Positions 1 to 64,000 of a DNA stretch of 64,000 nt are shown one piece after another. The stretch lies in contig NZ_FRXO01000012.1 of NCBI RefSeq assembly GCF_900148505.1, positions 59,252-123,251 on the forward strand. Direction: 5' to 3'. The stretch is from Pseudoxanthobacter soli DSM 19599 (lineage in GTDB: Bacteria > Pseudomonadota > Alphaproteobacteria > Rhizobiales > Segnochrobactraceae). The position numbers and the translations under genes are program-made. Under the pieces are notes generated by a model. That model was not told the DNA's origin, did no database searches, and saw only the letters and a program-made list of their open reading frames with translations. How positions within the stretch are numbered: the stretch's first letter is position 1; each line of letters begins with the position of its first letter.

Positions 1-863
1 CTCTGCACCGCGCCGCGCTCGGCGCCCGTCAGGCTTTCGCAGGGCACTTCCTCCTCGCCCAGCAGCAGGTCGTCGGCGGGGAAGGGATGGGCGAGGCGCT
101 CGTCGGTCAGGCCGTAGGCGATCCGGGCGGCGCGGTTCGCGCCGATCACGAGATCCTCCCGGTCGACCGCGATCATGCCGCCGGCGCCGCGGCCGACATC
201 CGGGCACAGCAGCACGCGGGCGTGGCGGTACATCTCGCGGAAATGGCGGGCCTCGATCTTCTGCGCGGCGTCGCAGGCGGCGGCGGCGACCACCTTCAGC
301 ACGGGCATCGTGAGATCGGCGCGGCAGGTCGAGACGTCGAGCGCGGCGATGATCGCGCCCTTCTCGTCCCAGATCGGCGCCACCGTGCAGCTGAGGCCGA
401 TATTGCGGGTGAGGAAGTGCTGGTCGCGATGGATTGTCAGCGCCCGGCCCTCGGCGAGGCAGGTGCCGACGCCGTTGGTGCCCTCGCTCGCCTCGCTCCA
501 CACCATGCCGGTCCAGAGGCCCGAGGCGCGGAAATCGGCATCGTCGCCCGGCACCCCGCGCCGGTCGAGCGGAACGCCGTCGCGGTCGGTTAGAAGCACG
601 CAGCAGCCCGCCTCGCCGACCGACTGGAACAGCCGGTCGAGGGTGTTCTGCGCGAGCCTGACCAGCGGCTCGACCCGCTCGAGCGCCACGCGGAATTCGG
701 CGTGGCTCAGCTGATGCGGCGGCTGGTCCTGTTCGGGGTCGAGGCCGTATTTCGTCAGCGACCGCGACCAGGACGCGGCAACGGCCGATTTCGCCGCGGA
801 CGCCGGATTGCGCAGCGTCGAATAGACCTGCTCGGCGTGGCGCGCGTCGTGTGTTCCCACCAT
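1..863 (-). CDS. AcoR-like GAF/Fis-HTH transcriptional regulator (3' end outside window)
   Basis: This is the first 287 residues of a regulator that runs off the left edge. Near the N-terminus it has the AcoR-type signature SWSRSLTKYGLDP. A GAF-like sensory domain follows, containing the family motif GTNGVGTCLAEGRALT. A PAS-like stretch comes next, and the visible part ends in LTGAERGAVQR. In related proteins that phrase opens the C-terminal Fis-type HTH. No sigma-54 AAA+ domain lies between sensor and HTH, so this is probably the short (about 330 aa) AcoR-like class, which cannot activate RpoN promoters. A purine-rich GGCGGG lies just before the ATG. The target is not visible and would lie left of the window. 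A GCGCTCAA inverted repeat upstream is a candidate autoregulatory site. The family call is firm; the function is open. Confidence 0.85.
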   Translation of the reverse strand, partial: MVGTHDARHAEQVYSTLRNPASAAKSAVAASWSRSLTKYGLDPEQDQPPHQLSHAEFRVALERVEPLVRLAQNTLDRLFQSVGEAGCCVLLTDRDGVPLDRRGVPGDDADFRASGLWTGMVWSEASEGTNGVGTCLAEGRALTIHRDQHFLTRNIGLSCTVAPIWDEKGAIIAALDVSTCRADLTMPVLKVVAAAACDAAQKIEARHFREMYRHARVLLCPDVGRGAGGMIAVDREDLVIGANRAARIAYGLTDERLAHPFPADDLLLGEEEVPCESLTGAERGAVQ

Positions 864-988
864 GTTCACCCGCCTTTTTGTTGTTCGGTCGCGGTGCGCC
901 GCCCAGGGGGCGAACGCAGGTTCGATGTCGCGGCCGTCATGCGGTCCGCCATCATCCGGCGGGTTTGTGGCGGAAGTCAATGCGGGCG

Positions 989-1011
989 GCGCTCAACTTT
1001 CGTTTGAGCGC
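989..1011. repeat. 8-bp inverted repeat in the 864-1196 intergenic gap
   Basis: GCGCTCAA and TTGAGCGC face each other across 7 nt, about 125 bp upstream of the AcoR-like start. It could be a regulator operator or a hairpin. The rest of the 333-bp gap between the regulator and the riboswitch shows no convincing ORF or other element. Confidence 0.45.
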
Positions 1012-1196
1012 ACGATCCACGCGCGTGCAGGGGCGTGCCGGGCGCCGGGATGCAAGGCTGACGCCACGTTGTGGAGCGAGACTGGGCCAATGGCAGGCGA
1101 GACAGGCTCCCGATCGGCGGCCGCGGACGGCGGTCCACGGCGAAACGGCCCCCGGCGCATTGACGCCCGGCATCGGCGCGATATTGTGGTCGGTAA

Positions 1197-1280
1197 TCCG
1201 AGGGGCGCGCCGGGCGGCGCTGAGACGGCGGTGAGCCGAACCCTTGAACCTGATCCGGGTCATGCCGGCGTAGGGACGGA
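1197..1280 (+). promoter_or_regulatory. TPP (THI-box) riboswitch
   Basis: The conserved THI-box blocks are present in order. CTGAGA lies at about 1219-1225, followed after a variable stem by ACCCTTGAACCTGATCCGGG (about 1240-1259) and then ATGCCGGCGTAGGGA. The closing P1 helix can form between TCCG (1197-1200) and CGGA (1277-1280). The element lies about 100 nt upstream of a thiamine-precursor permease and on the same strand, so bound thiamine pyrophosphate should shut that operon down. Family knowledge: TPP riboswitches commonly precede thiXYZ. Confidence 0.93.
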
Positions 1281-1351
1281 GCGAGGCCATAGGCCTTCCC
1301 CCACGTTTTCCTGTCGTCGCCAAGACCGCGCTGGTCGCAGTCGCCATGGAA

Positions 1352-1374
1352 CTCCCCATGGACTGCGCGGGGAG
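1352..1374 (+). promoter_or_regulatory. Shine-Dalgarno-sequestering hairpin (riboswitch expression platform)
   Basis: CTCCCC (1352-1357) is exactly complementary to GGGGAG (1369-1374). The latter is the Shine-Dalgarno sequence 7 nt upstream of the TTG start at 1382. Forming this stem would block ribosome binding, which is the usual way TPP riboswitches act in Gram-negative bacteria. No poly-T tract is present, which favours control of translation over termination. Confidence 0.6.
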
Positions 1375-1381
1375 AACGGGC

Positions 1382-2200
1382 TTGGACGAGGCCTTGCCGA
1401 TGGAAGACACCGCGCCGCGGCGCAGGCGCGTGCGGCGCCCGCTTGGCGCCACGATGGCGGTGGTGCGCGATGTCTGCGGCGGGCTCGCGGCCGTGGTCGC
1501 GATCTGGCAGGCCGCGATCTGGCTGTTCCAGCCGCCGGGCTACATGCTGCCGGCGCCGGCCGACGTGATCGCGGTGCTGGTCGAGCGGCACGACATGCTC
1601 CTGCGCAATGCCGCGGTCACGCTTGCCGAAGCGCTGCTCGGGCTCCTGTTCGGGACGCTGGCGGGGGCGGCGGCGGCGATCGGCATGGCGGCCTCGCCCA
1701 TCGCGAACCGGCTCGCGTGGCCGCTGCTCCTGGTGCTGCAGGCGATCCCGGTGTTCGCCATCGCGCCGCTTCTGGTGGTGTGGTTCGGGTTCGGGCTGGC
1801 GTCGAAAGTGGTGATGACCTCGCTCGTCATCTTCTTCCCCGTGACCTCCGCCTTCGCCGACGGCATCCGCCGCACCGATCCGTTCCTGCTCGACGCCTGC
1901 GCGCTGACGGCGGCGACGCGGTGGCAGACGCTGATGGCGGTGCGGGTGCCGATGGCGCTGCCGGGATTCATCTCCGGCCTCAGGGTCGCCGCGCCGCTGG
2001 CGCCGCTCGCCGCGGTGGTGGGCGAGTGGGTCGGGGCGGCGAGCGGGCTCGGCTTCCTGATGATCCAGGCCAATGCCCGCATGCAGACGGGCGACGTGTT
2101 CGCCGCCCTGTTCATTCTCGCCGTTCTCACGCTGGCGCTGCGCGCCTGCGTGGATGCGGCGACCGCCCGTCTCGTGCCCTGGCAGCGTGAAGCGCCATGA
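1382..2200 (+). CDS. thiX: ThiX-like thiamine-precursor ABC transporter permease
   Basis: This inner-membrane permease is of the BPD_transp_1 type and should import a hydroxymethylpyrimidine/thiamine precursor. Several hydrophobic segments follow a short basic N-terminus. The EAA-type cytoplasmic loop, which contacts the ATPase, is visible around ALTAATRWQTLMAVRVP. The TTG start at 1382 is chosen because GGGGAG lies 7 nt before it and is the element masked by the upstream hairpin. ATGs at 1346, 1358 and 1400 are in frame but have poorer ribosome sites. The gene follows a TPP riboswitch and precedes ThiY, which sets the substrate class. The ATPase normally encoded with it is absent here. Confidence 0.85.
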   Translation: MDEALPMEDTAPRRRRVRRPLGATMAVVRDVCGGLAAVVAIWQAAIWLFQPPGYMLPAPADVIAVLVERHDMLLRNAAVTLAEALLGLLFGTLAGAAAAIGMAASPIANRLAWPLLLVLQAIPVFAIAPLLVVWFGFGLASKVVMTSLVIFFPVTSAFADGIRRTDPFLLDACALTAATRWQTLMAVRVPMALPGFISGLRVAAPLAPLAAVVGEWVGAASGLGFLMIQANARMQTGDVFAALFILAVLTLALRACVDAATARLVPWQREAP

Positions 2201-2310
2201 GCGGGCGGCAGGACGATCCCGCGGACGGCCCGCGGATCGCCGGGCATCCCCTCCGCCCCGGCCGTGGCGCCACGCCGCGCCCGGGCGGGCGGCGAGTCCA
2301 CCGGTTATAG
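2197..2310 (+). other. 37-codon ORF in the place of the missing ThiZ ATPase
   Basis: This short ORF starts with an ATGA overlap on the thiX stop, as a translationally coupled thiZ would, but ends after 37 codons. Its N-terminal text (DGPRIAGHPLRPGRGATP) loosely resembles the start of an ABC ATPase, yet no Walker A, signature or Walker B motif is present. It may be the remnant of an ATPase gene removed by internal deletion. It may equally be meaningless spacer. No other thiZ candidate occurs in the window. Confidence 0.25.
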
Positions 2311-2339
2311 CGTCGAGTTGAGAAGGAGAAGCACCCTTG

Positions 2340-3281
2340 ATGCGCGCTTTCGCCCTTGCCGTCGGTCTGATGATGGCCGGCCTTACCGCCACCCCGGCCG
2401 CCGCGGCCGACAAGCTGACGGTTCTGCTGGAGTGGTTCGTCAACCCGGACCACGCGCCGCTGATCATCGCCGAGCAGCTCGGCATGTTCGAGAAGGCCGG
2501 GCTCGACGTCGCGCTCGTGCCGCCGACCGATCCCGCGGCGCCGCCGCGCCTGATCGCCGCCAAGCAGGCGGACGTGGCGATCCACTACGAGCCGAGCCTG
2601 TTCCTCGACGTCGATGCGGGCCTGCCGCTGATCCGGTTCGGATCGCTCGTCGAAACGCCGCTCAACACGCTGACGGTGCTCGAAGGCGGGCCGATCCAGA
2701 AGCTCTCGGACCTGCGCGGCAAGCGGATCGGGTTCTCCGTCGCCGGGTTCGAGGACGCGCTCCTGCAGACGATGCTGAGCTCGGCCGGGCTGACGAAGTC
2801 CGACGTCGAGCTCGTCAACGTCAATTTCTCGCTCTCGCCGGCGCTGATCTCCGGGCGTGTCGATGCCACCATCGGCGGCTATCGCAATTTCGAGCTGACG
2901 CAGATGCGGCAGGAAGGCCATCCCGGCCGGGCGTTCTACCCGGAGGAGCACGGGGTGCCGCCCTATGAGGAGCTGATCTTCGTCACCCACCGCGATCTCG
3001 CCAGCGACAACCGGCTGCCGCGGTTCCTCGCGGCGGTGGAACAGGCCTCGCTCTACATCACCAACCATCCGCAGGATGCGTGGCAGCTGTTCATCAAGGC
3101 CTATCCGGATCTCAACAACGACCTGAACAAGCAGGCGTTCTTCGACACGATCCCGCGCTTCGCCAAGCGGCCGGGCGCCATCGATCTCGGCGCCTACCAG
3201 CGGTTCGGGACGTTCCTGAAAGAGCAGGGCCTGATCAAGACGGTGCCGGCCGTCGGCCAGATCGCCGTCTCGGTGCGATAG
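2340..3281 (+). CDS. thiY: ThiY-like NMT1/THI5 family periplasmic binding protein
   Basis: This is a solute-binding protein of the NMT1/THI5 fold. It delivers a pyrimidine precursor of thiamine (HMP or formylaminopyrimidine) to the ThiX permease. The first 23 or so residues form a signal peptide ending in PAAAADKLTV. The phrase LEWFVNPDHAPLIIAEQLGMFEKAGL is typical of the family, as are QADVAIHYEP and the central GGYRNFE. AAGGAG at 2323-2328 precedes both an ATG at 2340 and an in-frame TTG at 2337; I prefer the ATG. The protein is 313 aa, normal for the family. It should share the riboswitch-controlled transcript with thiX. Confidence 0.88.
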   Translation: MRAFALAVGLMMAGLTATPAAAADKLTVLLEWFVNPDHAPLIIAEQLGMFEKAGLDVALVPPTDPAAPPRLIAAKQADVAIHYEPSLFLDVDAGLPLIRFGSLVETPLNTLTVLEGGPIQKLSDLRGKRIGFSVAGFEDALLQTMLSSAGLTKSDVELVNVNFSLSPALISGRVDATIGGYRNFELTQMRQEGHPGRAFYPEEHGVPPYEELIFVTHRDLASDNRLPRFLAAVEQASLYITNHPQDAWQLFIKAYPDLNNDLNKQAFFDTIPRFAKRPGAIDLGAYQRFGTFLKEQGLIKTVPAVGQIAVSVR

Positions 3282-3305
3282 GCGTCGAGGCGGTCCGCCG
3301 TTTTC

Positions 3306-3327
3306 CCGGCCGGCAGTCGCCGGCCGG
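3306..3327. terminator. Hairpin between convergent thiY and the HWE kinase
   Basis: A perfect 9-bp stem, CCGGCCGGC with GCCGGCCGG around an AGTC loop, lies between two convergent genes. There is no T-run on either strand, so it is a terminator-like structure and not a textbook intrinsic terminator. Confidence 0.5.
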
Positions 3328-3333
3328 CTCTCC

Positions 3334-4809
3334 TCAGACCGTTTCCTCCGGCGCGAGCTGCGTCAGCGGGAAACGCAGCCGCCATTCCAGCCCGCCCGGC
3401 AGAAGGTCGAGATCGGCGGTGCCGTCGACGGCGCGCGGCACCAGCCGCTCCAGCATCACCCGGCCGAAGCCCTTGCGGCCGAGATCGATGACGGTCGGGC
3501 CGTGCTCCTCCTGCCAGACGACCTCGAACAGCGGACGCTCGCCGTCCGTTATGCGCTGCCATGCGACGCGCACGCGGCCGGCGGGCACCGACAGCGCGCC
3601 ATATTTCGAGGCGTTGGTGGCGAGTTCGTGCAGCGCGAGGCCGACATTCTGGGCCGCTTCCGGGCTCAGCAGCGCATTTTCACCCTCGATCACCACCCGT
3701 TCGCCGCTGCCCTCGATCACGTGGCCGAGCTGGGTGTCGACGAGTTCGCGCAGCGAGGCGCCGTGCCAGCCGCTGTCGACGAGGAGGTCCAGGCTGCCGG
3801 CGAGCGCACGCAGCCGGGCCGAGAAGCGGATGACGAACGTGCCGACATCGTCGACGGTGCGGGCGGTCTGGCGGGCGATACCCTGCACGACCGCGAGCAG
3901 GTTCTTGGAGCGATGCGTCAGCTCGCGCATCATCACCTTGAGCTGGCGCTGGTGCTCCTTGTGGGCCGTCACGTCGATGGCGACGCAGACGAGGCCCGAG
4001 ATCGCGCCGTCCTCATAGAGCGGCTCGACCCGCAGGTCGTACCAGTGGATCTTCTCGCCGATCCGCAACGAGGCTTCCACCGTCTCCGGAACGCCCGTTT
4101 CGAGCACGGTGCGCTTGACCGGGTTGATGATGGTGGACGTGAGATCCGGCAGGCTTTCCGTGTCGGTGAAGCCGATGAAGTCGTCCACCTTCATGCCGTG
4201 CGGCGGATTGCACATCCACGAATAACGCAGGTCGCGATCGGTGGTGTAGACGGTGATCGGCGAGCCTTCGAGCGCGAGTTCGAAGCGTTTGGTCGCAGCC
4301 GACAGCTCACGCGTGCGTGCTTCGACGCGCGATTCGAGGTCGGCGTTGAGCGCGGTCAGGCGCTCGACGAGAAGGCGCCGCTCGCTGGCGTCGGCCTCAA
4401 GGCGGCTGTTGGCCGCGGCGAGTTCGGCGGGCGAGGGCAGTCGCAGAAGCCTGGGCAGCGCGATCCAGAGCGCCGCAGCGGCCGCAAGCGAGAGGAGCGC
4501 CGTCGCGGCCTTCACGATTCCGGCGGCGGCGTACCACGGGAACCAGAGCGTCAGGAAGTCGCCTAGGTGCGCAAGCGCGCTGGCGCCGATGAAAGCCGCG
4601 AACAGCCAGCCGATGCGGCGGCGCGTCGGGTCTAGATCGCGCGAGCGGTGCACGAAGATCAGGATCGCGACCGGGATGGCGATATAGGCCACGGCCATGA
4701 CGAGGTCGGAGATCGCATGCAGGGCGACGAGATCGGGCCTCCAGAGCAGACAATAGCCGTAGGGCACAAGAGACGCCGCCCCGAGGACGTCGGTCAGGAA
4801 GGGAGGCAT
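3334..4809 (-). CDS. HWE-family sensor histidine kinase with ethylene-receptor-like membrane domain and PAS domain
   Basis: This 491-residue membrane kinase probably feeds the adjacent PhyR. Residues about 30-120 form three hydrophobic helices that align by eye with the ethylene-binding domain of plant ETR1: AISDLVMAVAYIAIP (D35, Y42, I45) and FIGASALAHL (I74, H81). The copper-ligand cysteine position is Ser77, so classical Cu/ethylene binding is unlikely. A coiled segment (about 125-175) is followed by a PAS domain (about 175-285). The HWE kinase core has phospho-acceptor His299 (ELTHRSKNLL), the N-box LHELATNASKYG (His394, Asn399) and the W-x-E motif at 432-434. Family knowledge: HWE kinases phosphorylate PhyR. 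The signal sensed is unknown. The gene ends convergently with thiY and is co-oriented with phyR 234 bp upstream. Confidence 0.88.
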   Translation of the reverse strand: MPPFLTDVLGAASLVPYGYCLLWRPDLVALHAISDLVMAVAYIAIPVAILIFVHRSRDLDPTRRRIGWLFAAFIGASALAHLGDFLTLWFPWYAAAGIVKAATALLSLAAAAALWIALPRLLRLPSPAELAAANSRLEADASERRLLVERLTALNADLESRVEARTRELSAATKRFELALEGSPITVYTTDRDLRYSWMCNPPHGMKVDDFIGFTDTESLPDLTSTIINPVKRTVLETGVPETVEASLRIGEKIHWYDLRVEPLYEDGAISGLVCVAIDVTAHKEHQRQLKVMMRELTHRSKNLLAVVQGIARQTARTVDDVGTFVIRFSARLRALAGSLDLLVDSGWHGASLRELVDTQLGHVIEGSGERVVIEGENALLSPEAAQNVGLALHELATNASKYGALSVPAGRVRVAWQRITDGERPLFEVVWQEEHGPTVIDLGRKGFGRVMLERLVPRAVDGTADLDLLPGGLEWRLRFPLTQLAPEETV

Positions 4810-5043
4810 GCAAGCCGTCTCCGTTTACGCGCCCGTGCCGGCCGGGTTTGAACCACCGACCCGGCCAGCACCGGCAGCGTGTTGAATCGCGAGAATCGAA
4901 CCGAGAACGGCGGGCATAAGACCCGCGCGCCTTATACGCGGCGGGTGGGCGTCTGGATCACTGCGAGCGAGCGTGGTCTGCGATTTTCCCCTCCGGTCTT
5001 CCCCGAACCTTGCCGTGTACGCGTTCGACCTGCACTCAACGTC

Positions 5044-5862
5044 TCAACTCTCGACTGCGATCCGCGAAGCGGCGGTTCCAAAGAACAGCGCCTGGCTGAC
5101 CACCGCCTTCACCATCTCTTCGCGGAACGGCTTGGCGATCAGGAACGACGGTTCCGGCCGTTCGCCCGTCAGCAGCGATTCCGGATAGGCCGTGATGAAC
5201 ACGACCGGCACGTCGAACGACTGCAGGATCTCGTTCACCGCATCGAGGCCCGAGCTGCCGTCGGCAAGCCGGATATCGGCCAGCACCAGGCCCGGACGCT
5301 CGCTGCGCGCAATTGCGACGGCTTCGGTGTGGGTGCGGGCGTTGCCGACGATGTGATGCCCGAGCCCTTCCATCAGCGCCTCAAGATCGAGTGCGATGAT
5401 CGGTTCGTCCTCGATGATGAGGATGCCGGTGGCCACCTGCTCGGCGATTTCACGGCTGGCGTCGTCGATCAGCGCGCTGCAATCGGCTTCGTCGATGTCG
5501 AGCACCGCCGACGCCTCCTCGACCGACAGGCCTTCAAGAGCCGTCAGCAGGAAGGCCTGGCGCGGGACCGGCGCGATGGCGCTGAGACGCCGGTCGGCGA
5601 CCGCACCCGCGTCGTCCTCCTCGGCCAGACCGGCCGGAGGCGTCGCCATGATATTGATGGGCAGCGAATTGTAGATTCGCGAGAACGCCCGGAACACCGC
5701 CACCTTGGGCTCCAAGGTTCGGTCGAGCATTTCAGGTTCCGCGATGAGTGCCTCCAGAAGGGCCGCCACATAGGCATCCCCGCTCTGCCAGTTCCCGGTC
5801 AGGGCTCGTGCATAGCGCCGCAAATAGGGCAGTTGCGGTGCTACCCAAGCTGTAATGGGCAT
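5044..5862 (-). CDS. phyR: PhyR general stress response anti-anti-sigma response regulator
   Basis: At 272 aa this is a typical PhyR. The N-terminal half (about 1-140) is the sigma-like domain, with a sigma4-like segment PVPRQAFLLTALEGLSVEEASAVL. The C-terminal half is a receiver domain with acidic pocket EDEP (151-154), phospho-acceptor Asp196 (LADIRLADG), the FITAYPE motif of the FATGUY receiver group, and Lys244 (AKPF). When phosphorylated, the sigma-like domain binds NepR and releases EcfG. The gene is divergent from nepR-ecfG, with an EcfG-type promoter on each side of the shared 198-bp spacer. This implies positive feedback. Confidence 0.97.
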   Translation of the reverse strand: MPITAWVAPQLPYLRRYARALTGNWQSGDAYVAALLEALIAEPEMLDRTLEPKVAVFRAFSRIYNSLPINIMATPPAGLAEEDDAGAVADRRLSAIAPVPRQAFLLTALEGLSVEEASAVLDIDEADCSALIDDASREIAEQVATGILIIEDEPIIALDLEALMEGLGHHIVGNARTHTEAVAIARSERPGLVLADIRLADGSSGLDAVNEILQSFDVPVVFITAYPESLLTGERPEPSFLIAKPFREEMVKAVVSQALFFGTAASRIAVES

Positions 5863-5918
5863 GTCGCCTCCAACACGTCACTCGTTCGTGGATAAAAATC
5901 TGCGAGTCGCCCGTTTAG

Positions 5919-5943
5919 AACGCGACGATCTCGCTGCGGTTCC
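5919..5943 (-). promoter_or_regulatory. EcfG-type promoter of phyR
   Basis: On the minus strand GGAAC (5943-5939) is followed after exactly 16 nt by CGTT (5922-5919). This is the consensus reported for EcfG/sigma-T promoters of the alphaproteobacterial general stress response. It lies 57 bp upstream of the phyR start. Confidence 0.8.
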
Positions 5944-5976
5944 GGCGGAATCGATCTTTTTTCACCGCGGACGGTG

Positions 5977-6001
5977 GAACCCGTTCGACCGTGAGGTGTT
6001 T
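5977..6001 (+). promoter_or_regulatory. EcfG-type promoter of nepR-ecfG
   Basis: GGAAC (5977-5981) is followed after 16 nt by TGTT (5998-6001), matching the EcfG consensus. A transcript would begin near 6008. This rules out the ATG at 6007 as the nepR start and favours the ATG at 6061. Confidence 0.75.
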
Positions 6002-6060
6002 TCGAGATGACCTCCCGCTGCCGCGTGACAGGCACGGGGCAGACGGAAGCGTATGAGAGC

Positions 6061-6285
6061 ATGACAGATCAAATGAACCAAGAGGCGAAAAGGCGTGCGC
6101 TCGTACCCGACAAGGGCACCGAAGCGGGCGCGGGCGTCGAGCCAAAGGTAAGGGCTCACCTTGGGGTGCAGTTGCGCCGGCTCTATGACGGGATCCTGTC
6201 CGAGCCGGTTCCGGACCGGTTCAGCCGGCTTCTCGACGAACTGGACAAGAAGGAATCCGTGTCGGGCTCCGGAGATGGCTCATGA
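6061..6285 (+). CDS. nepR: NepR anti-sigma factor
   Basis: This 74-residue cytoplasmic anti-sigma factor sequesters EcfG until phospho-PhyR titrates it away. The diagnostic NepR helix pair is visible in LGVQLRRLYDGILSEPVPD followed by RFSRLLDELD. The start at 6061 is chosen because the upstream in-frame ATG at 6007 falls at the predicted transcription start. A second in-frame ATG at 6073 is possible. The stop overlaps the ecfG start (ATGA), so the pair is translationally coupled. Confidence 0.93.
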   Translation: MTDQMNQEAKRRALVPDKGTEAGAGVEPKVRAHLGVQLRRLYDGILSEPVPDRFSRLLDELDKKESVSGSGDGS

Positions 6286-6905
6286 GCGCCCCCCAGCGCG
6301 CCGATGCGGCTCCGCCGGAGGCGTTCGATCCCACCATTCCGAAGAAGAAGCCGCCCTCCGACGGCCCTGGCCCGAAGCTGAAGGAGGCTCTGATCGCAGA
6401 GCTGCCGTCGCTGCGCGCCTTCGCCATCTCGCTGTGCGGCGATCCGGACCGCGCGGACGATCTGGTGCAGGAGACGATCATGAAGGCCTGGGCGGCCTTC
6501 GCGTCCTTCACCGAGGGCACCAGCCTGAGGGCGTGGCTGTTCACGATCCTGCGCAACACGTTCTTCTCCCACCGCCGCAAGCACCGTCGCGAGGTGCAGG
6601 ACGTCGATGGGATCGCAGCCTCTCATCTGGTCGCCCAGCCGGGGCAGCTTCCCCATCTCGACCTCGCGGACTTCCGGACCGCGCTCGAACGCCTGCCGCC
6701 GGACCAGCGCGAGGCGCTGATCCTGATCGGCGCGTCGGGCTTTTCCTATGAGGAAGCGGCGGAAATCTGCGGCTGCGCGGTCGGGACCGTGAAGAGCCGC
6801 GTGAGCCGCGCCCGGGACCGGCTGAGCGAGATGCTCGGCATCGAATCCGCCGACGATTTCGGCGCCGGTCCGCTGCCGTCATCCGCGCCGGGCGAACCTC
6901 TCTAA
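6282..6905 (+). CDS. ecfG: EcfG general stress response ECF sigma factor
   Basis: This 207-residue ECF sigma factor of the EcfG (ECF15) group directs RNA polymerase to GGAAC-N16/17-CGTT promoters. The sigma2 region is clear (DRADDLVQETIMKAWAAF, then LRAWLFTILRNTFFSHRRKHRRE). The sigma4 region is LPPDQREALILIGASGFSYEEAAE with the helix-turn-helix GTVKSRVSRARDRL. A proline- and lysine-rich N-terminal tail of about 30 residues precedes sigma2. The gene overlaps nepR by 4 nt and is transcribed from an EcfG-type promoter, so it is autoregulated. Matching promoters are seen in front of phyR and of the alcohol dehydrogenase at 7980-9149. Confidence 0.96.
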   Translation: MSAPQRADAAPPEAFDPTIPKKKPPSDGPGPKLKEALIAELPSLRAFAISLCGDPDRADDLVQETIMKAWAAFASFTEGTSLRAWLFTILRNTFFSHRRKHRREVQDVDGIAASHLVAQPGQLPHLDLADFRTALERLPPDQREALILIGASGFSYEEAAEICGCAVGTVKSRVSRARDRLSEMLGIESADDFGAGPLPSSAPGEPL

Positions 6906-6917
6906 AGCCTGCCCCCC

Positions 6918-6940
6918 GTTCAGATCGAAGCGACCTGAAC
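6918..6940 (+). terminator. Hairpin downstream of ecfG
   Basis: GTTCAG-A-TCG pairs with CGA-C-CTGAAC around an AAG loop, with one mismatch, 13 nt after the ecfG stop. No T-run follows. The next gene is convergent, about 210 bp away. Confidence 0.4.
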
Positions 6941-7149
6941 GACATGGAGCGGCTTCGGGCGTGCCCCGGTTTTCCCCACCGACGGATATCATCGTGGACT
7001 TCGCCTGGTGCCGCAGGCGGTCCGCCGACGGCGGAGCTTTGGCAGGCGGTGTTTCCTGTCGGCCGGTGGCCGGCGGGACGCGCCGCCTCTGCACGAGCCG
7101 CCGTCGACGGGAGTGCAGGTGCGATCGGTCGAGGTGCGGGCCGTACCTG

Positions 7150-7944
7150 TCAGTGCGTGCCCGAGCCCGGCTCGGCCATCTTGCGGTGCTGCTCCGCGAG
7201 GAAACCGGAGGGAAGCACGTTCGCGGCCGCGCTCTGGAGCTTGTTCTTCCAGCCGGCGACGACGTCGCCCTCGCCGTTCATCATCGCTTCGAACCCGGCG
7301 GCGGCGACGTCGGCCGGGTCGTCCTTGTCGTCCTGGCCGACCTTGGTGTCGAGCAGGTCGCCGCGGGCGAAGAACTCGGTGTCGGTCGGGCCGGGCATCA
7401 GGCAGGTCACCGTCACGGCGGTATCCTTCAGTTCGTTGCGCAGCGCGAACGAGAACGAGTTCAGGAACGCCTTGGTGCCGTTGTAGACCGCCTGGAACGA
7501 GCCCGGCATGAACCCGGCGATGGAGCCGGTGATAAGAATGCGGCCGGTGTCCGCGGTGCGCATCTCCCGTCCGACCTTATGGATCAGAAAGAGCGTGCCG
7601 GTGATGTTGGTATCGATCACCCGGCTCCAGTCGGCCGGGTCCTGATCGAGGAAGGCATGGCCGAGGCCGACGCCGGCATTCGCCAGGAGAAGCTGCGGCG
7701 TGCGCCCGGTGGACTGGATGCGGGCGCAGAGATCGTCCACGCCACCGGTCGTGGCGAGATCCGCCTGAACGGGCAGCACGTCGACGCCGAAGCCGCGCAG
7801 AGAGATCGCGGTGTCATCGATCAGCGGTTCGTCGGCGGCGATGACGAGATCGTAGCCGCGTTCCGCCGCGATGCCGGCGAGTTCGCGCCCGATGCCCGTG
7901 GAGGCACCGGTGACGACGGCAAGAGGTCGGAGGGAGGAAGCCAT
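7150..7944 (-). CDS. Short-chain dehydrogenase/reductase, stress-regulon candidate
   Basis: This 264-residue classical SDR has the nucleotide-binding motif TGASTGIG near residue 10, a LLANAGVG segment, and the catalytic YNGTK (Tyr and Lys). The start follows AAGGAAAAG on the minus strand. It lies 35 nt downstream of the zinc alcohol dehydrogenase on the same strand. The two probably share the EcfG-type promoter at 9180-9204. The substrate cannot be read from the sequence. Co-transcription with an alcohol dehydrogenase under stress control suggests a role in carbonyl or alcohol detoxification. Confidence 0.9.
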   Translation of the reverse strand: MASSLRPLAVVTGASTGIGRELAGIAAERGYDLVIAADEPLIDDTAISLRGFGVDVLPVQADLATTGGVDDLCARIQSTGRTPQLLLANAGVGLGHAFLDQDPADWSRVIDTNITGTLFLIHKVGREMRTADTGRILITGSIAGFMPGSFQAVYNGTKAFLNSFSFALRNELKDTAVTVTCLMPGPTDTEFFARGDLLDTKVGQDDKDDPADVAAAGFEAMMNGEGDVVAGWKNKLQSAAANVLPSGFLAEQHRKMAEPGSGTH

Positions 7945-7979
7945 GGTCTTTTCCTTCTGGGCGGTGCGGCCCTCGGCGG

Positions 7980-9149
7980 TCAGGGCTTCAGGACGACCTT
8001 GATGCAGCCGTCCTTCTTGTCGCGGAACGTCTTGTAGAGGTCGGGACCATCCTCGAGGGACGCCCGGTGGGTGATGACGAAGGACGGGTCGATCTCGCCC
8101 TTCTCGATGCGGTCGAGCAGCATCGGCAGGTAATGCTGCACCGGCGTCTGGGCCATGCGGAACTTCAGCCCGCGGTTGATCGCCGAGCCCATCGGGATCT
8201 TGTCTAGGAAGCCGCCATAGACGCCCACGATGGAGACGGTGCCGAAATTCCGGCAGCAATGGATCGCCTGCCGCAGCACATGGGGGCGGTCCGTGCCCAT
8301 AAAGAGCGCGACCTTGGCGCGATCCATCATGGAATCGGCGCTCGCCATCGTCTCGGCTTCGGTGCCGACGGCATCGATGCAGGCATCGGCGCCGCGCCCG
8401 CGGGTGTATTCGAGGATGCGGTCGTAGATATCCTGCTCCATGAAATCGAGCGTCACCGCCCCGCCCTGGCGCGCCAGTTCGAGGCGCTCCGGCACGGTGT
8501 CGATGGCGATGACCCGTTCCGCGCCGAGCAGGAAGGCGGAGCGGATCGCCATCTGGCCGACCGGTCCGCAGCCCCAGACCGCGATGGTGTCGCCCGGCTG
8601 GATGTCGCAGAACTCCGCCGCCATGTAGCCGGTCGGGAAGATGTCCGACAGGAACAGCACCTGCTCGTCGTCGAGCCCCGCCGGCACCTTGATCGGCCCG
8701 ACATCGGCATAGGGCACGCGGAGATATTCCGCCTGGCCGCCGGGAAAGCCGCCGAGCAGGTGCGAATAGCCGAACAGACCGCCGGGCGAGTTGCCCCAGA
8801 GCTTGCGGGCGGCATCCTGATTGGGGTTGCTGCGCTCGCAGCCGGAATAGAACCCGCGCTTGCAGAAGAAGCACTCGCCGCAGGAGATGGTGAACGGCAC
8901 CACCACCCGGTCGCCGACCTTGAGCTTGCTGTTGCCGCGGCCGACCTCCACGACCTCGCCCATCGCCTCGTGGCCGACGACGTCGCCGCTTTCCATCGAG
9001 GGGATGACGCCGTCGTAGATGTGCAGGTCCGAGCCGCAGATCGCGCAGGCGGTGACGCGGATGATGGCGTCGCGCTCGTGCTGGATCTGCGGATCGGGCA
9101 CGCTTTCGCAGCGGATGTCGCTCTTGCCGTGCCAGGTCAGCGCTTTCAT
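7980..9149 (-). CDS. Zinc-dependent alcohol dehydrogenase (glutathione-independent FDH-like MDR)
   Basis: This 389-residue medium-chain dehydrogenase has catalytic-zinc ligands Cys38 (CAICGSDLH) and His60-Glu61 (GHEAMGE). The structural-zinc cysteines are at 90, 93, 96 and 104 ([16 protein letters not shown]). A Rossmann motif appears as [11 protein letters not shown]. Length and layout match the threonine-dehydrogenase/formaldehyde-dehydrogenase-like group that typically oxidises small alcohols or aldehyde adducts with NAD(P). It is the first gene of a two-gene unit with the SDR. A perfect EcfG promoter 31-55 bp upstream places it in the general stress regulon. Confidence 0.92.
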
Positions 9150-9179
9150 GGGGCCGCTCCGTTTGGTCGAGACCGGCCT

Positions 9180-9204
9180 AACGACGGGGATCCGGGGATG
9201 TTCC
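9180..9204 (-). promoter_or_regulatory. EcfG-type promoter of the alcohol dehydrogenase-SDR pair
   Basis: On the minus strand GGAAC (9204-9200), a 16-nt spacer and CGTT (9183-9180) match the EcfG consensus exactly. They sit 31 bp before the dehydrogenase start codon. Confidence 0.75.
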
Positions 9205-9300
9205 TGGCGGGGCGCGGAACGGCGCCGCCGGCCGCCGCAGCGTCCACGGCGAACGCGGCGTTCACATCGCCGTGCGCGAGGCGGTCGCGCGGGAGGCGGC

Positions 9301-10137
9301 TCAGGCAGTGCGGGCGGCTGCGGCTGGCGGCTTGCCGGACATGATGACGCCGACGATCTCGTTCTGGTTGGTCTGCGACGTCTTCAGTTCCGCCGCGAGG
9401 CGGCCGCGATAGAGCACCGCGATGCGGTCGGTGACGCGCATCACGTCGTCCATGTTGTGGGTGATGTAGATCACCGCGACGCCCTGGCGGGCGAGCCGGC
9501 GGGCGAGTTCCATCACCTTGTTCTGCTCGGGCACGCTGAGGGCGGCGGTCGGCTCGTCGAGGATGACGAGATTGGCCTTCCAGCGGATGGCGCGGGCGAT
9601 GGCGATGGCCTGCCGCTGGCCGCCGGACAGGGCATCGACATTGACCCGGAGCGAGGGGATGTGGATGTCGAGCTGCTTCAGCGTCTCGGCCGCGTCGCGC
9701 TCCATCTCGCGCTTGCGGAGGATGCGGATGAGCCCGGGCACCAGATCGAACGTGCTTTCACGGCCGATGAAGAAATTGTCGGCAACCGGCAGGTTCGGCA
9801 CCAGCGCCAGATCCTGGAACACCGTCTCGATGCCGAGCTCGTGGGCGCGGTCGGGCGAGGTGATGCGCGCGGGCTCGCCGGCGCAGTGGATTTCGCCGCT
9901 GGTCGGCTGGTGCACGCCGGAGATGACCTTGACGAGGGTGGTCTTGCCCGCGCCGTTGTCGCCGAGCAGGCCGAGCACCTCGCCGCGCCGGACGTCCAGG
10001 GACACGCCGTCGAGCGCGGTGACGCCGCCGAAGCGCTTGCCGACATTGGTCAGCTTCAGGAAGCAGCTTCCCGCCTCGCCCGGCGACGGGGTGCCGGACG
10101 CGGGGGCGGCCGCCTGATAGGGCGCTGAAACGCTCAT
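9301..10137 (-). CDS. Sugar ABC transporter ATPase, single-domain FrcA type
   Basis: This 278-residue ATPase energises the CUT2-type permease encoded at 12244-13179. Walker A is GDNGAGKTT, the signature is LSGGQRQ, and Walker B is [12 protein letters not shown]. The H-loop lies in [10 protein letters not shown]. It has one nucleotide-binding domain, as in FrcA, unlike the tandem RbsA type. The start at 10137 is chosen because GGAGGA lies 6 nt upstream; the ATG at 10143 directly abuts that Shine-Dalgarno sequence. It is the last gene of the minus-strand sugar operon, 73 nt after the isomerase. Confidence 0.92.
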
Positions 10138-10210
10138 TCTCATTCCTCCCTGGGGACGCCTTCCGACTGGCCGCTGCGGGCGGCCGGGGCAAGCGCCTCT
10201 TGCCGTCGTT

Positions 10211-11035
10211 TCAGACGCCGAGCCGGTCGCAGAACGCCTTGCCTTCGGCGAGGATGGCGTCGTCGGAGCGCTCGAAGCCGTAGACCTGCGCCTCGTATTC
10301 CACCGACATCGCGCCGTCGTAGCCCGCCTCGCGCAGGAGAGCGGCGAGGCGGGGGAAGTCGATATTGCCCTCGCCGAGGGGCGGGAAGGCGAACGCCGGA
10401 AAGCGGCCGCTGCCGTCCTTCAGGTGCACGTTGGCGATGAGGTCGCCGAGTTCGGCCGGAACGCGGCCGGGGTCCTCGCCCTGCACTTCGAGGTGGCTCG
10501 GGTCGAAATTGATCCTGAACGGCACGCCCGGCAAATCACGGCGCAGGGCGTGATAATCGTCCACCCGGCAGAACAGGTGGCCGGCGATGGCCTCGATGCC
10601 GATCTCGACGCCGCGCGCGCGGGCGTGCTCGACGGTCGCGGCGACCGCGTCCGCGAACCAGCGCCAGCTTTCGCCCGATCGCGCGCCGGCGGCCTGCGGG
10701 CCGGACAGGATGTGCACGAAGCCGGTGCCGAGGTCGGCGGCGAGATCGGTGCAGCCGTTGACGAACGCGATGGCATCGGCGCGCACGGCCGGATCGGCGT
10801 CGACCATCTCGCCGATGTGCGCGCCGACGGCGGTGATGGCGAGGCCGTGCGCGGCGCAGGCGGCGCGGATCGCCGAGCGTGTCGCCGCGTCGGTCGCCGG
10901 CGTGACGTGGGGCTTCGCCCACGGCAGCAGCTCGGCGTTGAGTTCGATGCCCCGGTAGCCGGCGGCGGCGACGCGGGGGATCAGGTCGAGGATGCCGACA
11001 TCCGGCAGGCCGACGCTGTGAAAGGCGGTGATCAT
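10211..11035 (-). CDS. Sugar phosphate isomerase/epimerase-like TIM-barrel protein
   Basis: This 274-residue protein is of the xylose-isomerase-like (AP_endonuc_2) fold. Likely metal ligands are visible in IGIEAIAGHLF (Glu), INFDPSHLEVQG (Asp, His), ANVHLKDG (His) and the terminal MSVEYEAQ (Glu). Such enzymes isomerise, epimerise or dehydrate keto-sugars and cyclitols. It begins 9 nt after the Gfo/Idh/MocA gene stop, so the two probably act in sequence on the imported sugar. The exact reaction cannot be assigned. Confidence 0.88.
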   Translation of the reverse strand: MITAFHSVGLPDVGILDLIPRVAAAGYRGIELNAELLPWAKPHVTPATDAATRSAIRAACAAHGLAITAVGAHIGEMVDADPAVRADAIAFVNGCTDLAADLGTGFVHILSGPQAAGARSGESWRWFADAVAATVEHARARGVEIGIEAIAGHLFCRVDDYHALRRDLPGVPFRINFDPSHLEVQGEDPGRVPAELGDLIANVHLKDGSGRFPAFAFPPLGEGNIDFPRLAALLREAGYDGAMSVEYEAQVYGFERSDDAILAEGKAFCDRLGV

Positions 11036-11044
11036 CGGGCGGCC

Positions 11045-12172
11045 TCAGGCGTAGGTGGGGATCTTGAACGGCGCGTCGGCCGGAAGCGGAAGTTCGACCC
11101 AGCCGCCCTTGTCGAGCGACAGATAGGCCGCCTGGATCACCTCCTGGGCGCGCAGGCCGTCGAGGCCGGTGACGAGCGCCGGGCGGTGCTCGGCGATGCT
11201 GGTGCGGAAGGCTTCCAGCTGGGCGTCGTAGGGGCTGCGGCGCGGCGGCTTCACGGGAATCCAGCCGCCCTTGAAGGTCTCCCACCACGCATCGGGATAG
11301 TGTGCCTCGCGCAGCACGTCCGGCAGGTCGGCCACGCCTTTCTCTGTGTAGACCGCGAGCGGCACGGCGTTGAACGGATTGATCGTCTCGCTCGCGATGT
11401 GGATCGTGCCCTCGGTGCCGTAGATGTCGGTGCCGTCGCCGATGTTCGGCGAGTAGCGGTTGCCCGACAGGCAGCCGCGGGCGCCGTTCCCGAACCGGGT
11501 GAGCAGCCAGACATTGTCGTCGACCTTCTCGGTCATCTCGCTGTGGGCGAGTTCGGCGAAGACCGCCGAATAGTCGCCGACGAGGTGCCGGGCGAGATCG
11601 ATGCGGTGGATGGTGAGGTCGATGATGGTGGCGCCGCCCGACTGGGCGAGATCGTAGCGGTAGCGGGTGGAGGCGGGGTAGGCGGTCGACTTCTCCGAAT
11701 AGTTCGAGCGGATCTGGTGAACCTTGCCGATGAAGCCGCTATCGATCAGCTCCTTGGCGATCTGCACCTGCGACCAGAAGCGCTGGTTGAAGCCGACCTG
11801 GAGCACCACGCCGGCCTTCTCGCAGGCCTCCACCATGCGCCGGGAGCCGGCGACGTCGATGCTGAGTGGCTTTTCGCAGAACACGTGCTTGCCATGCGCG
11901 GCGGCGGCGACCACGCCGGCCTCATGGAAGCGGTTGGGGGTGGCGACGATCACCGCGTCCACGCCGGCCTTGCCGAGCATCGCTTCCAGATCGTCATAGG
12001 GCGCGCCGCCGAACTCGTCGGCGATGGCCTTCGCGTTCTCGAAGTTGACGTCGAACACGGCGGTGAGCTCGGTGTTCGGATTGCGCCGGATGGTCGGGGC
12101 GTGGCTGAGGCGCATGATGGCGCCCGCGCCGATCAGGCCGATCTTCAGGCGGGGAGCGGAGGCGGAGGGCAT
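11045..12172 (-). CDS. Gfo/Idh/MocA family NAD(P)-dependent oxidoreductase
   Basis: This 375-residue dehydrogenase has an N-terminal Rossmann motif (IGLIGAGAIMRLSHAP), the family EKP motif (HVFCEKPLS) and an active-site stretch GGATIIDLTIHRIDLARHL. Members oxidise the ring carbon of sugars or inositols. It lies between the permease and the TIM-barrel isomerase genes. A plausible route is oxidation of the imported sugar or cyclitol to a keto form, then processing by the isomerase. The start follows AAAAGGTG on the minus strand. Confidence 0.9.
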   Translation of the reverse strand: MPSASAPRLKIGLIGAGAIMRLSHAPTIRRNPNTELTAVFDVNFENAKAIADEFGGAPYDDLEAMLGKAGVDAVIVATPNRFHEAGVVAAAAHGKHVFCEKPLSIDVAGSRRMVEACEKAGVVLQVGFNQRFWSQVQIAKELIDSGFIGKVHQIRSNYSEKSTAYPASTRYRYDLAQSGGATIIDLTIHRIDLARHLVGDYSAVFAELAHSEMTEKVDDNVWLLTRFGNGARGCLSGNRYSPNIGDGTDIYGTEGTIHIASETINPFNAVPLAVYTEKGVADLPDVLREAHYPDAWWETFKGGWIPVKPPRRSPYDAQLEAFRTSIAEHRPALVTGLDGLRAQEVIQAAYLSLDKGGWVELPLPADAPFKIPTYA

Positions 12173-12243
12173 GGAGCACCTTTTCTGCAAACGCTGGGAC
12201 AGTCCAAGCGGGAACGTGCGCGAAGCGGGAACGGGGCGTCGCG

Positions 12244-13179
12244 CTACTTGATGATCTTCATCTTGCCGCGGCGGATCGAGATCATGACCGCGCCGACCAG
12301 CACGATGCCGGTGAGGATGGTCTGCACGTTGGTCGAGACGCCGAGAATGACGAGGCCATTGGCGAGCGCGGTGATGACGAGGCTGCCGACGACGGTGCCG
12401 ATGATCGAGCCGTGGCCGCCGGTGAGCGGCGTGCCGCCGATGACCACGGCCGAGATGGCGAGCAGCTCGAAGCCGACGCCGACGGTCGGGCTGCCGGAGC
12501 CGAGCTGCGAGGTGAGGATGCCGCCGCCGACGCCGGCGAGCAGGCCCGAGACGATGAACATGGCGAGCTTCACGCCATCCACCGGCACGCCGAGGATGCG
12601 GGTCTTCTCCTCGTCGCCGCCGATGGCCAGCGTATAGCGGCCGAAGGTGGTGAACGAGAGCAGGGCCGCCATCAGGACGGCGACGCAGAGCGCAATCAGG
12701 AACGGCGCGGGAGGCGTGCCGAAGAAATAGAAGTCGCTCGTCAGCGGGATCGGCACCGGGCGGCCGCCGGAGAACAGGATCGTCATGCCGCGGGCGACCG
12801 AGAGCATGCCGAGGGTGACGACGAACGAGGGAATGCGGCCGAACACGAACACCGAGCCGTTCACGGCGCCGAGCAGGGCGCCGACGATGGGCGCGGCAAC
12901 GAAGGCCCACGCGCCGAACGCCGGCGTGAGGCTCGCGGCGACCGCCCCGGAGAACGCCATCACGGAGCCGACGCTGAGGTCGATGCTGCCGCCGATGATG
13001 ATGAAGGTGATGCCGATCGCCACGATGCAGAGCACGGCGGCGTTCTGAAGGATGACGCCGAGATTGCCGGTCGTCAGGAACCGATCCGGCGACAGCACCC
13101 CGAACACCACGACGACGACCACGAGGGCGAGATAGGCGATGTATCGGGACAGCAGGTCGCCGACCTTGATGTTGCGCAT
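12244..13179 (-). CDS. Sugar ABC transporter permease, RbsC/FrcC type
   Basis: This 311-residue BPD_transp_2 permease has about 8-10 hydrophobic helices. The typical CUT2 phrases are present: IGITFIIIGGSIDLSVGSVMAF near residue 60 and SAVVIGGTPLTGGHGSIIGT in the last third. It pairs with the binding protein (13437-14486) and ATPase (9301-10137). The Shine-Dalgarno sequence is weak. The 257-bp gap separating it from the binding-protein gene contains a GC-rich hairpin, which suggests lower expression of the permease than of the binding protein. Confidence 0.93.
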   Translation of the reverse strand: MRNIKVGDLLSRYIAYLALVVVVVVFGVLSPDRFLTTGNLGVILQNAAVLCIVAIGITFIIIGGSIDLSVGSVMAFSGAVAASLTPAFGAWAFVAAPIVGALLGAVNGSVFVFGRIPSFVVTLGMLSVARGMTILFSGGRPVPIPLTSDFYFFGTPPAPFLIALCVAVLMAALLSFTTFGRYTLAIGGDEEKTRILGVPVDGVKLAMFIVSGLLAGVGGGILTSQLGSGSPTVGVGFELLAISAVVIGGTPLTGGHGSIIGTVVGSLVITALANGLVILGVSTNVQTILTGIVLVGAVMISIRRGKMKIIK

Positions 13180-13277
13180 GACGTGTTGGCTCGCCGCATG
13201 AACTCGGAAACGGGGATGCGAGAACGACGCGGGAAAGCCGGCGGACGGACCGCGCGGCTCTTCCCTTTCCGGCAGTC

Positions 13278-13303
13278 GCGGGCGCGCCTCGCGAAGCGCC
13301 CGC
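13278..13303 (-). repeat. GC-rich hairpin between binding-protein and permease genes
   Basis: An 8-bp stem, GCGGGCGC with GCGCCCGC, encloses a 10-nt loop. In a minus-strand transcript it follows the binding-protein coding region, where a stable stem often protects upstream mRNA or attenuates readthrough. No T-run follows. Confidence 0.5.
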
Positions 13304-13436
13304 ATGCTGTATCCGTTCCGCGGGCGCCGGAGGCCGCCCGGCGAGGCCGGGCTGACGCTGCGGAGCGCTACCGCCGGAGTGCGCCGCCCCGCCGCGGATC
13401 GAGATTCCGGCGGGACAGGCCCCGGCGCACGGACGG

Positions 13437-14486
13437 TTACTTCGTCTGGAGCGGGAACTGCTGCGACGTCGCCGACGGGTTGTTGGTGAGCGTGTACTGC
13501 TTCACGTCGTAGGGCGGCTCGCCCTCGATGAACTGCTTCTTGAAGGTGGCGAAGTTGCCGGAATCGACGCCCAGCAGATCGAGGCGCACCACCGGCTTGA
13601 TCGGCGGGTGGTTGTTGAGCTGGTCGTAGGCGATCATCACGCCGAAGCCGAGCTGCAGCCAGTGGCCGCCGGTTGAGAAGGTGTAGTTGGTCTTCTGCTC
13701 GATGAGGTCGAGAGCCTGCGGCACGAGATCCATGCCGGCGAGCTTGATTTCCTTCTCGCGGCCGGCCTGGCGCACGGCGCGGAAGGCGCCGAGGCAGAGC
13801 GCGTCGTTGTAGCACCACACCGCGTCGATGGAGCCGGCCGGGTGGGCGGCCAGCAGGTTCTGCATCGCCTGATAGCCGGCATCCTCGGATTCGCCGGCGC
13901 CGATATATTGCACGATCTCGACGCCCGAGGCGTCCTTGACGGCCTCGCGCAGGCCCTGTTCGCGGCCCTCGGCGACCGACGAGCCGGGAAGCCCGCCGAT
14001 GGCGACGATCTTCTTCGCGCCGTCCTTGATGAGGTGGGCAGCGATATCGCGGCCGGCGGTCACGTCGTTCGGGCCGATGAAGGCGACATAGGGCGCATCG
14101 GCGTTGCCGGGATCGAAGCCCGGATAGCGGTCGACGATGACGAGGGGAACGCCCGCGCGGGCAGCGAGGCGGATGATGCCCGGCGCGCTCGCGGTGGATT
14201 GCGGGGTGACGACGAGCGCCTGCGCGCCGGACGACAGCAGCGACTGCACGTCGGTGAGCTGCTTGTCTTCCTTGTTCTCGGCACCGACCACCGTGAGTTC
14301 GATGTTGAGCACCTTCGCGACGTGCTCGGCGAAATTCACGGCGTTCACCCAGAACGGGTTGTCGAGGGTGGGAATCGAGGCGCCGATCTTGATCGGGGCG
14401 GCCATCGCCGTGCCGGACAGCATGACGGCGGCGAGCGCCGCGGCGCCGCCCTTCAGCACGGCACGACGGTTGGTGCGAAGCTTCAT
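13437..14486 (-). CDS. Sugar-binding periplasmic protein (Peripla_BP_4, RbsB type)
   Basis: This 349-residue binding protein begins with a signal peptide containing a twin-arginine-like NRRAVLKGGAA start and an AMA-APIKIG cleavage region. The type I periplasmic-binding fold is shown by KIGASIPTLDNPFWVNAV, ALVVTPQSTASAP, GVPLVIVDRYPG and YVAFIGPNDVTAGRDIA. It is the first gene of the minus-strand sugar operon (binding protein, permease, oxidoreductase, isomerase, ATPase). It is divergent from the IclR regulator across a 376-bp gap. The ligand is likely a monosaccharide or cyclitol; the sequence does not decide which. Confidence 0.92.
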   Translation of the reverse strand: MKLRTNRRAVLKGGAAALAAVMLSGTAMAAPIKIGASIPTLDNPFWVNAVNFAEHVAKVLNIELTVVGAENKEDKQLTDVQSLLSSGAQALVVTPQSTASAPGIIRLAARAGVPLVIVDRYPGFDPGNADAPYVAFIGPNDVTAGRDIAAHLIKDGAKKIVAIGGLPGSSVAEGREQGLREAVKDASGVEIVQYIGAGESEDAGYQAMQNLLAAHPAGSIDAVWCYNDALCLGAFRAVRQAGREKEIKLAGMDLVPQALDLIEQKTNYTFSTGGHWLQLGFGVMIAYDQLNNHPPIKPVVRLDLLGVDSGNFATFKKQFIEGEPPYDVKQYTLTNNPSATSQQFPLQTK

Positions 14487-14684
14487 GATTTTCCTCCCGG
14501 TTTTATCCGCGGCGGCTTTGTGCCGTCCGCGTCATCGTTGCGCTTATTGAGCGGCGATGTTGTTGTTTCGGGACTGGACCGTACCGACTCGTTCCGTGAT
14601 GGTCAACAGTGATGTGCAATGAGAGACAGCGTTGGCCACTTCGGCGTCAATCTGGCGGCGCACATGCAGGAAAACCGCGCGAAT

Positions 14685-14715
14685 TTCGCGCCAAAGTTGG
14701 AGAAATTGGCGCCAA
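14685..14715. promoter_or_regulatory. Tandem candidate IclR operators
   Basis: A perfect palindrome TTGGCGCCAA (14706-14715) is preceded by a related TTCGCGCCAA (14685-14694). The two are centred 21 bp apart, two helical turns. Both lie in the 14487-14862 gap between the binding-protein operon and the IclR gene. They are the best candidates for the regulator's binding sites. I see nothing else in that gap. Confidence 0.45.
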
Positions 14716-14862
14716 AATCGCCGTCCGCGTGTTGCAAAGGATGAGGCGTGGCGCGGTTCGTCGAAGGGAGGGTGACTCAATCGGCGGAAATCAACAACGA
14801 TGTTGACCAATGCGCAATGGATGCTTAGTCTGGTGTCACTCGCAATCGTGGAGCCAACCACA

Positions 14863-15684
14863 GTGGAAATCCGGTCGGTCACAAAGGCGCTCCGCCTTCT
14901 CGATGCCCTGGGGGAGCAGCCCGGCACGCTCGGCGTGTCGGAACTCGCCCGTCAGCTCGAAATCGACAAGAGCTCGGTGTCGCGGATGCTGCGGACGCTG
15001 GAAGTGGCCGGCTATGTGGAGCAGGACCCGGTGTCCCAGCGCTATTCGCTGGGCTTGCGCATGGGCATTCTCGGACACAAGGCGCTGCGGCGGATGGATC
15101 TGCGCACGGCGGCGCGGTCGTTCCTCGATGCCCTGGCCGAGGCCACCGGCGAGTGCAGCCACATCGCGATCCTGGCCGATCAGCGGGCCTTCTATATCGA
15201 TCAGGCCGCGCCCGCGCGGGGCGTCATCGTCGATGCTCCCATCGGCACCCTGGCCCCGGTCTATTGCACCGCGCTCGGCAAGTCGCTCCTCGCCTTCCAG
15301 CCGCAAAGCGTGCAGGACGACATCATCGCCGGCATCCAGTTCGAGCCCTATACCCGCCGCACCATCACCGACGCGGAGGCGCTGCGCCGCCACCTCGCGA
15401 CCGTGCAGGCCGCCGGGGTCGCATTCGACGACGAGGAATTCAGCATCGGCGTGCGCTGCCTTGCGGCGCCGATCTTCCGCTACGACGGCAATGTCTGCGG
15501 TGCCATCGGCGTGTCCGGCCCGAGCCCGCGCGTGACCGACGCGCGGCTGCAGGAATGGGAAGTGCTGGTGAAATCCATGGCCCGCGACCTTTCGGGGCGG
15601 CTCGGGTGGGAGCCTTCTGCCGAACCGGCGCCGGCGGCGAAGGACACGCGAAAAGTGAAAGAGGCGAGGGGCAGCGACATCTAG
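14863..15684 (+). CDS. IclR-family transcriptional regulator
   Basis: This protein has an N-terminal winged HTH (SVTKALRLLDALGEQPGTLG, then IDKSSVSRMLRTLEVAGYV) and a C-terminal IclR effector domain ending in GAIGVSGPSPRVTD. The GTG at 14863 is preferred because GGAG lies 9 nt upstream and the protein then begins at EIRSVTKAL, where relatives begin. In-frame ATGs at 14800 and 14821 would add up to 21 residues with no ribosome site. Divergence from the sugar transporter operon indicates that it controls that operon. The last 25 residues are a charged tail. Confidence 0.88.
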   Translation: MEIRSVTKALRLLDALGEQPGTLGVSELARQLEIDKSSVSRMLRTLEVAGYVEQDPVSQRYSLGLRMGILGHKALRRMDLRTAARSFLDALAEATGECSHIAILADQRAFYIDQAAPARGVIVDAPIGTLAPVYCTALGKSLLAFQPQSVQDDIIAGIQFEPYTRRTITDAEALRRHLATVQAAGVAFDDEEFSIGVRCLAAPIFRYDGNVCGAIGVSGPSPRVTDARLQEWEVLVKSMARDLSGRLGWEPSAEPAPAAKDTRKVKEARGSDI

Positions 15685-15686
15685 GC

Positions 15687-15784
15687 GCGCTTTCCGATCT
15701 GGCGGAATCATCAGATCGACCGGAAATCGCTCCAGATTCAAAAGCTTGAGCATGGTCCGTCCGGATCGATCCGGACGGACCATG
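15687..15784. repeat. REP-like element, copy 1, ending in a 34-bp perfect palindrome
   Basis: The element starts GCGCTTTCCGATCTG, contains AAATCGCTCCAGAT and GCTTGAGCAT, and shares this order with 40940-41050. It ends with CATGGTCCGTCCGGATC followed by its exact reverse complement (15751-15784). It lies 3 bp past the IclR stop and could act as its terminator. The rest of the 15685-16012 gap shows nothing recognisable. Confidence 0.7.
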
Positions 15785-16012
15785 CCGGGCCGGACGGATG
15801 CCATGGCTGCGCGTCGGCGGCCAGACCGGCCGCCGGCGGTCGCTCGCGGAACGGCGAGCCGCCCATCGGACCGGAAGGCGAGGGCGGTCCGGACCGATCC
15901 GATGCTTCACCGGAAGCCGCGGCAATGCGGGTGCCATGACGGCGCGCGCGGCGCGGCGATGCCGGACCTGAGAACAAAAAATCCCGCGCGACGGGGTGGC
16001 GAGAGGAACGTC

Positions 16013-17890
16013 ATGAAGGAAACGGAAATGCGCGAACGCGCCGCCGCCGTGGCGGGCGCGGGCGGGGTCGTGCGCGCTCTCGAGGCCGGAACCCTGCCGG
16101 GCACGGTCGATGTCACCGTCTCGGAAGCGGTCGTGCTCGGCCTGCTCAAGCAGGGCGTGCGCAAGATCTTCGGCGTGCTCGGCCACGGCAACACCGATAT
16201 CGGCGAGGTACTGCGCGTCTACAGCGAGGCCGGTGCGCTGCGGTTCATCCAGTGCCGCAACGAAGTCGCGATGGCCCATGCCGCCACGGCGCTGTCGTGG
16301 ATATTCGGGGAGACGCCGGCAGTTCTGACCTCGATCGGACCCGGTGCGTTGCAGGCGCTGGCGGGCTCGCTCGCCGCTGCCTCCAACGGCGTCGGCGTCT
16401 ATCATCTCTACGGCGACGAGACCACGCACGGTGAAGGCCCGAACATGCAGCAGGTGCCGGGCACCCGCCAGCAGCAGTTCGGACGGCTGACCGAGATCAT
16501 GGGGCCGAGCTACACCCTGCACACGCCGGAGGCGTTGCGCGATGCGCTGCGCCGCGGCACGGCGGCCGTGCACCATCCCTATGCGGCGGCGCCGTTCTAC
16601 CTGAACCTGCCGATCAACGTGCAGCCGAAGACCATCGCCGGCCTCAGCCTCGACAGTCTGCCGGACCGGCTGGACATGCCGGTGCTGTCGCCGAGCGATC
16701 CCGCGACGTTCGCGCGGGCGGCCGAACTGATCGACCGCCATCCGCGCATCGTCGTCAAGGCGGGCGGCGGCGCCCGGCGCCACGCCGCGGCGGTGCGCCG
16801 GCTGGCCGAGCGGATCGGCGCGGCGGTGGTGCTGTCGCCGGGCTCCCTCGGCGTGCTGCCCGACGCCCATCCGCAGAACATGCATGTCGGTGGCAGCAAG
16901 GGCTCCATCAGCGGCAACTTCGCCATGGAACAGGCCGAACTCCTGATCGTGGTCGGCTCCCGCGCCGTCTGCCAGGCCGATTGCTCCGGCACCGGCTATC
17001 CCAATGCGCGGGCCGTCATCAACATCAACGCCGATATCGCCACGGCCACGCACTACAACCACACGCTGGCGCTGGTCGGCGACATCGGCGCCACCATCGA
17101 CGGGCTGCTCGGCCGCCTCGGCAACGCGCCGTCGGACATGCCGGAGGACCGCCGCGCGTTCCTCGAATCCTGCGCGGCGGCGAAGGCCGAGTGGGCGCGC
17201 CTGAAGGCCGAGCGCTGCGGCGACATCGCGCTGCCGGACCCGGTGTGGGGCCGGTCGGTGCTGACCCAGCCGAGCGCCATCGCGGTCGCGGCCGGCTTCG
17301 CGCGCGAGGTCGGCGCGGTGAAGCTGTTCGATGCCGGCGACGTGCAGGCGAACGGCTTCCAGGTGGTGGAAGACGATGCGCCGATGCAGACGGTGACGGA
17401 ATCCGGTGCCTCTTTCATGGGATTTGCCGCGAGCGCGCTGCTCGCTGCGGCGGTGGCGGACAAGCCCCGCCCGCTGATCGCGTTCTCCGGCGACGGTTCG
17501 TTCATGATGAGCCCGCAGATCCTGATCGATGCCGTCGAGCACCGCGCGAAGGGCACGCTGATCATCTTCGACAACCGCCGCATGGCGGCGATCTCCTCGC
17601 TCCAGGTCGCGCAATATGGTCCGGATTTCGGCACCAGCGATCATGTCGAGGTCGATTATGTGGCGCTGGCGGGGGCGGTGAAGGGCATCAACGCGCTGTT
17701 CGGCGGCACCGACGCCGCGACCCTGCGCGCGGCGCTGGAGAAGGCCCACGCCTATGACGGCTTCTCGGTGATCCACGTGCCGGTCTACTGGGGTCCCGAC
17801 GAGATCGCCGGTATGGGGGCCTACGGCCGCTGGAATGTCGGCCCGTGGGTGGAGACCGTCGAGGCGCTCTATAGCCGCCAGCCGATCTGA
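16013..17890 (+). CDS. ThDP-dependent enzyme, IolD-like
   Basis: This 625-residue thiamine-diphosphate enzyme has the PYR domain first, with catalytic Glu84 in CRNEVAMAHAA. A central TPP_M domain is marked by VVKAGGGARRHAAAVRRLAE. The PP domain carries the Mg/ThDP motif GDGS (493-496) through LIIFDN (about 519-524). Length and the N-terminal IFGVLGHGN phrase resemble IolD, a C-C hydrolase of the inositol pathway, more than the shorter 2-keto acid decarboxylases. AGAGG precedes the ATG. It heads a tight operon with an aldehyde dehydrogenase (16 nt later) and an IlvD/Edd dehydratase. The cofactor is certain. Whether it hydrolyses a diketone or decarboxylates a 2-keto-3-deoxy acid is not. Confidence 0.85.
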   Translation: MKETEMRERAAAVAGAGGVVRALEAGTLPGTVDVTVSEAVVLGLLKQGVRKIFGVLGHGNTDIGEVLRVYSEAGALRFIQCRNEVAMAHAATALSWIFGETPAVLTSIGPGALQALAGSLAAASNGVGVYHLYGDETTHGEGPNMQQVPGTRQQQFGRLTEIMGPSYTLHTPEALRDALRRGTAAVHHPYAAAPFYLNLPINVQPKTIAGLSLDSLPDRLDMPVLSPSDPATFARAAELIDRHPRIVVKAGGGARRHAAAVRRLAERIGAAVVLSPGSLGVLPDAHPQNMHVGGSKGSISGNFAMEQAELLIVVGSRAVCQADCSGTGYPNARAVININADIATATHYNHTLALVGDIGATIDGLLGRLGNAPSDMPEDRRAFLESCAAAKAEWARLKAERCGDIALPDPVWGRSVLTQPSAIAVAAGFAREVGAVKLFDAGDVQANGFQVVEDDAPMQTVTESGASFMGFAASALLAAAVADKPRPLIAFSGDGSFMMSPQILIDAVEHRAKGTLIIFDNRRMAAISSLQVAQYGPDFGTSDHVEVDYVALAGAVKGINALFGGTDAATLRAALEKAHAYDGFSVIHVPVYWGPDEIAGMGAYGRWNVGPWVETVEALYSRQPI

Positions 17891-17906
17891 CCGGGAGGGA
17901 CGAGGC

Positions 17907-19346
17907 ATGTACGCGCAATTCGGTCTTCTGATCGACGGAGCATGGCGCCCGGCGAAAGCGGGCGGAACGATCGCGGTGGTCGATCCGGCGGACGAGACGA
18001 TCGTCGGGACCATTCCGGCTGCCGGTCCGGAGGACCTCGACGAGGCGCTGGCGGCGCTGGAACGCGCGGCGCCGCGCTGGCGGGCGGTTTCCGGCTGGGA
18101 ACGGTCGCGGCTGATGCGCGGCATCGTCGAAGCGCTGCGCACGGTCGCGCCGGAGGCGGCGCTCGCCATGTCGGTCGAGACCGGCAAGCCGCTGGCGGAG
18201 GCGGCGGGCGAGTTCCAGGCCGCCATCGACCAGTTCGACTGGTATGCCGACGAGGCGCGGCGCATCTTCGGCCACACCCTCGACGGCCGCGACCCGGCCT
18301 CGCGGCTGCAGGTGCGCTACGATCCCGTGGGGCCGGTCGCGGCGTTCACGGCGTGGAATTTCCCGGCGCTGCTGCCGGCGCGCAAGATCGCCGCCGCGCT
18401 GGCGGCGGGGTGCCCCGTCGTGATCAAGCCGTCGGAGGAGGCGCCGTCGAGCACGTTCTTCATCGCGCGGGCGGCGATGGAGGCCGGGCTGCCGGCCGGC
18501 GTGCTCAACGTCGTCACCGGCCATGCCGCGCCGATCTCGGCGCATCTGATCGCCTCGCCGGTGATCCGCAAGGTGTCGCTGACGGGCTCGGTACCGGTCG
18601 GGAAACTGATCCTGCGGCAGTGCGCCGACAGCGTGAAGAAGGTGTCGATGGAACTCGGCGGCCATGCGCCGGTGCTGGTGTTTCCCGACGCCGATCCCAT
18701 CGCCGCCGGCACGATCTGCGCCCGCACCAAGTTCCGCAATGCCGGGCAGGTGTGCATCTCGCCGAGCCGGTTCTACGTCCATGAGGCGGTCTATGAGCCG
18801 TTCGTGCGGGCGATGGCGGAAACGGCGCGGGCGATCCGCATCGGCCGCGGGCGCGACGAGGGCGTGGAGTTCGGGCCGATGGCGAACGCGCGCGGGCGCG
18901 ACCGCATCGTCGAACTCGTCGCCGACGCCGTGGAGCGAGGGGCCGAGGTGCTGGCCGGCGGCTCGATCCCCGACGGGCGCAATGCCGGCTTCTTCTTCTC
19001 GCCGACCGTGCTCGGCCGCGTGCCCGACGACGCCCGCATCATGCGCGAGGAGCCGTTCGGCCCGGTCGCGCCCGTCGCCACGTTCACCGACTTCGACGAG
19101 GTCGTGCGGCGCGCCAACGACGTGCCGTTCGGCCTCGCCGGCTATGTGTTCTCCCGTTCGCTTGAGACCGCGAACCGCGCCGCCGAGGCGCTGGAGGCCG
19201 GCATGGTCGGCGTCAACGACATGCTGCTGGCCGCCGCCGAGATTCCCTTCGGCGGAATCAAGGAAAGCGGCATGGGACGCGAGGGCGGCAGGCTCGGTAT
19301 CCTCGACTATCTCGAACCGAAATATGTGAAGCTCAAGCTGGCCTGA
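17907..19346 (+). CDS. NAD(P)-dependent aldehyde dehydrogenase, succinate-semialdehyde-dehydrogenase-like
   Basis: This 479-residue ALDH has the general-base Glu in MELGGHAPVLVF, the nucleophile Cys in FRNAGQVCISPSR, and the EEPFGPVAPV motif. It is soluble and of normal length. It lies 16 nt after the ThDP-enzyme gene and 12 nt before the dehydratase gene. It probably oxidises the aldehyde released by the ThDP enzyme to the acid. GGGAGGGACGAGG precedes the ATG. Confidence 0.92.
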   Translation: MYAQFGLLIDGAWRPAKAGGTIAVVDPADETIVGTIPAAGPEDLDEALAALERAAPRWRAVSGWERSRLMRGIVEALRTVAPEAALAMSVETGKPLAEAAGEFQAAIDQFDWYADEARRIFGHTLDGRDPASRLQVRYDPVGPVAAFTAWNFPALLPARKIAAALAAGCPVVIKPSEEAPSSTFFIARAAMEAGLPAGVLNVVTGHAAPISAHLIASPVIRKVSLTGSVPVGKLILRQCADSVKKVSMELGGHAPVLVFPDADPIAAGTICARTKFRNAGQVCISPSRFYVHEAVYEPFVRAMAETARAIRIGRGRDEGVEFGPMANARGRDRIVELVADAVERGAEVLAGGSIPDGRNAGFFFSPTVLGRVPDDARIMREEPFGPVAPVATFTDFDEVVRRANDVPFGLAGYVFSRSLETANRAAEALEAGMVGVNDMLLAAAEIPFGGIKESGMGREGGRLGILDYLEPKYVKLKLA

Positions 19347-19358
19347 TCGGACGCGACC

Positions 19359-21083
19359 ATGACGACGAAAGACCAGAAATCCGGCGGCGAGCATGGCTTC
19401 GCGCGCGGCCTGACCAATTACGGCGACCGCCGGTTCTCGCTCTATCTGCGCCGCTCGTTCGCAAGCTCGATGGGCTACAGCCGCGAGATGCTGGAGCGGC
19501 CGATCGTCGGCATCGCGCATTCCGCGAGCGGCTTCAACAACTGCCACCGCCACTTCCCCGAGCTGATCGAGGCGGTGAAGCGCGGCGTGCTGGCGGCGGG
19601 CGCGCTGCCGGTGGAGTTCCCGACGATCTCGCTCGGCGAGGTGTTCCTGTCGCCGACGAGCCTGAAGTTCCGCAACCTGATGTCGATGGACGTGGAGGAG
19701 ATGATCCGCGCCCAGCCGATGGACGCGGTGGTGCTGCTCGGCGGCTGCGACAAGACCGTGCCCGCCCAGCTCATGGGTGCCGCCTCGGCGGACCTGCCGG
19801 CGATCCAGCTCGTGGCCGGGCCGATGTCGACGAGCCGCCATCGCGGCGAGCGCCTCGGCGCCTGCACCGACTGCCGGCGGTTCTGGCAACGCTATCGCGC
19901 CGGCTCGGTCAGCGAGCCGGAGATCGACGCCGTGGAGAAGCGCCTCGCCTCGACCGCCGGCACCTGCGCCGTGATGGGCACCGCCTCGACCATGGCTTCC
20001 ATCGTCGAGGCGCTCGGCATGATGCCGGCCGGCGGCGCCGCGATCCCCGCCGTCGACGCCGACCGGCTGCGCATGGCGGAGGAGACCGGGCGGGTGGCGG
20101 TGTCGCTGATCGGCGATGACAGCCGCCGGCCGAGCGCGATCATGACGGCGGAGGCGTTCGAGAACGCGGTGCGCGTCCTGCTCGCCCTCGGCGGCTCGAC
20201 CAATGCGGTGGTGCATCTCGCCGCGATCATGGGCCGGTTCGGGCTGAAATTCGATTTCACGCGCATGAACGCCCTCAGCGACACCACGCCCGTGCTCGTG
20301 GACCTCAAGCCCACCGGCGACGCCTACATGGAGGATCTGCACGCCGCCGGCGGCATTCCCGCCGTGATGCGCGAGCTGAAGCACCTGCTGCACCTCGATT
20401 GCCGCACGATCACCGGCGAGACCGTCGGCGAGCGCATCGCGGCGGCCGATCCCTGGATCGACCGCGCGGTCGTGCGCGGCCTCGATGCGCCGATCCGCGC
20501 GGACGGCGGCCTCGTCGCCCTGTTCGGCAACCTCGCGCCGCGCGGCGCGATCATGAAGCGCTCCGCCGCCGACCCGGCGCTGTTCGAGCGCGAGGGCCGG
20601 GCGGTGGTGTTCACTTCGCTCGCCGACCTCGCGGCGCGGATCGACGATCCCGACCTCGACGTCACGGCGGACGACTTCCTCGTGCTGCAGAATGCCGGCC
20701 CGACGAGCGACGCCGCGATGCCGGAGGCCGGCTACCTGCCGATCCCCGCCAAGCTCGCGAGGGCCGGGGTGAAGGACATGGTGCGGATGTCGGACGCGCG
20801 CATGTCGGGCACGGCCTACGGCACCATCGTGCTGCACATTGCGCCAGATGCGGCATCCGGCGGGCCGCTCGGGCTGGTGCGCAACGGCGACCGCATCCGC
20901 CTCAGTGTGCGCGACAAGGCGCTGGAACTTCTGGTCGACGAAGCCGAACTGGAGCGCCGCCGCGCGGAGGCGAACGTGGCCGCGGCAGTGCCGGCGAAGC
21001 CGGCGCGGGGCTACGCCCGGCTCTATGACGAGCACATCCTCCAGGCCGACGAAGGGTGCGATTTCGACTTCCTGCGCGCCTGA
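19359..21083 (+). CDS. IlvD/Edd-family dehydratase (sugar-acid type)
   Basis: This 574-residue Fe-S dehydratase has cluster cysteines in FNNCHRHF, GGCDKTVPA and GTCAVMGTAST. LALGGSTNAVVH and GTAYGTIVLHI are also family motifs. Members dehydrate dihydroxy acids or aldonates to 2-keto-3-deoxy acids. It differs from the pentonate-type homologue at 38006-39805 in length and in the first cysteine context (NNC versus SPCN). As third gene of the operon it would supply a 2-keto-3-deoxy acid to the ThDP enzyme. The substrate is unknown. Confidence 0.9.
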   Translation: MTTKDQKSGGEHGFARGLTNYGDRRFSLYLRRSFASSMGYSREMLERPIVGIAHSASGFNNCHRHFPELIEAVKRGVLAAGALPVEFPTISLGEVFLSPTSLKFRNLMSMDVEEMIRAQPMDAVVLLGGCDKTVPAQLMGAASADLPAIQLVAGPMSTSRHRGERLGACTDCRRFWQRYRAGSVSEPEIDAVEKRLASTAGTCAVMGTASTMASIVEALGMMPAGGAAIPAVDADRLRMAEETGRVAVSLIGDDSRRPSAIMTAEAFENAVRVLLALGGSTNAVVHLAAIMGRFGLKFDFTRMNALSDTTPVLVDLKPTGDAYMEDLHAAGGIPAVMRELKHLLHLDCRTITGETVGERIAAADPWIDRAVVRGLDAPIRADGGLVALFGNLAPRGAIMKRSAADPALFEREGRAVVFTSLADLAARIDDPDLDVTADDFLVLQNAGPTSDAAMPEAGYLPIPAKLARAGVKDMVRMSDARMSGTAYGTIVLHIAPDAASGGPLGLVRNGDRIRLSVRDKALELLVDEAELERRRAEANVAAAVPAKPARGYARLYDEHILQADEGCDFDFLRA

Positions 21084-21251
21084 GGTGCGGGCGGGCTGCG
21101 GCATTCTTGGCCGCCGGTTGACCGGGCGACGGCCCGCTCTCGTCCGCCAGTTGACCGGGGCGACGGTGTTGGCTTGATAGGGAGACGGATCGGGAAGACC
21201 GGCGAGCGGTCGCCGGACTTCCTCCGGGTCCGACACGGAGTCCGCCGCCGC

Positions 21252-22277
21252 ATGTGGGACCGCCATCCGGTCAGCCTGTCGCTGATTCATATGCTGCCGG
21301 ACGTCGCGGCCCGGCGCGGCCTTGCGCTGCCGCCGCTGCTCGCCCGGGCGGGGATCGCGCGGGACATAGCACCGGACCGGACGGTGGCGCGGGCGCAGGT
21401 CGCGACCGTGCTCCTGGAAATGGCGCGTCATGCGGGCGAGGCGGAAATCGGGCTCGACCTGGCGGCGGCCGCCGATCCGTCGCGGCTCGGCCTGATGGGG
21501 CATGCGCTGTTTTCCGGACGGACGCTGCGCGAGTGCCTGCACGCCCAGGCCGCCCACATGCCGACCTTCCAGCGGGGCGTCAGTCTTGCCCTCGACGAGC
21601 GCGACGGCCGGGCGCACTGGCGCCACGTGCTCGCCGACAGCGATCCCGAACACGCCCGGGTGCTCAACGAAGGCATCGCGGGGTTCGTCGTCCGGGCGTT
21701 GCGCGCCATCGCCGGCGATGCGGGCGGCGCGATCCATGTCGGGCTGCCCCATCGCGCCCTGGCGCCGATGCGCACCTACGAGGACAAGCTCGGCAGCGAC
21801 GTCTCGTTCGCCAGCGGCGCAGGCGTGGCGGTGAGTTTCGATGCCGCATGGCTCGACCGCCCCAATCCGTTCTTCGCCCGCAACCGGCTTTCCCCGGAGA
21901 TCGCGGCGCTGCCGCTGCCGGGCCGGGGCTTCCTCATCGACGATGCGGGCCTGATCGAGGCGCTCCGGCTGATCATCGCCGCCGCCGCGCTGAGCGGCAC
22001 CCTGTCGCTGCCGGATGCCGCCCGCAGCCTCGGCCTGCCGCCGCGCAGCCTGCAACGCCGGCTCGCCTCTCTCGGCACCTCGTTCGAGATGCTGGTCGAC
22101 GAGTGGCGGCGCGAGGCGGCCCGGCGCCATCTCGCGGACCCGGCGCTGTCCGTCGGCTCGATCACCCGCCTGCTCGGCTACCGCGACCCGGCGCATTTCG
22201 TGCGGGCGTTCCGGCGATGGGAAGGCGAGGCCCCGGTCGCCTACCGCAAGGTTCTTCTGGCGCGAAATGGCAATTGA
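21252..22277 (+). CDS. AraC-family regulator with Arabinose_bd/OruR-type sensory domain
   Basis: About 341 residues. The N-terminal domain resembles the Arabinose_bd domain of OruR/ArgR-type regulators (LARAGIARDIAPDRTVARAQ, then GLMGHALFSGRTLRECL). The C-terminal double HTH is SLPDAARSLGLPPRSLQRRL and VGSITRLLGYRDPAHFVRAFRRWEGEAP. The ATG at 21252 fits the usual protein start, although its ribosome site is weak; a TTG at 21174 is in frame. It sits between the ThDP/ALDH/dehydratase operon and the sulfatase operon on the same strand. It may control either or both. Confidence 0.85.
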   Translation: MWDRHPVSLSLIHMLPDVAARRGLALPPLLARAGIARDIAPDRTVARAQVATVLLEMARHAGEAEIGLDLAAAADPSRLGLMGHALFSGRTLRECLHAQAAHMPTFQRGVSLALDERDGRAHWRHVLADSDPEHARVLNEGIAGFVVRALRAIAGDAGGAIHVGLPHRALAPMRTYEDKLGSDVSFASGAGVAVSFDAAWLDRPNPFFARNRLSPEIAALPLPGRGFLIDDAGLIEALRLIIAAAALSGTLSLPDAARSLGLPPRSLQRRLASLGTSFEMLVDEWRREAARRHLADPALSVGSITRLLGYRDPAHFVRAFRRWEGEAPVAYRKVLLARNGN

Positions 22278-22389
22278 GCGCCGGTGGGCGGGTTGGCTAT
22301 GGCTGACTCAGGCGCGACACGGATGTCCGTGAGCCATCGGCGGTGATTCCGGCGTGGCTTGCGCACCCTGGAGCGTGAGTAAAGCGGTT

Positions 22390-23388
22390 ATGAAGGTCCT
22401 CGACCCCGTGGCCCCGACGACGGACGGCCCGATGGCGGAAGCCGCGCCATCCGGCATGGTCTGGATCGCCGGCGGCACCTTCCTCATGGGATCCGACGAT
22501 CACTATCCCGAGGAAGCTCCCGCGCATCCGGTGGCCGTCGACGGCTTCTTCATCGATCCGACACCGGTGACCAATGCCGCGTTCGCCCGCTTCGTGGACG
22601 CGACCGGCTATGTGACGGTGGCGGAACGGGTGCCCCGTGCCGAGAACTATCCCGGTGCCGATCCGCTGCTGCTCGTGCCGGGTTCCCTCGTTTTCGTCGC
22701 ACCCGACGATGACGGCAATCCGGACGACTGGACGCGGTGGTGGCGCTTCGAGCCCGGTGCCTGCTGGCGCCGGCCGCAGGGACCGGACAGCAGCGTCGAC
22801 GGGCTGATGGACCATCCCGTGGTCCATATCTGCCACGAGGACGCAACGGCCTATGCCGCCTGGGCCGGCAAGGAACTGCCGAGCGAGGCGGAATGGGAGT
22901 TCGCCGCCCGCGGCGGGCTCGAAGGCGCCGCGTTCGCCTGGGGCGACGACCTCGTGCCGGACGGCATCCATCGCGCCAACACCTGGCAGGGCCGCTTCCC
23001 CCGCGAGAACCTCGCCGAGGACGGCTATGCCGGAACGTCGCCCGTCACCGCCTTCCCGCCGAACGGCTACGGATTGTTCGATCTGATCGGCAACGTGTGG
23101 GAGTGGACCGACGACTGGTACCGCCCGCGCCACGCCGCGCCCGCCGCGAAGGCGTGCTGCCTGCCGCGCAACCCGCGCGGGGGCAGCGCCACGGACAGCG
23201 TCGATCCCTTTTCACCGGGCCCGCCCTCGCCCCGCAAGGTGCTGAAGGGCGGCTCCCACCTCTGCGCTCCCAGCTATTGCCGGCGCTACCGCCCCGCGGC
23301 GCGCCAGCCCCAGACCGTCGACACCGCCTCCGTCCACATCGGCTTCCGGTGCGTGCGGCGTGTCGCGACCAAACGAGGATCCGAATGA
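22390..23388 (+). CDS. Formylglycine-generating enzyme (SUMF1/FGE family)
   Basis: This 332-residue copper-dependent oxidase converts the sulfatase active-site cysteine to formylglycine. The fold is marked by MVWIAGGTFLMGSDDHYPEEAP near the N-terminus and LIGNVWEWTDDWY. The catalytic pair is present in GGSHLCAPSYCRRYRPAAR, so the enzyme should be active. It ends HIGFRC. The ATG at 22390 is chosen; GTGs at 22354 and 22375 are in-frame alternatives. The stop overlaps the sulfatase start by 3 nt (ATGA), the expected maturase-substrate coupling. Confidence 0.94.
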   Translation: MKVLDPVAPTTDGPMAEAAPSGMVWIAGGTFLMGSDDHYPEEAPAHPVAVDGFFIDPTPVTNAAFARFVDATGYVTVAERVPRAENYPGADPLLLVPGSLVFVAPDDDGNPDDWTRWWRFEPGACWRRPQGPDSSVDGLMDHPVVHICHEDATAYAAWAGKELPSEAEWEFAARGGLEGAAFAWGDDLVPDGIHRANTWQGRFPRENLAEDGYAGTSPVTAFPPNGYGLFDLIGNVWEWTDDWYRPRHAAPAAKACCLPRNPRGGSATDSVDPFSPGPPSPRKVLKGGSHLCAPSYCRRYRPAARQPQTVDTASVHIGFRCVRRVATKRGSE

Positions 23389-24860
23389 CCGACGAAAACG
23401 CCTCTTCCTCCCCCACGGCCGGCGGCCCGAGCCGGCGCGACGTGCTGGCGGGCGGCACCGGCTTCCTGGCGGCCATCGCCGGCCTGTCCATGCTGGCGCC
23501 CGGCGCGCGTGCAGCCGATGCGCCGCGGCCGCATGTGCTCTACATCGTCGCCGACGATCTCGGCTTCGCCGATGTCGGCTTCCATGGCTCGGACATCAAG
23601 ACGCCGAACCTCGACCGGCTCGCCGCCGAGGGCGCTAAGCTCGGCCAGTTCTACACCCAGCCGATGTGCACGCCGACCCGCGCCGCGCTGCTGACGGGGC
23701 GCTATCCGCTGCGCTATGGCCTGCAGACCGGCGTCATTCCGTCGGGCGCGAGCTACGGGCTCGCCACCGACGAGTTCCTGCTGCCGCAGGCCTTGAAGGA
23801 GGCCGGCTACCGCACCGCGCTGGTCGGAAAATGGCATCTCGGCCATGCCGACCGGAAGTACTGGCCGCTCCAGCGCGGGTTCGACAGCTTCTACGGACCG
23901 CTCGTCGGCGAGATCGACCACTTCAAGCACGAAGCGCACGGCGTCACCGACTGGTATCGCGGCAACGAGCTCGTGAAGGAAGAAGGCTACGACACCGATC
24001 TCCTCGGCGCGGAGGCGGTGCGGCTCGTCGGCAAGCACGATCCAGCCACGCCGCTGTTCCTCTATCTCGCCTTCACCGCGCCGCACACGCCCTATCAGGC
24101 GCCCGAGAGCTATCTCGCCCGGTACGCCGGCATCGCCGATCCGGCCCGGCGCGCCTACGCCGCGATGATCACCGCCATGGACGACCAGATCGGCAAGGTG
24201 GTGGCGGCGCTGGAGGCCCGCGGGATGCGGGACGACACGCTGATCGTGTTCCATTCCGACAACGGTGGAACGCGCGACAAGATGTTCGCCGGCGAGGGCG
24301 CGGTCAGCGGCGACCTGCCGCCGGACAACGCCCCCTACCGCGCCGGCAAGGGAACGCTCTATGAAGGCGGCGTGCGCGTCGTGGCGCTGGCCAACTGGCC
24401 GGGGCGCATCCGCACCGGCGAGGCCGAGGGCGTGATGCACGTGGTCGACATGCTGCCGACGCTGGCGAAGCTCGCCGGCGCGAGCCTCGACCGTTCCAAG
24501 CCGCTCGACGGCCGCGACATGTGGCAGGCGCTCGCGGCGGGCGCGGCCGGCCGCAGCGAGGTGGTCTACAATGTCGAGCCGACCCAGGGCGCGGTCCGCG
24601 ACGGCAAGTGGAAGCTCGTCTGGCATGTCGTGCTGCCGCCGCGGGTCGAACTGTTCGACCTCGACGCCGATCCGTCGGAGAAGACCGACATTTCCGCGCA
24701 GCATCCCGCAAAGGTGGCCGAGCTGCAGGGCAAGGTGGTCGATCTCGCACGCACGATGGCGCCGCCGCTGTTCTATACCGCCGCGCTGAAGGCGACCCTC
24801 TCCGCGCCGCTGGCGACGCCGGACGCGGCACTCTACGAGATGGGGCTGGAGGAGGATTGA
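23385..24860 (+). CDS. Cys-type sulfatase with Tat-like signal
   Basis: This 491-residue sulfatase has an N-terminal SRRDVLAGG twin-arginine-like signal, so it is probably exported folded after formylglycine formation. The signature CTPTRAALLTGR gives nucleophile Cys95. Metal-binding VADDLGFADVG, GKWHLG and HSDNGG are intact. It hydrolyses a sulfate ester, most like the arylsulfatase/N-acetylgalactosamine-sulfatase group; the natural substrate is unknown. FGE precedes it and a beta-barrel protein gene follows with a TGATG overlap. The unit therefore looks built for sulfated carbohydrate or sulfate scavenging at the cell surface. Confidence 0.94.
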   Translation: MTDENASSSPTAGGPSRRDVLAGGTGFLAAIAGLSMLAPGARAADAPRPHVLYIVADDLGFADVGFHGSDIKTPNLDRLAAEGAKLGQFYTQPMCTPTRAALLTGRYPLRYGLQTGVIPSGASYGLATDEFLLPQALKEAGYRTALVGKWHLGHADRKYWPLQRGFDSFYGPLVGEIDHFKHEAHGVTDWYRGNELVKEEGYDTDLLGAEAVRLVGKHDPATPLFLYLAFTAPHTPYQAPESYLARYAGIADPARRAYAAMITAMDDQIGKVVAALEARGMRDDTLIVFHSDNGGTRDKMFAGEGAVSGDLPPDNAPYRAGKGTLYEGGVRVVALANWPGRIRTGEAEGVMHVVDMLPTLAKLAGASLDRSKPLDGRDMWQALAAGAAGRSEVVYNVEPTQGAVRDGKWKLVWHVVLPPRVELFDLDADPSEKTDISAQHPAKVAELQGKVVDLARTMAPPLFYTAALKATLSAPLATPDAALYEMGLEED

Positions 24861-25726
24861 TGCCCGGTCCCTCTCGCGGTGGCGTGGCGCTCCGGCGCCT
24901 CGCCGGCTTCGTGCCGCTTGCCCTGCTGCTTGCCACGCCGGTGCTCGCAGCCGATCCCTCCACCGCATCGACGCAGGGGGCGACGTCCGCACCGGCACCG
25001 CCCGGCGCGCCGGGCGAGGTTCCGGCCGCGCCCCCGCCCGCCGGTGACCGGCCGACCTTCACCGGCTCGCTCTATTTCTGGGCGAGCGCGCTCAACGGCA
25101 CCACGTCCACGCTGCCGCCGCTGCCGGCGGTCGGCGTCGATCTCTCCTTCAGCGACGTGATGAAGAATTTCGACGGCGGCCTGATGGGCGCCGGAGAGAT
25201 GCGCATCGGGCGCTGGGGGTTCCTCGGCGACTTCATGCTCTCGCAGGTCTCGCCGGACGGCACCATGCCGGGCCCGGATGGCGCAGGGGTCGAGGTGCGC
25301 TCGCGCAGCCTGACGCTTCAGGCCAGCGCGCTCTATCGGCTCTATAAATCCGCCTATCTCTCGGTCGACGCGGGCGCGGGCCTGCGCTTCTGGCATCTCG
25401 ACAACAGGCTGACGATCGATCCAGGCCGGCTGCCTTCGGGCCTGAGCTACAGCCGCAGCGAGAACTGGGTCGATCCGGTCATCGCCGGGCGCCTCAATAT
25501 CGACCTCGGCGGGCCCTGGGGCCTGACGCTCTACGGCGATGTCGGCGGGTTCGATATCGGCTCGGACGTCACCTGGCAGGCGATCGGCACGGTGAACTAC
25601 CAGTGGAACGACAAGCTGGCGCTGCGGCTCGGCTACCGCGCGCTTTCGGTTGACTACCACGCCGGCAGCTTCGCCTACGATGTGCGGATGCAGGGGCCGG
25701 TGATCGGCGCCAGCTACCGGTTCTAG
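24860..25726 (+). CDS. Outer-membrane beta-barrel-like protein, function unknown
   Basis: This 288-residue protein has a signal peptide ending VLAADPS and a Pro/Ala-rich linker (about 30-65). Alternating hydrophobic strands follow (FTGSLYFWASALNG, LSVDAGAGLRFWHL, KLALRLGYRALSVDYH). It ends in aromatic YRF, the usual outer-membrane sorting signal. The start overlaps the sulfatase stop (TGATG) after GGAGGA. I do not recognise a functional family. Its position suggests a surface partner of the sulfatase or an outer-membrane channel for its product. Confidence 0.8.
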   Translation: MPGPSRGGVALRRLAGFVPLALLLATPVLAADPSTASTQGATSAPAPPGAPGEVPAAPPPAGDRPTFTGSLYFWASALNGTTSTLPPLPAVGVDLSFSDVMKNFDGGLMGAGEMRIGRWGFLGDFMLSQVSPDGTMPGPDGAGVEVRSRSLTLQASALYRLYKSAYLSVDAGAGLRFWHLDNRLTIDPGRLPSGLSYSRSENWVDPVIAGRLNIDLGGPWGLTLYGDVGGFDIGSDVTWQAIGTVNYQWNDKLALRLGYRALSVDYHAGSFAYDVRMQGPVIGASYRF

Positions 25727-25734
25727 AGCGCTTT

Positions 25735-25760
25735 CCGGTCGGATGAGGCCGTCCGACCGG
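25735..25760. terminator. REP-like hairpin (copy 3) between convergent genes
   Basis: CCGGTCGGA and TCCGACCGG form a perfect 9-bp stem around 8 nt. It begins within the same GCGCTTTCC motif (25728) that opens the repeats at 15687 and 40940. It separates the beta-barrel gene from the convergent serine hydrolase. Confidence 0.6.
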
Positions 25761-25768
25761 GACGCCCG

Positions 25769-26980
25769 CTACGCGGCGTGGGCAGGCTCGGCCGTCGCGG
25801 CGACGCAGTCGAGCGCGGCATAGACGGCCTGTCGCACGCGCTGCTCGCGCGGGTCGTCGAACGGCAGCGGGCCCAGCCGGTTGGGCGTGTAGGCGTAGCC
25901 GATCTGCCGGTCGGGATCGCAGAATCCGAACGAGCCGCCGAGGCCCGGCATCCCGAACGCTCTCGGCGAGGGACTGTAGGCGAACCCGCCCCCCGGCCGG
26001 ACGAAGCCGAGGTGCCAGTTGGTTTCCACGCCCATCACCGCATCCCGCCGGCCGAGCGGAGGAGGGGTCTGCGGCGCGAGCAGATCCTGGAGGATGTGCG
26101 GTGCCAGCGGGCTCTCGTCCGGGGACGCGAGCATCGCGTAGAGCCTGGCGATGGCGCGCGCCTCGCCAATTCCGTTCGCCGAGGGAAATTCGAGCGCGAG
26201 CCAGTCGGGTTCGTTGAGGTTGAGGTCGGGGATCTCGCGAACGGTCCGGTGCAGCCGCGAGAACGGATTGAGCGCCTGGCGCACCAGACCGAACGGCGCA
26301 TGGCCGAGCGCGGCCGCGAAGCGCGGCATCCACGAGCCTTCGACCCGCGCCATGTCGTCGATCTCGTCCGCGGAAATCCCGAACCGGAACCGCAGCTCGG
26401 CCGGAAGTGCGACCTCGTCCTGGAACCACTGGCCGAAGGAACGGCCGAGCGGATCGGTCCGTGAAATCACCTCGGCGAGCAGCGGGCCGAAGGTGGCGAG
26501 GTGGTAGCCCCAGCGCGTGCCGGGTGGCCAGTCCGGCGTCATCTGTTCGAGGAAGGCGACCCGGGCGTCGTGGTCGCCGAGATCGCCGCGGGTGACGACA
26601 CGGCCGAAGAAGACGAGGCCCGCCGAATGGTTGAGCAGGTCGCGGACGCGGATCGCCTCCTTGCCATTGGCGGCGAACGCCGGCCAGAACGCGGCGACCG
26701 GCTGGTCGAGATCGAACTGCCCGCGGGAGGCCGCGATCAGCGCGGCCGCCGCCGTGATGCCCTTTCCCGTGGAGAGCACGGGCACAACGGTGTGTTCGTC
26801 CCAGGGCTTGCGGGCGGCCGCATCCTGCATCCCGCACCAGAGATCTACGACCTTGCGGCCGCCATGATAGACGCAGACGGCGGCGCCGGTTTCCTCGCCC
26901 GCCTCGAAATTCCGGCCGAATGCCTCTGCCACCAAGCCGAAGCCGGGCTCCGCCATGCCTTCCACGCGCATCTCGTCCAT
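25769..26980 (-). CDS. Serine hydrolase, class C beta-lactamase/EstB-like fold
   Basis: This 403-residue protein has the Ser-x-x-Lys motif (VLSTGKGITAAAA) and a Tyr near WGYHLATFGPLLAEV in the place of the Y-x-N element. No signal peptide is seen, so it is probably a cytoplasmic esterase and not a penicillin-binding enzyme. The C-terminal GLGGSFGFCDP region replaces the KTG box. In-frame ATGs at 26971 and 26956 are alternative starts. It is co-oriented with the SDR at 27113-27907, 132 bp away. Confidence 0.88.
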   Translation of the reverse strand: MDEMRVEGMAEPGFGLVAEAFGRNFEAGEETGAAVCVYHGGRKVVDLWCGMQDAAARKPWDEHTVVPVLSTGKGITAAAALIAASRGQFDLDQPVAAFWPAFAANGKEAIRVRDLLNHSAGLVFFGRVVTRGDLGDHDARVAFLEQMTPDWPPGTRWGYHLATFGPLLAEVISRTDPLGRSFGQWFQDEVALPAELRFRFGISADEIDDMARVEGSWMPRFAAALGHAPFGLVRQALNPFSRLHRTVREIPDLNLNEPDWLALEFPSANGIGEARAIARLYAMLASPDESPLAPHILQDLLAPQTPPPLGRRDAVMGVETNWHLGFVRPGGGFAYSPSPRAFGMPGLGGSFGFCDPDRQIGYAYTPNRLGPLPFDDPREQRVRQAVYAALDCVAATAEPAHAA

Positions 26981-27112
26981 CCCTCGCCGCCGCCTCGTCC
27001 GCTCGCGACGGACATCCGTCGAACCCCGACGGATGCCGCGATGTTCCCCGGCGTCGCCAGGAGTGGCGCGTTCGGGACGGCGAAAGGCGGCGGGAGCGGG
27101 CGGGGTCCGCGC

Positions 27113-27907
27113 TCAGGCAGGCCGGTAGCGAACGGCCATCGTCGCGCTGGAGAGGTGCGGCAGCATCGCCGCGCGGGCGGCCTCCCACGCCTCCCACTCC
27201 GCGGCGTCCATCAGCGACGGGATGGTCGCGAACTCGCCGCGATCGAGGCCGACGAGGGCGGCGTCCACCAGATCCGCCGCCGTCATCACCCACTCCTTCG
27301 GCAGGTTGCTGGCGGGCAGGCCGGCGATGTCCCAGAACTCGGTGCCCGTCGCGCCCGGCAGCACCACCTGCACGGTGACGCCGGAGCCCGCGAGTTCCTT
27401 GCGCAGCGACTGGCTGAAGGCCAGCAAGAACGCTTTCGTGCCGCCATAGACCCCGTTCAGGAGTTCGGGGCCGATCGCCACGATGGACGAGATGTTAACG
27501 ATCATGCCCTTCCCGCGTTCCCGGAACCGCGGAACGGCCGCGTAGGTGAGCCGCATCGGCGCGACGACGTTGATCGCCACCATCGCCTGCATCTCGCGGA
27601 CATCGGCGTCAGCGAGGGGCGCGGCGCTGCCGAAGCCGGCATTGTTGACGAGGTGCGTGATGGTATCGTCCCCGGCGAGGATCGCCTCGACCTTCGCGAG
27701 CCCCTCCTCGCTGCCGAGATCGGCCGCAACGGTGCGGACCCCGACGCCGTGGCGCGCCGTCAGTCCGGCGGCGACCTCCGCGAGCCGCGCCTCGTTGCGG
27801 GCGACGAGGATCAGGTCGTGTCCCCGTGCGGCGAAGCGGTCGGCATAGACCGCGCCGATGCCGGACGACGCGCCGGTGACGAGGACCGTGCCCTTGTGTG
27901 CGCTCAT
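27113..27907 (-). CDS. Short-chain dehydrogenase/reductase
   Basis: This 264-residue classical SDR has TGASSGIG at about residue 11, NNAGFG near the middle and catalytic YGGTK. It belongs to the DltE-like group. It is divergent from the GlxA/FtrA-type regulator across 118 bp containing an ATGAC/GTCAT inverted repeat, so that regulator probably controls it. The substrate is unknown. Confidence 0.9.
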   Translation of the reverse strand: MSAHKGTVLVTGASSGIGAVYADRFAARGHDLILVARNEARLAEVAAGLTARHGVGVRTVAADLGSEEGLAKVEAILAGDDTITHLVNNAGFGSAAPLADADVREMQAMVAINVVAPMRLTYAAVPRFRERGKGMIVNISSIVAIGPELLNGVYGGTKAFLLAFSQSLRKELAGSGVTVQVVLPGATGTEFWDIAGLPASNLPKEWVMTAADLVDAALVGLDRGEFATIPSLMDAAEWEAWEAARAAMLPHLSSATMAVRYRPA

Positions 27908-27980
27908 GATGCTGTCCTTCCCGTGCGTCGCCGCTCTTGTTCGGTGGAGAGCAGGCTAGCGCTTGTGGCGCGCGGCCGGG

Positions 27981-28008
27981 ATGACATATAAACGGCAATT
28001 ACGGTCAT
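27981..28008. promoter_or_regulatory. Candidate operator between SDR and GlxA-type regulator
   Basis: ATGAC and GTCAT form an inverted repeat with an 18-nt spacer in the divergent gap. The half-site recurs as TGACG/CGTCA upstream of the next SDR (29068-29083). This suggests one regulator acts on both. Confidence 0.4.
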
Positions 28009-28025
28009 AACGGCGGAGGTCGCTG

Positions 28026-29000
28026 ATGTCGCGCATCGGCTTCATCATGGAAGACGGCTTCCAGGCGATGGGAATGGCCGCGCTGTCGGCCTTCGAACTC
28101 GCCAATGTCGCGCTCGGCAGAGAGGTCTACCGGCTGACCGTGATGTCGGAGAAGGGCGGCACGATCCGCTCGTCGCTCGGGATCGGCATCGAGACGGAGC
28201 CGCTCGGCCCGTTTCCCGACACGCTGATCGTGGTCGGCGAACTGGTGCCGCGCCCGATCACGCCCGGGCTTCGCGCCTATATCGCCGAGGCGGGCCGCGA
28301 ATGCCGCCGCGTCGCCGGCATCTGCACCGGCGCCTTCCTGCTGGCGGAGGCGGGACTGCTCGACGGCCGCACCGCCACCACCCACTGGGCCCACGCGCGC
28401 AATCTGCAGGAGCGGTTTCCCGGCGTCACCGTCGACGATGATCGCATCTTCATCCGCGACGGCAATATCTGGACGTCGGCCGGCATGAGTTCGGCTATCG
28501 ACCTGACGCTGGCGCTGATCGAGGACGATCACGGCGCCGAGCTGTCGCGCGCCATCGCCCGCAAGCTGGTGGTCTATCACCGGCGGCCGGGTGGCCAGTC
28601 GCAGTTCTCCGCGCTGCTCGAACTGGAGCCGCGATCCGACCGCGTGCGGCGGGCGCTGATCCATGCCAAGGAGAACCTGCGCAATCCCCTGACGGTGGAA
28701 GAGCTTGCGGACGCGGCGAGCCTCAGCCCGCGCCAGTTCAGCCGGCTGTTCCGCGAGGAGACCGGCCAGTCGCCGGCCAAGGCCGTCGAGCGGCTGCGGC
28801 TCGAAGCCGCGAAGGCGATGATCGAGGACGGACGCCATTCCCTCGACATCGTCGCCCGCGACACCGGCTTTTCGGACCGCGACCGCATGCGCCGGGCCTT
28901 CCTGCGCTCGTTCGGGCAACCGCCCCAGAGCCTGCGCCGCAGCCTGCGGCTGATCGAGGGCGGCGAGGCGACTGAGGCCGACGAAACCGACGCCGCGTGA
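28026..29000 (+). CDS. GlxA/FtrA-like AraC regulator with DJ-1/PfpI domain
   Basis: This 324-residue regulator has an N-terminal DJ-1/PfpI-like domain. Its nucleophile-elbow-like CTGAFLLAEAGLLDGRTATTHW, about residues 98-119, carries a conserved cysteine. A C-terminal AraC double HTH follows (LTVEELADAASLSPRQFSRLF and IVARDTGFSDRDRMRRAFLRSFG). GGAGG lies 6 nt before the ATG. It is divergent from one SDR and 171 bp upstream of another, both candidate targets. The inducer is unknown. Confidence 0.9.
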   Translation: MSRIGFIMEDGFQAMGMAALSAFELANVALGREVYRLTVMSEKGGTIRSSLGIGIETEPLGPFPDTLIVVGELVPRPITPGLRAYIAEAGRECRRVAGICTGAFLLAEAGLLDGRTATTHWAHARNLQERFPGVTVDDDRIFIRDGNIWTSAGMSSAIDLTLALIEDDHGAELSRAIARKLVVYHRRPGGQSQFSALLELEPRSDRVRRALIHAKENLRNPLTVEELADAASLSPRQFSRLFREETGQSPAKAVERLRLEAAKAMIEDGRHSLDIVARDTGFSDRDRMRRAFLRSFGQPPQSLRRSLRLIEGGEATEADETDAA

Positions 29001-29067
29001 CGTCACGGATTGGGTGAGCGTTCCCCCGGCCTGCCCGGTCCGAAAAGCAGTGCGGTGTGTCCGGAAT

Positions 29068-29083
29068 TGACGCTTTATCGTCA
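29068..29083. promoter_or_regulatory. TGACG-N6-CGTCA inverted repeat upstream of SDR
   Basis: A perfect 5-bp inverted repeat with an AT-rich CTTTAT spacer lies 88 bp before the SDR at 29172. It shares the TGAC/GTCA half-site with 27981-28008. Confidence 0.4.
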
Positions 29084-29171
29084 TTTGAGACATTGCCAGC
29101 CGGAGGCATGATCCGCTTCGACCGAGCGCGGCGCCCGATTCAAGGCGCCGGCGCGCAGCGGAGCCAGGACC

Positions 29172-29930
29172 ATGCAGACCACCGAAAACACCATCTTCAT
29201 CACCGGCGGCACCTCCGGCATCGGCCGGGCGCTCGCCGAGGCGTTCCATGCGCTCGGCAACAAGGTCGTCGTCGCCGGCCGGCGCAAGGCGCTGCTCGAC
29301 GAGGTCTCGGCCGCGAACCCGGGCATCGACGGCATCGAACTCGACATCGCCGATCCGGACGACATCGCCCGCGTCGCCGCGCGGCTGGTCCGCGACTATC
29401 CGGCGCTGAACGTGCTCATCAACAATGCCGGCATCATGCCGTTCGACGATGCGGGCGGACACATCGACGACGCCCAGGCGCGCCGGATCATCGACACCAA
29501 CCTGCTCGGCCCGATCCGCCTGACCTCGGCGCTGATCGAGCATCTCAAGACGCAGCCGCGGGCGACGATCATCCACAACACTTCGGTACTGGCCTACCTG
29601 CCGCTCGCTTCCACCGCCGTCTATTCCGCCACCAAGGCGGCGCTGCATTCCTATGCGCTGTCCCAGCGCTTCCAGCTTCGCGACACCAGCGTGCGGGTGC
29701 AGGAAATCGCGCCGCCGTGGGTCGACACCGACCTCATCAGGAAGAGCGGCGATCCGCGCGCCATGCCGCTCGACATCTTCATCGCGAAGACGATGGCCGG
29801 GCTCGCGACCGATGCGGAGGAGGTGATCGTCGACGAGATCCGCGACCTCCGCAACAATCCCGGCAGCGGCGAGCACGCGCTGGTGAACGCCTTCAACGAG
29901 GCGCTCGTCGCCAACCCCATTCCGGTGTGA
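29172..29930 (+). CDS. DltE-like short-chain dehydrogenase/reductase
   Basis: This 252-residue SDR has ITGGTSGIG at residues about 10-18, INNAGIMPF near 90, and catalytic YSATK near 157. The phrase APPWVDTDL and the C-terminal DLRNNPGSGEHALVNAFNEAL are typical of the DltE-like oxidoreductases. It is followed after 56 nt by an MFS exporter on the same strand, with the GlxA-type regulator upstream. The unit looks like a small regulated detoxification island. Confidence 0.9.
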   Translation: MQTTENTIFITGGTSGIGRALAEAFHALGNKVVVAGRRKALLDEVSAANPGIDGIELDIADPDDIARVAARLVRDYPALNVLINNAGIMPFDDAGGHIDDAQARRIIDTNLLGPIRLTSALIEHLKTQPRATIIHNTSVLAYLPLASTAVYSATKAALHSYALSQRFQLRDTSVRVQEIAPPWVDTDLIRKSGDPRAMPLDIFIAKTMAGLATDAEEVIVDEIRDLRNNPGSGEHALVNAFNEALVANPIPV

Positions 29931-29986
29931 CGAACGCCGGCCGGCGGCCCGAACGGGCGGCCGGCCAAGGCGCAGGATACGCGTCC

Positions 29987-31216
29987 ATGTCTGAGAAACC
30001 TGCCCCGGCGGCGGCCCTGTCCGTCGGCCGGGAAGCCACGCCCGCGGCATCGATGCTGCCGGCGTGGTTCCTCGCCCTCGGCACCTTCGCGATCGGCACC
30101 GAGGGTTTCATGATCGCCCCGCTGCTGCCGACCATCGCCGCCGATCTCGGCATGAGCCTGTCGGCGACCGCGATGCTGGTGGTGGCGTTCACACTGGTGC
30201 TCGGGCTCAGTTCCCCCGTCCTCACCGTGCTGACGGCCGGCCTGCGGCGCCGCGACGTGCTGGTTCTGGCGATGGCCGCCTTCGCCGCCGGCAACCTGAT
30301 CGCGGCGTTCGCTTCCGGATTCGGGATGCTTCTGCTGGCGCGCATCCTGATGGCGCTCATGGCCGGCCTCTATACGCCGAACGCCAGCGCGCTCGCCGGC
30401 GTCATCGTGCCGGTGGAACGGCGCGGCAAGGCACTCGCGGTCGTCAGCGGCGGCATGACCATCGCCATCGCGCTCGGCCTGCCGCTCGGCTCGCTGATCG
30501 GCCATGCCTTCGGCTGGCGCGCCACGTTCCTGATGGTCGCGGCGATGGGGGCCGTCGCCGTCCTCGGCGTTCTCGCGGGCGTGGACCGAAAGGCCGGTTC
30601 GGCGGTTGCGGTGCCGGGCATCGGCGAGCGGCTGGCCGTGGCGCGCACGGGCGCCGTGCTGCGCCTGCTGGCGGTCACGCTGTTCTGGTCCATCGGTGCC
30701 TATACCGCCTATCCCTATATCGCGCCCTATCTCGCCGCGGTGCTCGGCTTCGCGGACCGGGGCATCGGCGCGACGGTGTCGCTCTGGGGCCTGTTCGCGG
30801 CGCTCGGCGTGTTCTCCGGCGGCGCCCTGTCGGACCGTTTCGGCCCCGCCCGTGTCGCCGCTTTCTCGCTGGTCGCGCTCGGCCTCGCGTTCGCGGCCCT
30901 CGCCATCGCGACGGGGTTGCCGCAGACCGCCGCACGGGCCGTCGTGATCGGCGCGGTGGCCGGCTGGGGGTTCAGCGTCTGGGCGTTCTTTCCGGCGCAG
31001 ATGTCCCGGCTCATCGTCGCCGGCGGTGCCGGGCAGGCGTCCGTCGCGCTCTCGCTCAATACGTCGACGATGTATTTCGGCTTCTCGATCGGCAGCGCCA
31101 TGGGCGCCGGGGTCGTCGGCTACGGCGCGATCTGGATGATCGGCGCCCTCGCCGCGCTGGCGGAGGGAATCGCCGTCCTGCTCGACCGCCGTCATTCCGC
31201 CGCGCCGCCCCGCTGA
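29987..31216 (+). CDS. MFS transporter, drug/arabinose-exporter (DHA1) type
   Basis: This 409-residue inner-membrane protein has about 12 hydrophobic segments and a short soluble N-terminus. FAIGTEGFMIAPLLPTIAADLGMS in TM1 and the motif-A-like GGALSDRFGPAR after TM8 fit the DHA1 proton antiporters (YdhP/AraJ-like). It lies 56 nt after the SDR and is probably co-transcribed with it. The exported compound is unknown. Confidence 0.9.
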   Translation: MSEKPAPAAALSVGREATPAASMLPAWFLALGTFAIGTEGFMIAPLLPTIAADLGMSLSATAMLVVAFTLVLGLSSPVLTVLTAGLRRRDVLVLAMAAFAAGNLIAAFASGFGMLLLARILMALMAGLYTPNASALAGVIVPVERRGKALAVVSGGMTIAIALGLPLGSLIGHAFGWRATFLMVAAMGAVAVLGVLAGVDRKAGSAVAVPGIGERLAVARTGAVLRLLAVTLFWSIGAYTAYPYIAPYLAAVLGFADRGIGATVSLWGLFAALGVFSGGALSDRFGPARVAAFSLVALGLAFAALAIATGLPQTAARAVVIGAVAGWGFSVWAFFPAQMSRLIVAGGAGQASVALSLNTSTMYFGFSIGSAMGAGVVGYGAIWMIGALAALAEGIAVLLDRRHSAAPPR

Positions 31217-31346
31217 ACGCCCGCCGCCGGGCTTCCGACGGTTCGCGAACAAATGGGCATGGCGCGGGTTATGGCCGGATGGCCCCCGCGTCCGCACCCG
31301 CACGGGCAGGTGCTTCCGGCGGGGTCGCGGCGACGGGACCCCCTCC

Positions 31347-32630
31347 ATGCTTTCTCTGTTTCAGCTCCTGGCCGGTCTTCTCACGGTGACCGCCACCTTC
31401 GCGTGGCTCAACCATCGGGTGCTCCGGCTTCCGGACAGCATCGGCCTGCTGGTGATGGGGCTCGGGGCGTCGCTGACGCTGATCGCCATCGAGATCGTGT
31501 TTCCCGATACGCACCTTTACGCCACGCTGGCCACAGGCCTGCAGCAGATCGATTTCTACGAGGCCGTCATGCACGGCATGCTCGCCTTCCTGCTGTTCGC
31601 CGGGGCGCTGCACGTGGACTTCGGCCGCTTGCGGCGCCGCGCACCCGTGGTGGGCGCCTTCGCCACCCTCGGGGTCGCCCTGTCCAGCCTCATCATCGCC
31701 GCCGGCCTGTGGCTCGGCACCGAGGCCCTCGGCATGCCGATCGGCTTCGCCTGGTCGCTCGTCTTCGGTGCGCTGATCGCCCCCACGGATCCGGTCGCCG
31801 TCCTGTCGACGCTGCGCTCGGTCAATGTTCCGGAGAAGCTCGAAACCGACATGACCGGCGAGGCGCTTTTCAACGACGGCGTCGCGGTCGTGCTTTTCAC
31901 CATCACGCTCCAGATGGCCGCGGGGAGCGAAGGGGCTTCCCGATTCGCGCACATCGCGCAGATGCTGGTGCTGGAGGCGGGCGGCGGTGCGCTCCTGGGC
32001 CTCGCGACCGGCTATGTCGCCTATCGGGCGATGCGCGCCATCGACGACTATTCGATCGAGGTGATGATCTCGCTCGCGCTGGTGACCGCCACCTATGCGC
32101 TGGCCGACGCCTTCCACATGAGCGGGCCGATCGCGGTGGTGGTGGCCGGTGTGCTCATCGGCAATCGCGGCGTCGCCTGTGCCATGAGCGACCGCACGAG
32201 ACGCTACATCTTCGGCTTCTGGACTCTGGTGGACGACATCCTCAATGCCGTGCTGTTCCTGCTGATCGGGCTGGAAGTGCTGGTGCTGAACTTCAACCCG
32301 GCCATGGCCTGGGTGGGCCTTATCGCCGTCCCTCTGGTGCTGGTGGGCCGTTTCATCTCCGTGGCGGTTTCCGTCTCGCTCCTCGCCCGCTGGCAGAGCT
32401 TCGCCAAGGGCACCCTTGCCGTTCTCACGTGGGGCGGCGTGCGCGGCGGAATTTCGGTGGCGCTCGCGCTTTCGCTCACGGGCACACCGGCGCGTTCTCC
32501 GCTGCTCGCCGCCACCTATGCGGTCGTCCTGTTCACCATTCTGGTGCAGGGCCTCACCCTCGGATGGGTCGTCCGCAAGACGGCGGTGGTGCAGGAAGGA
32601 GGGCCGCGCGGTGGCCCGTCGGACGGGTGA
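31347..32630 (+). CDS. CPA1-family Na+/H+ antiporter (NhaP-like)
   Basis: This 427-residue inner-membrane antiporter has about 12 helices. The ion-binding motifs are FGALIAPTDPVAVLS, with the conserved Asp near residue 150, and GEALFNDGVAVVLF, with the paired Asn-Asp. Arginine-containing WGGVRGGISVALALS is the late conserved segment. These identify CPA1 sodium(potassium)/proton exchange, used in pH and salt homeostasis. It appears to be a single-gene unit ending in a hairpin. Confidence 0.94.
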   Translation: MLSLFQLLAGLLTVTATFAWLNHRVLRLPDSIGLLVMGLGASLTLIAIEIVFPDTHLYATLATGLQQIDFYEAVMHGMLAFLLFAGALHVDFGRLRRRAPVVGAFATLGVALSSLIIAAGLWLGTEALGMPIGFAWSLVFGALIAPTDPVAVLSTLRSVNVPEKLETDMTGEALFNDGVAVVLFTITLQMAAGSEGASRFAHIAQMLVLEAGGGALLGLATGYVAYRAMRAIDDYSIEVMISLALVTATYALADAFHMSGPIAVVVAGVLIGNRGVACAMSDRTRRYIFGFWTLVDDILNAVLFLLIGLEVLVLNFNPAMAWVGLIAVPLVLVGRFISVAVSVSLLARWQSFAKGTLAVLTWGGVRGGISVALALSLTGTPARSPLLAATYAVVLFTILVQGLTLGWVVRKTAVVQEGGPRGGPSDG

Positions 32631-32669
32631 GCGCCGCCGCGTCTCCGTGAGGGTGCGCAGGCGTGAGAC

Positions 32670-32689
32670 GGGCCGCGCGTGCGCGGCCC
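32670..32689 (+). terminator. GC-rich terminator hairpin after the antiporter
   Basis: GGGCCGCGC and GCGCGGCCC are fully complementary. They are followed on the plus strand by the T-rich AGCTTTGTTGTGT. It lies between the convergent antiporter and DUF4142 genes. Confidence 0.6.
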
Positions 32690-32741
32690 GAGCTTTGTTG
32701 TGTACGCCGGAGCGCCGCCGGTCGCTCGCCGGAGAGCTGTG

Positions 32742-33293
32742 TCACTCTTCCGGAAGTTGTCTCGCCATCTCCAGGTGCTGCCGCAGTTCGCCGACGGTGT
32801 TCGCGGCCCAACCCTTCAGGGCGGCATTGTCGCCCGCCTGGGCATAGCGCTCGAACAGCAGGACGGCGTTCTCGTGAGCGAAGATCTGATCCTTCCGGTA
32901 TTGCGTGTCGAAGGCCGTGCCCTGCAGCCCCTGCAGCCTCGTCAACATCTGCTTTTGCGCGGCATTCATCGCCGTCGGCAGCTTCACGTTGATGCGGTCG
33001 CTGGCGACCATGCCCTTGAGATCCGTCGTGGTTTTGCGATGGGCCTCAATCATCTGGGTCGCGAACGCCCGGGTCGCCGCGCCGGTCGACGGCTGCAGGG
33101 CGAGTTCGCTCGATTGAATTTCGAACAGGTCGCCCTGGGCCGCCTGGGTGGCGAATTCCGGGGTCGACGGGTTGGCGCTCACCATGGAATTCATGCCCGC
33201 CTGTCCGCCTTCGGTCTGCGCCGCGGCGGGCGTCGCGAGGGTGACGGGGATTGCAAGAGCGAGCGCAAGCGTCGCGAGATGAAAGGTCTTCAT
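32742..33293 (-). CDS. DUF4142 periplasmic protein
   Basis: This 183-residue exported protein has a clear signal peptide (LALALAIPVTLATPAAAQ). A ferritin-like helical DUF4142 domain follows (FATQAAQGDLFEIQSSELAL, then TRAFATQMIEAHRKTTTDLKG, then YRKDQIFAHENAVLLFERYA). GGAGG lies 5 nt upstream of this ATG; an in-frame ATG at 33305 is less well placed. Proteins of this family are often in stress regulons. GGAAC-N16-GATT occurs about 90 bp upstream but is only a poor EcfG match. Molecular function is unknown. Confidence 0.9.
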   Translation of the reverse strand: MKTFHLATLALALAIPVTLATPAAAQTEGGQAGMNSMVSANPSTPEFATQAAQGDLFEIQSSELALQPSTGAATRAFATQMIEAHRKTTTDLKGMVASDRINVKLPTAMNAAQKQMLTRLQGLQGTAFDTQYRKDQIFAHENAVLLFERYAQAGDNAALKGWAANTVGELRQHLEMARQLPEE

Positions 33294-33564
33294 CGTCGCC
33301 TCCATTCTGGTTCCGGGATTTCGGCACGGGCGGCGAACCCGCTCCGTGATGCCGCCTAATCGCCCGATCCAGCGATAGTTCCTGATCGGTCCGCGCATTC
33401 GGAGCGGGTGCGGCCGGGTACAGACCGGCCCACCGCGCCTGCGGTGCCCGTCCGGCGAAGCCGCAGGCGGTGCCGTCTTCCGGACCCATCGGCCGCAAAC
33501 CGGCGCATGGGTGCGCGGTCGTCCGGGGCCGATCGCAGGCGGGGGCAGCCTGCGGTGGGGAGAG

Positions 33565-33586
33565 ACGCCCGGGCTGACCCGGGCGT
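33565..33586 (-). terminator. Hairpin downstream of the CaiB-type gene
   Basis: ACGCCCGGG and CCCGGGCGT form a perfect 9-bp stem with a CTGA loop, 15 nt past the stop codon. No T-run follows. The remainder of the 33294-33601 gap shows nothing else convincing. Confidence 0.5.
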
Positions 33587-33601
33587 TCACCCGGGGGCGG
33601 T

Positions 33602-34969
33602 TCACCAGGCCGGTTGCGAGCTGCCGAGCGCGGCCGCCGGCCTTTCCCACATCAGCGGAAGGCCGCCGACGGTGACGGGACTGCGCAGACGGCGGGCCGG
33701 CCCCCATGCCGTGGCCTCCGTTTCCGGCGCGAGATCGCAGGAGGTTTCCGGCGCGATGGCCGCGGTGGCCGGGTCGGCGGGATGGGCGGTGAGCACGGCG
33801 GCAACCCGCGCCAGCGAGGTCCGCGCCTGCGTTCCCTCCCCGGTGCGGAGCCGGTGGCCGATGGCCCTGATCGCCGCGGCGGCCATGAGGTATCCGGTGG
33901 CGTGGTCGAGCGCCTGAACGGGCAGGGGGGTCGGCCTGTCGCGGCCGAAGCCGCGCATTCCGGCCTCCGCAATGCCCGTGCTCATCTGCACGAGGCTGTC
34001 GAAGCCCCGGCGGCCGGCCCAGGGGCCGGTCCAGCCATAGGCGTCGAGGGCCACGTCGATCAGGCCTGGCCGCAGTGCACGGCGGCGGGCTTCATCGAGG
34101 CCGAGACCGGCGAGGGCATCCGGGCGATAGCCGTGGACGAGCACGTCCGCATCGGCCAGCAGTTCCTCGAACCGCGCTCTTTGCGCGCCGTCGCGCAGGT
34201 CGAGCCGCGCGCAGCTTTTGCCGAGCGTCACCTCCGGCACGACGCCCGGCTCTTCCCACCACGGCGGGTCGATTCTGAGGACCTCCGCCCCGAATCCGGC
34301 GAGGAAGCGGGTGGCGATCGGGCCGGCAAGCACGCGGGTGAGATCGAGCACGCGGATGCCCCGCAGCGGCCGTTCGCGGGGCACCGGCCACGCCGGTACC
34401 CCGCCGGCCGTCGTCACCTCCCGGGAGAGCAGCGGTTCGGCCGCGACCGCCCGGCCCTGCGGATGGGCGCGCCATTCCTCTTGCGACATCATTGCGGCGG
34501 CGCACCCACCGCGCGAAACGACTGCGCTTTCGAGTTCTTCGGCCTGCCACCCGGCGACGGCGTGCGCCACGGCGTCCTTCTGCGCCTCGACGCCGAGGAC
34601 CGCCAGCGCCGCCTCGCGATGGGCGGGCGCGTTGGTGTGAAGGCGGACCCAGCGGTCCGCCGCGCGGTAGTCGCCGGCGATGGGATCCCACGGCGGCGGC
34701 ACATTCCAGCCCTCGGGCCTCAGCGAGGTGCCGAACCACAGCGAGGCGAGGCGCCGGTCGACCGTGACCGACGGCGCTTCGTCATGGCGCAGCGCCACGA
34801 GTTCGGACACGGCGAGGCCGGCGGCGGCGATGGACGCCGCGGCGAAGTCCGTGACGGCGAAGACGGACGGGAGCGCGCCCGCGCCGGTGAACGCCGCCTT
34901 GCGCACGTCGTCGGGCGCGCCGCCGATATCCGACCAGAACCGGGTGAGAAGAGTGTGGGCCAATGTCAT
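33602..34969 (-). CDS. CaiB/BaiF-type CoA-transferase, two-lobed variant
   Basis: At 455 residues this is of class III CoA-transferase type. The canonical N-terminal Rossmann segment (IRVLDLTRVLAGPIATRFLAGFGAEVLRIDPP) appears only after about 200 residues. The first 200 residues (SLWFGTSLRPEGWNVPP through CAAAMMSQEEWRAHPQGRAV) look like the family's C-terminal lobe, so the order seems permuted or duplicated. A DSLVQMSTGIAEAG segment lies where the catalytic Asp helix is expected. It may transfer CoA to a carboxylic acid. Substrate and activity are uncertain. Confidence 0.8.
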   Translation of the reverse strand: MTLAHTLLTRFWSDIGGAPDDVRKAAFTGAGALPSVFAVTDFAAASIAAAGLAVSELVALRHDEAPSVTVDRRLASLWFGTSLRPEGWNVPPPWDPIAGDYRAADRWVRLHTNAPAHREAALAVLGVEAQKDAVAHAVAGWQAEELESAVVSRGGCAAAMMSQEEWRAHPQGRAVAAEPLLSREVTTAGGVPAWPVPRERPLRGIRVLDLTRVLAGPIATRFLAGFGAEVLRIDPPWWEEPGVVPEVTLGKSCARLDLRDGAQRARFEELLADADVLVHGYRPDALAGLGLDEARRRALRPGLIDVALDAYGWTGPWAGRRGFDSLVQMSTGIAEAGMRGFGRDRPTPLPVQALDHATGYLMAAAAIRAIGHRLRTGEGTQARTSLARVAAVLTAHPADPATAAIAPETSCDLAPETEATAWGPARRLRSPVTVGGLPLMWERPAAALGSSQPAW

Positions 34970-35296
34970 GTCGCTTCCTCCAGCCGAGAGGGTCCCGACG
35001 TCGCGGCTGTGGTCTGCCTCGCATCCGGCGGCGGAGCCGCAGCGTCGATGGCCAGCGCCGACATCGCGATCAATCCATCGCGGTGGCGCCGGACGCGCTG
35101 GCGCCTCGGCTGGGACAGCCGGACGCCTGTCGGGATCACGTGTCGGAGAAGGGTAGCGGTGGCGTCATCCGCGCGGAAATGAAATGGCGTGATGGATGCC
35201 ATTCAGGACGGTCATGGATCGGCGGCGCGGGAGCGGGAAACGAGGAGGACGAAGCGGAGGGGGAATGGGGCGGCGGCGACGCGCCGCCCCTGCCGT
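34970..35296. other. Intergenic region upstream of the CaiB-type gene
   Basis: This 327-bp stretch lies between two minus-strand genes. It presumably holds the promoter of the CaiB-type gene and the 3' end of the UxuB-like transcript. I see no ORF with coding character and no clear hairpin or operator. Confidence 0.4.
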
Positions 35297-36778
35297 TCAA
35301 AGCGCTTCGCCGTCGATGTAGCGCCGCAGGGTTTCCCGCGTGCCGCGCGACCAGATGCTGCGCAGCGCATTGCCGAACGCTTCGATATAGGCCGGATGGG
35401 TGCCGATCTCGCCGAAGATGTCGCTCATGGCGAGGAACGCGGCCGGATCCTGCCGGGCGGCGAGGGCCGTCAAGTTCATGCGCTCCCACGCCGGATCGTT
35501 CGCGGCGATCGCGGCGCCGCTTTCCGTCGTGCCGGCGCAGTAGCGGCACCAGAACGCCGAGATCAGCGCGAGGCCGGTGACGGGCTTGCCCTGCCGAAGA
35601 CTATCGAGCACCGTCGGCAGCACATATTGCGGCTGCCGGTTGGAGCCGTCGAAGCAGACGCGGCGGTTGGTGTCGCCGATCTTGGCGTTGCCGAAGCGCT
35701 CCACGATCCGCCGCTTGTAGGCGGAAAGGTCCACGTCCGGCACCGGCGGGACCAGGGGGATGATCTCGCTTTCCTGCAGCTTGTCGAAATAGCGGGCGAT
35801 CTGCGGGTCGAGCATGCCGTCGTGGATGAACTCCATGTCGAGCAGCGCGGCCGGATAGCAGATCGCGGCATGGCCGCCGTTGAGGATGCGGATCTTCATC
35901 AGCTCGTAGGGCGCGACGTCCTCGACGAAGGTGACGCCGACCTTTTCCAGCGGCGGCCGGCCGTCGGTGAAGCGGTCCTCGACCACCCACTGGCGGAAGC
36001 CCTCGCAGAAGATCGGCATCCGGTCCTCGATGCCGAACTCGCGGCGCAGCCGCTCGCGCTCGCGGTCGCTCGTCACCGGGGTGATGCGGTCGACCATGGT
36101 GTTGGGGCAGGACAGCGCCTCCGACACCCAGGCGCCGAATTCGGGATCGATCAGCCCTGCGAAGCCGGTCAGGGCATTGTGGGTGATGTGGCCGTTGCCG
36201 GTGATGTTGTCGCACGACAGCACCGTGAACGGCGGATGGCCGGCGGAGCGGCGGGCCTGAAGCGCCTTCAGCATCATGCCGAAGATGGTGCGCGGATGCT
36301 CGAAATCCGCGAGGTCGGCGAGGATCGCCGGATCCTGCGCGTTGAACTTTCCGGTCGCGGGGTCGATGTGGTAGCCGCCTTCGGTCACCGTGAGCGAGGC
36401 GATGCGGATTTTCGGGTCGGAAAGCCGGGCGACCACGAGATCCGGCCGGGCGGGATCGATGAAGTCGATCATCGAGCCGGTGATGCGCACCTCGGTCTCG
36501 TCCGCCTCCTGGGCGACGATGGTGGTGTGGTAGTCCTGCGCGCCGAGGGCCGAGCGCATCGCCTTGTCGGCCTCGCGTACGCCGGCGCCGACGATGGCCC
36601 AGTCGTGGCCGAGGCCGAGATTGAACAGGTCGTCCAGATAGACCGCCATGTGGGCGCGGTGGAAATTGCCGACGCCGAAGTGGACGATGCCCGCCTCCAT
36701 CTTGGAGCGGGCATAGGAGGGGATGCGGGCCTTGTCCGCGAGCGCGGGCAGGTTGGCATCGCTCACGCTCGTCGTCAT
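35297..36778 (-). CDS. Mannitol dehydrogenase-family oxidoreductase (UxuB/fructuronate reductase-like)
   Basis: This 493-residue long-chain polyol dehydrogenase begins with the NAD-binding stretch GIVHFGVGNFHRAHMAVYLDD. The catalytic Lys-Asn-His set lies in KIRILNGGHAAICYP. TVTEGGYHID and CDNITGNG are further family motifs. Such enzymes interconvert mannitol and fructose or mannonate and fructuronate. The adjacent FadR-type regulator and divergent aldonate dehydratase favour a sugar-acid role. AGGAG lies 8 nt upstream of the chosen ATG, while the frame remains open further upstream to 36913. Confidence 0.9.
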   Translation of the reverse strand: MTTSVSDANLPALADKARIPSYARSKMEAGIVHFGVGNFHRAHMAVYLDDLFNLGLGHDWAIVGAGVREADKAMRSALGAQDYHTTIVAQEADETEVRITGSMIDFIDPARPDLVVARLSDPKIRIASLTVTEGGYHIDPATGKFNAQDPAILADLADFEHPRTIFGMMLKALQARRSAGHPPFTVLSCDNITGNGHITHNALTGFAGLIDPEFGAWVSEALSCPNTMVDRITPVTSDRERERLRREFGIEDRMPIFCEGFRQWVVEDRFTDGRPPLEKVGVTFVEDVAPYELMKIRILNGGHAAICYPAALLDMEFIHDGMLDPQIARYFDKLQESEIIPLVPPVPDVDLSAYKRRIVERFGNAKIGDTNRRVCFDGSNRQPQYVLPTVLDSLRQGKPVTGLALISAFWCRYCAGTTESGAAIAANDPAWERMNLTALAARQDPAAFLAMSDIFGEIGTHPAYIEAFGNALRSIWSRGTRETLRRYIDGEAL

Positions 36779-36969
36779 CGGCCGCACTCCTGCGGCAGTC
36801 TGTTGGCCTTCAGAGTCATTGCGTCTCCCCCGTCCTTTTCTTGCCGCGGCCGGAGTCCGGCCGGGATGCATTGGGACGATGAAGATAGGCGCTGCGGCGG
36901 TGGGGCGGAACACCTTAATCGGCTCCGGCGGACAGGGTGCGCTGCCGGCGGGGCTTGCCCGCCGATGGA

Positions 36970-37761
36970 TCAGCGCTCGCCCGAGGCCGGCTCCACTTGC
37001 GTCGCGCGGAGATTGGCGAGGTCGCGCTTGCTGGTCTCCAGAATCGCCTCGATGGCGCGGCGCGCCCGGGCCGGGTCGCGCAGCCGCACGGCATCCACCA
37101 CCTCGCCGTGGAGGTCGAGCGCGCCGGCATGGCTCACCGTGGCGCGGTTGGTCAGTTCGAACAGGGCGACCATGGCGGCGCGGATGACACCGGCGAGGCA
37201 GGCGAGCACATGGTTGTGGCTCGCGACCAGAAGCGCGGTGTGGAATTCCATGTCGGCCTCCGCGCCGACATCGATGTCGTGAGGCAGCGAAACGCCCATC
37301 TGCCGGTAGGCCCGCTCCAGCGCGGCGAGTTCGGCGGCGCTCGCCCGCGTCGCGGCGAGTTCGGCCGCCGCCGGCTCGATGATGCTGCGCGCCTCCATCA
37401 GCGAATCGACGAAGCGCGGGTCGTGGAAGTCGCTGCCGACCCAGCCCAGCAGATCCGGGTCGAGCATGTTCCAGGCATTGGCCTGCAGCACCTCGGTGCC
37501 GAGGCGCGGCCGCGAGCGCAGCAGCCCCTTCGATTCCAGCACCTTGGTCGCCTCGCGGATGACCGTGCGGCTGACGCCGTATTCGGCGCAGAGATCGGGC
37601 TCGCGCGGCAGGAAATCGCCCGGCGGGATCTGGCCGGAGAGAATGCGGCGCGCGAGGCCGGCGACGATTTCCTGGCGCATGCGCGGCTTGCGCCGCCGCG
37701 CCACCGGCTTCGCATTCGGGCCGGTTCTGGTCTCGTCGCCGTCGTTCATGGTCGAAGACAC
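36970..37761 (-). CDS. FadR-type (GntR) transcriptional regulator, UxuR/ExuR-like
   Basis: This 263-residue repressor has an N-terminal wHTH (LPREPDLCAEYGVSRTVIREATKVLESKGLL) and a C-terminal all-helical FCD effector domain. Metal-ligand-like residues occur in DMEFHTALLVASHNHV. The GTG at 37761 follows GGAGG; an ATG at 37749 is an alternative. It lies between the UxuB-like gene (same strand, 191 bp downstream) and the divergent dehydratase, both likely targets. Family knowledge: UxuR-type members respond to uronate or aldonate intermediates. Confidence 0.92.
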   Translation of the reverse strand: MSSTMNDGDETRTGPNAKPVARRRKPRMRQEIVAGLARRILSGQIPPGDFLPREPDLCAEYGVSRTVIREATKVLESKGLLRSRPRLGTEVLQANAWNMLDPDLLGWVGSDFHDPRFVDSLMEARSIIEPAAAELAATRASAAELAALERAYRQMGVSLPHDIDVGAEADMEFHTALLVASHNHVLACLAGVIRAAMVALFELTNRATVSHAGALDLHGEVVDAVRLRDPARARRAIEAILETSKRDLANLRATQVEPASGER

Positions 37762-37810
37762 GGACGCGCGTCCTCCCTCCTGATGGGCCGGAAGTGAGGC
37801 GGGACGTTAC

Positions 37811-37854
37811 ATCATATGAATGGAATTGACGAATATGATTTTTGAGCCTTATTT
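37811..37854 (+). promoter_or_regulatory. Promoter of the dehydratase with overlapping FadR operator candidates
   Basis: TTGACG (37826-37831), a 17-nt spacer and TTATTT (37849-37854) form a sigma70-type promoter facing the dehydratase. ATCATAT (37811-37817) and its complement ATATGAT (37833-37839) flank and enter it. That is the position expected for repression by the adjacent FadR-type protein. Confidence 0.5.
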
Positions 37855-38005
37855 AGGCCGCGCGAGCTTGGAACGGTTCGAGTGACCGCGACCCGGACAG
37901 CCGGGTCCGCGATCTCGGAGCGGTGATTCCGCACGGCTTGGCGTGATTGGAACAGGTCGGTTGGCGACCAACGGAGGAAGCCTCCTGAGCGGGGCGGAAA
38001 ACAAC

Positions 38006-39805
38006 ATGGACGACACCAGCAGCAAGCGTCGCTTCAGATCCCAGGCGTGGTTCAACAATCCCGCGAACGCCGACATGACGGCGCTCTATCTGGAGCGCTA
38101 CCTGAATTTCGGCCTGACCCAGGCCGAGCTTCAGTCCGGCAAGCCGATCATCGGCATCGCCCAGACCGGTTCCGACCTGTCGCCGTGCAACCGGCACCAC
38201 CTGGTGCTGGCGCAGCGCCTGCGCGAAGGCATCCGCGAGGCCGGCGGCATCGTGCTGGAATTCCCGGTCCATCCGATCCAGGAAACCGGCAAGCGCCCGA
38301 CGGCGGGCCTCGACCGCAACCTCGCCTATCTCGGCCTCGTCGAGGTACTCTACGGCTATCCGCTCGACGCCGTCGTGCTGACGATCGGCTGCGACAAGAC
38401 CACGCCGGCCTGCCTGATGGCCGCCGCGACGGTCAACATTCCGGCGATCGCCCTCTCGGTCGGCCCGATGCTGAACGGCTGGCACCACGGCGAGCGCACC
38501 GGCTCCGGCACCATCGTGTGGAAGGCCCGCCAGATGATGGCGGCCGGCGAGATCGACTACGAAGGCTTCATCAAGCTCGTCGCCTCGTCCGCGCCCTCCA
38601 CCGGCTACTGCAACACCATGGGCACCGCGACGACGATGAACTCGCTCGCGGAAGCGCTTGGCATGCAGCTTCCCGGCTCGGCCGCGATCCCGGCGCCCTA
38701 CGCCGCGCGCCAGCAGATGGCCTACGAGACCGGCAAGCGCATCGTCGAGATGGCTTATGAGGACCTGAAGCCCTCCGACATCCTGACGAAGAACGCGTTC
38801 ATCAACGCGATCCGCGTCAACTCGGCCATCGGCGGCTCCACCAACGCGCCGATCCACCTGAACGCGCTCGCCCGCCACATCGGCGTCGAACTCTCCATCG
38901 ACGAGTGGCAGAGCTACGGCGAGGACGTGCCGCTTCTCGTGAACCTGCAGCCCGCCGGCGAATATCTCGGCGAGGACTATTATCACGCCGGCGGCGTGCC
39001 GGCGGTGGTCAACCAGCTGATGGAGCAGGGCCTGATCCACGAGGACGCGCTGACCGTGAACGGCCGCACCATCGGCGACAACTGCCGCGGCACGGTGATC
39101 GAGGACGAGCGCGTCATCCGCCGCTTCTCCGAGCCGTTGAAGGAGCGGGCCGGCTTCCGCGTGCTGCGCGGCAACCTGTTCGACTCGGCCATCATGAAGA
39201 CCAGCGTGATCTCGGACGAGTTCCGCGACCGCTATCTCAGCGACCCGAACGATCCCGATGCCTTCGAGGGCCGCGCGATCGTGTTCGACGGTCCCGAGGA
39301 CTACCACCACCGCATCGACGATCCGTCGCTCGGCATCGACGACCGCACGCTCCTGTTCATGCGCGGCGCCGGCCCGATCGGCTATCCCGGCGCGGCCGAG
39401 GTGGTGAACATGCGTCCGCCGGCCTACCTGATCCGCGAGGGCGTCCATGCGCTGCCCTGCATCGGCGACGGCCGTCAGTCCGGCACGTCGGGCTCGCCCT
39501 CGATCCTGAACGCCTCGCCCGAAGCGGCGGCCGGCGGCGGGCTCGCGGTGCTGCGCACCGGCGACCGCGTGCGCATCGACCTGAAGAACGGCTCCGCGAA
39601 CATCCTCATCTCCGACGAGGAACTGGCGGCCCGTCATGCCGAGCTCAAGGCGGCCGGCGGCTACAAGTATCCGAAGAGCCAGACCCCCTGGCAGGAAATC
39701 CAGCGCAGCATGGTCGGCCAGATGGGCGAAGGCGCGGTGCTGGAGCCGGCGGTGAAGTACCAGGACATCTCCCACACCATGGGCCTGCCCCGCGACAATC
39801 ACTGA
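38006..39805 (+). CDS. IlvD/Edd-family dehydratase, pentonate (xylonate/arabonate) type
   Basis: This 599-residue Fe-S dehydratase has cluster cysteines in [18 protein letters not shown] and [11 protein letters not shown]. The conserved [14 protein letters not shown] and [17 protein letters not shown] are present. The length and the [24 protein letters not shown] start match the L-arabonate/D-xylonate dehydratases. The product would be a 2-keto-3-deoxy-pentonate or -hexonate. It is controlled by a readable promoter overlapping FadR-type operators and ends in a strong terminator. An in-frame start at 37943 would add 21 residues but would have no function. Confidence 0.93.
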
Positions 39806-39835
39806 CGCGGCGAAGCATTCCATCGCAAAACAACA

Positions 39836-39870
39836 AGGCCCCGCGGCGCGCGCCGCGGGGCCTTTCGTTT
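39836..39870 (+). terminator. Intrinsic terminator of the pentonate-type dehydratase
   Basis: AGGCCCCGCGGCG (39836-39848) pairs perfectly with CGCCGCGGGGCCT (39851-39863) and is followed by TTTCGTTT. It lies 31 nt after the stop. It also faces the convergent CYTH-like gene. Confidence 0.9.
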
Positions 39871-39919
39871 GTCTGGCGCCTGCTGGGTGTGGCCGGCCGT
39901 CAGGTCTTCCGGCCGCGCC

Positions 39920-40759
39920 TCACTCCTCGAGCTGAGGGCCGGAATTGCCGATGCCGTAGACCATCGCGGTCTTGGTGGTGCCGAGCGCGACCCAGTCCGG
40001 CGCGTTCATCTGCACCGCGCGGTAGAAGTGATCCGCCCGCTCCTTCGCCTTGACGTGGACGGCATCGTAGCTCTTGAACTTCGCCTGGAAGGCGAATTCG
40101 CCGATCAGCGAGGTTTCGGACGCCCGGTTGCGCCAGATCGCGACGGTGGCGTTGGCGGCAAGGCCGTGGCCGAAATCGAAGCTGCCGGCGTTGACCTGGA
40201 TTTCCTCGACGGCGACGTTATTGACGAGGTGGATCGACGATTGCGGATGGATGTCGATGTTGGCCATCGGCGGGAACACCTGGGCGATGTTCTCCAACCC
40301 CTGGTTCAGCACGATGTTGGGCGAGGTCAGCACGCAGTTGTGCGAATAGAGGCTGCGCATGCCGCCGAGCTGGTCCTTCAGCGGCAGCAGTTCCTCCTTG
40401 AACTTGATCTTGGTCAGGCCGTGGATGATGCGCGGCGACATGTCGGCCGCGGCCGCCTTTTCGAGGTCCGTGTGCCGGAACTTGACCGTCAGCTCGTGAT
40501 CGTTGCGCGGCCAGCCATCCTCGTAGAACGTGCGCTTGCGCAATATGAAGGCGTTCCGGTACAGATCGAAGTTCGGCGTGTCGTAGAACAGCACCTCGCG
40601 AACGAGCCGGTGGAAGCCGTCCTTGTTGGTGGTGACCTTCACCTTGTTCTTTTCCGCGATCGACGCGGCGATTTCCCAGAATGCCTGAAACTGGCTCGCG
40701 GCAAAGAACTTGTCCGCACGAAGCAGGATCTTGTATTCGCGATAACGCACATCGACCAT
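39920..40759 (-). CDS. CYTH-like domain protein of unknown function
   Basis: A 279-residue soluble protein that I cannot assign to a named family. The N-terminus YREYKILL gives an E-x-K element. LFYDTPNFDLYRNAFILRKR strongly resembles the YFDTPD..L...G..LR.R strand pair of CYTH/VTC triphosphate-tunnel enzymes, and HELTVKFRHTD matches the next strand. The C-terminal 150 residues (SLYSHNCVLTSPNIV onward) show alternating beta-strand character. If it is a tunnel fold it may bind triphosphate or polyphosphate. Several usual acidic and basic tunnel residues cannot be placed by eye. It stands alone between a convergent dehydratase and a repeat-rich gap. Confidence 0.75.
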   Translation of the reverse strand: MVDVRYREYKILLRADKFFAASQFQAFWEIAASIAEKNKVKVTTNKDGFHRLVREVLFYDTPNFDLYRNAFILRKRTFYEDGWPRNDHELTVKFRHTDLEKAAAADMSPRIIHGLTKIKFKEELLPLKDQLGGMRSLYSHNCVLTSPNIVLNQGLENIAQVFPPMANIDIHPQSSIHLVNNVAVEEIQVNAGSFDFGHGLAANATVAIWRNRASETSLIGEFAFQAKFKSYDAVHVKAKERADHFYRAVQMNAPDWVALGTTKTAMVYGIGNSGPQLEE

Positions 40760-40939
40760 GGCTGGGCCGGTCCTCCTGGTAGACGGTTCGGTTCGCGCGC
40801 GGGCTGGCCAACAGGGTGTGGCCGTGGCGGAAGGGGTGTCGGTCACGCGCGGGCCAGCTTTGAAGGCGCCTTTCATGACACGAAATCCGGGCCGCGTGTA
40901 CTGCGCGCGCGCCCGCGCCGACGACAATTTCCGACAACA

Positions 40940-41050
40940 GCGCTTTCCGATCTGATGGACTCATCAGATCGACAAGAAATCGCTCCAGATCCGTAGGCTT
41001 GAGCATATCCTGATCGTTAAGATCAGTTTGGTCTGAACGGGATATGTTCT
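40940..41050. repeat. REP-like element, copy 2
   Basis: It begins GCGCTTTCCGATCTGATG. The first stem is GATCTGATG/CATCAGATC (40949-40970). It then shares AAATCGCTCCAGATC and GCTTGAGCAT with the copy at 15687. A second stem pairs GAGCATATCC with GGATATGTTC. The surrounding 728-bp gap (40760-41487) has no convincing gene. Confidence 0.7.
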
Positions 41051-41364
41051 AACGGCCGGGATGGGCCGGCGCCGGCGCCTGCGGCTGCCTTTCCCGGTTG
41101 TGGCACTTGACGGCGCACCCGTCCGAAAGTTCTATGGGGCCGCGCGGCATGCCGCCGCCCTCCGCCGCATGGTCCGGCGCCGCTCCATTCAACGACTGCA
41201 ACATTCACATCGACTGCAAGGACGTGTTGGCCGTGCTCAGGGCTGTCGTCATGGTTTGCGGGCAAGCCGCGGCAGCCATGCCCGGCGGAGCCCGCGCCGG
41301 GTCCGCGAGCCCGCAGCCGGTTTCATCGCCGCCCTTTCCGACGGCGCGACCTCGGCGGTCGCGC

Positions 41365-41424
41365 CTTGCCTGCTTCGAACTTATCAGATCCGAACTTGCC
41401 TGCTTCGAACTTGCCTGCTTCGAA
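41365..41424. repeat. Three copies of a 15-bp direct repeat
   Basis: CTTGCCTGCTTCGAA occurs at 41365-41379, 41395-41409 and 41410-41424. The last two are contiguous, and the first two are separated by a degenerate unit. It lies 63 bp upstream of the aldehyde dehydrogenase start. Function is unknown; it may be a repeat operator or slipped-strand expansion. Confidence 0.7.
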
Positions 41425-41487
41425 ACGGACCCGCTCAAGACGCCCTTGCGGCGGCGGGCGGGTCTCAACGCGTAAAGGATGTGTCCG

Positions 41488-42936
41488 ATGACCACCCCGA
41501 CCTATCCCGATACCCGGCTCTATATCGACGGCGCGTGGACGGATGGCGCCGCCGGCGCGACCCTCGACGTGCTGAATCCCGTCGACGGACGTGTCATCGG
41601 GCGCGTGGCGAAGGCGGAGGAAAGCGATCTTGAACGCGCGCTCGAGGCGGCGCGGCGCGGCTTCGAGGTGTGGCGGCGGACCCCGGCGCTGACGCGCTCG
41701 GGCATCCTGCGCAAGGCCGGCGAGCTGATGCGCGCCCGGGCGCCGGAGACCGCCGCGATCCTGACCCAGGAGCAGGGCAAGCCGCTCGCCGAGGCGACCG
41801 CCGAGGTGCTGGGTTCGGCCGAGATCCTGGAGTGGTTCGCCGAGGAAGCTCGCCGCACCTATGGCCGCCTGATCCCGCCGCGCACCGACGGCGTGATCCA
41901 GAGCGTCATCAAGGAGCCGGTCGGCGTGGTGGCCGCGTTCACGCCGTGGAACTTCCCCATCAGCCAGATGGTGCGCAAGGTGGGCGCGGCGCTCGCCGCC
42001 GGCTGCTCGATGATCGTGAAGGCGGCCGAGGAAACCCCGGCCTCGCCCGCCTGCCTGATGCAGGCGCTGGCGGATGCCGGCGTGCCGGCGGGCGTGCTCA
42101 ACCTCGTCTACGGCGTGCCGGCTGAGATTTCCGAGCGGCTCATTCCCGATCCGATCGTGCGCAAGGTGTCGTTCACAGGCTCGGTGCCGGTGGGCAAGCA
42201 TCTCGCGGCGCTCGCCGGGCGCCACATGAAGCGGGTGACGATGGAACTGGGCGGCCATTCCCCCGCCATCGTGTTTGCCGATGCCGACATCTCGTCGGTG
42301 GCGCCGCTGCTGGCGCGCTCCAAGCTGCGCAATGCCGGCCAGGTCTGCGTCTCGCCGACCCGGTTCCTGGTGCAGAAGCCGGTGTTCGACGAGTTCGCCG
42401 ACCGCTTCGCCAAGGCCGTGGCCGCGGTGAAGATCGGCGACGGCCTGGAGGCGGGCACGGAGATGGGACCGCTGGTCAATGCCCGGCGGGTGCAGGCGGT
42501 CGAGGAACTGATCAACGACGCGACCCGGCAGGGCGCGGAGGTGCTGACCGGCGGCGAGCGCATCGGCAACACCGGCAACTTCTACCGCCCGACGGTGCTC
42601 TCCGGCGTCACCACCGACATGCGCATCATGAACGAGGAGCCGTTCGGCCCGGTCGCGCTGCTCGCGCCGTTCGAGGACTTCGACGAGGCGCTGGCGGAGG
42701 CGAACCGGCTGCCCTTCGGGCTCGCGAGCTACGCGTTCTCGCGCTCCGGCAAGGCGATCAACCGCCTCGCCGAGGGCATCGAAGCGGGCATGCTGACCGC
42801 CAATCACCTCGGGCTGGCGCTCGCCGAGACGCCGTTCGGCGGCGTCAAGGATTCCGGCTACGGCGCGGAGGGCGGCATCGAGGCGATGGACGCCTATCTC
42901 AACACCAAGTTCTTCACCCACGCCTACGACGTCTGA
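41488..42936 (+). CDS. NAD-dependent aldehyde dehydrogenase (GabD/SSADH-like)
   Basis: This 482-residue ALDH has the base Glu in TMELGGHSPAIVF, the nucleophile Cys in LRNAGQVCVSPTR, NEEPFGPVALL, and the C-terminal TPFGGVKDSGYGAEGG. AAAGGA lies 8 nt before this ATG; the in-frame ATG at 41479 directly abuts it and is less likely. It is a monocistronic gene with no metabolic partner next to it, so the substrate is open. Confidence 0.92.
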   Translation: MTTPTYPDTRLYIDGAWTDGAAGATLDVLNPVDGRVIGRVAKAEESDLERALEAARRGFEVWRRTPALTRSGILRKAGELMRARAPETAAILTQEQGKPLAEATAEVLGSAEILEWFAEEARRTYGRLIPPRTDGVIQSVIKEPVGVVAAFTPWNFPISQMVRKVGAALAAGCSMIVKAAEETPASPACLMQALADAGVPAGVLNLVYGVPAEISERLIPDPIVRKVSFTGSVPVGKHLAALAGRHMKRVTMELGGHSPAIVFADADISSVAPLLARSKLRNAGQVCVSPTRFLVQKPVFDEFADRFAKAVAAVKIGDGLEAGTEMGPLVNARRVQAVEELINDATRQGAEVLTGGERIGNTGNFYRPTVLSGVTTDMRIMNEEPFGPVALLAPFEDFDEALAEANRLPFGLASYAFSRSGKAINRLAEGIEAGMLTANHLGLALAETPFGGVKDSGYGAEGGIEAMDAYLNTKFFTHAYDV

Positions 42937-43103
42937 TCCGCGGCGGGCATCCGTCGTGCCCGCGCGGCGGACGGATGCCGGGCGGTAAAAAGCGGAAGGC
43001 CGGCGCCGATGATCGGTGCCGGCCTTCATCGTATTCGCGTCCGTCTCTGCGCACGGTGCCGGAGAGCCTTTCGATCGGATGCAATGCCCGATCGACGGGT
43101 GGC

Positions 43104-44933
<1,830 letters not shown>

Positions 44934-45940
44934 GGGAGCGGGTAGCCTTTGATTGGAGAGCGTGCGGAACGGGGAACGGGCCGCTGCTTCTCCGGAGCGG
45001 GGGCGCCCGTGGCGCGCGCTCCGGCGGAAGCCCGCCGCACGGTCTCATCGTTCTGGATGATGCGCTTTTAATCCAGCTTGGCCGCGAGCGCCATGGGTTC
45101 CGCCGCGCTGCACCGTTGCAGCCGGCGCACAGCGGACCAGCCGTGCCGCGCCGGCAACGGTGATGCGCGGCGGCCCTTCGGATGCTGCCGGAGGGCCGGG
45201 CGATGCATCTTGTGATTGTGACGGCATCACCGCGTTTGCGGCGGATGAGGTGTCGGCTAGGGCGCCGCTTTCGCGCGCGCCGGCCTGCGGGCCGGACGGG
45301 GCACGTCCACGCGGACCGAACGGACACGCCTCGTGCGCGCGATGCCGCAATCGCCTGTATCTCCCTCTCGCGCATCATGAACCGTTGGAGATATCGAAGC
45401 CGCCGCGCCCTTCATGGCCCCCGCGGGCAGGGATTTCTTCGCGCGGATGGGGCCGGGTGGCGATCCGCGCACGCGGCGCGGCCCGATTCAGTGCCGACGG
45501 CCGTTCCGAACCGGTGGCATTTCGGCCTGTATAGGCGGCAGTTGTCGTAGCGGCGCAGACCGTATTATTACGTCTTCCGGCCGTTGGAAGCGGCTTCGCT
45601 GGTTGTCGACGAAACAGGAAGCACCGACGGTAATCGCCGGTGCCAGCGCCGCCGGGTGCCAACTTGTCCGAATGCCACCGAGCTGAGGGGAGGAGAGGGC
45701 CAGGTCGAGGCAGGACGGGGCCCACGGATCGGCGCTACACTCTTTGAGTGTGTTCTCGGGCGACGGCCTGCGCGCGGGGCTTGCGCCACGCGGCGGTCGA
45801 CGGCGGCAATCCGCTTCGGATGCCTTGACGGACACGCCCGCCGTGGACGACACCAGACGTCTCCGCCGGCCGCTCCGGAAAGCGGTGCCGGCCGGTCCTG
45901 CCGGGCGGCGGGGTTTCTCCGAAGACAAGTTGGTGTTCCC
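44934..45940. other. 1-kb region without a recognisable gene
   Basis: This gap separates the helicase from the EamA transporter. Open frames of 100-130 codons exist on both strands, but their translations are Arg/Ala/Pro-rich and lack domain character, so I treat them as GC-driven. AT-richer patches (around 45360-45600) could hold promoters or an RNA gene. No tRNA, repeat or terminator is clear. Confidence 0.4.
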
Positions 45941-46906
45941 GTGTCCAAGCCCCAGCCGAAGATCCAGGCCGCATCGCTCGCGCGGGGCGGGGAGGCCGTT
46001 CCATGGACGGCCTATCTCCATCTCCTGGTGATCTATCTGGTGTGGGGCGGCGCCTACCTTCTGGTGAAGCTGGTCGTTTCCGGCGCGGCGGTCATCACCC
46101 CGCTGCAGCTTCTGACGGCGCGGACATGGTGCGCGACCCTGCTGCTCGGGATCATCAGTCTCGCGCGAACCGGCCTGCCGGGCCGGGTGTCGCTGCGCGA
46201 TGTCGGTCTCTGCGCCGCCTCCGGCGTGCTGATGTGGGCGACGGGCAACGGCTTCGCGACCCAGGCCGCCAAGCACGCCTCGTCGAGCTTCATCGTGATG
46301 GCGCTCGGCACCATTCCGCTGTGGAGCACGATGCTCGACTGCATCATCGAGCGCTCTGTGCCGGACAGGCGGACGGCGCTGGCGCTCGCCGTCGGCTTCG
46401 TGGGCCTCGGCCTCGTCGTGGGGCCGGCGCTGTTCAGCCATGGCGCGATCGTCGAACAGGGCTACGAGGGGCTGACGATCCTGCTGCTCATCACCGCCGG
46501 CGTGACCTGGTCGCTCGGCACCATCCTGCAGCGTCCGCTCGCGGGCCGGCTCGATCCCGGCTGGGCGGCGACGATGCAGGTCGGCACGGCGGCGGCGGTG
46601 GTGTCGCTGTTCGCGATCCATGAGAACGCGCCGATATTGCCGCAGCCACCGAGCGAGATTCAGGTGGTGGCGTTCGTGCTGCTCGTCGTGTTCGCGTCCG
46701 TCCTCTCGCTCCTGTCCTATATCAAGGTGGTGCGGGTCTTCAGCCCGGTGGTCGCCTCGACGTTCGCCTACATAAATCCGGTGGTCGGCATGGTGCTCGG
46801 CGTGCTCGTGCTCGGCGAGACCATCACGCCGCTGTCGATCGTCGGCCTCGTCGTGGTGCTGGCGAGCGTCGCCGTCGTGGTCGCGATGCCGCGCCGGGGC
46901 AGGTAG
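45941..46906 (+). CDS. EamA/DMT-family transporter
   Basis: This 321-residue inner-membrane protein has about ten hydrophobic helices arranged as two EamA repeats. Typical phrases are VIYLVWGGAYLLVKLVVS in TM1, SSFIVMALGTIPLWSTML, and FAYINPVVGMVLGVLVLGETITP in the second repeat. The family exports or imports metabolites; the substrate is unknown. The start is uncertain. A GTG at 45941 places the protein start as expected but has a weak ribosome site, and the frame is open back to 45584. Confidence 0.85.
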   Translation: MSKPQPKIQAASLARGGEAVPWTAYLHLLVIYLVWGGAYLLVKLVVSGAAVITPLQLLTARTWCATLLLGIISLARTGLPGRVSLRDVGLCAASGVLMWATGNGFATQAAKHASSSFIVMALGTIPLWSTMLDCIIERSVPDRRTALALAVGFVGLGLVVGPALFSHGAIVEQGYEGLTILLLITAGVTWSLGTILQRPLAGRLDPGWAATMQVGTAAAVVSLFAIHENAPILPQPPSEIQVVAFVLLVVFASVLSLLSYIKVVRVFSPVVASTFAYINPVVGMVLGVLVLGETITPLSIVGLVVVLASVAVVVAMPRRGR

Positions 46907-46936
46907 GCCGGTCGCGTCGCGAAGCGGGCGCCGGCT

Positions 46937-47464
46937 TCAGGCATAAGCGCCGAAACGGCCGTTGTGATAGACCAGCGGCTGGCCGTGGCCGAGCACGAGC
47001 GCGCGCACGGTGCCGATCACGAGCGCATGGCTATGGCGCTCCACGACATGGTCCAGTTCGCAATCGATCGCGGCGAGCGCGCCGGACAGCGCCAGCGCGC
47101 CGGTGACGAGCACCGACCATTCGGCATCGCGATAGCGCTCCGCCCCCTTCAGCCCGCCATAACCCGCGAATCGTTCCGCCACCGCCTGCTGGTCGGCGGC
47201 AAGGACGTTGACGCAGAAATGCCGGTTCCGCGCGATCACCGGCCACGTCGACGACGACTTGTTGATGCTCACCACCATCGTTTCCGGATCGACCGACAGC
47301 GAGTGGGCGGAGGTGACGGTCGCGCCGGTGCGGTCGTCGCCGGTGCCGGCGGTGACCACCGAGACGCCGCCGACGAGGTGACGCATCGCCTGCTTGAGCG
47401 TGGGGTTGGCGTCGGCTTCGACCCGGACCTTGGAGGCGAAGGACGTGTGGGAGGCAAATGACAT
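46937..47464 (-). CDS. Flavin reductase domain protein (FMN-binding split barrel)
   Basis: This 175-residue protein is of the flavin_reduct family (RutF/HpaC-like). The split-barrel start MRHLVGGVSVVTAGTGDDRTGATVTSAHSLSVDP, VSINKSSSTWPVI, and the central NRHFCVNVLA are visible. ECD-like ALAAIDCELDHVVERHSHALVIGTV completes the fold. It supplies reduced FMN/FAD to a partner monooxygenase. No monooxygenase is adjacent, but a FAD/NAD-binding protein is divergent from it. An AT-rich inverted repeat lies in the shared gap. GGAAAAG precedes the chosen ATG. Confidence 0.9.
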   Translation of the reverse strand: MSFASHTSFASKVRVEADANPTLKQAMRHLVGGVSVVTAGTGDDRTGATVTSAHSLSVDPETMVVSINKSSSTWPVIARNRHFCVNVLAADQQAVAERFAGYGGLKGAERYRDAEWSVLVTGALALSGALAAIDCELDHVVERHSHALVIGTVRALVLGHGQPLVYHNGRFGAYA

Positions 47465-47595
47465 GGGCTTTTCCACGACGGTTTGACATGAACGGACGCA
47501 CCGTCCGGGAGGATTTCGGTGCTGCGCCAAGGGGCCGGCGGTGCCGACCATCGTCTGGCGTGGCAGAGATACGAATTCCATTGTTTCTTTCGTCT

Positions 47596-47610
47596 ATATA
47601 TTTTGTATAT
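47596..47610. promoter_or_regulatory. AT-rich inverted repeat in the flavin reductase/FAD protein divergent gap
   Basis: ATATA-TTTTG-TATAT stands out in otherwise GC-rich DNA, 132 bp from the flavin reductase start. It may be a promoter element, a regulator site, or both. The remainder of the 47465-47875 gap shows nothing else. Confidence 0.4.
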
Positions 47611-47875
47611 TAATCGGATGCACCACAACGCCGCCGCACCCATCCGCCGCGAAGCGACGGGGGGATGCGGAGAACGAGCCCGTCCCCGACCGGGACATCG
47701 ACCTTCATAGTGGGGAAGTTCCGTCGATGCTGCTTGATCATACGAGATGGTTCGGTCCCGATCAGGGCATGGAATCGCGCGGCAGGGCTGGCTTGCCGGA
47801 ATATGTCGTCCCGTCGCGGCCTCATTCCGGCACGATATTCTCCTGTCGGCCCGCGCGGCGTTCGGAGGGCGCGCG

Positions 47876-49387
47876 ATGAAGCCCGTGACGCGGGAGCGCG
47901 AGATGGTGCGGGAGCGCGAGATCATGTCCGCGACGTTCGAGAACCGGATGGCATCGGCCGGCGACGGCGGCCGGCCGAGGATCGTGGTGATCGGCGGCGG
48001 CTTCTCGGGCGCGGCGTTCGCGGTTCACCTCGCCCGGGCGACGCCGCGCGCGGAGATCGAAGTGATCGAACCGCGGGCGATGGTCGGCGGCGGTCTTGCC
48101 TATTCCACAGCCGATCTCGTCCACCGCATCAACGTGCCGTCGTCGCGCATGTCGCTCTATCCGGGCGACGAGACCCACTTCCAGCGCTGGCTGGAAAGTT
48201 CCGGCGCCGCCGGTACGCTCGACGAGGCGACGACGTGCGACGGCCGGTGCTTTCCGCCGCGCATCCTGTTCGGCCGCTATGTCGCCGACGAATTCGCCCG
48301 GGTCGCCAAGACAACCGGCGGCCTTCGGCATGTGCGCGCCCGCGCAATGTCTGTTCGTGCGGACGCTGCCGGATACGCCGTAACCCTCGACGACGGTTCG
48401 GTCCGTCTTGCGGATTGCGTGGTGCTGGCGTTGTCGCATCCCCCGCCGGAGGCGCCTTCCGTGTTCGCGGGCCTCGGCGGGACCGAAGGCTTCGTCACCG
48501 ATTCCTGGGCCGCGGGCGCGCTCGACGGGATCGCATCGGACGCCCGGGTGCTGATCGTCGGCACCGGGCTCACGATGGCCGACGTCGTCGCCACCCTCGA
48601 CGCCAGTGGGCACCGGGGGCCGATCACGGCGCTCTCCCGTCGTGGGCTCACGTCCCGCGGCCATTGCGCGGGAACAGGCGGGAAGCTGGGGGATTTCTCC
48701 TCGGCGCCGGCCACGTCCGCCGTCGCGCTGCTGCGCGCCATCCGCGCCGCCGTGCGCGACGGCAACGCAGCCGGCCGGCCCTGGCAGGATGTGCTCGATG
48801 CGGTGCGTAACCAGGGAACGGCGATCTGGTCCGCCCTGCCGGTCGGGGAGCGGCGGCGGCTGGTGCGGCACCTGCGGCCCTACTGGGACGTCCACCGCTT
48901 CCGCATCGCGCCCCAGACGGAGGCGATTCTCGCGCGGCGGCGACGGGAAGGAACGCTCTCCATCATCGCCGCTTCGCTGCGCGCGGCGGAGCGAACCCCG
49001 GACGGCTTCGAGATCGCCGTCCGGCCGCGCGGCACGGATGGCGTGGTCCGCGCCTGCTACGACGCGGTGGTGATCACCACCGGCCCGGGGCATGGCGGAA
49101 TCTTCAGGACGAATCCCGCGCTCGCCTCGCTGGCGCAGGCCGGGCTCGCCGGTCCCGACCCCGTCGGGCTCGGCATCCACGTCGACGGCGAGAGCCGGGT
49201 CGTGGCGGTGGACGGCCGGCCGCTCGACGATCTCCTCGTGGTGGGGCCGCTCGCGCGCGGCACCTTCGGCGAGCTGATGGGCGTGCCGGAAGTCGCCCGC
49301 CACACCCATGCCGTCGCCCAAAGCCTTGCGGCCCGGCTCGACAGCAACGCCGGCACGGAGGACGCCCCGGAGCAGGCCCGCCATTGA
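47876..49387 (+). CDS. FAD/NAD(P)-binding protein (YdhS-like, NAD_binding_9)
   Basis: This 503-residue flavoprotein begins with the dinucleotide motif IVVIGGGFSGAAFAVHLAR at about residues 38-56. The following GGGLAYSTADLVHRINVPSSRMSLYPGD and the second Rossmann-like VLIVGTGLTMADVVATL are typical of the YdhS/NAD_binding_9 group. Active-site chemistry is unknown. GGAGGG lies 7 nt before the ATG. It is divergent from the flavin reductase, suggesting the two share regulation or electron flow. Confidence 0.88.
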   Translation: MKPVTREREMVREREIMSATFENRMASAGDGGRPRIVVIGGGFSGAAFAVHLARATPRAEIEVIEPRAMVGGGLAYSTADLVHRINVPSSRMSLYPGDETHFQRWLESSGAAGTLDEATTCDGRCFPPRILFGRYVADEFARVAKTTGGLRHVRARAMSVRADAAGYAVTLDDGSVRLADCVVLALSHPPPEAPSVFAGLGGTEGFVTDSWAAGALDGIASDARVLIVGTGLTMADVVATLDASGHRGPITALSRRGLTSRGHCAGTGGKLGDFSSAPATSAVALLRAIRAAVRDGNAAGRPWQDVLDAVRNQGTAIWSALPVGERRRLVRHLRPYWDVHRFRIAPQTEAILARRRREGTLSIIAASLRAAERTPDGFEIAVRPRGTDGVVRACYDAVVITTGPGHGGIFRTNPALASLAQAGLAGPDPVGLGIHVDGESRVVAVDGRPLDDLLVVGPLARGTFGELMGVPEVARHTHAVAQSLAARLDSNAGTEDAPEQARH

Positions 49388-49432
49388 CGGACCCGCGCCG
49401 GGAGCGGGCACTCGGGTCCGGTGTCCGGGGGC

Positions 49433-51022
49433 TTAGCCCGGCAGCACCCGGGTGCCGTCGAGGAGATGCGGCAGGGAGGCGAGTCCGTCCGCCTGAAGCT
49501 CGGGCGGCAGCAGCGCCTCCGGCAGGTCCTGATAGCTCACCGGCCGCAGGAAGCGGCGGATCGCGAGGGTGCCGACCGAGGTGGTCCGGCTGTCGGACGT
49601 GGCCGGGAAAGGCCCGCCGTGGACCATGGCGTGGCTGACCTCGACACCGGTCGGCCAGCCGTTCGCGAGAATGCGCCCGACCTTGCCTTCCAGCACCGGC
49701 ACCAGCTCGCGCGCCAGCGGATAGTCCGCCGGATCGAGGTGCAGCGTCGCCGTCAGCTGGCCTTCCAGCTTTTCGGCGGCCGCGATGAAGCCTTCGGCAC
49801 CGACGCAGCGCACGATCAGGGACGACGCGCCGAACACCTCGTGGGCGAGCCGGGGATCGGCCGCGAAGCTCTCGGCATCGGTCGCGAACAGGGCGCCCGG
49901 TCCCCGGTTGGCGCCTTCGCCCGGCGCGCCCCGGGAAACGGTCTCGACGGCCGCGTTCTCCGCGAACGCCTTCACGCCCGCTTCGAAGGCCGAATGAATG
50001 CCGGGGGTCAGCATCGGCGCGGGCTTCACCCCCGCAAGCCGTGCCGCCGCCGCATCCATGAAGCGCTCGAGATCCGGTCCGTCGATCGCCAGCACGATGC
50101 CGGGATTGGTGCAGAACTGTCCGGCGCCGAGCGTGAGCGAATCGACGAAGCCGTGGGCCAGCGCCTCCGCCCGCGCGGCGAGCGCGCCGGGCAGCAGGAA
50201 CACCGGATTGACGCTGCTCATCTCGGCATAGACCGGGATCGGCTCCGGACGGCTGGCCGCCGCCGCGACAAGGGCGAGGCCGCCGCCACGCGAGCCGGTG
50301 AAGCCGACCGCCTTGATGGCGGGATCCGTGACGAGCGCCGTGCCGGTCTCGATGCCGCCGAGCAGGAGCGAGAACACGCCGGGATGCAGTCCGCACGCCT
50401 CGCGGGCGGCATCGATGGCCCGGCCGACGAGCTCGCCGGTGCCGGGGTGAGCGGGATGGCCCTTCACCACCACCGGGCAGCCGGCGGCGAGCGCCGAGGC
50501 GGTGTCGCCGCCGGCGACGGAGAACGCGAGCGGGAAGTTGCTCGCGCCGAACACCGCGACGGGGCCGACGGGGATCTGCCGCAGGCGCAGATCCGGCCGC
50601 GGCAGCGGCTGGCGGTCCGGCATGGCCGGATCGACCCGCAGGTCGAGCCATTCGCCGGCGCGGACGACGGCGGCGAAGAGCCGGAGCTGGCCGACGGTGC
50701 GCGCGCGCTCGCCCTGCAGCCGCCCGGCGGGAAGGCCGGTTTCCGCCGAGGCGCGCTCGATGAGCGCGTCGCCGAGGGCGACGATGTTGTCGGCGATGGT
50801 TTCCAGGAACCGCGCGCGTGCCTCGAGGCCGGCGCCGCGATAGGACGGGAATGCCTCCGCCGCCAGCGCGCAGGCGCGACGCACGTCCTGCGGCGTTGCC
50901 GTGGCGAAGGCCGGTTCGAGCACCGCGCCGCTATCGGGGTTGATCGCCCGCATCGCGCGCGGGGCGTCGGTAACGGCTTCGCCGCCGATCAGGAGATCGC
51001 CTGTGATCTGGTCGAGGGACAT
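49433..51022 (-). CDS. Alpha-ketoglutaric semialdehyde dehydrogenase-type ALDH (NADP+)
   Basis: This 529-residue ALDH is of the KGSADH type. The [37 protein letters not shown] block is characteristic of the group. The base Glu is in [15 protein letters not shown] and the nucleophile Cys in [12 protein letters not shown]. It oxidises 2-ketoglutarate semialdehyde to 2-ketoglutarate at the end of oxidative pentose, hexarate or hydroxyproline routes. It follows the GntR gene (179 bp) and is thus likely induced with uxuA. The pentonate-type dehydratase at 38006 could belong to the same overall route. Confidence 0.92.
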
Positions 51023-51201
51023 GTCATGGACCTGAACGTGTTGAACCGGCGCCCGATGCAGCGGGCCGACGGAGGAAGTCAGGGGGCGGACGGCCGCCGG
51101 AAGACGGCGGCCGGGCATTTCAGGCACAGGCCGAAAGCCGAACGCCGCCTGCCTTCCGGGACGCCCTGGCGGCGACCGCGCGGGAGGGCGCCGGGGAGCC
51201 G

Positions 51202-51909
51202 TCAGTTGAAGAGGGCGGGCTGCTCGCGCATCAGCTTGCGGACGGTGCCGAACACAGCCTGCAGATGGTGCTTCATGCGCTCGGCGGCAAGGTCGGGATC
51301 GCGCAGGCGGATCGCTTCGGCGATGTCGGCATGTTCGCCCGTGAGGGTCGCGAGCTGGCCGGCCTCCGGCAGGCTGAGATAACGCACCCTGTCGAGCTGG
51401 CCCTTGACGTTCTGGATGGTTTTCCAGGCCCGCGGCAGCGCGACGGCCTCCGAAAGGCTGCGGTGGAACGCCTCGTCGAGGCGCAGGAACGCATCGCGCT
51501 CGCCGGCATGGGCGGCTGACGCCTGGGCCTCGATGTTCCCGGCGAGCGTCGGCGCGAGGTGGCCGTCGGCCTGCTCGGCGGCGCGGCGCACGACCGCCGT
51601 TTCCAGCGCCTCGCGCACGAACTGCGCCTCCATCACCTCCGCGATGCGGATCGGCGCGACAAGGGTGCCGCGCTGGGGAAACACGTCGACCAGACCTTCG
51701 TCGGACAGCTTGATGAGCGCCTCGCGCACCGGCGTGCGGCTGACGCCGAGGCGGAGCGCCAGTTCCTTCTCGCTCAGCGCTTCGCCGGGCTTCAGCGCGA
51801 GGGTCAGGATCGCACGGCGGATCGCATCGTGAACCTGCAGCGCCATCGGGCGCCCCGGCGTGATCTCGTGCGGCGAAAGCGCCACGGTCGGACTGGACAG
51901 GCCTGCCAT
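51202..51909 (-). CDS. GntR-family (FCD) regulator of the uxuA/KGSADH region
   Basis: This 235-residue regulator has w[43 protein letters not shown]. An FCD domain follows, with metal-ligand-type [13 protein letters not shown] and [20 protein letters not shown] lies 6 nt before the ATG. Two ACTxCCATGGTAGT palindromes in the divergent gap to uxuA are its likely operators, one near its own start and one inside the presumed uxuA promoter. It probably represses both directions until a uronate or aldonate inducer appears. Confidence 0.92.
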
Positions 51910-51929
51910 CGCGATCCTCTCGGCAACCG

Positions 51930-51943
51930 ACTGCCATGGTAGT
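51930..51943. promoter_or_regulatory. GntR operator, site 1
   Basis: ACTGCCATGGTAGT differs at one position from the perfect palindrome 133 bp away. It lies 21 bp upstream of the regulator start codon, suited to autoregulation. Confidence 0.65.
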
Positions 51944-52055
51944 TGGCGCGCGGGCACTTGTCGATTTTGAAATCGGACGTTGCGGCCGATCCGGCGCGGA
52001 TCGGACTGTGAGGTGCGGTCGATGACTCCGAGGCATCTACGGCCTCCAATCTCGA

Positions 52056-52084
52056 TTGACATACTACCATGGTAGTGTCTTTGG
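52056..52084 (+). promoter_or_regulatory. uxuA promoter with GntR operator, site 2
   Basis: TTGACA (52056-52061) is a consensus -35. The perfect 14-bp palindrome ACTACCATGGTAGT (52063-52076) occupies the spacer. The -10 around 52079-52084 is weak. Repressor bound here would cover the polymerase site. The promoter faces uxuA across a 315-nt leader. Confidence 0.6.
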
Positions 52085-52146
52085 ATGGTGCGAGCGCGCG
52101 TGGCGCGGCCGAACGGGTCTGTGCCGGGGGATCCGGCGCCGGGTTC

Positions 52147-52190
52147 CGCTCGTCCAGGGTCCGCTCGTCCAGGGGTTCGCTCGTCCAGGG
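52147..52190 (+). repeat. Three copies of CGCTCGTCCAGGG in the uxuA leader
   Basis: Copies at 52147-52159, 52162-52174 and 52178-52190 have periods of 15 and 16 nt. The period change breaks frame, so this part is unlikely to be selected as protein. Confidence 0.7.
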
Positions 52191-52267
52191 TCCGGGCGGG
52201 CAAGGTGGCCGAAGCGGCGCGGCGGAAAGGTCGAAAGGGGGGAGACGTGGCGATCCAGTCGTCGGAG

Positions 52268-52321
52268 CAGGACATTCCGCAGGGGCAGGACATGCCGCAG
52301 GGGCAGGACGTTCCGCAGGGG
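52268..52321 (+). repeat. Three tandem 18-bp repeats in the uxuA leader
   Basis: CAGGACATTCCGCAGGGG and two near-identical units are contiguous. They are in frame with uxuA and would encode QD(I/M/V)PQG three times if translation began at the GTG at 52246, which follows a GGGGGGAG. They could equally be an untranslated purine-rich leader element. Confidence 0.75.
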
Positions 52322-52399
52322 GAAGACCGCGCGAGGCAGCGCGGGTTCGCCGGGCCGTCGTCGGGCGAACCGGCTTCCGGTGTCCCGGTGCGGGCGCCG

Positions 52400-53581
52400 A
52401 TGGAGGAGACGTGGCGCTGGTGGGGGCCGGCCGATGGCATCCGCCTTTCCGACGTCCGCCAGACCGGCGCGCGCGGCATCGTCACCGCGCTCCACGATAT
52501 CCCGGCCGGACAGGTTTGGTCCCGCGACGCGATCCTGGAGCGGCGCGCCATCATCGAGGCCGATGCCTCCCTCGGCCTGCGCTGGGCGGTGGTCGAGAGC
52601 CTGCCGGTGCACGAGGCGATCAAGCTCGGCGACGGCGATCTGGAGCCCTATTTCGAGGCCTACCGCCAGTCCCTGCGCAATCTCGGGGCCTCGGGGGTCG
52701 ATATCGTCTGCTACAATTTCATGCCGGTGCTCGACTGGGCGCGCACGGACCTGCGCTTTCCGCTGCCCGGCGGCGGCACGGCGCTGAAGTTCGATGCCGG
52801 CAAGTTCGCCGCATTCGACTGCCTGATGCTCGGCCGGCCCGGTGCCGAGGCCGACCACACGGCGGAGGCGATCGAAGCCGGGCGGAAATGGTTCGCCGGC
52901 GCGAGCGAAGCCGACAAGGATGGGCTGCTCGCCACCATCATGGCCGGCCTGCCGGGTGCGTTCGACCGCTACGACATTCCCGGCCTGCGCGGCATGCTCG
53001 ACCGCTTCCGGAACGTCGATGCCGCGCGCCTTCTCGACAACCTCTCGGCGTTCCTGCGCGCCGTGGTGCCGGCCGCCGAGGAGGCGGGCGTGCGCCTCGC
53101 GATCCATCCGGACGATCCGCCCCGGCCGCTGCTCGGCCTGCCGCGCGTCGTCTCCAATGCCGGCAACATCGCGCGCATTCTGGAGGCGGTGGACTCGCCT
53201 GCGAACGGGCTGACGCTGTGCACGGGTTCGCTCGGGTCGGGCTTCGGCAACGATCTGCCGGAGATCGCCGCGCGCTTTGCGCCCCGCATCCACTTCGCGC
53301 ACCTGCGCAACGTGGTGAAATGGGCCGACGGCTCGTTCATGGAATCGGAGCATCTCGGCGGCGACGTCGACATGGTCGGCGTCGTCCGGGTGCTTCTCGA
53401 CGAACAGGCCCGGCGCCGCGAGGCCGGGGATGCGCGCTGGCGGATCCCGTTCCGCCCCGACCACGGCCACGAACTGATCTACGATCATGGCCGGCCGACG
53501 CACCCCGGCTATCCGGTGATCGGCCGGTTGAAGGGGCTGGCCGAGATCCGCGGCGTGATGGCCGCGCTCGCGGCCGCCTGA
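52400..53581 (+). CDS. uxuA: D-mannonate dehydratase
   Basis: This 393-residue type I UxuA dehydrates D-mannonate to 2-keto-3-deoxygluconate. It begins MEETWRWWGPADGIRLSDVRQ, the canonical UxuA start, and continues with GIVTALHDIPAGQVW. Metal-site motifs appear as CYNFMPVLDWARTDL, LAIHPDDPPRPLLGLPR and FAHLRNVV. The C-terminus GRPTHPGYPVIGRLKGLAEIRG is typical. The ATG at 52400 is chosen by alignment, though its ribosome site is weak. A GTG at 52246 behind a strong purine tract would add about 51 low-complexity residues. The gene is under the divergent GntR regulator. Confidence 0.95.
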   Translation: MEETWRWWGPADGIRLSDVRQTGARGIVTALHDIPAGQVWSRDAILERRAIIEADASLGLRWAVVESLPVHEAIKLGDGDLEPYFEAYRQSLRNLGASGVDIVCYNFMPVLDWARTDLRFPLPGGGTALKFDAGKFAAFDCLMLGRPGAEADHTAEAIEAGRKWFAGASEADKDGLLATIMAGLPGAFDRYDIPGLRGMLDRFRNVDAARLLDNLSAFLRAVVPAAEEAGVRLAIHPDDPPRPLLGLPRVVSNAGNIARILEAVDSPANGLTLCTGSLGSGFGNDLPEIAARFAPRIHFAHLRNVVKWADGSFMESEHLGGDVDMVGVVRVLLDEQARRREAGDARWRIPFRPDHGHELIYDHGRPTHPGYPVIGRLKGLAEIRGVMAALAAA

Positions 53582-53616
53582 GAGGCAGCCGCGACGGCGT
53601 TGGAAGGTCCCGTGGC

Positions 53617-56019
53617 TCAGATGCCGTAGGGAATCCAGATCGTCTTCACCTGGGTCGCGCGTTCCAGAACCGCGCGGTCGCGGGCGAAGGCGGCGAGCGG
53701 CGCTTCCGCCCGGGGCGCATGGCACCACGTCGCCTTCAGGTTCCCGGCGGACGCCTTTTCCATCTCGGCGACGGCCGGGCCGCAATACCACAGCGCATCG
53801 ACATCATCATGCTCGGCGAGGGTGAGCGCGAGCGGGTCGCGGTCGCCGGTGACGATGTTGACGACGCCCGCCGGCACGTCGCTCGTTTCCAGCACCTGAT
53901 AGAAGTCGGTCGCCGCGAGCGGGGCGGTTTCCGACGGCACGGCGACGACGCGGTTGCCGGCAGCGATCGCCGGGATCACCATCGACACGAAGCCGAGCAG
54001 CGGGAACGCCTCCGGGCAGACGACGCCCATGGTGCCGAACGGTTCGCGCACTGCCAGCGTGGCGTGGCGCGCGCGGGCGGCATGGACGCGGCCGTCGAGC
54101 TTGTCGGCGAACGCGGCGAAACGGAAGATGCGGCGGATCGAGGCTTCCACCTCGTCGGCGGCCGCCTCCGGCGATCCCCCGGTCATGGCGGCGATGCGGC
54201 GGGCGAACTCATCCGCACGGGCCGAGAGATTCTCGGCGATGTAATAGAGCACCTGCGCGCGGTTGTGCGCGCTCGCGCCCGACCAGGCGCCCGCCTTCGC
54301 CGCGGCCTCGACGGCGTTGCGGATGTCCTTGCGGTTGCCGAGGCCGGCTTCCCCGAGCGTGCGGCCGGCCGGATCGAGCACCGGATAGATCGCGCCGCCA
54401 TCGGGACGCACCTGCCGGCCGCCGACGAACAGCTTCGCCGTGCGGTCGATCGGCGGCAGGGCCGGCACCGGCGCCGCCTTCGCCGCCGTTGGGGACGGCG
54501 CGGCGGGGGCCTCGCTTGTCACCTGCGCCCGGTACTCTTGCGCCCGATATTCGGAAAGGCCCTCGATCCCGCCTTCGCGGCCGAATCCGCTTTCCTTGTA
54601 GCCGCCGAACGGCGCGGCGGCATCGAGCAGGTTGGCGGCGTTGATCCAGACGACGCCCGCCTTCACCTTCGCCGCGACGTCGAGTGCGAGGTCGATGTTC
54701 TGAGTCCAGATCGAGGCGGCGAGGCCGTAGCGGGTGTGGTTGGCGAGCTGGACGGCCTCGTCAGGCGTGCGGAAGCTCGTCAGCGTGGCGACCGGGCCGA
54801 AGATCTCGACCTCGGCGACCGTCATGGCGGGTTCCACATCGGTGATCAGCGTCGGCGGATAGAAGCAGCCTTGAGCGGGAAGCGTGTCGGCCGCCGCCTG
54901 CCACACCGTGCCGCCCTCGGTGCGTGCCGTGGCGACGAGGCCGGCGATGCGCTCGCGCTGCACCGGGGCGACCACGGCGCCGATATCGGTCGACTTGTCG
55001 AGCGGATCGCCGACGCGCAGCCGCGCCATGCGCGCCTTGAGGCGAGCGGCGAGACGATCTGCGACACCTTCCTGCACGAGAATGCGCGCGCCGGCGCAGC
55101 ACACCTCGCCCTGGTTGAACCAGACCGAATCGACCACGCCTTCCACCGCGCCGTCGAGATCGCTGTCCTCGAACACGATGAAGGGCGACTTGCCGCCGAG
55201 TTCGAGCGACAGCGCCTTGCCGCTGCCGGCGGTGGCCTCGCGGATCGCGCGGCCGACGTCCGTCGAACCGGTGAAGGCGATCTTGTCGATTCCGGGATGG
55301 CCGGCGAGGAGGGCGCCGGTGCCACCGTCGCCGCAGACGATGTTGACGACGCCCGGCGGCAGGCCGACGTCGCGGCAGATCTCGGCGAAGGCGAGGGCGG
55401 AAAGCGGCGTCAGCTCCGCGGGCTTCAGCACCACGGTGCAGCCGGCGGCGAGCGCCGGCGCCACCTTCCAGGCCAGCATCAGCAGCGGGAAGTTCCACGG
55501 CACGATCTGGCCGCACACGCCGACCGGCCGGGTGCCGGGAAGCTCGGTCTCCACAAGCTCGGCCCAGCCGGCGTGATGATAGAAGTGACGGGCGACGAGC
55601 GGCACGTCGATGTCGCGGCTCTCGCGGATCGGCTTGCCGTTGTCCATCGTCTCAAGAACGGCGAGGAAGCGCTCGCGCTTCTGGATCTGGCGCGCGATGG
55701 CGTAGAGATAGCGCGCGCGGGCGTGGCCGGGCAGCGCCGACCAGCCGTCGAGCGCGGCGCGCGCGGCCGCGACCGCGGCGTCGACATCGGCCTGCGAGCC
55801 CTCGGCCACATCGGCGAGCTTGCCGCCCGTCGCGGGGTTCTCCACGGCGAACAGCTTCGTGCCGGCCGAAAGCACGGTCTCGCCGCCGATGAAGTGGCCG
55901 AAGCCCCCGGCGTGGGCGGCGAGCCAGGCGCGGACGGAATCGTTCGCCTCGGGCGAGGGGCCGTAATCCATGGTGCGCAGGATGTCCTTGACGAGCGCGG
56001 CGTCCTTCGGAAGGGCCAT
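53617..56019 (-). CDS. Double-length aldehyde dehydrogenase (active ALDH fused to degenerate ALDH)
   Basis: This 800-residue protein carries two ALDH domains. The first (about 40-500) has the base Glu in SLELGGKSPFIVFEDSDL and the nucleophile Cys in FNQGEVCCAGAR. A Pro/Ala linker (about 505-535) follows. The second (about 535-800) keeps the ALDH fold (EPFGTMGVVCPEAFPLLGF, VPAGVVNIVTGD) but lacks the Glu and Cys motifs, so it is probably structural. It lies 10 nt after deoC, whose product acetaldehyde (or a related aldehyde) is the natural substrate guess. Such deoC-ALDH pairs recur in rhizobia from family knowledge. Confidence 0.9.
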   Translation of the reverse strand: MALPKDAALVKDILRTMDYGPSPEANDSVRAWLAAHAGGFGHFIGGETVLSAGTKLFAVENPATGGKLADVAEGSQADVDAAVAAARAALDGWSALPGHARARYLYAIARQIQKRERFLAVLETMDNGKPIRESRDIDVPLVARHFYHHAGWAELVETELPGTRPVGVCGQIVPWNFPLLMLAWKVAPALAAGCTVVLKPAELTPLSALAFAEICRDVGLPPGVVNIVCGDGGTGALLAGHPGIDKIAFTGSTDVGRAIREATAGSGKALSLELGGKSPFIVFEDSDLDGAVEGVVDSVWFNQGEVCCAGARILVQEGVADRLAARLKARMARLRVGDPLDKSTDIGAVVAPVQRERIAGLVATARTEGGTVWQAAADTLPAQGCFYPPTLITDVEPAMTVAEVEIFGPVATLTSFRTPDEAVQLANHTRYGLAASIWTQNIDLALDVAAKVKAGVVWINAANLLDAAAPFGGYKESGFGREGGIEGLSEYRAQEYRAQVTSEAPAAPSPTAAKAAPVPALPPIDRTAKLFVGGRQVRPDGGAIYPVLDPAGRTLGEAGLGNRKDIRNAVEAAAKAGAWSGASAHNRAQVLYYIAENLSARADEFARRIAAMTGGSPEAAADEVEASIRRIFRFAAFADKLDGRVHAARARHATLAVREPFGTMGVVCPEAFPLLGFVSMVIPAIAAGNRVVAVPSETAPLAATDFYQVLETSDVPAGVVNIVTGDRDPLALTLAEHDDVDALWYCGPAVAEMEKASAGNLKATWCHAPRAEAPLAAFARDRAVLERATQVKTIWIPYGI

Positions 56020-56029
56020 GGCGTTTTCC

Positions 56030-57094
56030 TCAGGCGAGCGCGTGGTGGGCCGCGCTGGCATAGCGGCCGGTGACATAATGCTCGAGCTGGCGCTCGATAT
56101 CGCCGAGCAGCGAACTCGCGCCGATGCGGAACAGATCCGGCTGGAGCCAGCGGTCGCCAAGCTCCTCCTTCATCAGCGTCAGCCACGCGAGCGCGTCCTT
56201 GGCGGTCTTCAGCCCGCCGGCCGGCTTGAAGCCAATGCGTTCGCCGGTGCGCTCGCCGTAGTCGCGCAGCGCCCGCACCATGGTGAGGCTGACCGGCAGG
56301 GTGGCGTTGACCTCCTCCTTGCCGGTGGAGGTCTTGATGAAGTCGGCGCCCGCCATCATCGCCACCATGCTCGCCTTGTAGACGTTGCCGAGCGTGCGCA
56401 GGTCGCCGGTGCCGAGGATCGCCTTGAGGTGGGCGGCGCCGCAGGCTTCCCGCATCGCGGCGACCTCGTCGTGCAGCGCCTGCCACTGGCCGGTCAGAAC
56501 ATGGGCACGGGTGATGACGATGTCGATTTCCGCCGCGCCCATGTCGACGGCGTAGCGGATCTCGTCGAGCCGCTGCGGCAGCGGCGTCAGGCCGGAGGGA
56601 AAGCCGGTGGCGACCGAGGCCACGGGAATGCCCGAGCCGTCGAGCGCCTTCACGGCCGCCGCCACCATGGTCGGATAGACGCAGACGGCGCCGACTTTCG
56701 GCGGATCGTCCTCCAGCCCGAGGGCGGCGACGATGTCGTCCCGCAGCGGCCGGCGCGCCTTCAGCGCGAGGCGCCGCACGCGGCCCTCGGTGTCGTCGCC
56801 GGCAAGCGTGGTGAGATCGATGCAGGTCAGCGCCTTCACGAGCCAGGCGGCCTGATAGGCCTTCTTGACCGAGCGGCGGGTGGTCAGCGTCGCCGTGCGC
56901 CGTTCGGTGGCGCTGAGATTGACGTGAACGTCGTCGAACCAGTCGGTCCTGAGCGGCATGACGGGGTTGCGGTGGTGGCCATCGTGCGCGGCCTCGTGCG
57001 AACCGGCCACCGGTGCCGCCGGTCCGGCACCGTCTTTTCCGGCGCCTTCGCGCGGCTTCGGGGCCTGCTTGGAGGCGTGGGATTTGGTCAGCAT
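56030..57094 (-). CDS. deoC: Deoxyribose-phosphate aldolase
   Basis: This 354-residue class I aldolase cleaves 2-deoxyribose 5-phosphate to glyceraldehyde 3-phosphate and acetaldehyde. The Schiff-base Lys lies in GADFIKTSTGKEEVNATL. A second Lys occurs in GFKPAGGLKTAKDALAW, and the early CIDLTTLAGDDTEG segment is also characteristic. About 60 extra N-terminal residues, rich in charged and small amino acids, precede the barrel, so the true start could be the internal Met near PLRTDWF. It is the first gene of the deoC-aldehyde dehydrogenase pair. Confidence 0.93.
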   Translation of the reverse strand: MLTKSHASKQAPKPREGAGKDGAGPAAPVAGSHEAAHDGHHRNPVMPLRTDWFDDVHVNLSATERRTATLTTRRSVKKAYQAAWLVKALTCIDLTTLAGDDTEGRVRRLALKARRPLRDDIVAALGLEDDPPKVGAVCVYPTMVAAAVKALDGSGIPVASVATGFPSGLTPLPQRLDEIRYAVDMGAAEIDIVITRAHVLTGQWQALHDEVAAMREACGAAHLKAILGTGDLRTLGNVYKASMVAMMAGADFIKTSTGKEEVNATLPVSLTMVRALRDYGERTGERIGFKPAGGLKTAKDALAWLTLMKEELGDRWLQPDLFRIGASSLLGDIERQLEHYVTGRYASAAHHALA

Positions 57095-57207
57095 ATCGGG
57101 CGCCCTGATCGTGGGTTCTCGTTGTCGCCGGCCGCGGGCCGGCCCGTTGCGGCCATCATGACACCCGGCGGGCGCCGCGAACAAGGGGCCGTCCGCGGCG
57201 GGGTGGC

Positions 57208-57762
57208 TCAGGCCAGCATGGCGGCGACGGCATCGGCGAGTTCGCCGGATGCCTTGCTCATCGCCTTCACGATGTCGTGCATGCCGCTCGAAGCCGGCAT
57301 CGCCGAGACGCGGACCGAGCGCGTCGCGGTGCGGCCGCCGCGCTGGACAGCGACCTGGGCGACGAGCTCGACGGCGCCGCGGGCATCGACGTCCATCCGC
57401 TGCAAGTCGATCTCGACGACCGCGTCCGGCGTCACGCTGATGGCGCCGTTCTCCCCGAACACGAGCGCGTTCGGCAGCCGCTGGCCGAGATTTTCCGCGA
57501 GCACCCGGCCGAACATGCTGACGAGCGGATCGCCCCAGCGCTCGTTGCCGTCGAGCGCGACGAGGCTGTCGCTGGTGGAGCGCACGATCTCCGGCCGGTC
57601 GAGATAGCGGGCGAGGCCGATCTCGCGGATCTCGATCCGCGCCGGGCCGCCGGAGCGGACGGGGCCGGCGACGGGCGCCAGCGTATAGAGCGTCGGCGTC
57701 TGCGAGGCGCAGCCGGCCAGCGCGACGAGGACGAGCAGCAGGGCGGCGAAACGCGGCATCAT
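57208..57762 (-). CDS. pqiC: PqiC-type outer-membrane lipoprotein
   Basis: This 184-residue lipoprotein has the lipobox LALAGC-like VALAGCAS (Cys18). The ABC_trans_aux domain is recognisable by TLYTLAPVAG, IEIREIGLARYLDRPEIV and the ENLGQRLPNALVF helix. PqiC anchors the PqiAB lipid-transport bridge at the outer membrane. Its start overlaps the pqiB stop (ATGA), confirming a pqiABC operon. Confidence 0.92.
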   Translation of the reverse strand: MMPRFAALLLVLVALAGCASQTPTLYTLAPVAGPVRSGGPARIEIREIGLARYLDRPEIVRSTSDSLVALDGNERWGDPLVSMFGRVLAENLGQRLPNALVFGENGAISVTPDAVVEIDLQRMDVDARGAVELVAQVAVQRGGRTATRSVRVSAMPASSGMHDIVKAMSKASGELADAVAAMLA

Positions 57763-59456
57763 TTGGTCTCCTGGCCTGTCCGTCCGAGAATCAGCGCCTC
57801 CGGGTGCACGCTCAGGAGATCCGCCAGCACGCGGAACGAGCGGGCCGTATCGGTGAACTGCAGCAGCGCCCGGTCGACGTCGCGCTTGAACTTGGAATTG
57901 CCGCCATAGCCGGTGTTCAGGGAGCCCGCAAGCTGGCTGGTCTGGCCGATGACCTTCTGGATGCCGTCCGCCATCTGCGGCAGCTTCTGGAGCGTCGGCG
58001 TCAGGTCGCGGTTCATCTGGTCGACCACCACCTTGACGCTGGTGAGCGTCTCGGAGAGCGACGCGATCGACTTCTTCAGGTCGGGCGAGTTGGCGATGTC
58101 GCTCGCGCCCTTCAGGGCATTGTTCAAGTTCTCGGAGATCTGGTCGAGCGGCAGCTTCGAGACCTTGTCGAGGATGTCGGACACCGCGCGGCTCAGATTA
58201 TCGATCTGCGGCGGCATGCTCGGCATCACATTGTCCTTGCCGGCGGTGGCGAGCAGCGCGTGGCGGGCATGGGGGAAGAAGTCGAGCGCCATCACCTGCT
58301 GGCCGGTCAGGATGTTGGACGCGCGCAACTGCACGCGCAGGCCCTGATCGACCATCTCGCGGATCGCCTGGAGCAACTGGTTGTCGCTGAGCTTTTCCTC
58401 CGAAAGCCCGATCCGGCCGGGCTCGATCTCGAACCTCACCGGCACGCGGAAGCGCTGGGTCGCGTCGTCGAACTCGAGCGATACCGACTTAACGGTGCCG
58501 ATGGTGATGCCGTAGAGTTCGACCGGCGAGCCTGCGCCGAGGCCGCGCACCGACGAGCCCTCGAAATAGGCCACGAACGGCAGGCGACGGTTGAAGTGCG
58601 AGGACATCGCCGCGGCCTTGTCGCCGTAGAGCTTGAATTCCTCGCCTTCCTTGGCGAGCGCCGTCTTGTTGGTCGGATCCGGCGTGTCGAACGCGATGCC
58701 GCCCGCCAGCACCGCCTCGAGCGACTCGAGTTCGATGTCGACGCCGTCCGCACCGAACTTGATGCCGATGCCCGACGCGTTCCAGAAATTGGAATCGGTG
58801 TGGACATATTTGTCGTAGGGCGCGCGGACGAAGACGTGGATCGCGACGCGGTCGGCGATGTTGTCGGTGTCGTAGCCGAGCACATAGCCGACGCTGAGAT
58901 CGCGGAAGAACAGCGGCGCCCCGGGGGTGAGAGACCCAAGCCGGTCGGCGTTCAGCACGAACGTGCGGCCGGGCACGTCGGACTGCACGATCGGCGGCTG
59001 CGCAAGCCCGCGGAAGTGGGTGCGCGAGGCGCCGCCCGCCATGCCCGGATCGACCGCGATATAGGAGCCGGACAGCAGCGTATCGAGCCCCGAAATCTGG
59101 GTGATGCTGGCGCGCGGCTTCACCACCCAGAAGCGGGCGTTTTCCGTCAGCACCGGGTCGGCCTCGCGCTGCATCTGGGCCGTCACGCGCACGCTCTTCA
59201 GGTCGTCGGCGAGCGCGAGCGATTTGACGACGCCGAGCTGCACGTTCTTGTATTTCACAGGCGTCTTGCCGACCTCGATGCCGTCGCCGTCGGCGAACAG
59301 GATCTCGATGGTCGGCCCCTGCTGCGACAGGGTGCGGTAGCCGAGGAAGCCGGCGATCAGCGCCGTCACCACGGGGATCGCCCACACGAGCGAAATGCGA
59401 CGCGCATGGCGGACCTTCGCCGTGCCGATATCGTCGTGGGCGTGGTGGTCACTCAT
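57759..59456 (-). CDS. pqiB: PqiB, triple-MCE-domain intermembrane lipid-transport protein
   Basis: This 565-residue protein has a single N-terminal membrane helix (ISLVWAIPVVTALIAGFLGY). Three MCE domains follow, beginning near TIEILFADGDGIEVGKTPVKYKNVQLG, RTFVLNADRLGSLTPGAPLFFRDLSVG and FVAYFEGSSVRGLGAGSPVELYGITIG. A long C-terminal coiled region (about 420-565) follows. This is the PqiB arrangement that forms a needle-like tunnel for lipids across the periplasm. It overlaps both neighbours by 4 nt. Confidence 0.95.
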   Translation of the reverse strand: MSDHHAHDDIGTAKVRHARRISLVWAIPVVTALIAGFLGYRTLSQQGPTIEILFADGDGIEVGKTPVKYKNVQLGVVKSLALADDLKSVRVTAQMQREADPVLTENARFWVVKPRASITQISGLDTLLSGSYIAVDPGMAGGASRTHFRGLAQPPIVQSDVPGRTFVLNADRLGSLTPGAPLFFRDLSVGYVLGYDTDNIADRVAIHVFVRAPYDKYVHTDSNFWNASGIGIKFGADGVDIELESLEAVLAGGIAFDTPDPTNKTALAKEGEEFKLYGDKAAAMSSHFNRRLPFVAYFEGSSVRGLGAGSPVELYGITIGTVKSVSLEFDDATQRFRVPVRFEIEPGRIGLSEEKLSDNQLLQAIREMVDQGLRVQLRASNILTGQQVMALDFFPHARHALLATAGKDNVMPSMPPQIDNLSRAVSDILDKVSKLPLDQISENLNNALKGASDIANSPDLKKSIASLSETLTSVKVVVDQMNRDLTPTLQKLPQMADGIQKVIGQTSQLAGSLNTGYGGNSKFKRDVDRALLQFTDTARSFRVLADLLSVHPEALILGRTGQETK

Positions 59457-60829
59457 GCGGTGCTCGACGTGTGGGCGCTGCCGGGCGAGGGCTGCTCCGG
59501 CGCCTTGGTGGGGGAACGGGTCGGGTGGGCGGCCTCGGCAGCGTCCCACATCAGGCGGGGATCGAAGCACTCGGCCGCGAACATGGTGAGAATGACGACG
59601 CCCGCGAACGAGATCGCCCCGATGCCGGGCTCGATGGTCGCGAGATTGCCGAGGCGAACGAGGCCGACGAGGATGGAGAGCATGAAGATGTCGATCATCG
59701 ACCAGCGGCCGATGCCCTCCACCAGGCGATAGATCACGGTGCGGCGCCGCAGGTGCTTCGCGCTCCCCAGCTGTGTGGTGACGAGCAGATAGATCAGCGC
59801 CAAGAGCTTCAGCACCGGCACCGTGATGCTGGCGAAGAACACGAGAAGCGCGAGCGGCCACATGCCGGCGTGGGCGAGTTCGATGACGCCGCTCATGATG
59901 GTGTCGGGCGCGCCGCGGCCGAGCGAGACCACGGTCATCACCGGATAGAGATTGGCCGGGATGTAAAGCACGATCGCCGCGATCGCCAGCGCCCAGGCGC
60001 GGGCGATGCTGTCCGACTTGCGGCGGTGAAGAGGGCTTCCGCAGCGCGGGCAGGCTGCGGCATGGGACCCCGGCGCGGGCGTGCTGACGAACCCGCAGCA
60101 TTCGCAGCCGATCGCCCCCTTGCCGGGCCGGTCCTGAGGCAGCAACGCGGCCGCGCGCTCGCGCCGGTCGATCGCCTCCCACACCACGTCCGGATCGAGC
60201 GCGAGATCGGCGGCGATCATCGCGATCATCACGCCGGCGAAGGCGATGACGGCGATCCCGACCTCCACCTGCGCCATGTCGACCAGCTTGGCGTAGGCCA
60301 CGAAGATCGCGAGCAGGTAGACCTCGATCATCGACCAGGGCTTCAGTCGCGCGGCCCAGCGGAACACCGGCGCCAGGTGCATCGGCGGCCGCGTCATGCG
60401 CAGCGCCATCAGCACGTAGCAGGAGGTGGCGAGACGCGCCGCCGGGGCGAGGATCGTCGTCAGCCCGACCAGGACGCCGAGCACCCAGAAGCCCTGCTTG
60501 TCGAGCTGGAGCGAGCCGGTGGTGAGATCGGCCGTGATCTGCTGGCCGGAGATCGACATGGTCAGAAGCGGTGTGAACGTCGCCACGCTAAAGAGTGCGA
60601 GCGCGGAAAGCGCGAAGGCGAGCGTTCGGTTGACCGGATTGCGCCGGGCGTTGCGCAGCACCGTGTTGCAGCGGTCGCAGCGCGCGGCGCTGCCCTCCGG
60701 CAGGGCCTCGACGGCATTCATCCGGCCGCAGCCCTTGCATTCGCGGTAGGAGATGGCGGGTGCGGCGGCAAAGCCCGCTGCTGCCTTCCGCGTCTCCTTG
60801 CCGTCCGCCCCTGCGCTCACGGCAGGCAC
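59453..60829 (-). CDS. pqiA: PqiA, integral membrane protein with two PqiA domains
   Basis: This 458-residue protein has two PqiA modules, each led by a zinc-ribbon-like cysteine set. The first is CKGCGR...CDRCN near residues 31-55 and the second is CECCGF...CPRCGS near 243-265. About four helices follow each set. The phrases LLTMSISGQQITADLTTGS and NLYPVMTVVSLGRGAPDTIMSGVIEL are typical. It acts with PqiB and PqiC in lipid trafficking and membrane-stress tolerance. The start codon is GTG. The following gap to 61120 holds no other gene. Confidence 0.94.
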   Translation of the reverse strand: MPAVSAGADGKETRKAAAGFAAAPAISYRECKGCGRMNAVEALPEGSAARCDRCNTVLRNARRNPVNRTLAFALSALALFSVATFTPLLTMSISGQQITADLTTGSLQLDKQGFWVLGVLVGLTTILAPAARLATSCYVLMALRMTRPPMHLAPVFRWAARLKPWSMIEVYLLAIFVAYAKLVDMAQVEVGIAVIAFAGVMIAMIAADLALDPDVVWEAIDRRERAAALLPQDRPGKGAIGCECCGFVSTPAPGSHAAACPRCGSPLHRRKSDSIARAWALAIAAIVLYIPANLYPVMTVVSLGRGAPDTIMSGVIELAHAGMWPLALLVFFASITVPVLKLLALIYLLVTTQLGSAKHLRRRTVIYRLVEGIGRWSMIDIFMLSILVGLVRLGNLATIEPGIGAISFAGVVILTMFAAECFDPRLMWDAAEAAHPTRSPTKAPEQPSPGSAHTSSTA

Positions 60830-61120
60830 GGCCCGGCGACCGCCGCGCCAAAGGCGGCAAAACCGCCGGCGCGCCGGAGAACACGCAGCTGCTCGGACAA
60901 GATCACGCTGGTGCGAGCCTCACGTCGCGTTCCGAACTGTTGGGCGAGGCTGCGAGGGACAAACCTTCAACCCGGCCGCCCGCCGGCCTCATGCCGGACG
61001 AGCGACGGGATTTTATCGAAGCCGGTCCGGCGGCGGAAGCGGCAAATAATGCCGCCTTCTTTCCGCCTTCACCTGTTTCCCGCCTTCTGGCTGTGGTGCG
61101 ACGCCCGCGACGGCGATCCC

Positions 61121-62392
61121 TCAGGACCAGCGCCGGAAGACGACGGAGGCGTTGACGCCGCCGAACCCGAACCCGTTCGAGAGCGCATAGTCCACCTTCG
61201 CCTCGCGGGTGGCACCCCCGATCACGTCGAGCCCGTCGCAGGCCGTATCCGGATTGTCGAGATTGAGGGTCGGCGGCAGCAGGCCGTCCCGCAGGGCGAG
61301 CACCGTGAACGCCGCCTCCAGCCCGCCCGCCGCGCCGAGCAGGTGGCCGGTCGCCGACTTGGTCGAGGAGATCGCGACCGGATGGTTGCCGAACACCGCG
61401 CGGATCGCAGCGAGTTCGCCGGAATCGCCGACCGGCGTCGACGTGGCGTGGGCATTGAGATAGCCGATCGACGAGGGCGCGATGCCCGCCCGGGCGAGTG
61501 CCGCCCGCATGGCGCGCTGTGCGCCGGCGCCGTCGGCCGGGGCCGCGGTGGCGTGGTAGGCATCCGCGGCGGTGCCGTAGCCGGCGAGTTCCGCCAGCGG
61601 CTCGGCGCCGCGCGCGCGGGCATGTTCCAGCGTCTCGATCACCAGCATCCCGGCGCCCTCGCCCATGACGAAGCCGTCGCGCTCGCTGTCGAACGGGCGC
61701 GAGGCCCGCTCCGGGGTGTCGTTGAAGCCGGTCGAAAGCGCGCGCGCGGCGGCGAACGCGCCGAGGCTGACGCGGTGGATGCAGGCTTCCGCGCCGCCCG
61801 CGATGGCGATATCGGCCTCGCCGGCGAGGATCATCCGCGCCGCGTCGCCGATCGCCTGCACGCTCGCCGCGCAGGCTGTGACCGGCGCGCCGAGCGGCCC
61901 GGTGAAGCCGTGGCGGATCGAGACCTGCCCGGCGGCGAGATTGACCAGGAACGACGGCACCGTGAACGGCGACAGGCGCCGTGCGCCGCGGGTGAAGGTC
62001 GTCTCCGCCGCCTCCATGATGGCGGGGAAGCCGCCGATGCCGGATGCGATCACCGTGGCGGTCCGTGCTTTCGCGGCCTCCGTATCCGGGTGCCATCCGG
62101 CCTGCGCGAGCGCTTCGTCGGCAGCGACGAGCGCCATCTGGATGAAGCGGTCCATCTTGCGCAGATCCTTCGGCGCGACCGCGCGCGTGGGATCGAACCC
62201 GCCTTCCGGGTCTTCCTCAGCGGTGAGAACGGTCCCTGCCACCTTCGCCGGAACGTCCGGCACGATCTCCTCCGGCAGGCGGCGAATACCCGACTGCCCT
62301 GCCGTCAGACGGCTCCACGCGGTCTCCGTACCGCTGCCGAGCGGCGAGACGATGCCGAGCCCGGTGACGACGATGCGCTGTGATGCGGCCAT
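61121..62392 (-). CDS. Beta-ketoacyl-ACP synthase II (FabF-like)
   Basis: This 423-residue condensing enzyme has nucleophile Cys174 (VTACAASVQA), His315 (NAHATST), Lys345 (SSTKSATGH) and His350, the full KAS II set. GAGGG lies 8 nt before the ATG. It elongates acyl-ACP by condensing with malonyl-ACP. It is not next to acpP or fabG, so it is probably a second, specialised copy. It is divergent from an HxlR regulator with two matching operators in between, suggesting inducible fatty acyl remodelling. Confidence 0.93.
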   Translation of the reverse strand: MAASQRIVVTGLGIVSPLGSGTETAWSRLTAGQSGIRRLPEEIVPDVPAKVAGTVLTAEEDPEGGFDPTRAVAPKDLRKMDRFIQMALVAADEALAQAGWHPDTEAAKARTATVIASGIGGFPAIMEAAETTFTRGARRLSPFTVPSFLVNLAAGQVSIRHGFTGPLGAPVTACAASVQAIGDAARMILAGEADIAIAGGAEACIHRVSLGAFAAARALSTGFNDTPERASRPFDSERDGFVMGEGAGMLVIETLEHARARGAEPLAELAGYGTAADAYHATAAPADGAGAQRAMRAALARAGIAPSSIGYLNAHATSTPVGDSGELAAIRAVFGNHPVAISSTKSATGHLLGAAGGLEAAFTVLALRDGLLPPTLNLDNPDTACDGLDVIGGATREAKVDYALSNGFGFGGVNASVVFRRWS

Positions 62393-62461
62393 GGGGCGGA
62401 GCCCTCCCTGAATGCTGCGGCGGCCGGCCGGCGATATGCCCGCCCGGCGCCGCCGTTGCGG

Positions 62462-62476
62462 CTTGTTACTATCAAG
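62462..62476. promoter_or_regulatory. HxlR operator candidate, site 1
   Basis: CTTGTTACTATCAAG is a 15-bp near-palindrome sharing the CTTG-N7-CAAG frame with the site at 62543. It lies 70 bp upstream of the ketosynthase start. Confidence 0.55.
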
Positions 62477-62542
62477 ATGAAAGTCACTTCGGCAAGCCGC
62501 GCGCCACACCTCATCCGCCGGGGTCCGCCTCGCGCCGCGAGA

Positions 62543-62557
62543 CTTGCAACATGCAAG
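62543..62557. promoter_or_regulatory. HxlR operator candidate, site 2
   Basis: CTTGCAACATGCAAG is a perfect inverted repeat (6-bp arms, 3-nt spacer), 21 bp before the HxlR start codon. It is suited to autorepression. Confidence 0.6.
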
Positions 62558-62578
62558 GCGCCTTCGTAGCCTCGCGGC

Positions 62579-63166
62579 ATGAAACGCAAGACCCTGATCG
62601 ACCTGCCCTGTCCCGTCGCCCGCAGCCTCGAGCATGTCGGCGAATGGTGGAACATCCTGATCCTCCGCCAGGCGGTGCTGGGGACGACGCGGTTCGACGA
62701 CTTCCAGAAGACCCTGGGCATCGCGCCGAACATGCTGACGCGCCGGCTGAACGGCCTCGTCGAATCCGGTCTGCTCGAACGCCGCCTCTATAACGAGCGC
62801 CCGCCGCGCCACGATTATGTGCTGACCGCGCGCGGGCGCGACTTCCGGCCGGTGCTCTGGACGCTGCTGGCGTGGGGCAACCGCCACTTCGCGCCGGAGG
62901 GCGCCAGCATCACCATCGTCGACACCGAAACCGGCCGGGAGGCGGTGCCGGTGGTAGTCGATGCGGAAAGCGGTCTGGCGATCGACGCTCCGCGCTTCGC
63001 CGTGGTGCCCGGTCCCGCCGCCACGGAAGACCTCCGGCGGGCGCTCATGCCCCGCGGGACGGCCGAAAGCGGCGAGGATAGCGGTGCCGGGGCGCCGGAA
63101 AGGCAGGCGAAACCGCCGGAAGGGCAAGCGAAGCCGCCGCGCCGGCGCAGGTCCAATGCCGGCTGA
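62579..63166 (+). CDS. HxlR-family winged-helix regulator
   Basis: This 195-residue regulator begins with LPCPVARSLEHVGEWWNILILRQAVLG, including the N-terminal Cys common in redox-sensing HxlR proteins (Cys11). The DNA-binding segment is FDDFQKTLGIAPNMLTRRLNGLVESGLLERR, and the wing is YNERPPRHDYVLTARGRDF. The C-terminal 40 residues are a Pro/Lys/Arg-rich tail. It is divergent from the FabF-like gene, its likely target. Confidence 0.92.
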   Translation: MKRKTLIDLPCPVARSLEHVGEWWNILILRQAVLGTTRFDDFQKTLGIAPNMLTRRLNGLVESGLLERRLYNERPPRHDYVLTARGRDFRPVLWTLLAWGNRHFAPEGASITIVDTETGREAVPVVVDAESGLAIDAPRFAVVPGPAATEDLRRALMPRGTAESGEDSGAGAPERQAKPPEGQAKPPRRRRSNAG

Positions 63167-63205
63167 ATGTTAGGAAGCTGTCACAGGCCTCTGATCCCAA
63201 ACAAG

Positions 63206-63214
63206 TTATCCACA
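63206..63214 (+). promoter_or_regulatory. Single perfect DnaA box
   Basis: TTATCCACA matches the DnaA consensus exactly, 119 bp upstream of the rRNA promoter. No second box or AT-rich unwinding region is nearby, so this is not an origin by itself. It could be chance or a titration/regulatory site. Confidence 0.4.
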
Positions 63215-63332
63215 AGGAGAGACGCGCCGGAAGCCCGCGAAACGCCAGCGTTTCCGCGGTGAATCGCCCGGTCTGGCCGCCGCGGCCGAAGACGGTCCGA
63301 GGTCGGTGCGGCGAGATTTTTGCGATGACGGA

Positions 63333-63362
63333 TTGACGACGAGCGCCGGGAGGACCTATAAG
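63333..63362 (+). promoter_or_regulatory. rRNA operon promoter
   Basis: TTGACG (63333-63338) and TATAAG (63357-63362) are separated by 18 nt and followed by a C-rich discriminator, as expected for a growth-rate-controlled rRNA promoter. It lies about 360 bp upstream of the mature 16S end. Confidence 0.75.
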
Positions 63363-63724
63363 CCCCCTCACAGACGGGGCGGCGCTGCTGGCGACGGCGG
63401 CGCGGATGCCCTGGTGCTCCCGATCAGATGCGGGCGTTGATGCCGGGTTGGTTGATCCGGTGGCGAGCTTGTGTCGGGTTTGGCGGGTTTGAGGATCGGT
63501 TCCTCGGTTTTTTGACAATTTGGATGGAAGGAAGGGAAACGTAGGCGGCGCGGTTTTGCGCGGCGGGTGCCGAAAGGCACCAGCCGGTTAAGAGACAAGA
63601 CGGCGCGATACGTTTTCCGAGCTCACTCAGAAGTTCTGGTTCTGGATCGCTGTGAAGCGAGACGGGGTTGGATCTGAGATGAGACCTCGTCGATGACGTG
63701 ATCGTGCTGGGATATTCTCTTATT
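63363..63724 (+). other. 16S rRNA precursor leader
   Basis: This is the transcribed leader between the rRNA promoter and 16S. It contains a small hairpin, GAGGA-TCGGT-TCCTC (63491-63505), followed by a T-rich GGTTTTTTG. That resembles an attenuator or antitermination site. The last 100 nt are AT-richer and probably include the 5' arm of the RNase III processing stem. No coding region is apparent. Confidence 0.6.
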
Positions 63725-64000
63725 AAACCTGAGAGTTTGATCCTGGCTCAGAACGAACGCTGGCGGCAGGCCTAACACATGCAAGTCGAACGCTCTCTTC
63801 GGAGGGAGTGGCAGACGGGTGAGTAACACGTGGGAACCTACCCCTTGGTACGGAATAACTGATGGAAACGTTAGCTAATACCGTATGAGCGCTGAGGCGG
63901 AAAGATTTATCGCCAAGGGATGGGCCCGCGTAGGATTAGCTAGTTGGTGGGGTAAAGGCCTACCAAGGCGACGATCCTTAGCTGGTCTGAGAGGATGATC
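63725..64000 (+). rRNA. rrs: 16S ribosomal RNA (5' part)
   Basis: The conserved 16S start AGAGTTTGATCCTGGCTCAG begins at 63732. It is followed by ACGAACGCTGGCGGCAGGCC and the short variable helix typical of alphaproteobacteria (AACGCTCTCTTCGGAGGGAG). GGGTGAGTAACACGTGGGAA and the helix leading to TAATACCGTATG continue as expected. The mature 5' end is set about 7 nt upstream by analogy to E. coli. About 276 nt are inside the window; the rest lies to the right. Confidence 0.98.

Follow-up and report, generated by a model that had tools for sequence, protein, structure and literature searches.

A conserved gene unit of an IolD-related ThDP enzyme, an aldehyde dehydrogenase and an IlvD/Edd dehydratase as the possible lower section of a catabolic pathway without a kinase

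The gene unit and its surroundings

The window, the stretch of 64,000 nucleotides of Pseudoxanthobacter soli DSM 19599 analysed here, carries on its plus strand one tight unit of three genes (16013–21083) coding for a ThDP-dependent enzyme, an aldehyde dehydrogenase (ALDH) and an IlvD/Edd dehydratase, with intergenic gaps of 16 and 12 bases. The ALDH frame is open already from position 17835, and the Met at 17907 is its likely start. Upstream, a divergent minus-strand cluster (9301–14486) encodes a sugar ABC importer of the CUT2 type as well as a GFO/IDH/MocA oxidoreductase resembling IolG and a TIM-barrel protein. The features are as follows.

9301..10143, minus strand: ATPase of the sugar ABC importer
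10211..11035, minus strand: xylose-isomerase-like TIM barrel (PF01261; weak matches to hydroxypyruvate isomerase, IolO and IolE)
11045..12172, minus strand: GFO/IDH/MocA oxidoreductase (best NCBIfam match IolG, 169 bits against a cut-off of 355, scored on the stretch minus its first 14 residues)
12244..13179, minus strand: ABC importer permease (PF02653)
13437..14486, minus strand: CUT2-type sugar-binding protein (PF13407)
14800..15684, plus strand: IclR-type regulator (coordinates of the listed ORF; translation may in fact start further downstream)
16013..17890, plus strand: ThDP-dependent enzyme, IolD-related, in a clade of its own, 625 aa; proposed to cleave a C–C bond
17907..19346, plus strand: aldehyde dehydrogenase, 479 aa; proposed to oxidise the freed aldehyde; best NCBIfam model that of succinate-semialdehyde dehydrogenase, below cut-off
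19359..21083, plus strand: IlvD/Edd dehydratase of the PRK06131 subfamily (over cut-off), 574 aa; does not end in His as sugar acid dehydratases do

Pfam and NCBIfam scans agree with the three enzyme families that a preliminary description of this DNA had assigned to a tightly packed trio. The same description had reported neither a kinase nor a KDG aldolase, which holds for the surroundings scanned: no kinase or KDG/KDPG aldolase was found among ten further surrounding proteins put to Pfam (IclR, AraC, binding protein, GFO, TIM barrel, ABC ATPase, formylglycine-generating-type enzyme (FGE), permease, sulfatase and a beta-lactamase-fold protein). Downstream of the trio lie a sulfatase gene and the gene of the FGE, and annotated sulfatase and formylglycine-generating-type genes are also present near the unit in Labrenzia. 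A sulfatase link to the trio was not built on, because neither window protein had a match in 80 loci from genome contigs at E values up to 1e-15.

Conservation of the unit

The trio co-occurs in many genomes, most of them proteobacterial, and gene order is identical in records whose titles name alpha-, beta- and gammaproteobacteria. Among the 67 fetched loci with sufficient sequence downstream of the ThDP gene, both the ALDH and the dehydratase gene stand beside it in 45, so that the linkage noted at this single locus is a conserved one; the dehydratase alone is adjacent in 4, the ALDH alone in 2 and neither in 16. Over 53 loci, the matrices of pairwise identity for the three proteins correlate with r = 0.87–0.90 (at most 0.38 in 999 permutations), a value that still contains host relatedness. 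Within the class, the ThDP enzyme is present in 7 of 385 sampled genomes, the own genome counted, and a streamlined 1.24-Mb genome of the same class keeps the operon in an 11-gene form.

An oxidoreductase is located upstream in all 55 fully flanked loci: 44 of these have the MDR and molybdenum (Mo) enzyme type, 4 GFO with TIM barrel, 6 the type GFO17, and one, L084, a Mo enzyme. The front ends consist of a Zn-MDR with a split molybdenum hydroxylase or of an IolG-like GFO/IDH/MocA enzyme. GFO and TIM barrel of the window type accompany the trio in L025, L026, L027 and L029; at three of these loci the CUT2 binding protein is present too. IolG is the first NCBIfam match for all four GFO enzymes scanned from the units, while for the MDR, IolM comes third after two threonine dehydrogenase models; every one of these matches is below cut-off. 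The MDR type of the units was found in 2 of the 385 class genomes, both among the seven that carry the ThDP enzyme. The ThDP gene keeps its upstream oxidoreductases even at loci without adjacent dehydratase and ALDH genes. Of the 55 fully flanked relatives, 43 also have a gene of the IclR type, and the importers adjoining the unit in various genomes are of the Tct, TRAP, CUT1 and CUT2 types.

No description of the unit was found in the open-licence papers searched, in line with the suggestion that the pathway might be undescribed. Sources name the ThDP enzyme IolD (JGI) or merely thiamine pyrophosphate-dependent enzyme.

The ThDP-dependent enzyme

Membership of the ThDP superfamily is established by three Pfam domains together with the GDG...N cofactor motif (G493, D494, G495 and N521) and the catalytic Glu84, all of them invariant in 206 of 206 aligned rows. 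Judged by its sequence, the enzyme is outside every named family tested. It scores 155.1 bits against the IolD model TIGR04377, far from the curated cut-off of 715, and family members in genomes G039 and G019 score 169 and 151 bits. For the BFD and KivD families, a search of 21 genomes with TIGR03394 gave no match at E values up to 1e-60. A tree was made of the family together with IolD, AHAS, Gcl, PoxB and unnamed ThDP rows. Here, 25 rows of the family form one clade (100/100) that is sister to 11 IolD rows (100/98), with long branches, and is separate from all the other groups. The enzyme had been called IolD-like in the preliminary description, and both the tree and the motifs bear this out, while the separate clade places it inside none of the characterised families tested. 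Rows of the family and of IolD have in common GHG, NE..MA.AA, GD before the QQ motif and DN for NN, which are missing in AHAS, Gcl and PoxB rows; GHG is also present in two unnamed ThDP rows, u_L118 and u_L128.

The HH motif of PDC/IPDC-type enzymes (standard positions 114 and 115) is absent, as it is from most decarboxylases. In the alignment, Met145-Gln146 of the window protein stand opposite Phe-Gln in the AHAS row, the commonest pair at these positions, and the placement at 114/115 rests on that alignment; M is found in 204 and Q in all of the 206 rows. His58, likewise invariant in 206 of 206 rows, would by alignment offset fall on His28 of cyclohexane-1,2-dione hydrolase (CDH): three CDH alignments begin at offset 30. 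His28 is a residue changed in the variant CDH_H28A_N484A.

The best PDB matches by sequence are AHAS I and JanthE, and the structure matches of the model (pLDDT 84.0) are led by AHAS and an HKA synthase, with CDH 2 to 3 Z units under the top rows. Structure comparison was rejected as a discriminator, as it did not set hydrolases apart from decarboxylases or AHAS.

The aldehyde dehydrogenase and the dehydratase

The ALDH scores 485.7 bits against the succinate-semialdehyde dehydrogenase model TIGR01780, below the cut-off of 646.35. The dehydratase exceeds the cut-off of NF004784 (PRK06131 dihydroxy-acid dehydratase subfamily; 803.2 bits against 539), and its best alignment among solved structures is with the sugar acid dehydratase 8ej0. 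PMC11316719 calls the C-terminal His of the sugar acid dehydratases of the IlvD/Edd family fully conserved. Analysis of the dehydratases of the unit reveals this residue in none of 58 intact tails (4 of 62 sequences, whose tail motif is not intact, were set aside), with a His elsewhere in the tail in 4 of the 58. Seven plasmid homologues, for which the stretch shown contains no ThDP gene, and five in-trans copies do not end in His either, while the L166 protein, at 47% identity, does. The plasmid homologues have mixed neighbourhoods. Neighbours of the in-trans IlvD genes look unrelated (by eye, from ORF starts), and these genes were dropped as a pathway clue.

Proposed pathway and its alternatives

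Our favoured, tentative reading, which we regard as quite possible, is that the trio provides the later steps of a catabolic route that needs no kinase and proceeds via a predicted IolD-type C–C cleavage of a dicarbonyl compound; an oxidised, sugar-like molecule would be split and its fragments passed on to central metabolism. In this scheme, the dicarbonyl intermediate is the predicted product of neighbouring dehydrogenases. The IolD-related ThDP enzyme would cleave a C–C bond in it, the ALDH would turn the freed aldehyde into a 2,3-dihydroxy acid, and dehydration of this acid by the IlvD/Edd enzyme would give a 2-keto-3-deoxy acid. For the window, we predict uptake of the substrate by the CUT2-type sugar transporter and its oxidation by the GFO/IDH/MocA enzyme, and the TIM-barrel protein may isomerise, epimerise or dehydrate it. 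We infer this order of reactions (dehydrogenase, ThDP cleavage, ALDH, dehydratase), a hydrolytic and not a decarboxylating cleavage, and a cyclitol, keto-sugar or sugar acid as substrate. Compounds derived from apionate or ascorbate were considered as well; among the 15 papers listed of 3,280 matched, none mentions apionate. Because 16 of the 67 loci keep the ThDP gene without an adjacent ALDH or IlvD gene, the data suggest that the ThDP enzyme acts first, and the gene order ThDP–ALDH–IlvD matches the proposed reaction order.

The main rival to hydrolytic cleavage is that the ThDP enzyme decarboxylates a 2-keto aldonate of n carbons, made by the dehydrogenases, to the aldose one carbon shorter, which the ALDH converts to the aldonate and the IlvD enzyme dehydrates. 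We consider it unlikely. The gene order and the front ends fit it equally well, but in the tree IolD is the nearest family and the HH motif is absent, although most decarboxylases also do without it. Starting from a C4 compound (2-oxo-tetronate), such a route would run through glyceraldehyde and glycerate to pyruvate with neither aldolase nor kinase. D-glycerate is a poor, non-natural substrate for characterised dehydratases, which argues against the C4 version; a C-terminal His-to-Phe change in PuDHT raised activity on D-glycerate six-fold, and in this light the His-less tail favours decarboxylation. A beta-hydroxyacid dehydrogenase at a Salipiger locus points the same way, as tartronate semialdehyde reductase and L-threonate dehydrogenase are among its top-scoring models (below cut-offs), and so does genome G433, which has no PF01081 aldolase and whose one PF00701 protein is DapA. 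The single PF03328 protein of G433, however, is HpaI/GarL-like (290.6 and 259.4 bits, below cut-offs), so that pyruvate is not forced as the end product; an argument for the C4 route from pyruvate as the only end product failed on this protein.

Of the two models put forward in the preliminary description, one had the dehydratase act first on an aldonate; the ThDP enzyme would then decarboxylate the resulting 2-keto-3-deoxy acid, and the 3-deoxy hydroxyaldehyde so formed would be oxidised by the ALDH. The dehydratase passes the PRK06131 cut-off and aligns best with a sugar acid dehydratase, and GFO or Mo enzymes could supply the aldonate. This model is nevertheless the less supported one, because IolD is the tree neighbour, HH is absent and the ThDP gene stays linked to oxidoreductases at loci where the other two genes of the trio do not adjoin it; moreover, it would yield a 3-deoxy acid, which no enzyme in the conserved unit was seen to use, and we hold it to be improbable. 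The other model, dicarbonyl cleavage as by IolD followed by the ALDH, fits better, with its substrate a prediction; given a fixed order of steps, it is the reading favoured above. It is more improbable still that the ThDP enzyme is an AHAS- or JanthE-like carboligase or synthase that links a keto acid with a carbonyl compound in another type of pathway: its best PDB matches by sequence and its top structural matches are such enzymes, but the tree places it with neither AHAS nor Gcl, and the setting with importers, oxidoreductases and ALDH is catabolic.

An extended form of the hydrolytic reading, which we rate as rather unlikely and slightly less probable than the decarboxylation of a 2-keto aldonate, is a full equivalent of the inositol pathway that works without a kinase. 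Here, dehydrogenases would make a dicarbonyl from a cyclitol or keto-sugar, the ThDP hydrolase would open or split it, the ALDH would make a (di)acid and the His-less IlvD/Edd enzyme a 4-hydroxy-2-oxo acid, with an HpaI/GarL-type aldolase or direct entry as the last step, and the route would be kept whole as the 11-gene operon of the 1.24-Mb genome. If hydrolytic cleavage is true, the ThDP family now named IolD or left generic marks a separate catabolic route, with an additional C–C cleaving ThDP enzyme acting on a new substrate, and gives a clue to the compounds imported via the neighbouring Tct, TRAP, CUT1 and CUT2 systems.

Comparison with known systems

In the canonical iol route for myo-inositol, the IolG/IolE/IolD branch is followed by IolB, IolC and IolJ. 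The window resembles it in having an IolG-like oxidoreductase, a TIM barrel and an IolD-like ThDP enzyme, but the ALDH and the IlvD/Edd dehydratase occupy the place of IolB, IolC and IolJ. The plain inositol pathway was rejected: the ThDP enzyme does not reach the cut-off for IolD, and elsewhere the genome encodes a separate IolD that does (824.6 bits), next to which lie genes for a PF01261 TIM barrel and a regulator of the RpiR family. The Thermotoga-type inositol route (IolM, IolN, IolO) is echoed by the MDR at L033 (208 bits to IolM) and by a TIM barrel at L037 whose best match is IolO, both below cut-off; that route is not known to have a ThDP enzyme, ALDH or IlvD protein.

With the Weimberg and Dahms pentose pathways (RlArDHT, CcXylDHT, PuDHT) the unit shares the dehydratase superfamily, an ALDH and an oxidative front end. 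It differs from them in the missing C-terminal His (58/58 intact tails) and in having a ThDP enzyme for the aldolase or second dehydratase; the standard routes were rejected, as the unit has no aldolase and the ThDP enzyme stands in its place. CDH, which performs a physiological C–C cleavage of a cyclic dione, has the same ThDP fold and, going by alignment offset, may have a counterpart of His58, but identity is about 20% and CDH is not the best PDB match by sequence or structure. The Gcl–Hyi–GlxR operon of E. coli is echoed by the Salipiger plasmid locus, which joins ThDP enzyme, TIM barrel and beta-hydroxyacid dehydrogenase; Gcl is without the catalytic Glu, as in the E. coli row, whereas the ThDP family of the trio keeps it throughout.

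Organization of the three-gene unit

The ThDP-dependent enzyme, the aldehyde dehydrogenase (ALDH) and the IlvD/Edd dehydratase are each matched by Pfam and NCBIfam, as proposed in the preliminary description. The tight packing described there is also seen, with gaps of 16 bases (ThDP-ALDH) and 12 bases (ALDH-IlvD) on one strand.

Features of the unit and its surroundings
10211-11035, minus: xylose-isomerase-like TIM barrel, divergent cluster
11045-12172, minus: GFO/IDH/MocA oxidoreductase (GFO), divergent cluster
14800-15684, plus: IclR-type gene (ORF), upstream of the trio
16013-17890, plus: ThDP-dependent enzyme (Pfam, NCBIfam)
17907-19346, plus: aldehyde dehydrogenase (Pfam, NCBIfam)
19359-21083, plus: IlvD/Edd dehydratase (Pfam, NCBIfam)
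21174-22277, plus: AraC-type regulator with arabinose-binding-like N-terminal domain (PF12625), directly after the trio
22354-24860, plus: formylglycine-generating-type enzyme (PF03781) and adjoining sulfatase (PF00884)
25769-26980, minus: serine beta-lactamase-fold protein (PF00144)

The divergent cluster on the minus strand combines a CUT2-type sugar importer (binding protein, permease, ATPase) with the GFO and TIM-barrel genes. QhpR is the top NCBIfam match of the AraC-type regulator, under the cut-off. The likely start of the sulfatase is at 23385, and no counterpart of it or of the formylglycine-generating-type enzyme was found at E up to 1e-15 among the 80 genome-contig loci retained below; on a Labrenzia plasmid (L131), genes annotated as arylsulfatase and formylglycine-generating enzyme are located upstream of the unit, at a distance of some kb. 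No connection of the serine beta-lactamase-fold protein with the trio was seen.

The possibility that the trio is the plain inositol pathway of the organism is ruled out, because a true IolD above the cut-off (824.6 bits) is encoded elsewhere in the genome. The region around it (L120, C4:28000-36500) also encodes an ALDH, a TIM barrel (PF01261) and a regulator of the RpiR family, and an HpcH/HpaI-family match lies right after this canonical region (C4:36260-36838).

Conservation of the unit

A protein search with the ThDP enzyme gave 4990 matches at E up to 0.001, distant ThDP enzymes among them, and at least 120 relatives at 62 to 97% identity among the matches listed. Scanning of genome contigs confirmed 256 relatives, the best 80 of which were retained. 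Among the 67 of these with at least 3.4 kb downstream, both ALDH and IlvD are adjacent in 45, IlvD only in 4, ALDH only in 2 and neither in 16, which bears out the conserved linkage named as a check in the preliminary description. The enzyme itself is present in 7 of 385 genomes of the class, own genome included (E up to 1e-120), and 5 of 61 genomes (own plus relatives) hold a strong match (E below 1e-200). Identity matrices of 53 loci correlate at 0.87 (ThDP-ALDH), 0.88 (ThDP-IlvD) and 0.90 (ALDH-IlvD), against highest values of 0.31, 0.38 and 0.28 in 999 permutations, the correlations partly reflecting kinship of the hosts.

Upstream oxidoreductases and importers

Flanking sequence of at least 8 kb upstream and at least 3.4 kb downstream is available for 55 loci. 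Of these, 44 carry a zinc-dependent MDR dehydrogenase together with a molybdenum hydroxylase whose large subunit spans two genes, and 36 of these 44 also carry Tct importer genes. In this split hydroxylase (L037, 2935-5825, and other Tct-type loci) one gene joins the 2Fe-2S domains to the N-terminal half of the Mo subunit, and a second gene encodes the C-terminal half. The GFO and TIM-barrel pair of the window recurs in 4 of the 55 loci, and a different GFO enzyme immediately precedes the ThDP gene in 6. One further locus (L084) has the molybdenum enzyme, an IolO-like TIM barrel, a metallo-beta-lactamase-fold protein and Tct genes, with no MDR found within the fetched stretch. On a Salipiger plasmid a beta-hydroxyacid dehydrogenase, a heme-binding-type protein, a TIM barrel and a TRAP importer lie between the ThDP gene and the ALDH-IlvD pair. 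An MDR of this type occurs in 2 of the 385 class genomes, both of which also have the ThDP enzyme; it was not found in the remaining 5 ThDP-bearing genomes, own among them.

The full set lies in one run in G433, a 1.24-Mb genome of the same class (single contig, 99% complete). This 11-gene operon, uninterrupted by other genes (L147, 3301-17089), has the order IclR, MDR, three Mo-hydroxylase genes, TctC, TctB, TctA, ThDP, ALDH, IlvD.

PntAB transhydrogenase-type genes, a hint that the route includes NAD(P)H balancing, follow the trio at L033 (15186-18208) and L130 (19980-22998, where they are annotated); their clusters occur in 10 and 7 of 82 loci. A BLUF-domain gene (PF04940) adjoins the operon in L102 (242-676) and relatives (cluster in 15 of 82 loci).

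Loci lacking adjacent partners

Seventeen searched genomes lack IlvD beside the ThDP gene. Eight have an IlvD elsewhere at 69 to 73% identity and four at 57 to 62%, while the top full-length match in the other five reaches just 47 to 48% (one also shows partial matches up to 59%). Nineteen searched genomes have no ALDH at the ThDP locus; their best ALDH match shares 41 to 48% identity with that of the window, compared with 54 to 82% inside units. The oxidoreductases are thus retained beside the ThDP gene more faithfully than ALDH and IlvD. We read this as the ThDP enzyme acting directly on the dehydrogenase product; the argument is indirect, given that the ThDP gene served as the query and that few clades supply the 16 loci lacking both adjacent partners.

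Dehydratase subfamily and proposed route

Among solved structures, the window dehydratase aligns best with 8ej0 (533.5 bits), the Paralcaligenes ureilyticus enzyme (PMC11316719). A C-terminal His is stated there to be fully conserved in sugar acid dehydratases. This His is found in 0 of 58 intact dehydratase tails; a 47%-identical enzyme has it, unlike the trio-type dehydratases. In PuDHT, changing this His to Phe gave about six-fold higher D-glycerate activity, according to PMC9314677. The missing His and this gain together suggest that the substrate of the subfamily may be other than C5/C6 aldonates. All 5 in-trans copies lack the His as well, and so do all 7 homologues from plasmid stretches that show no ThDP gene; therefore its absence is a trait of the dehydratase subfamily and not of the ThDP partnership.

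In the route that we propose, a cyclitol, keto-sugar or sugar acid taken up by the cell would be oxidised to a dicarbonyl by GFO, MDR or Mo enzymes, and the ThDP enzyme would split a C-C bond in the manner of IolD. ALDH would oxidise the aldehyde to a 2,3-dihydroxy acid, from which IlvD/Edd would form a 2-keto-3-deoxy acid by dehydration. The main rival is a decarboxylating version with the reaction order unchanged. Aldolase gene content did not decide whether an aldolase-free end point is possible: in G433 no PF01081 aldolase was found and the aldolase-type proteins are one DapA and one HpaI/GarL-like aldolase, and the own genome has 3 PF01081, 9 PF00701 and 3 PF03328 matches.

No description of the unit is apparent in searches of open-licence literature. 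The three enzymes are members of known superfamilies; their combination, the ThDP clade and the dehydratase partner lacking the His appear to be undescribed.
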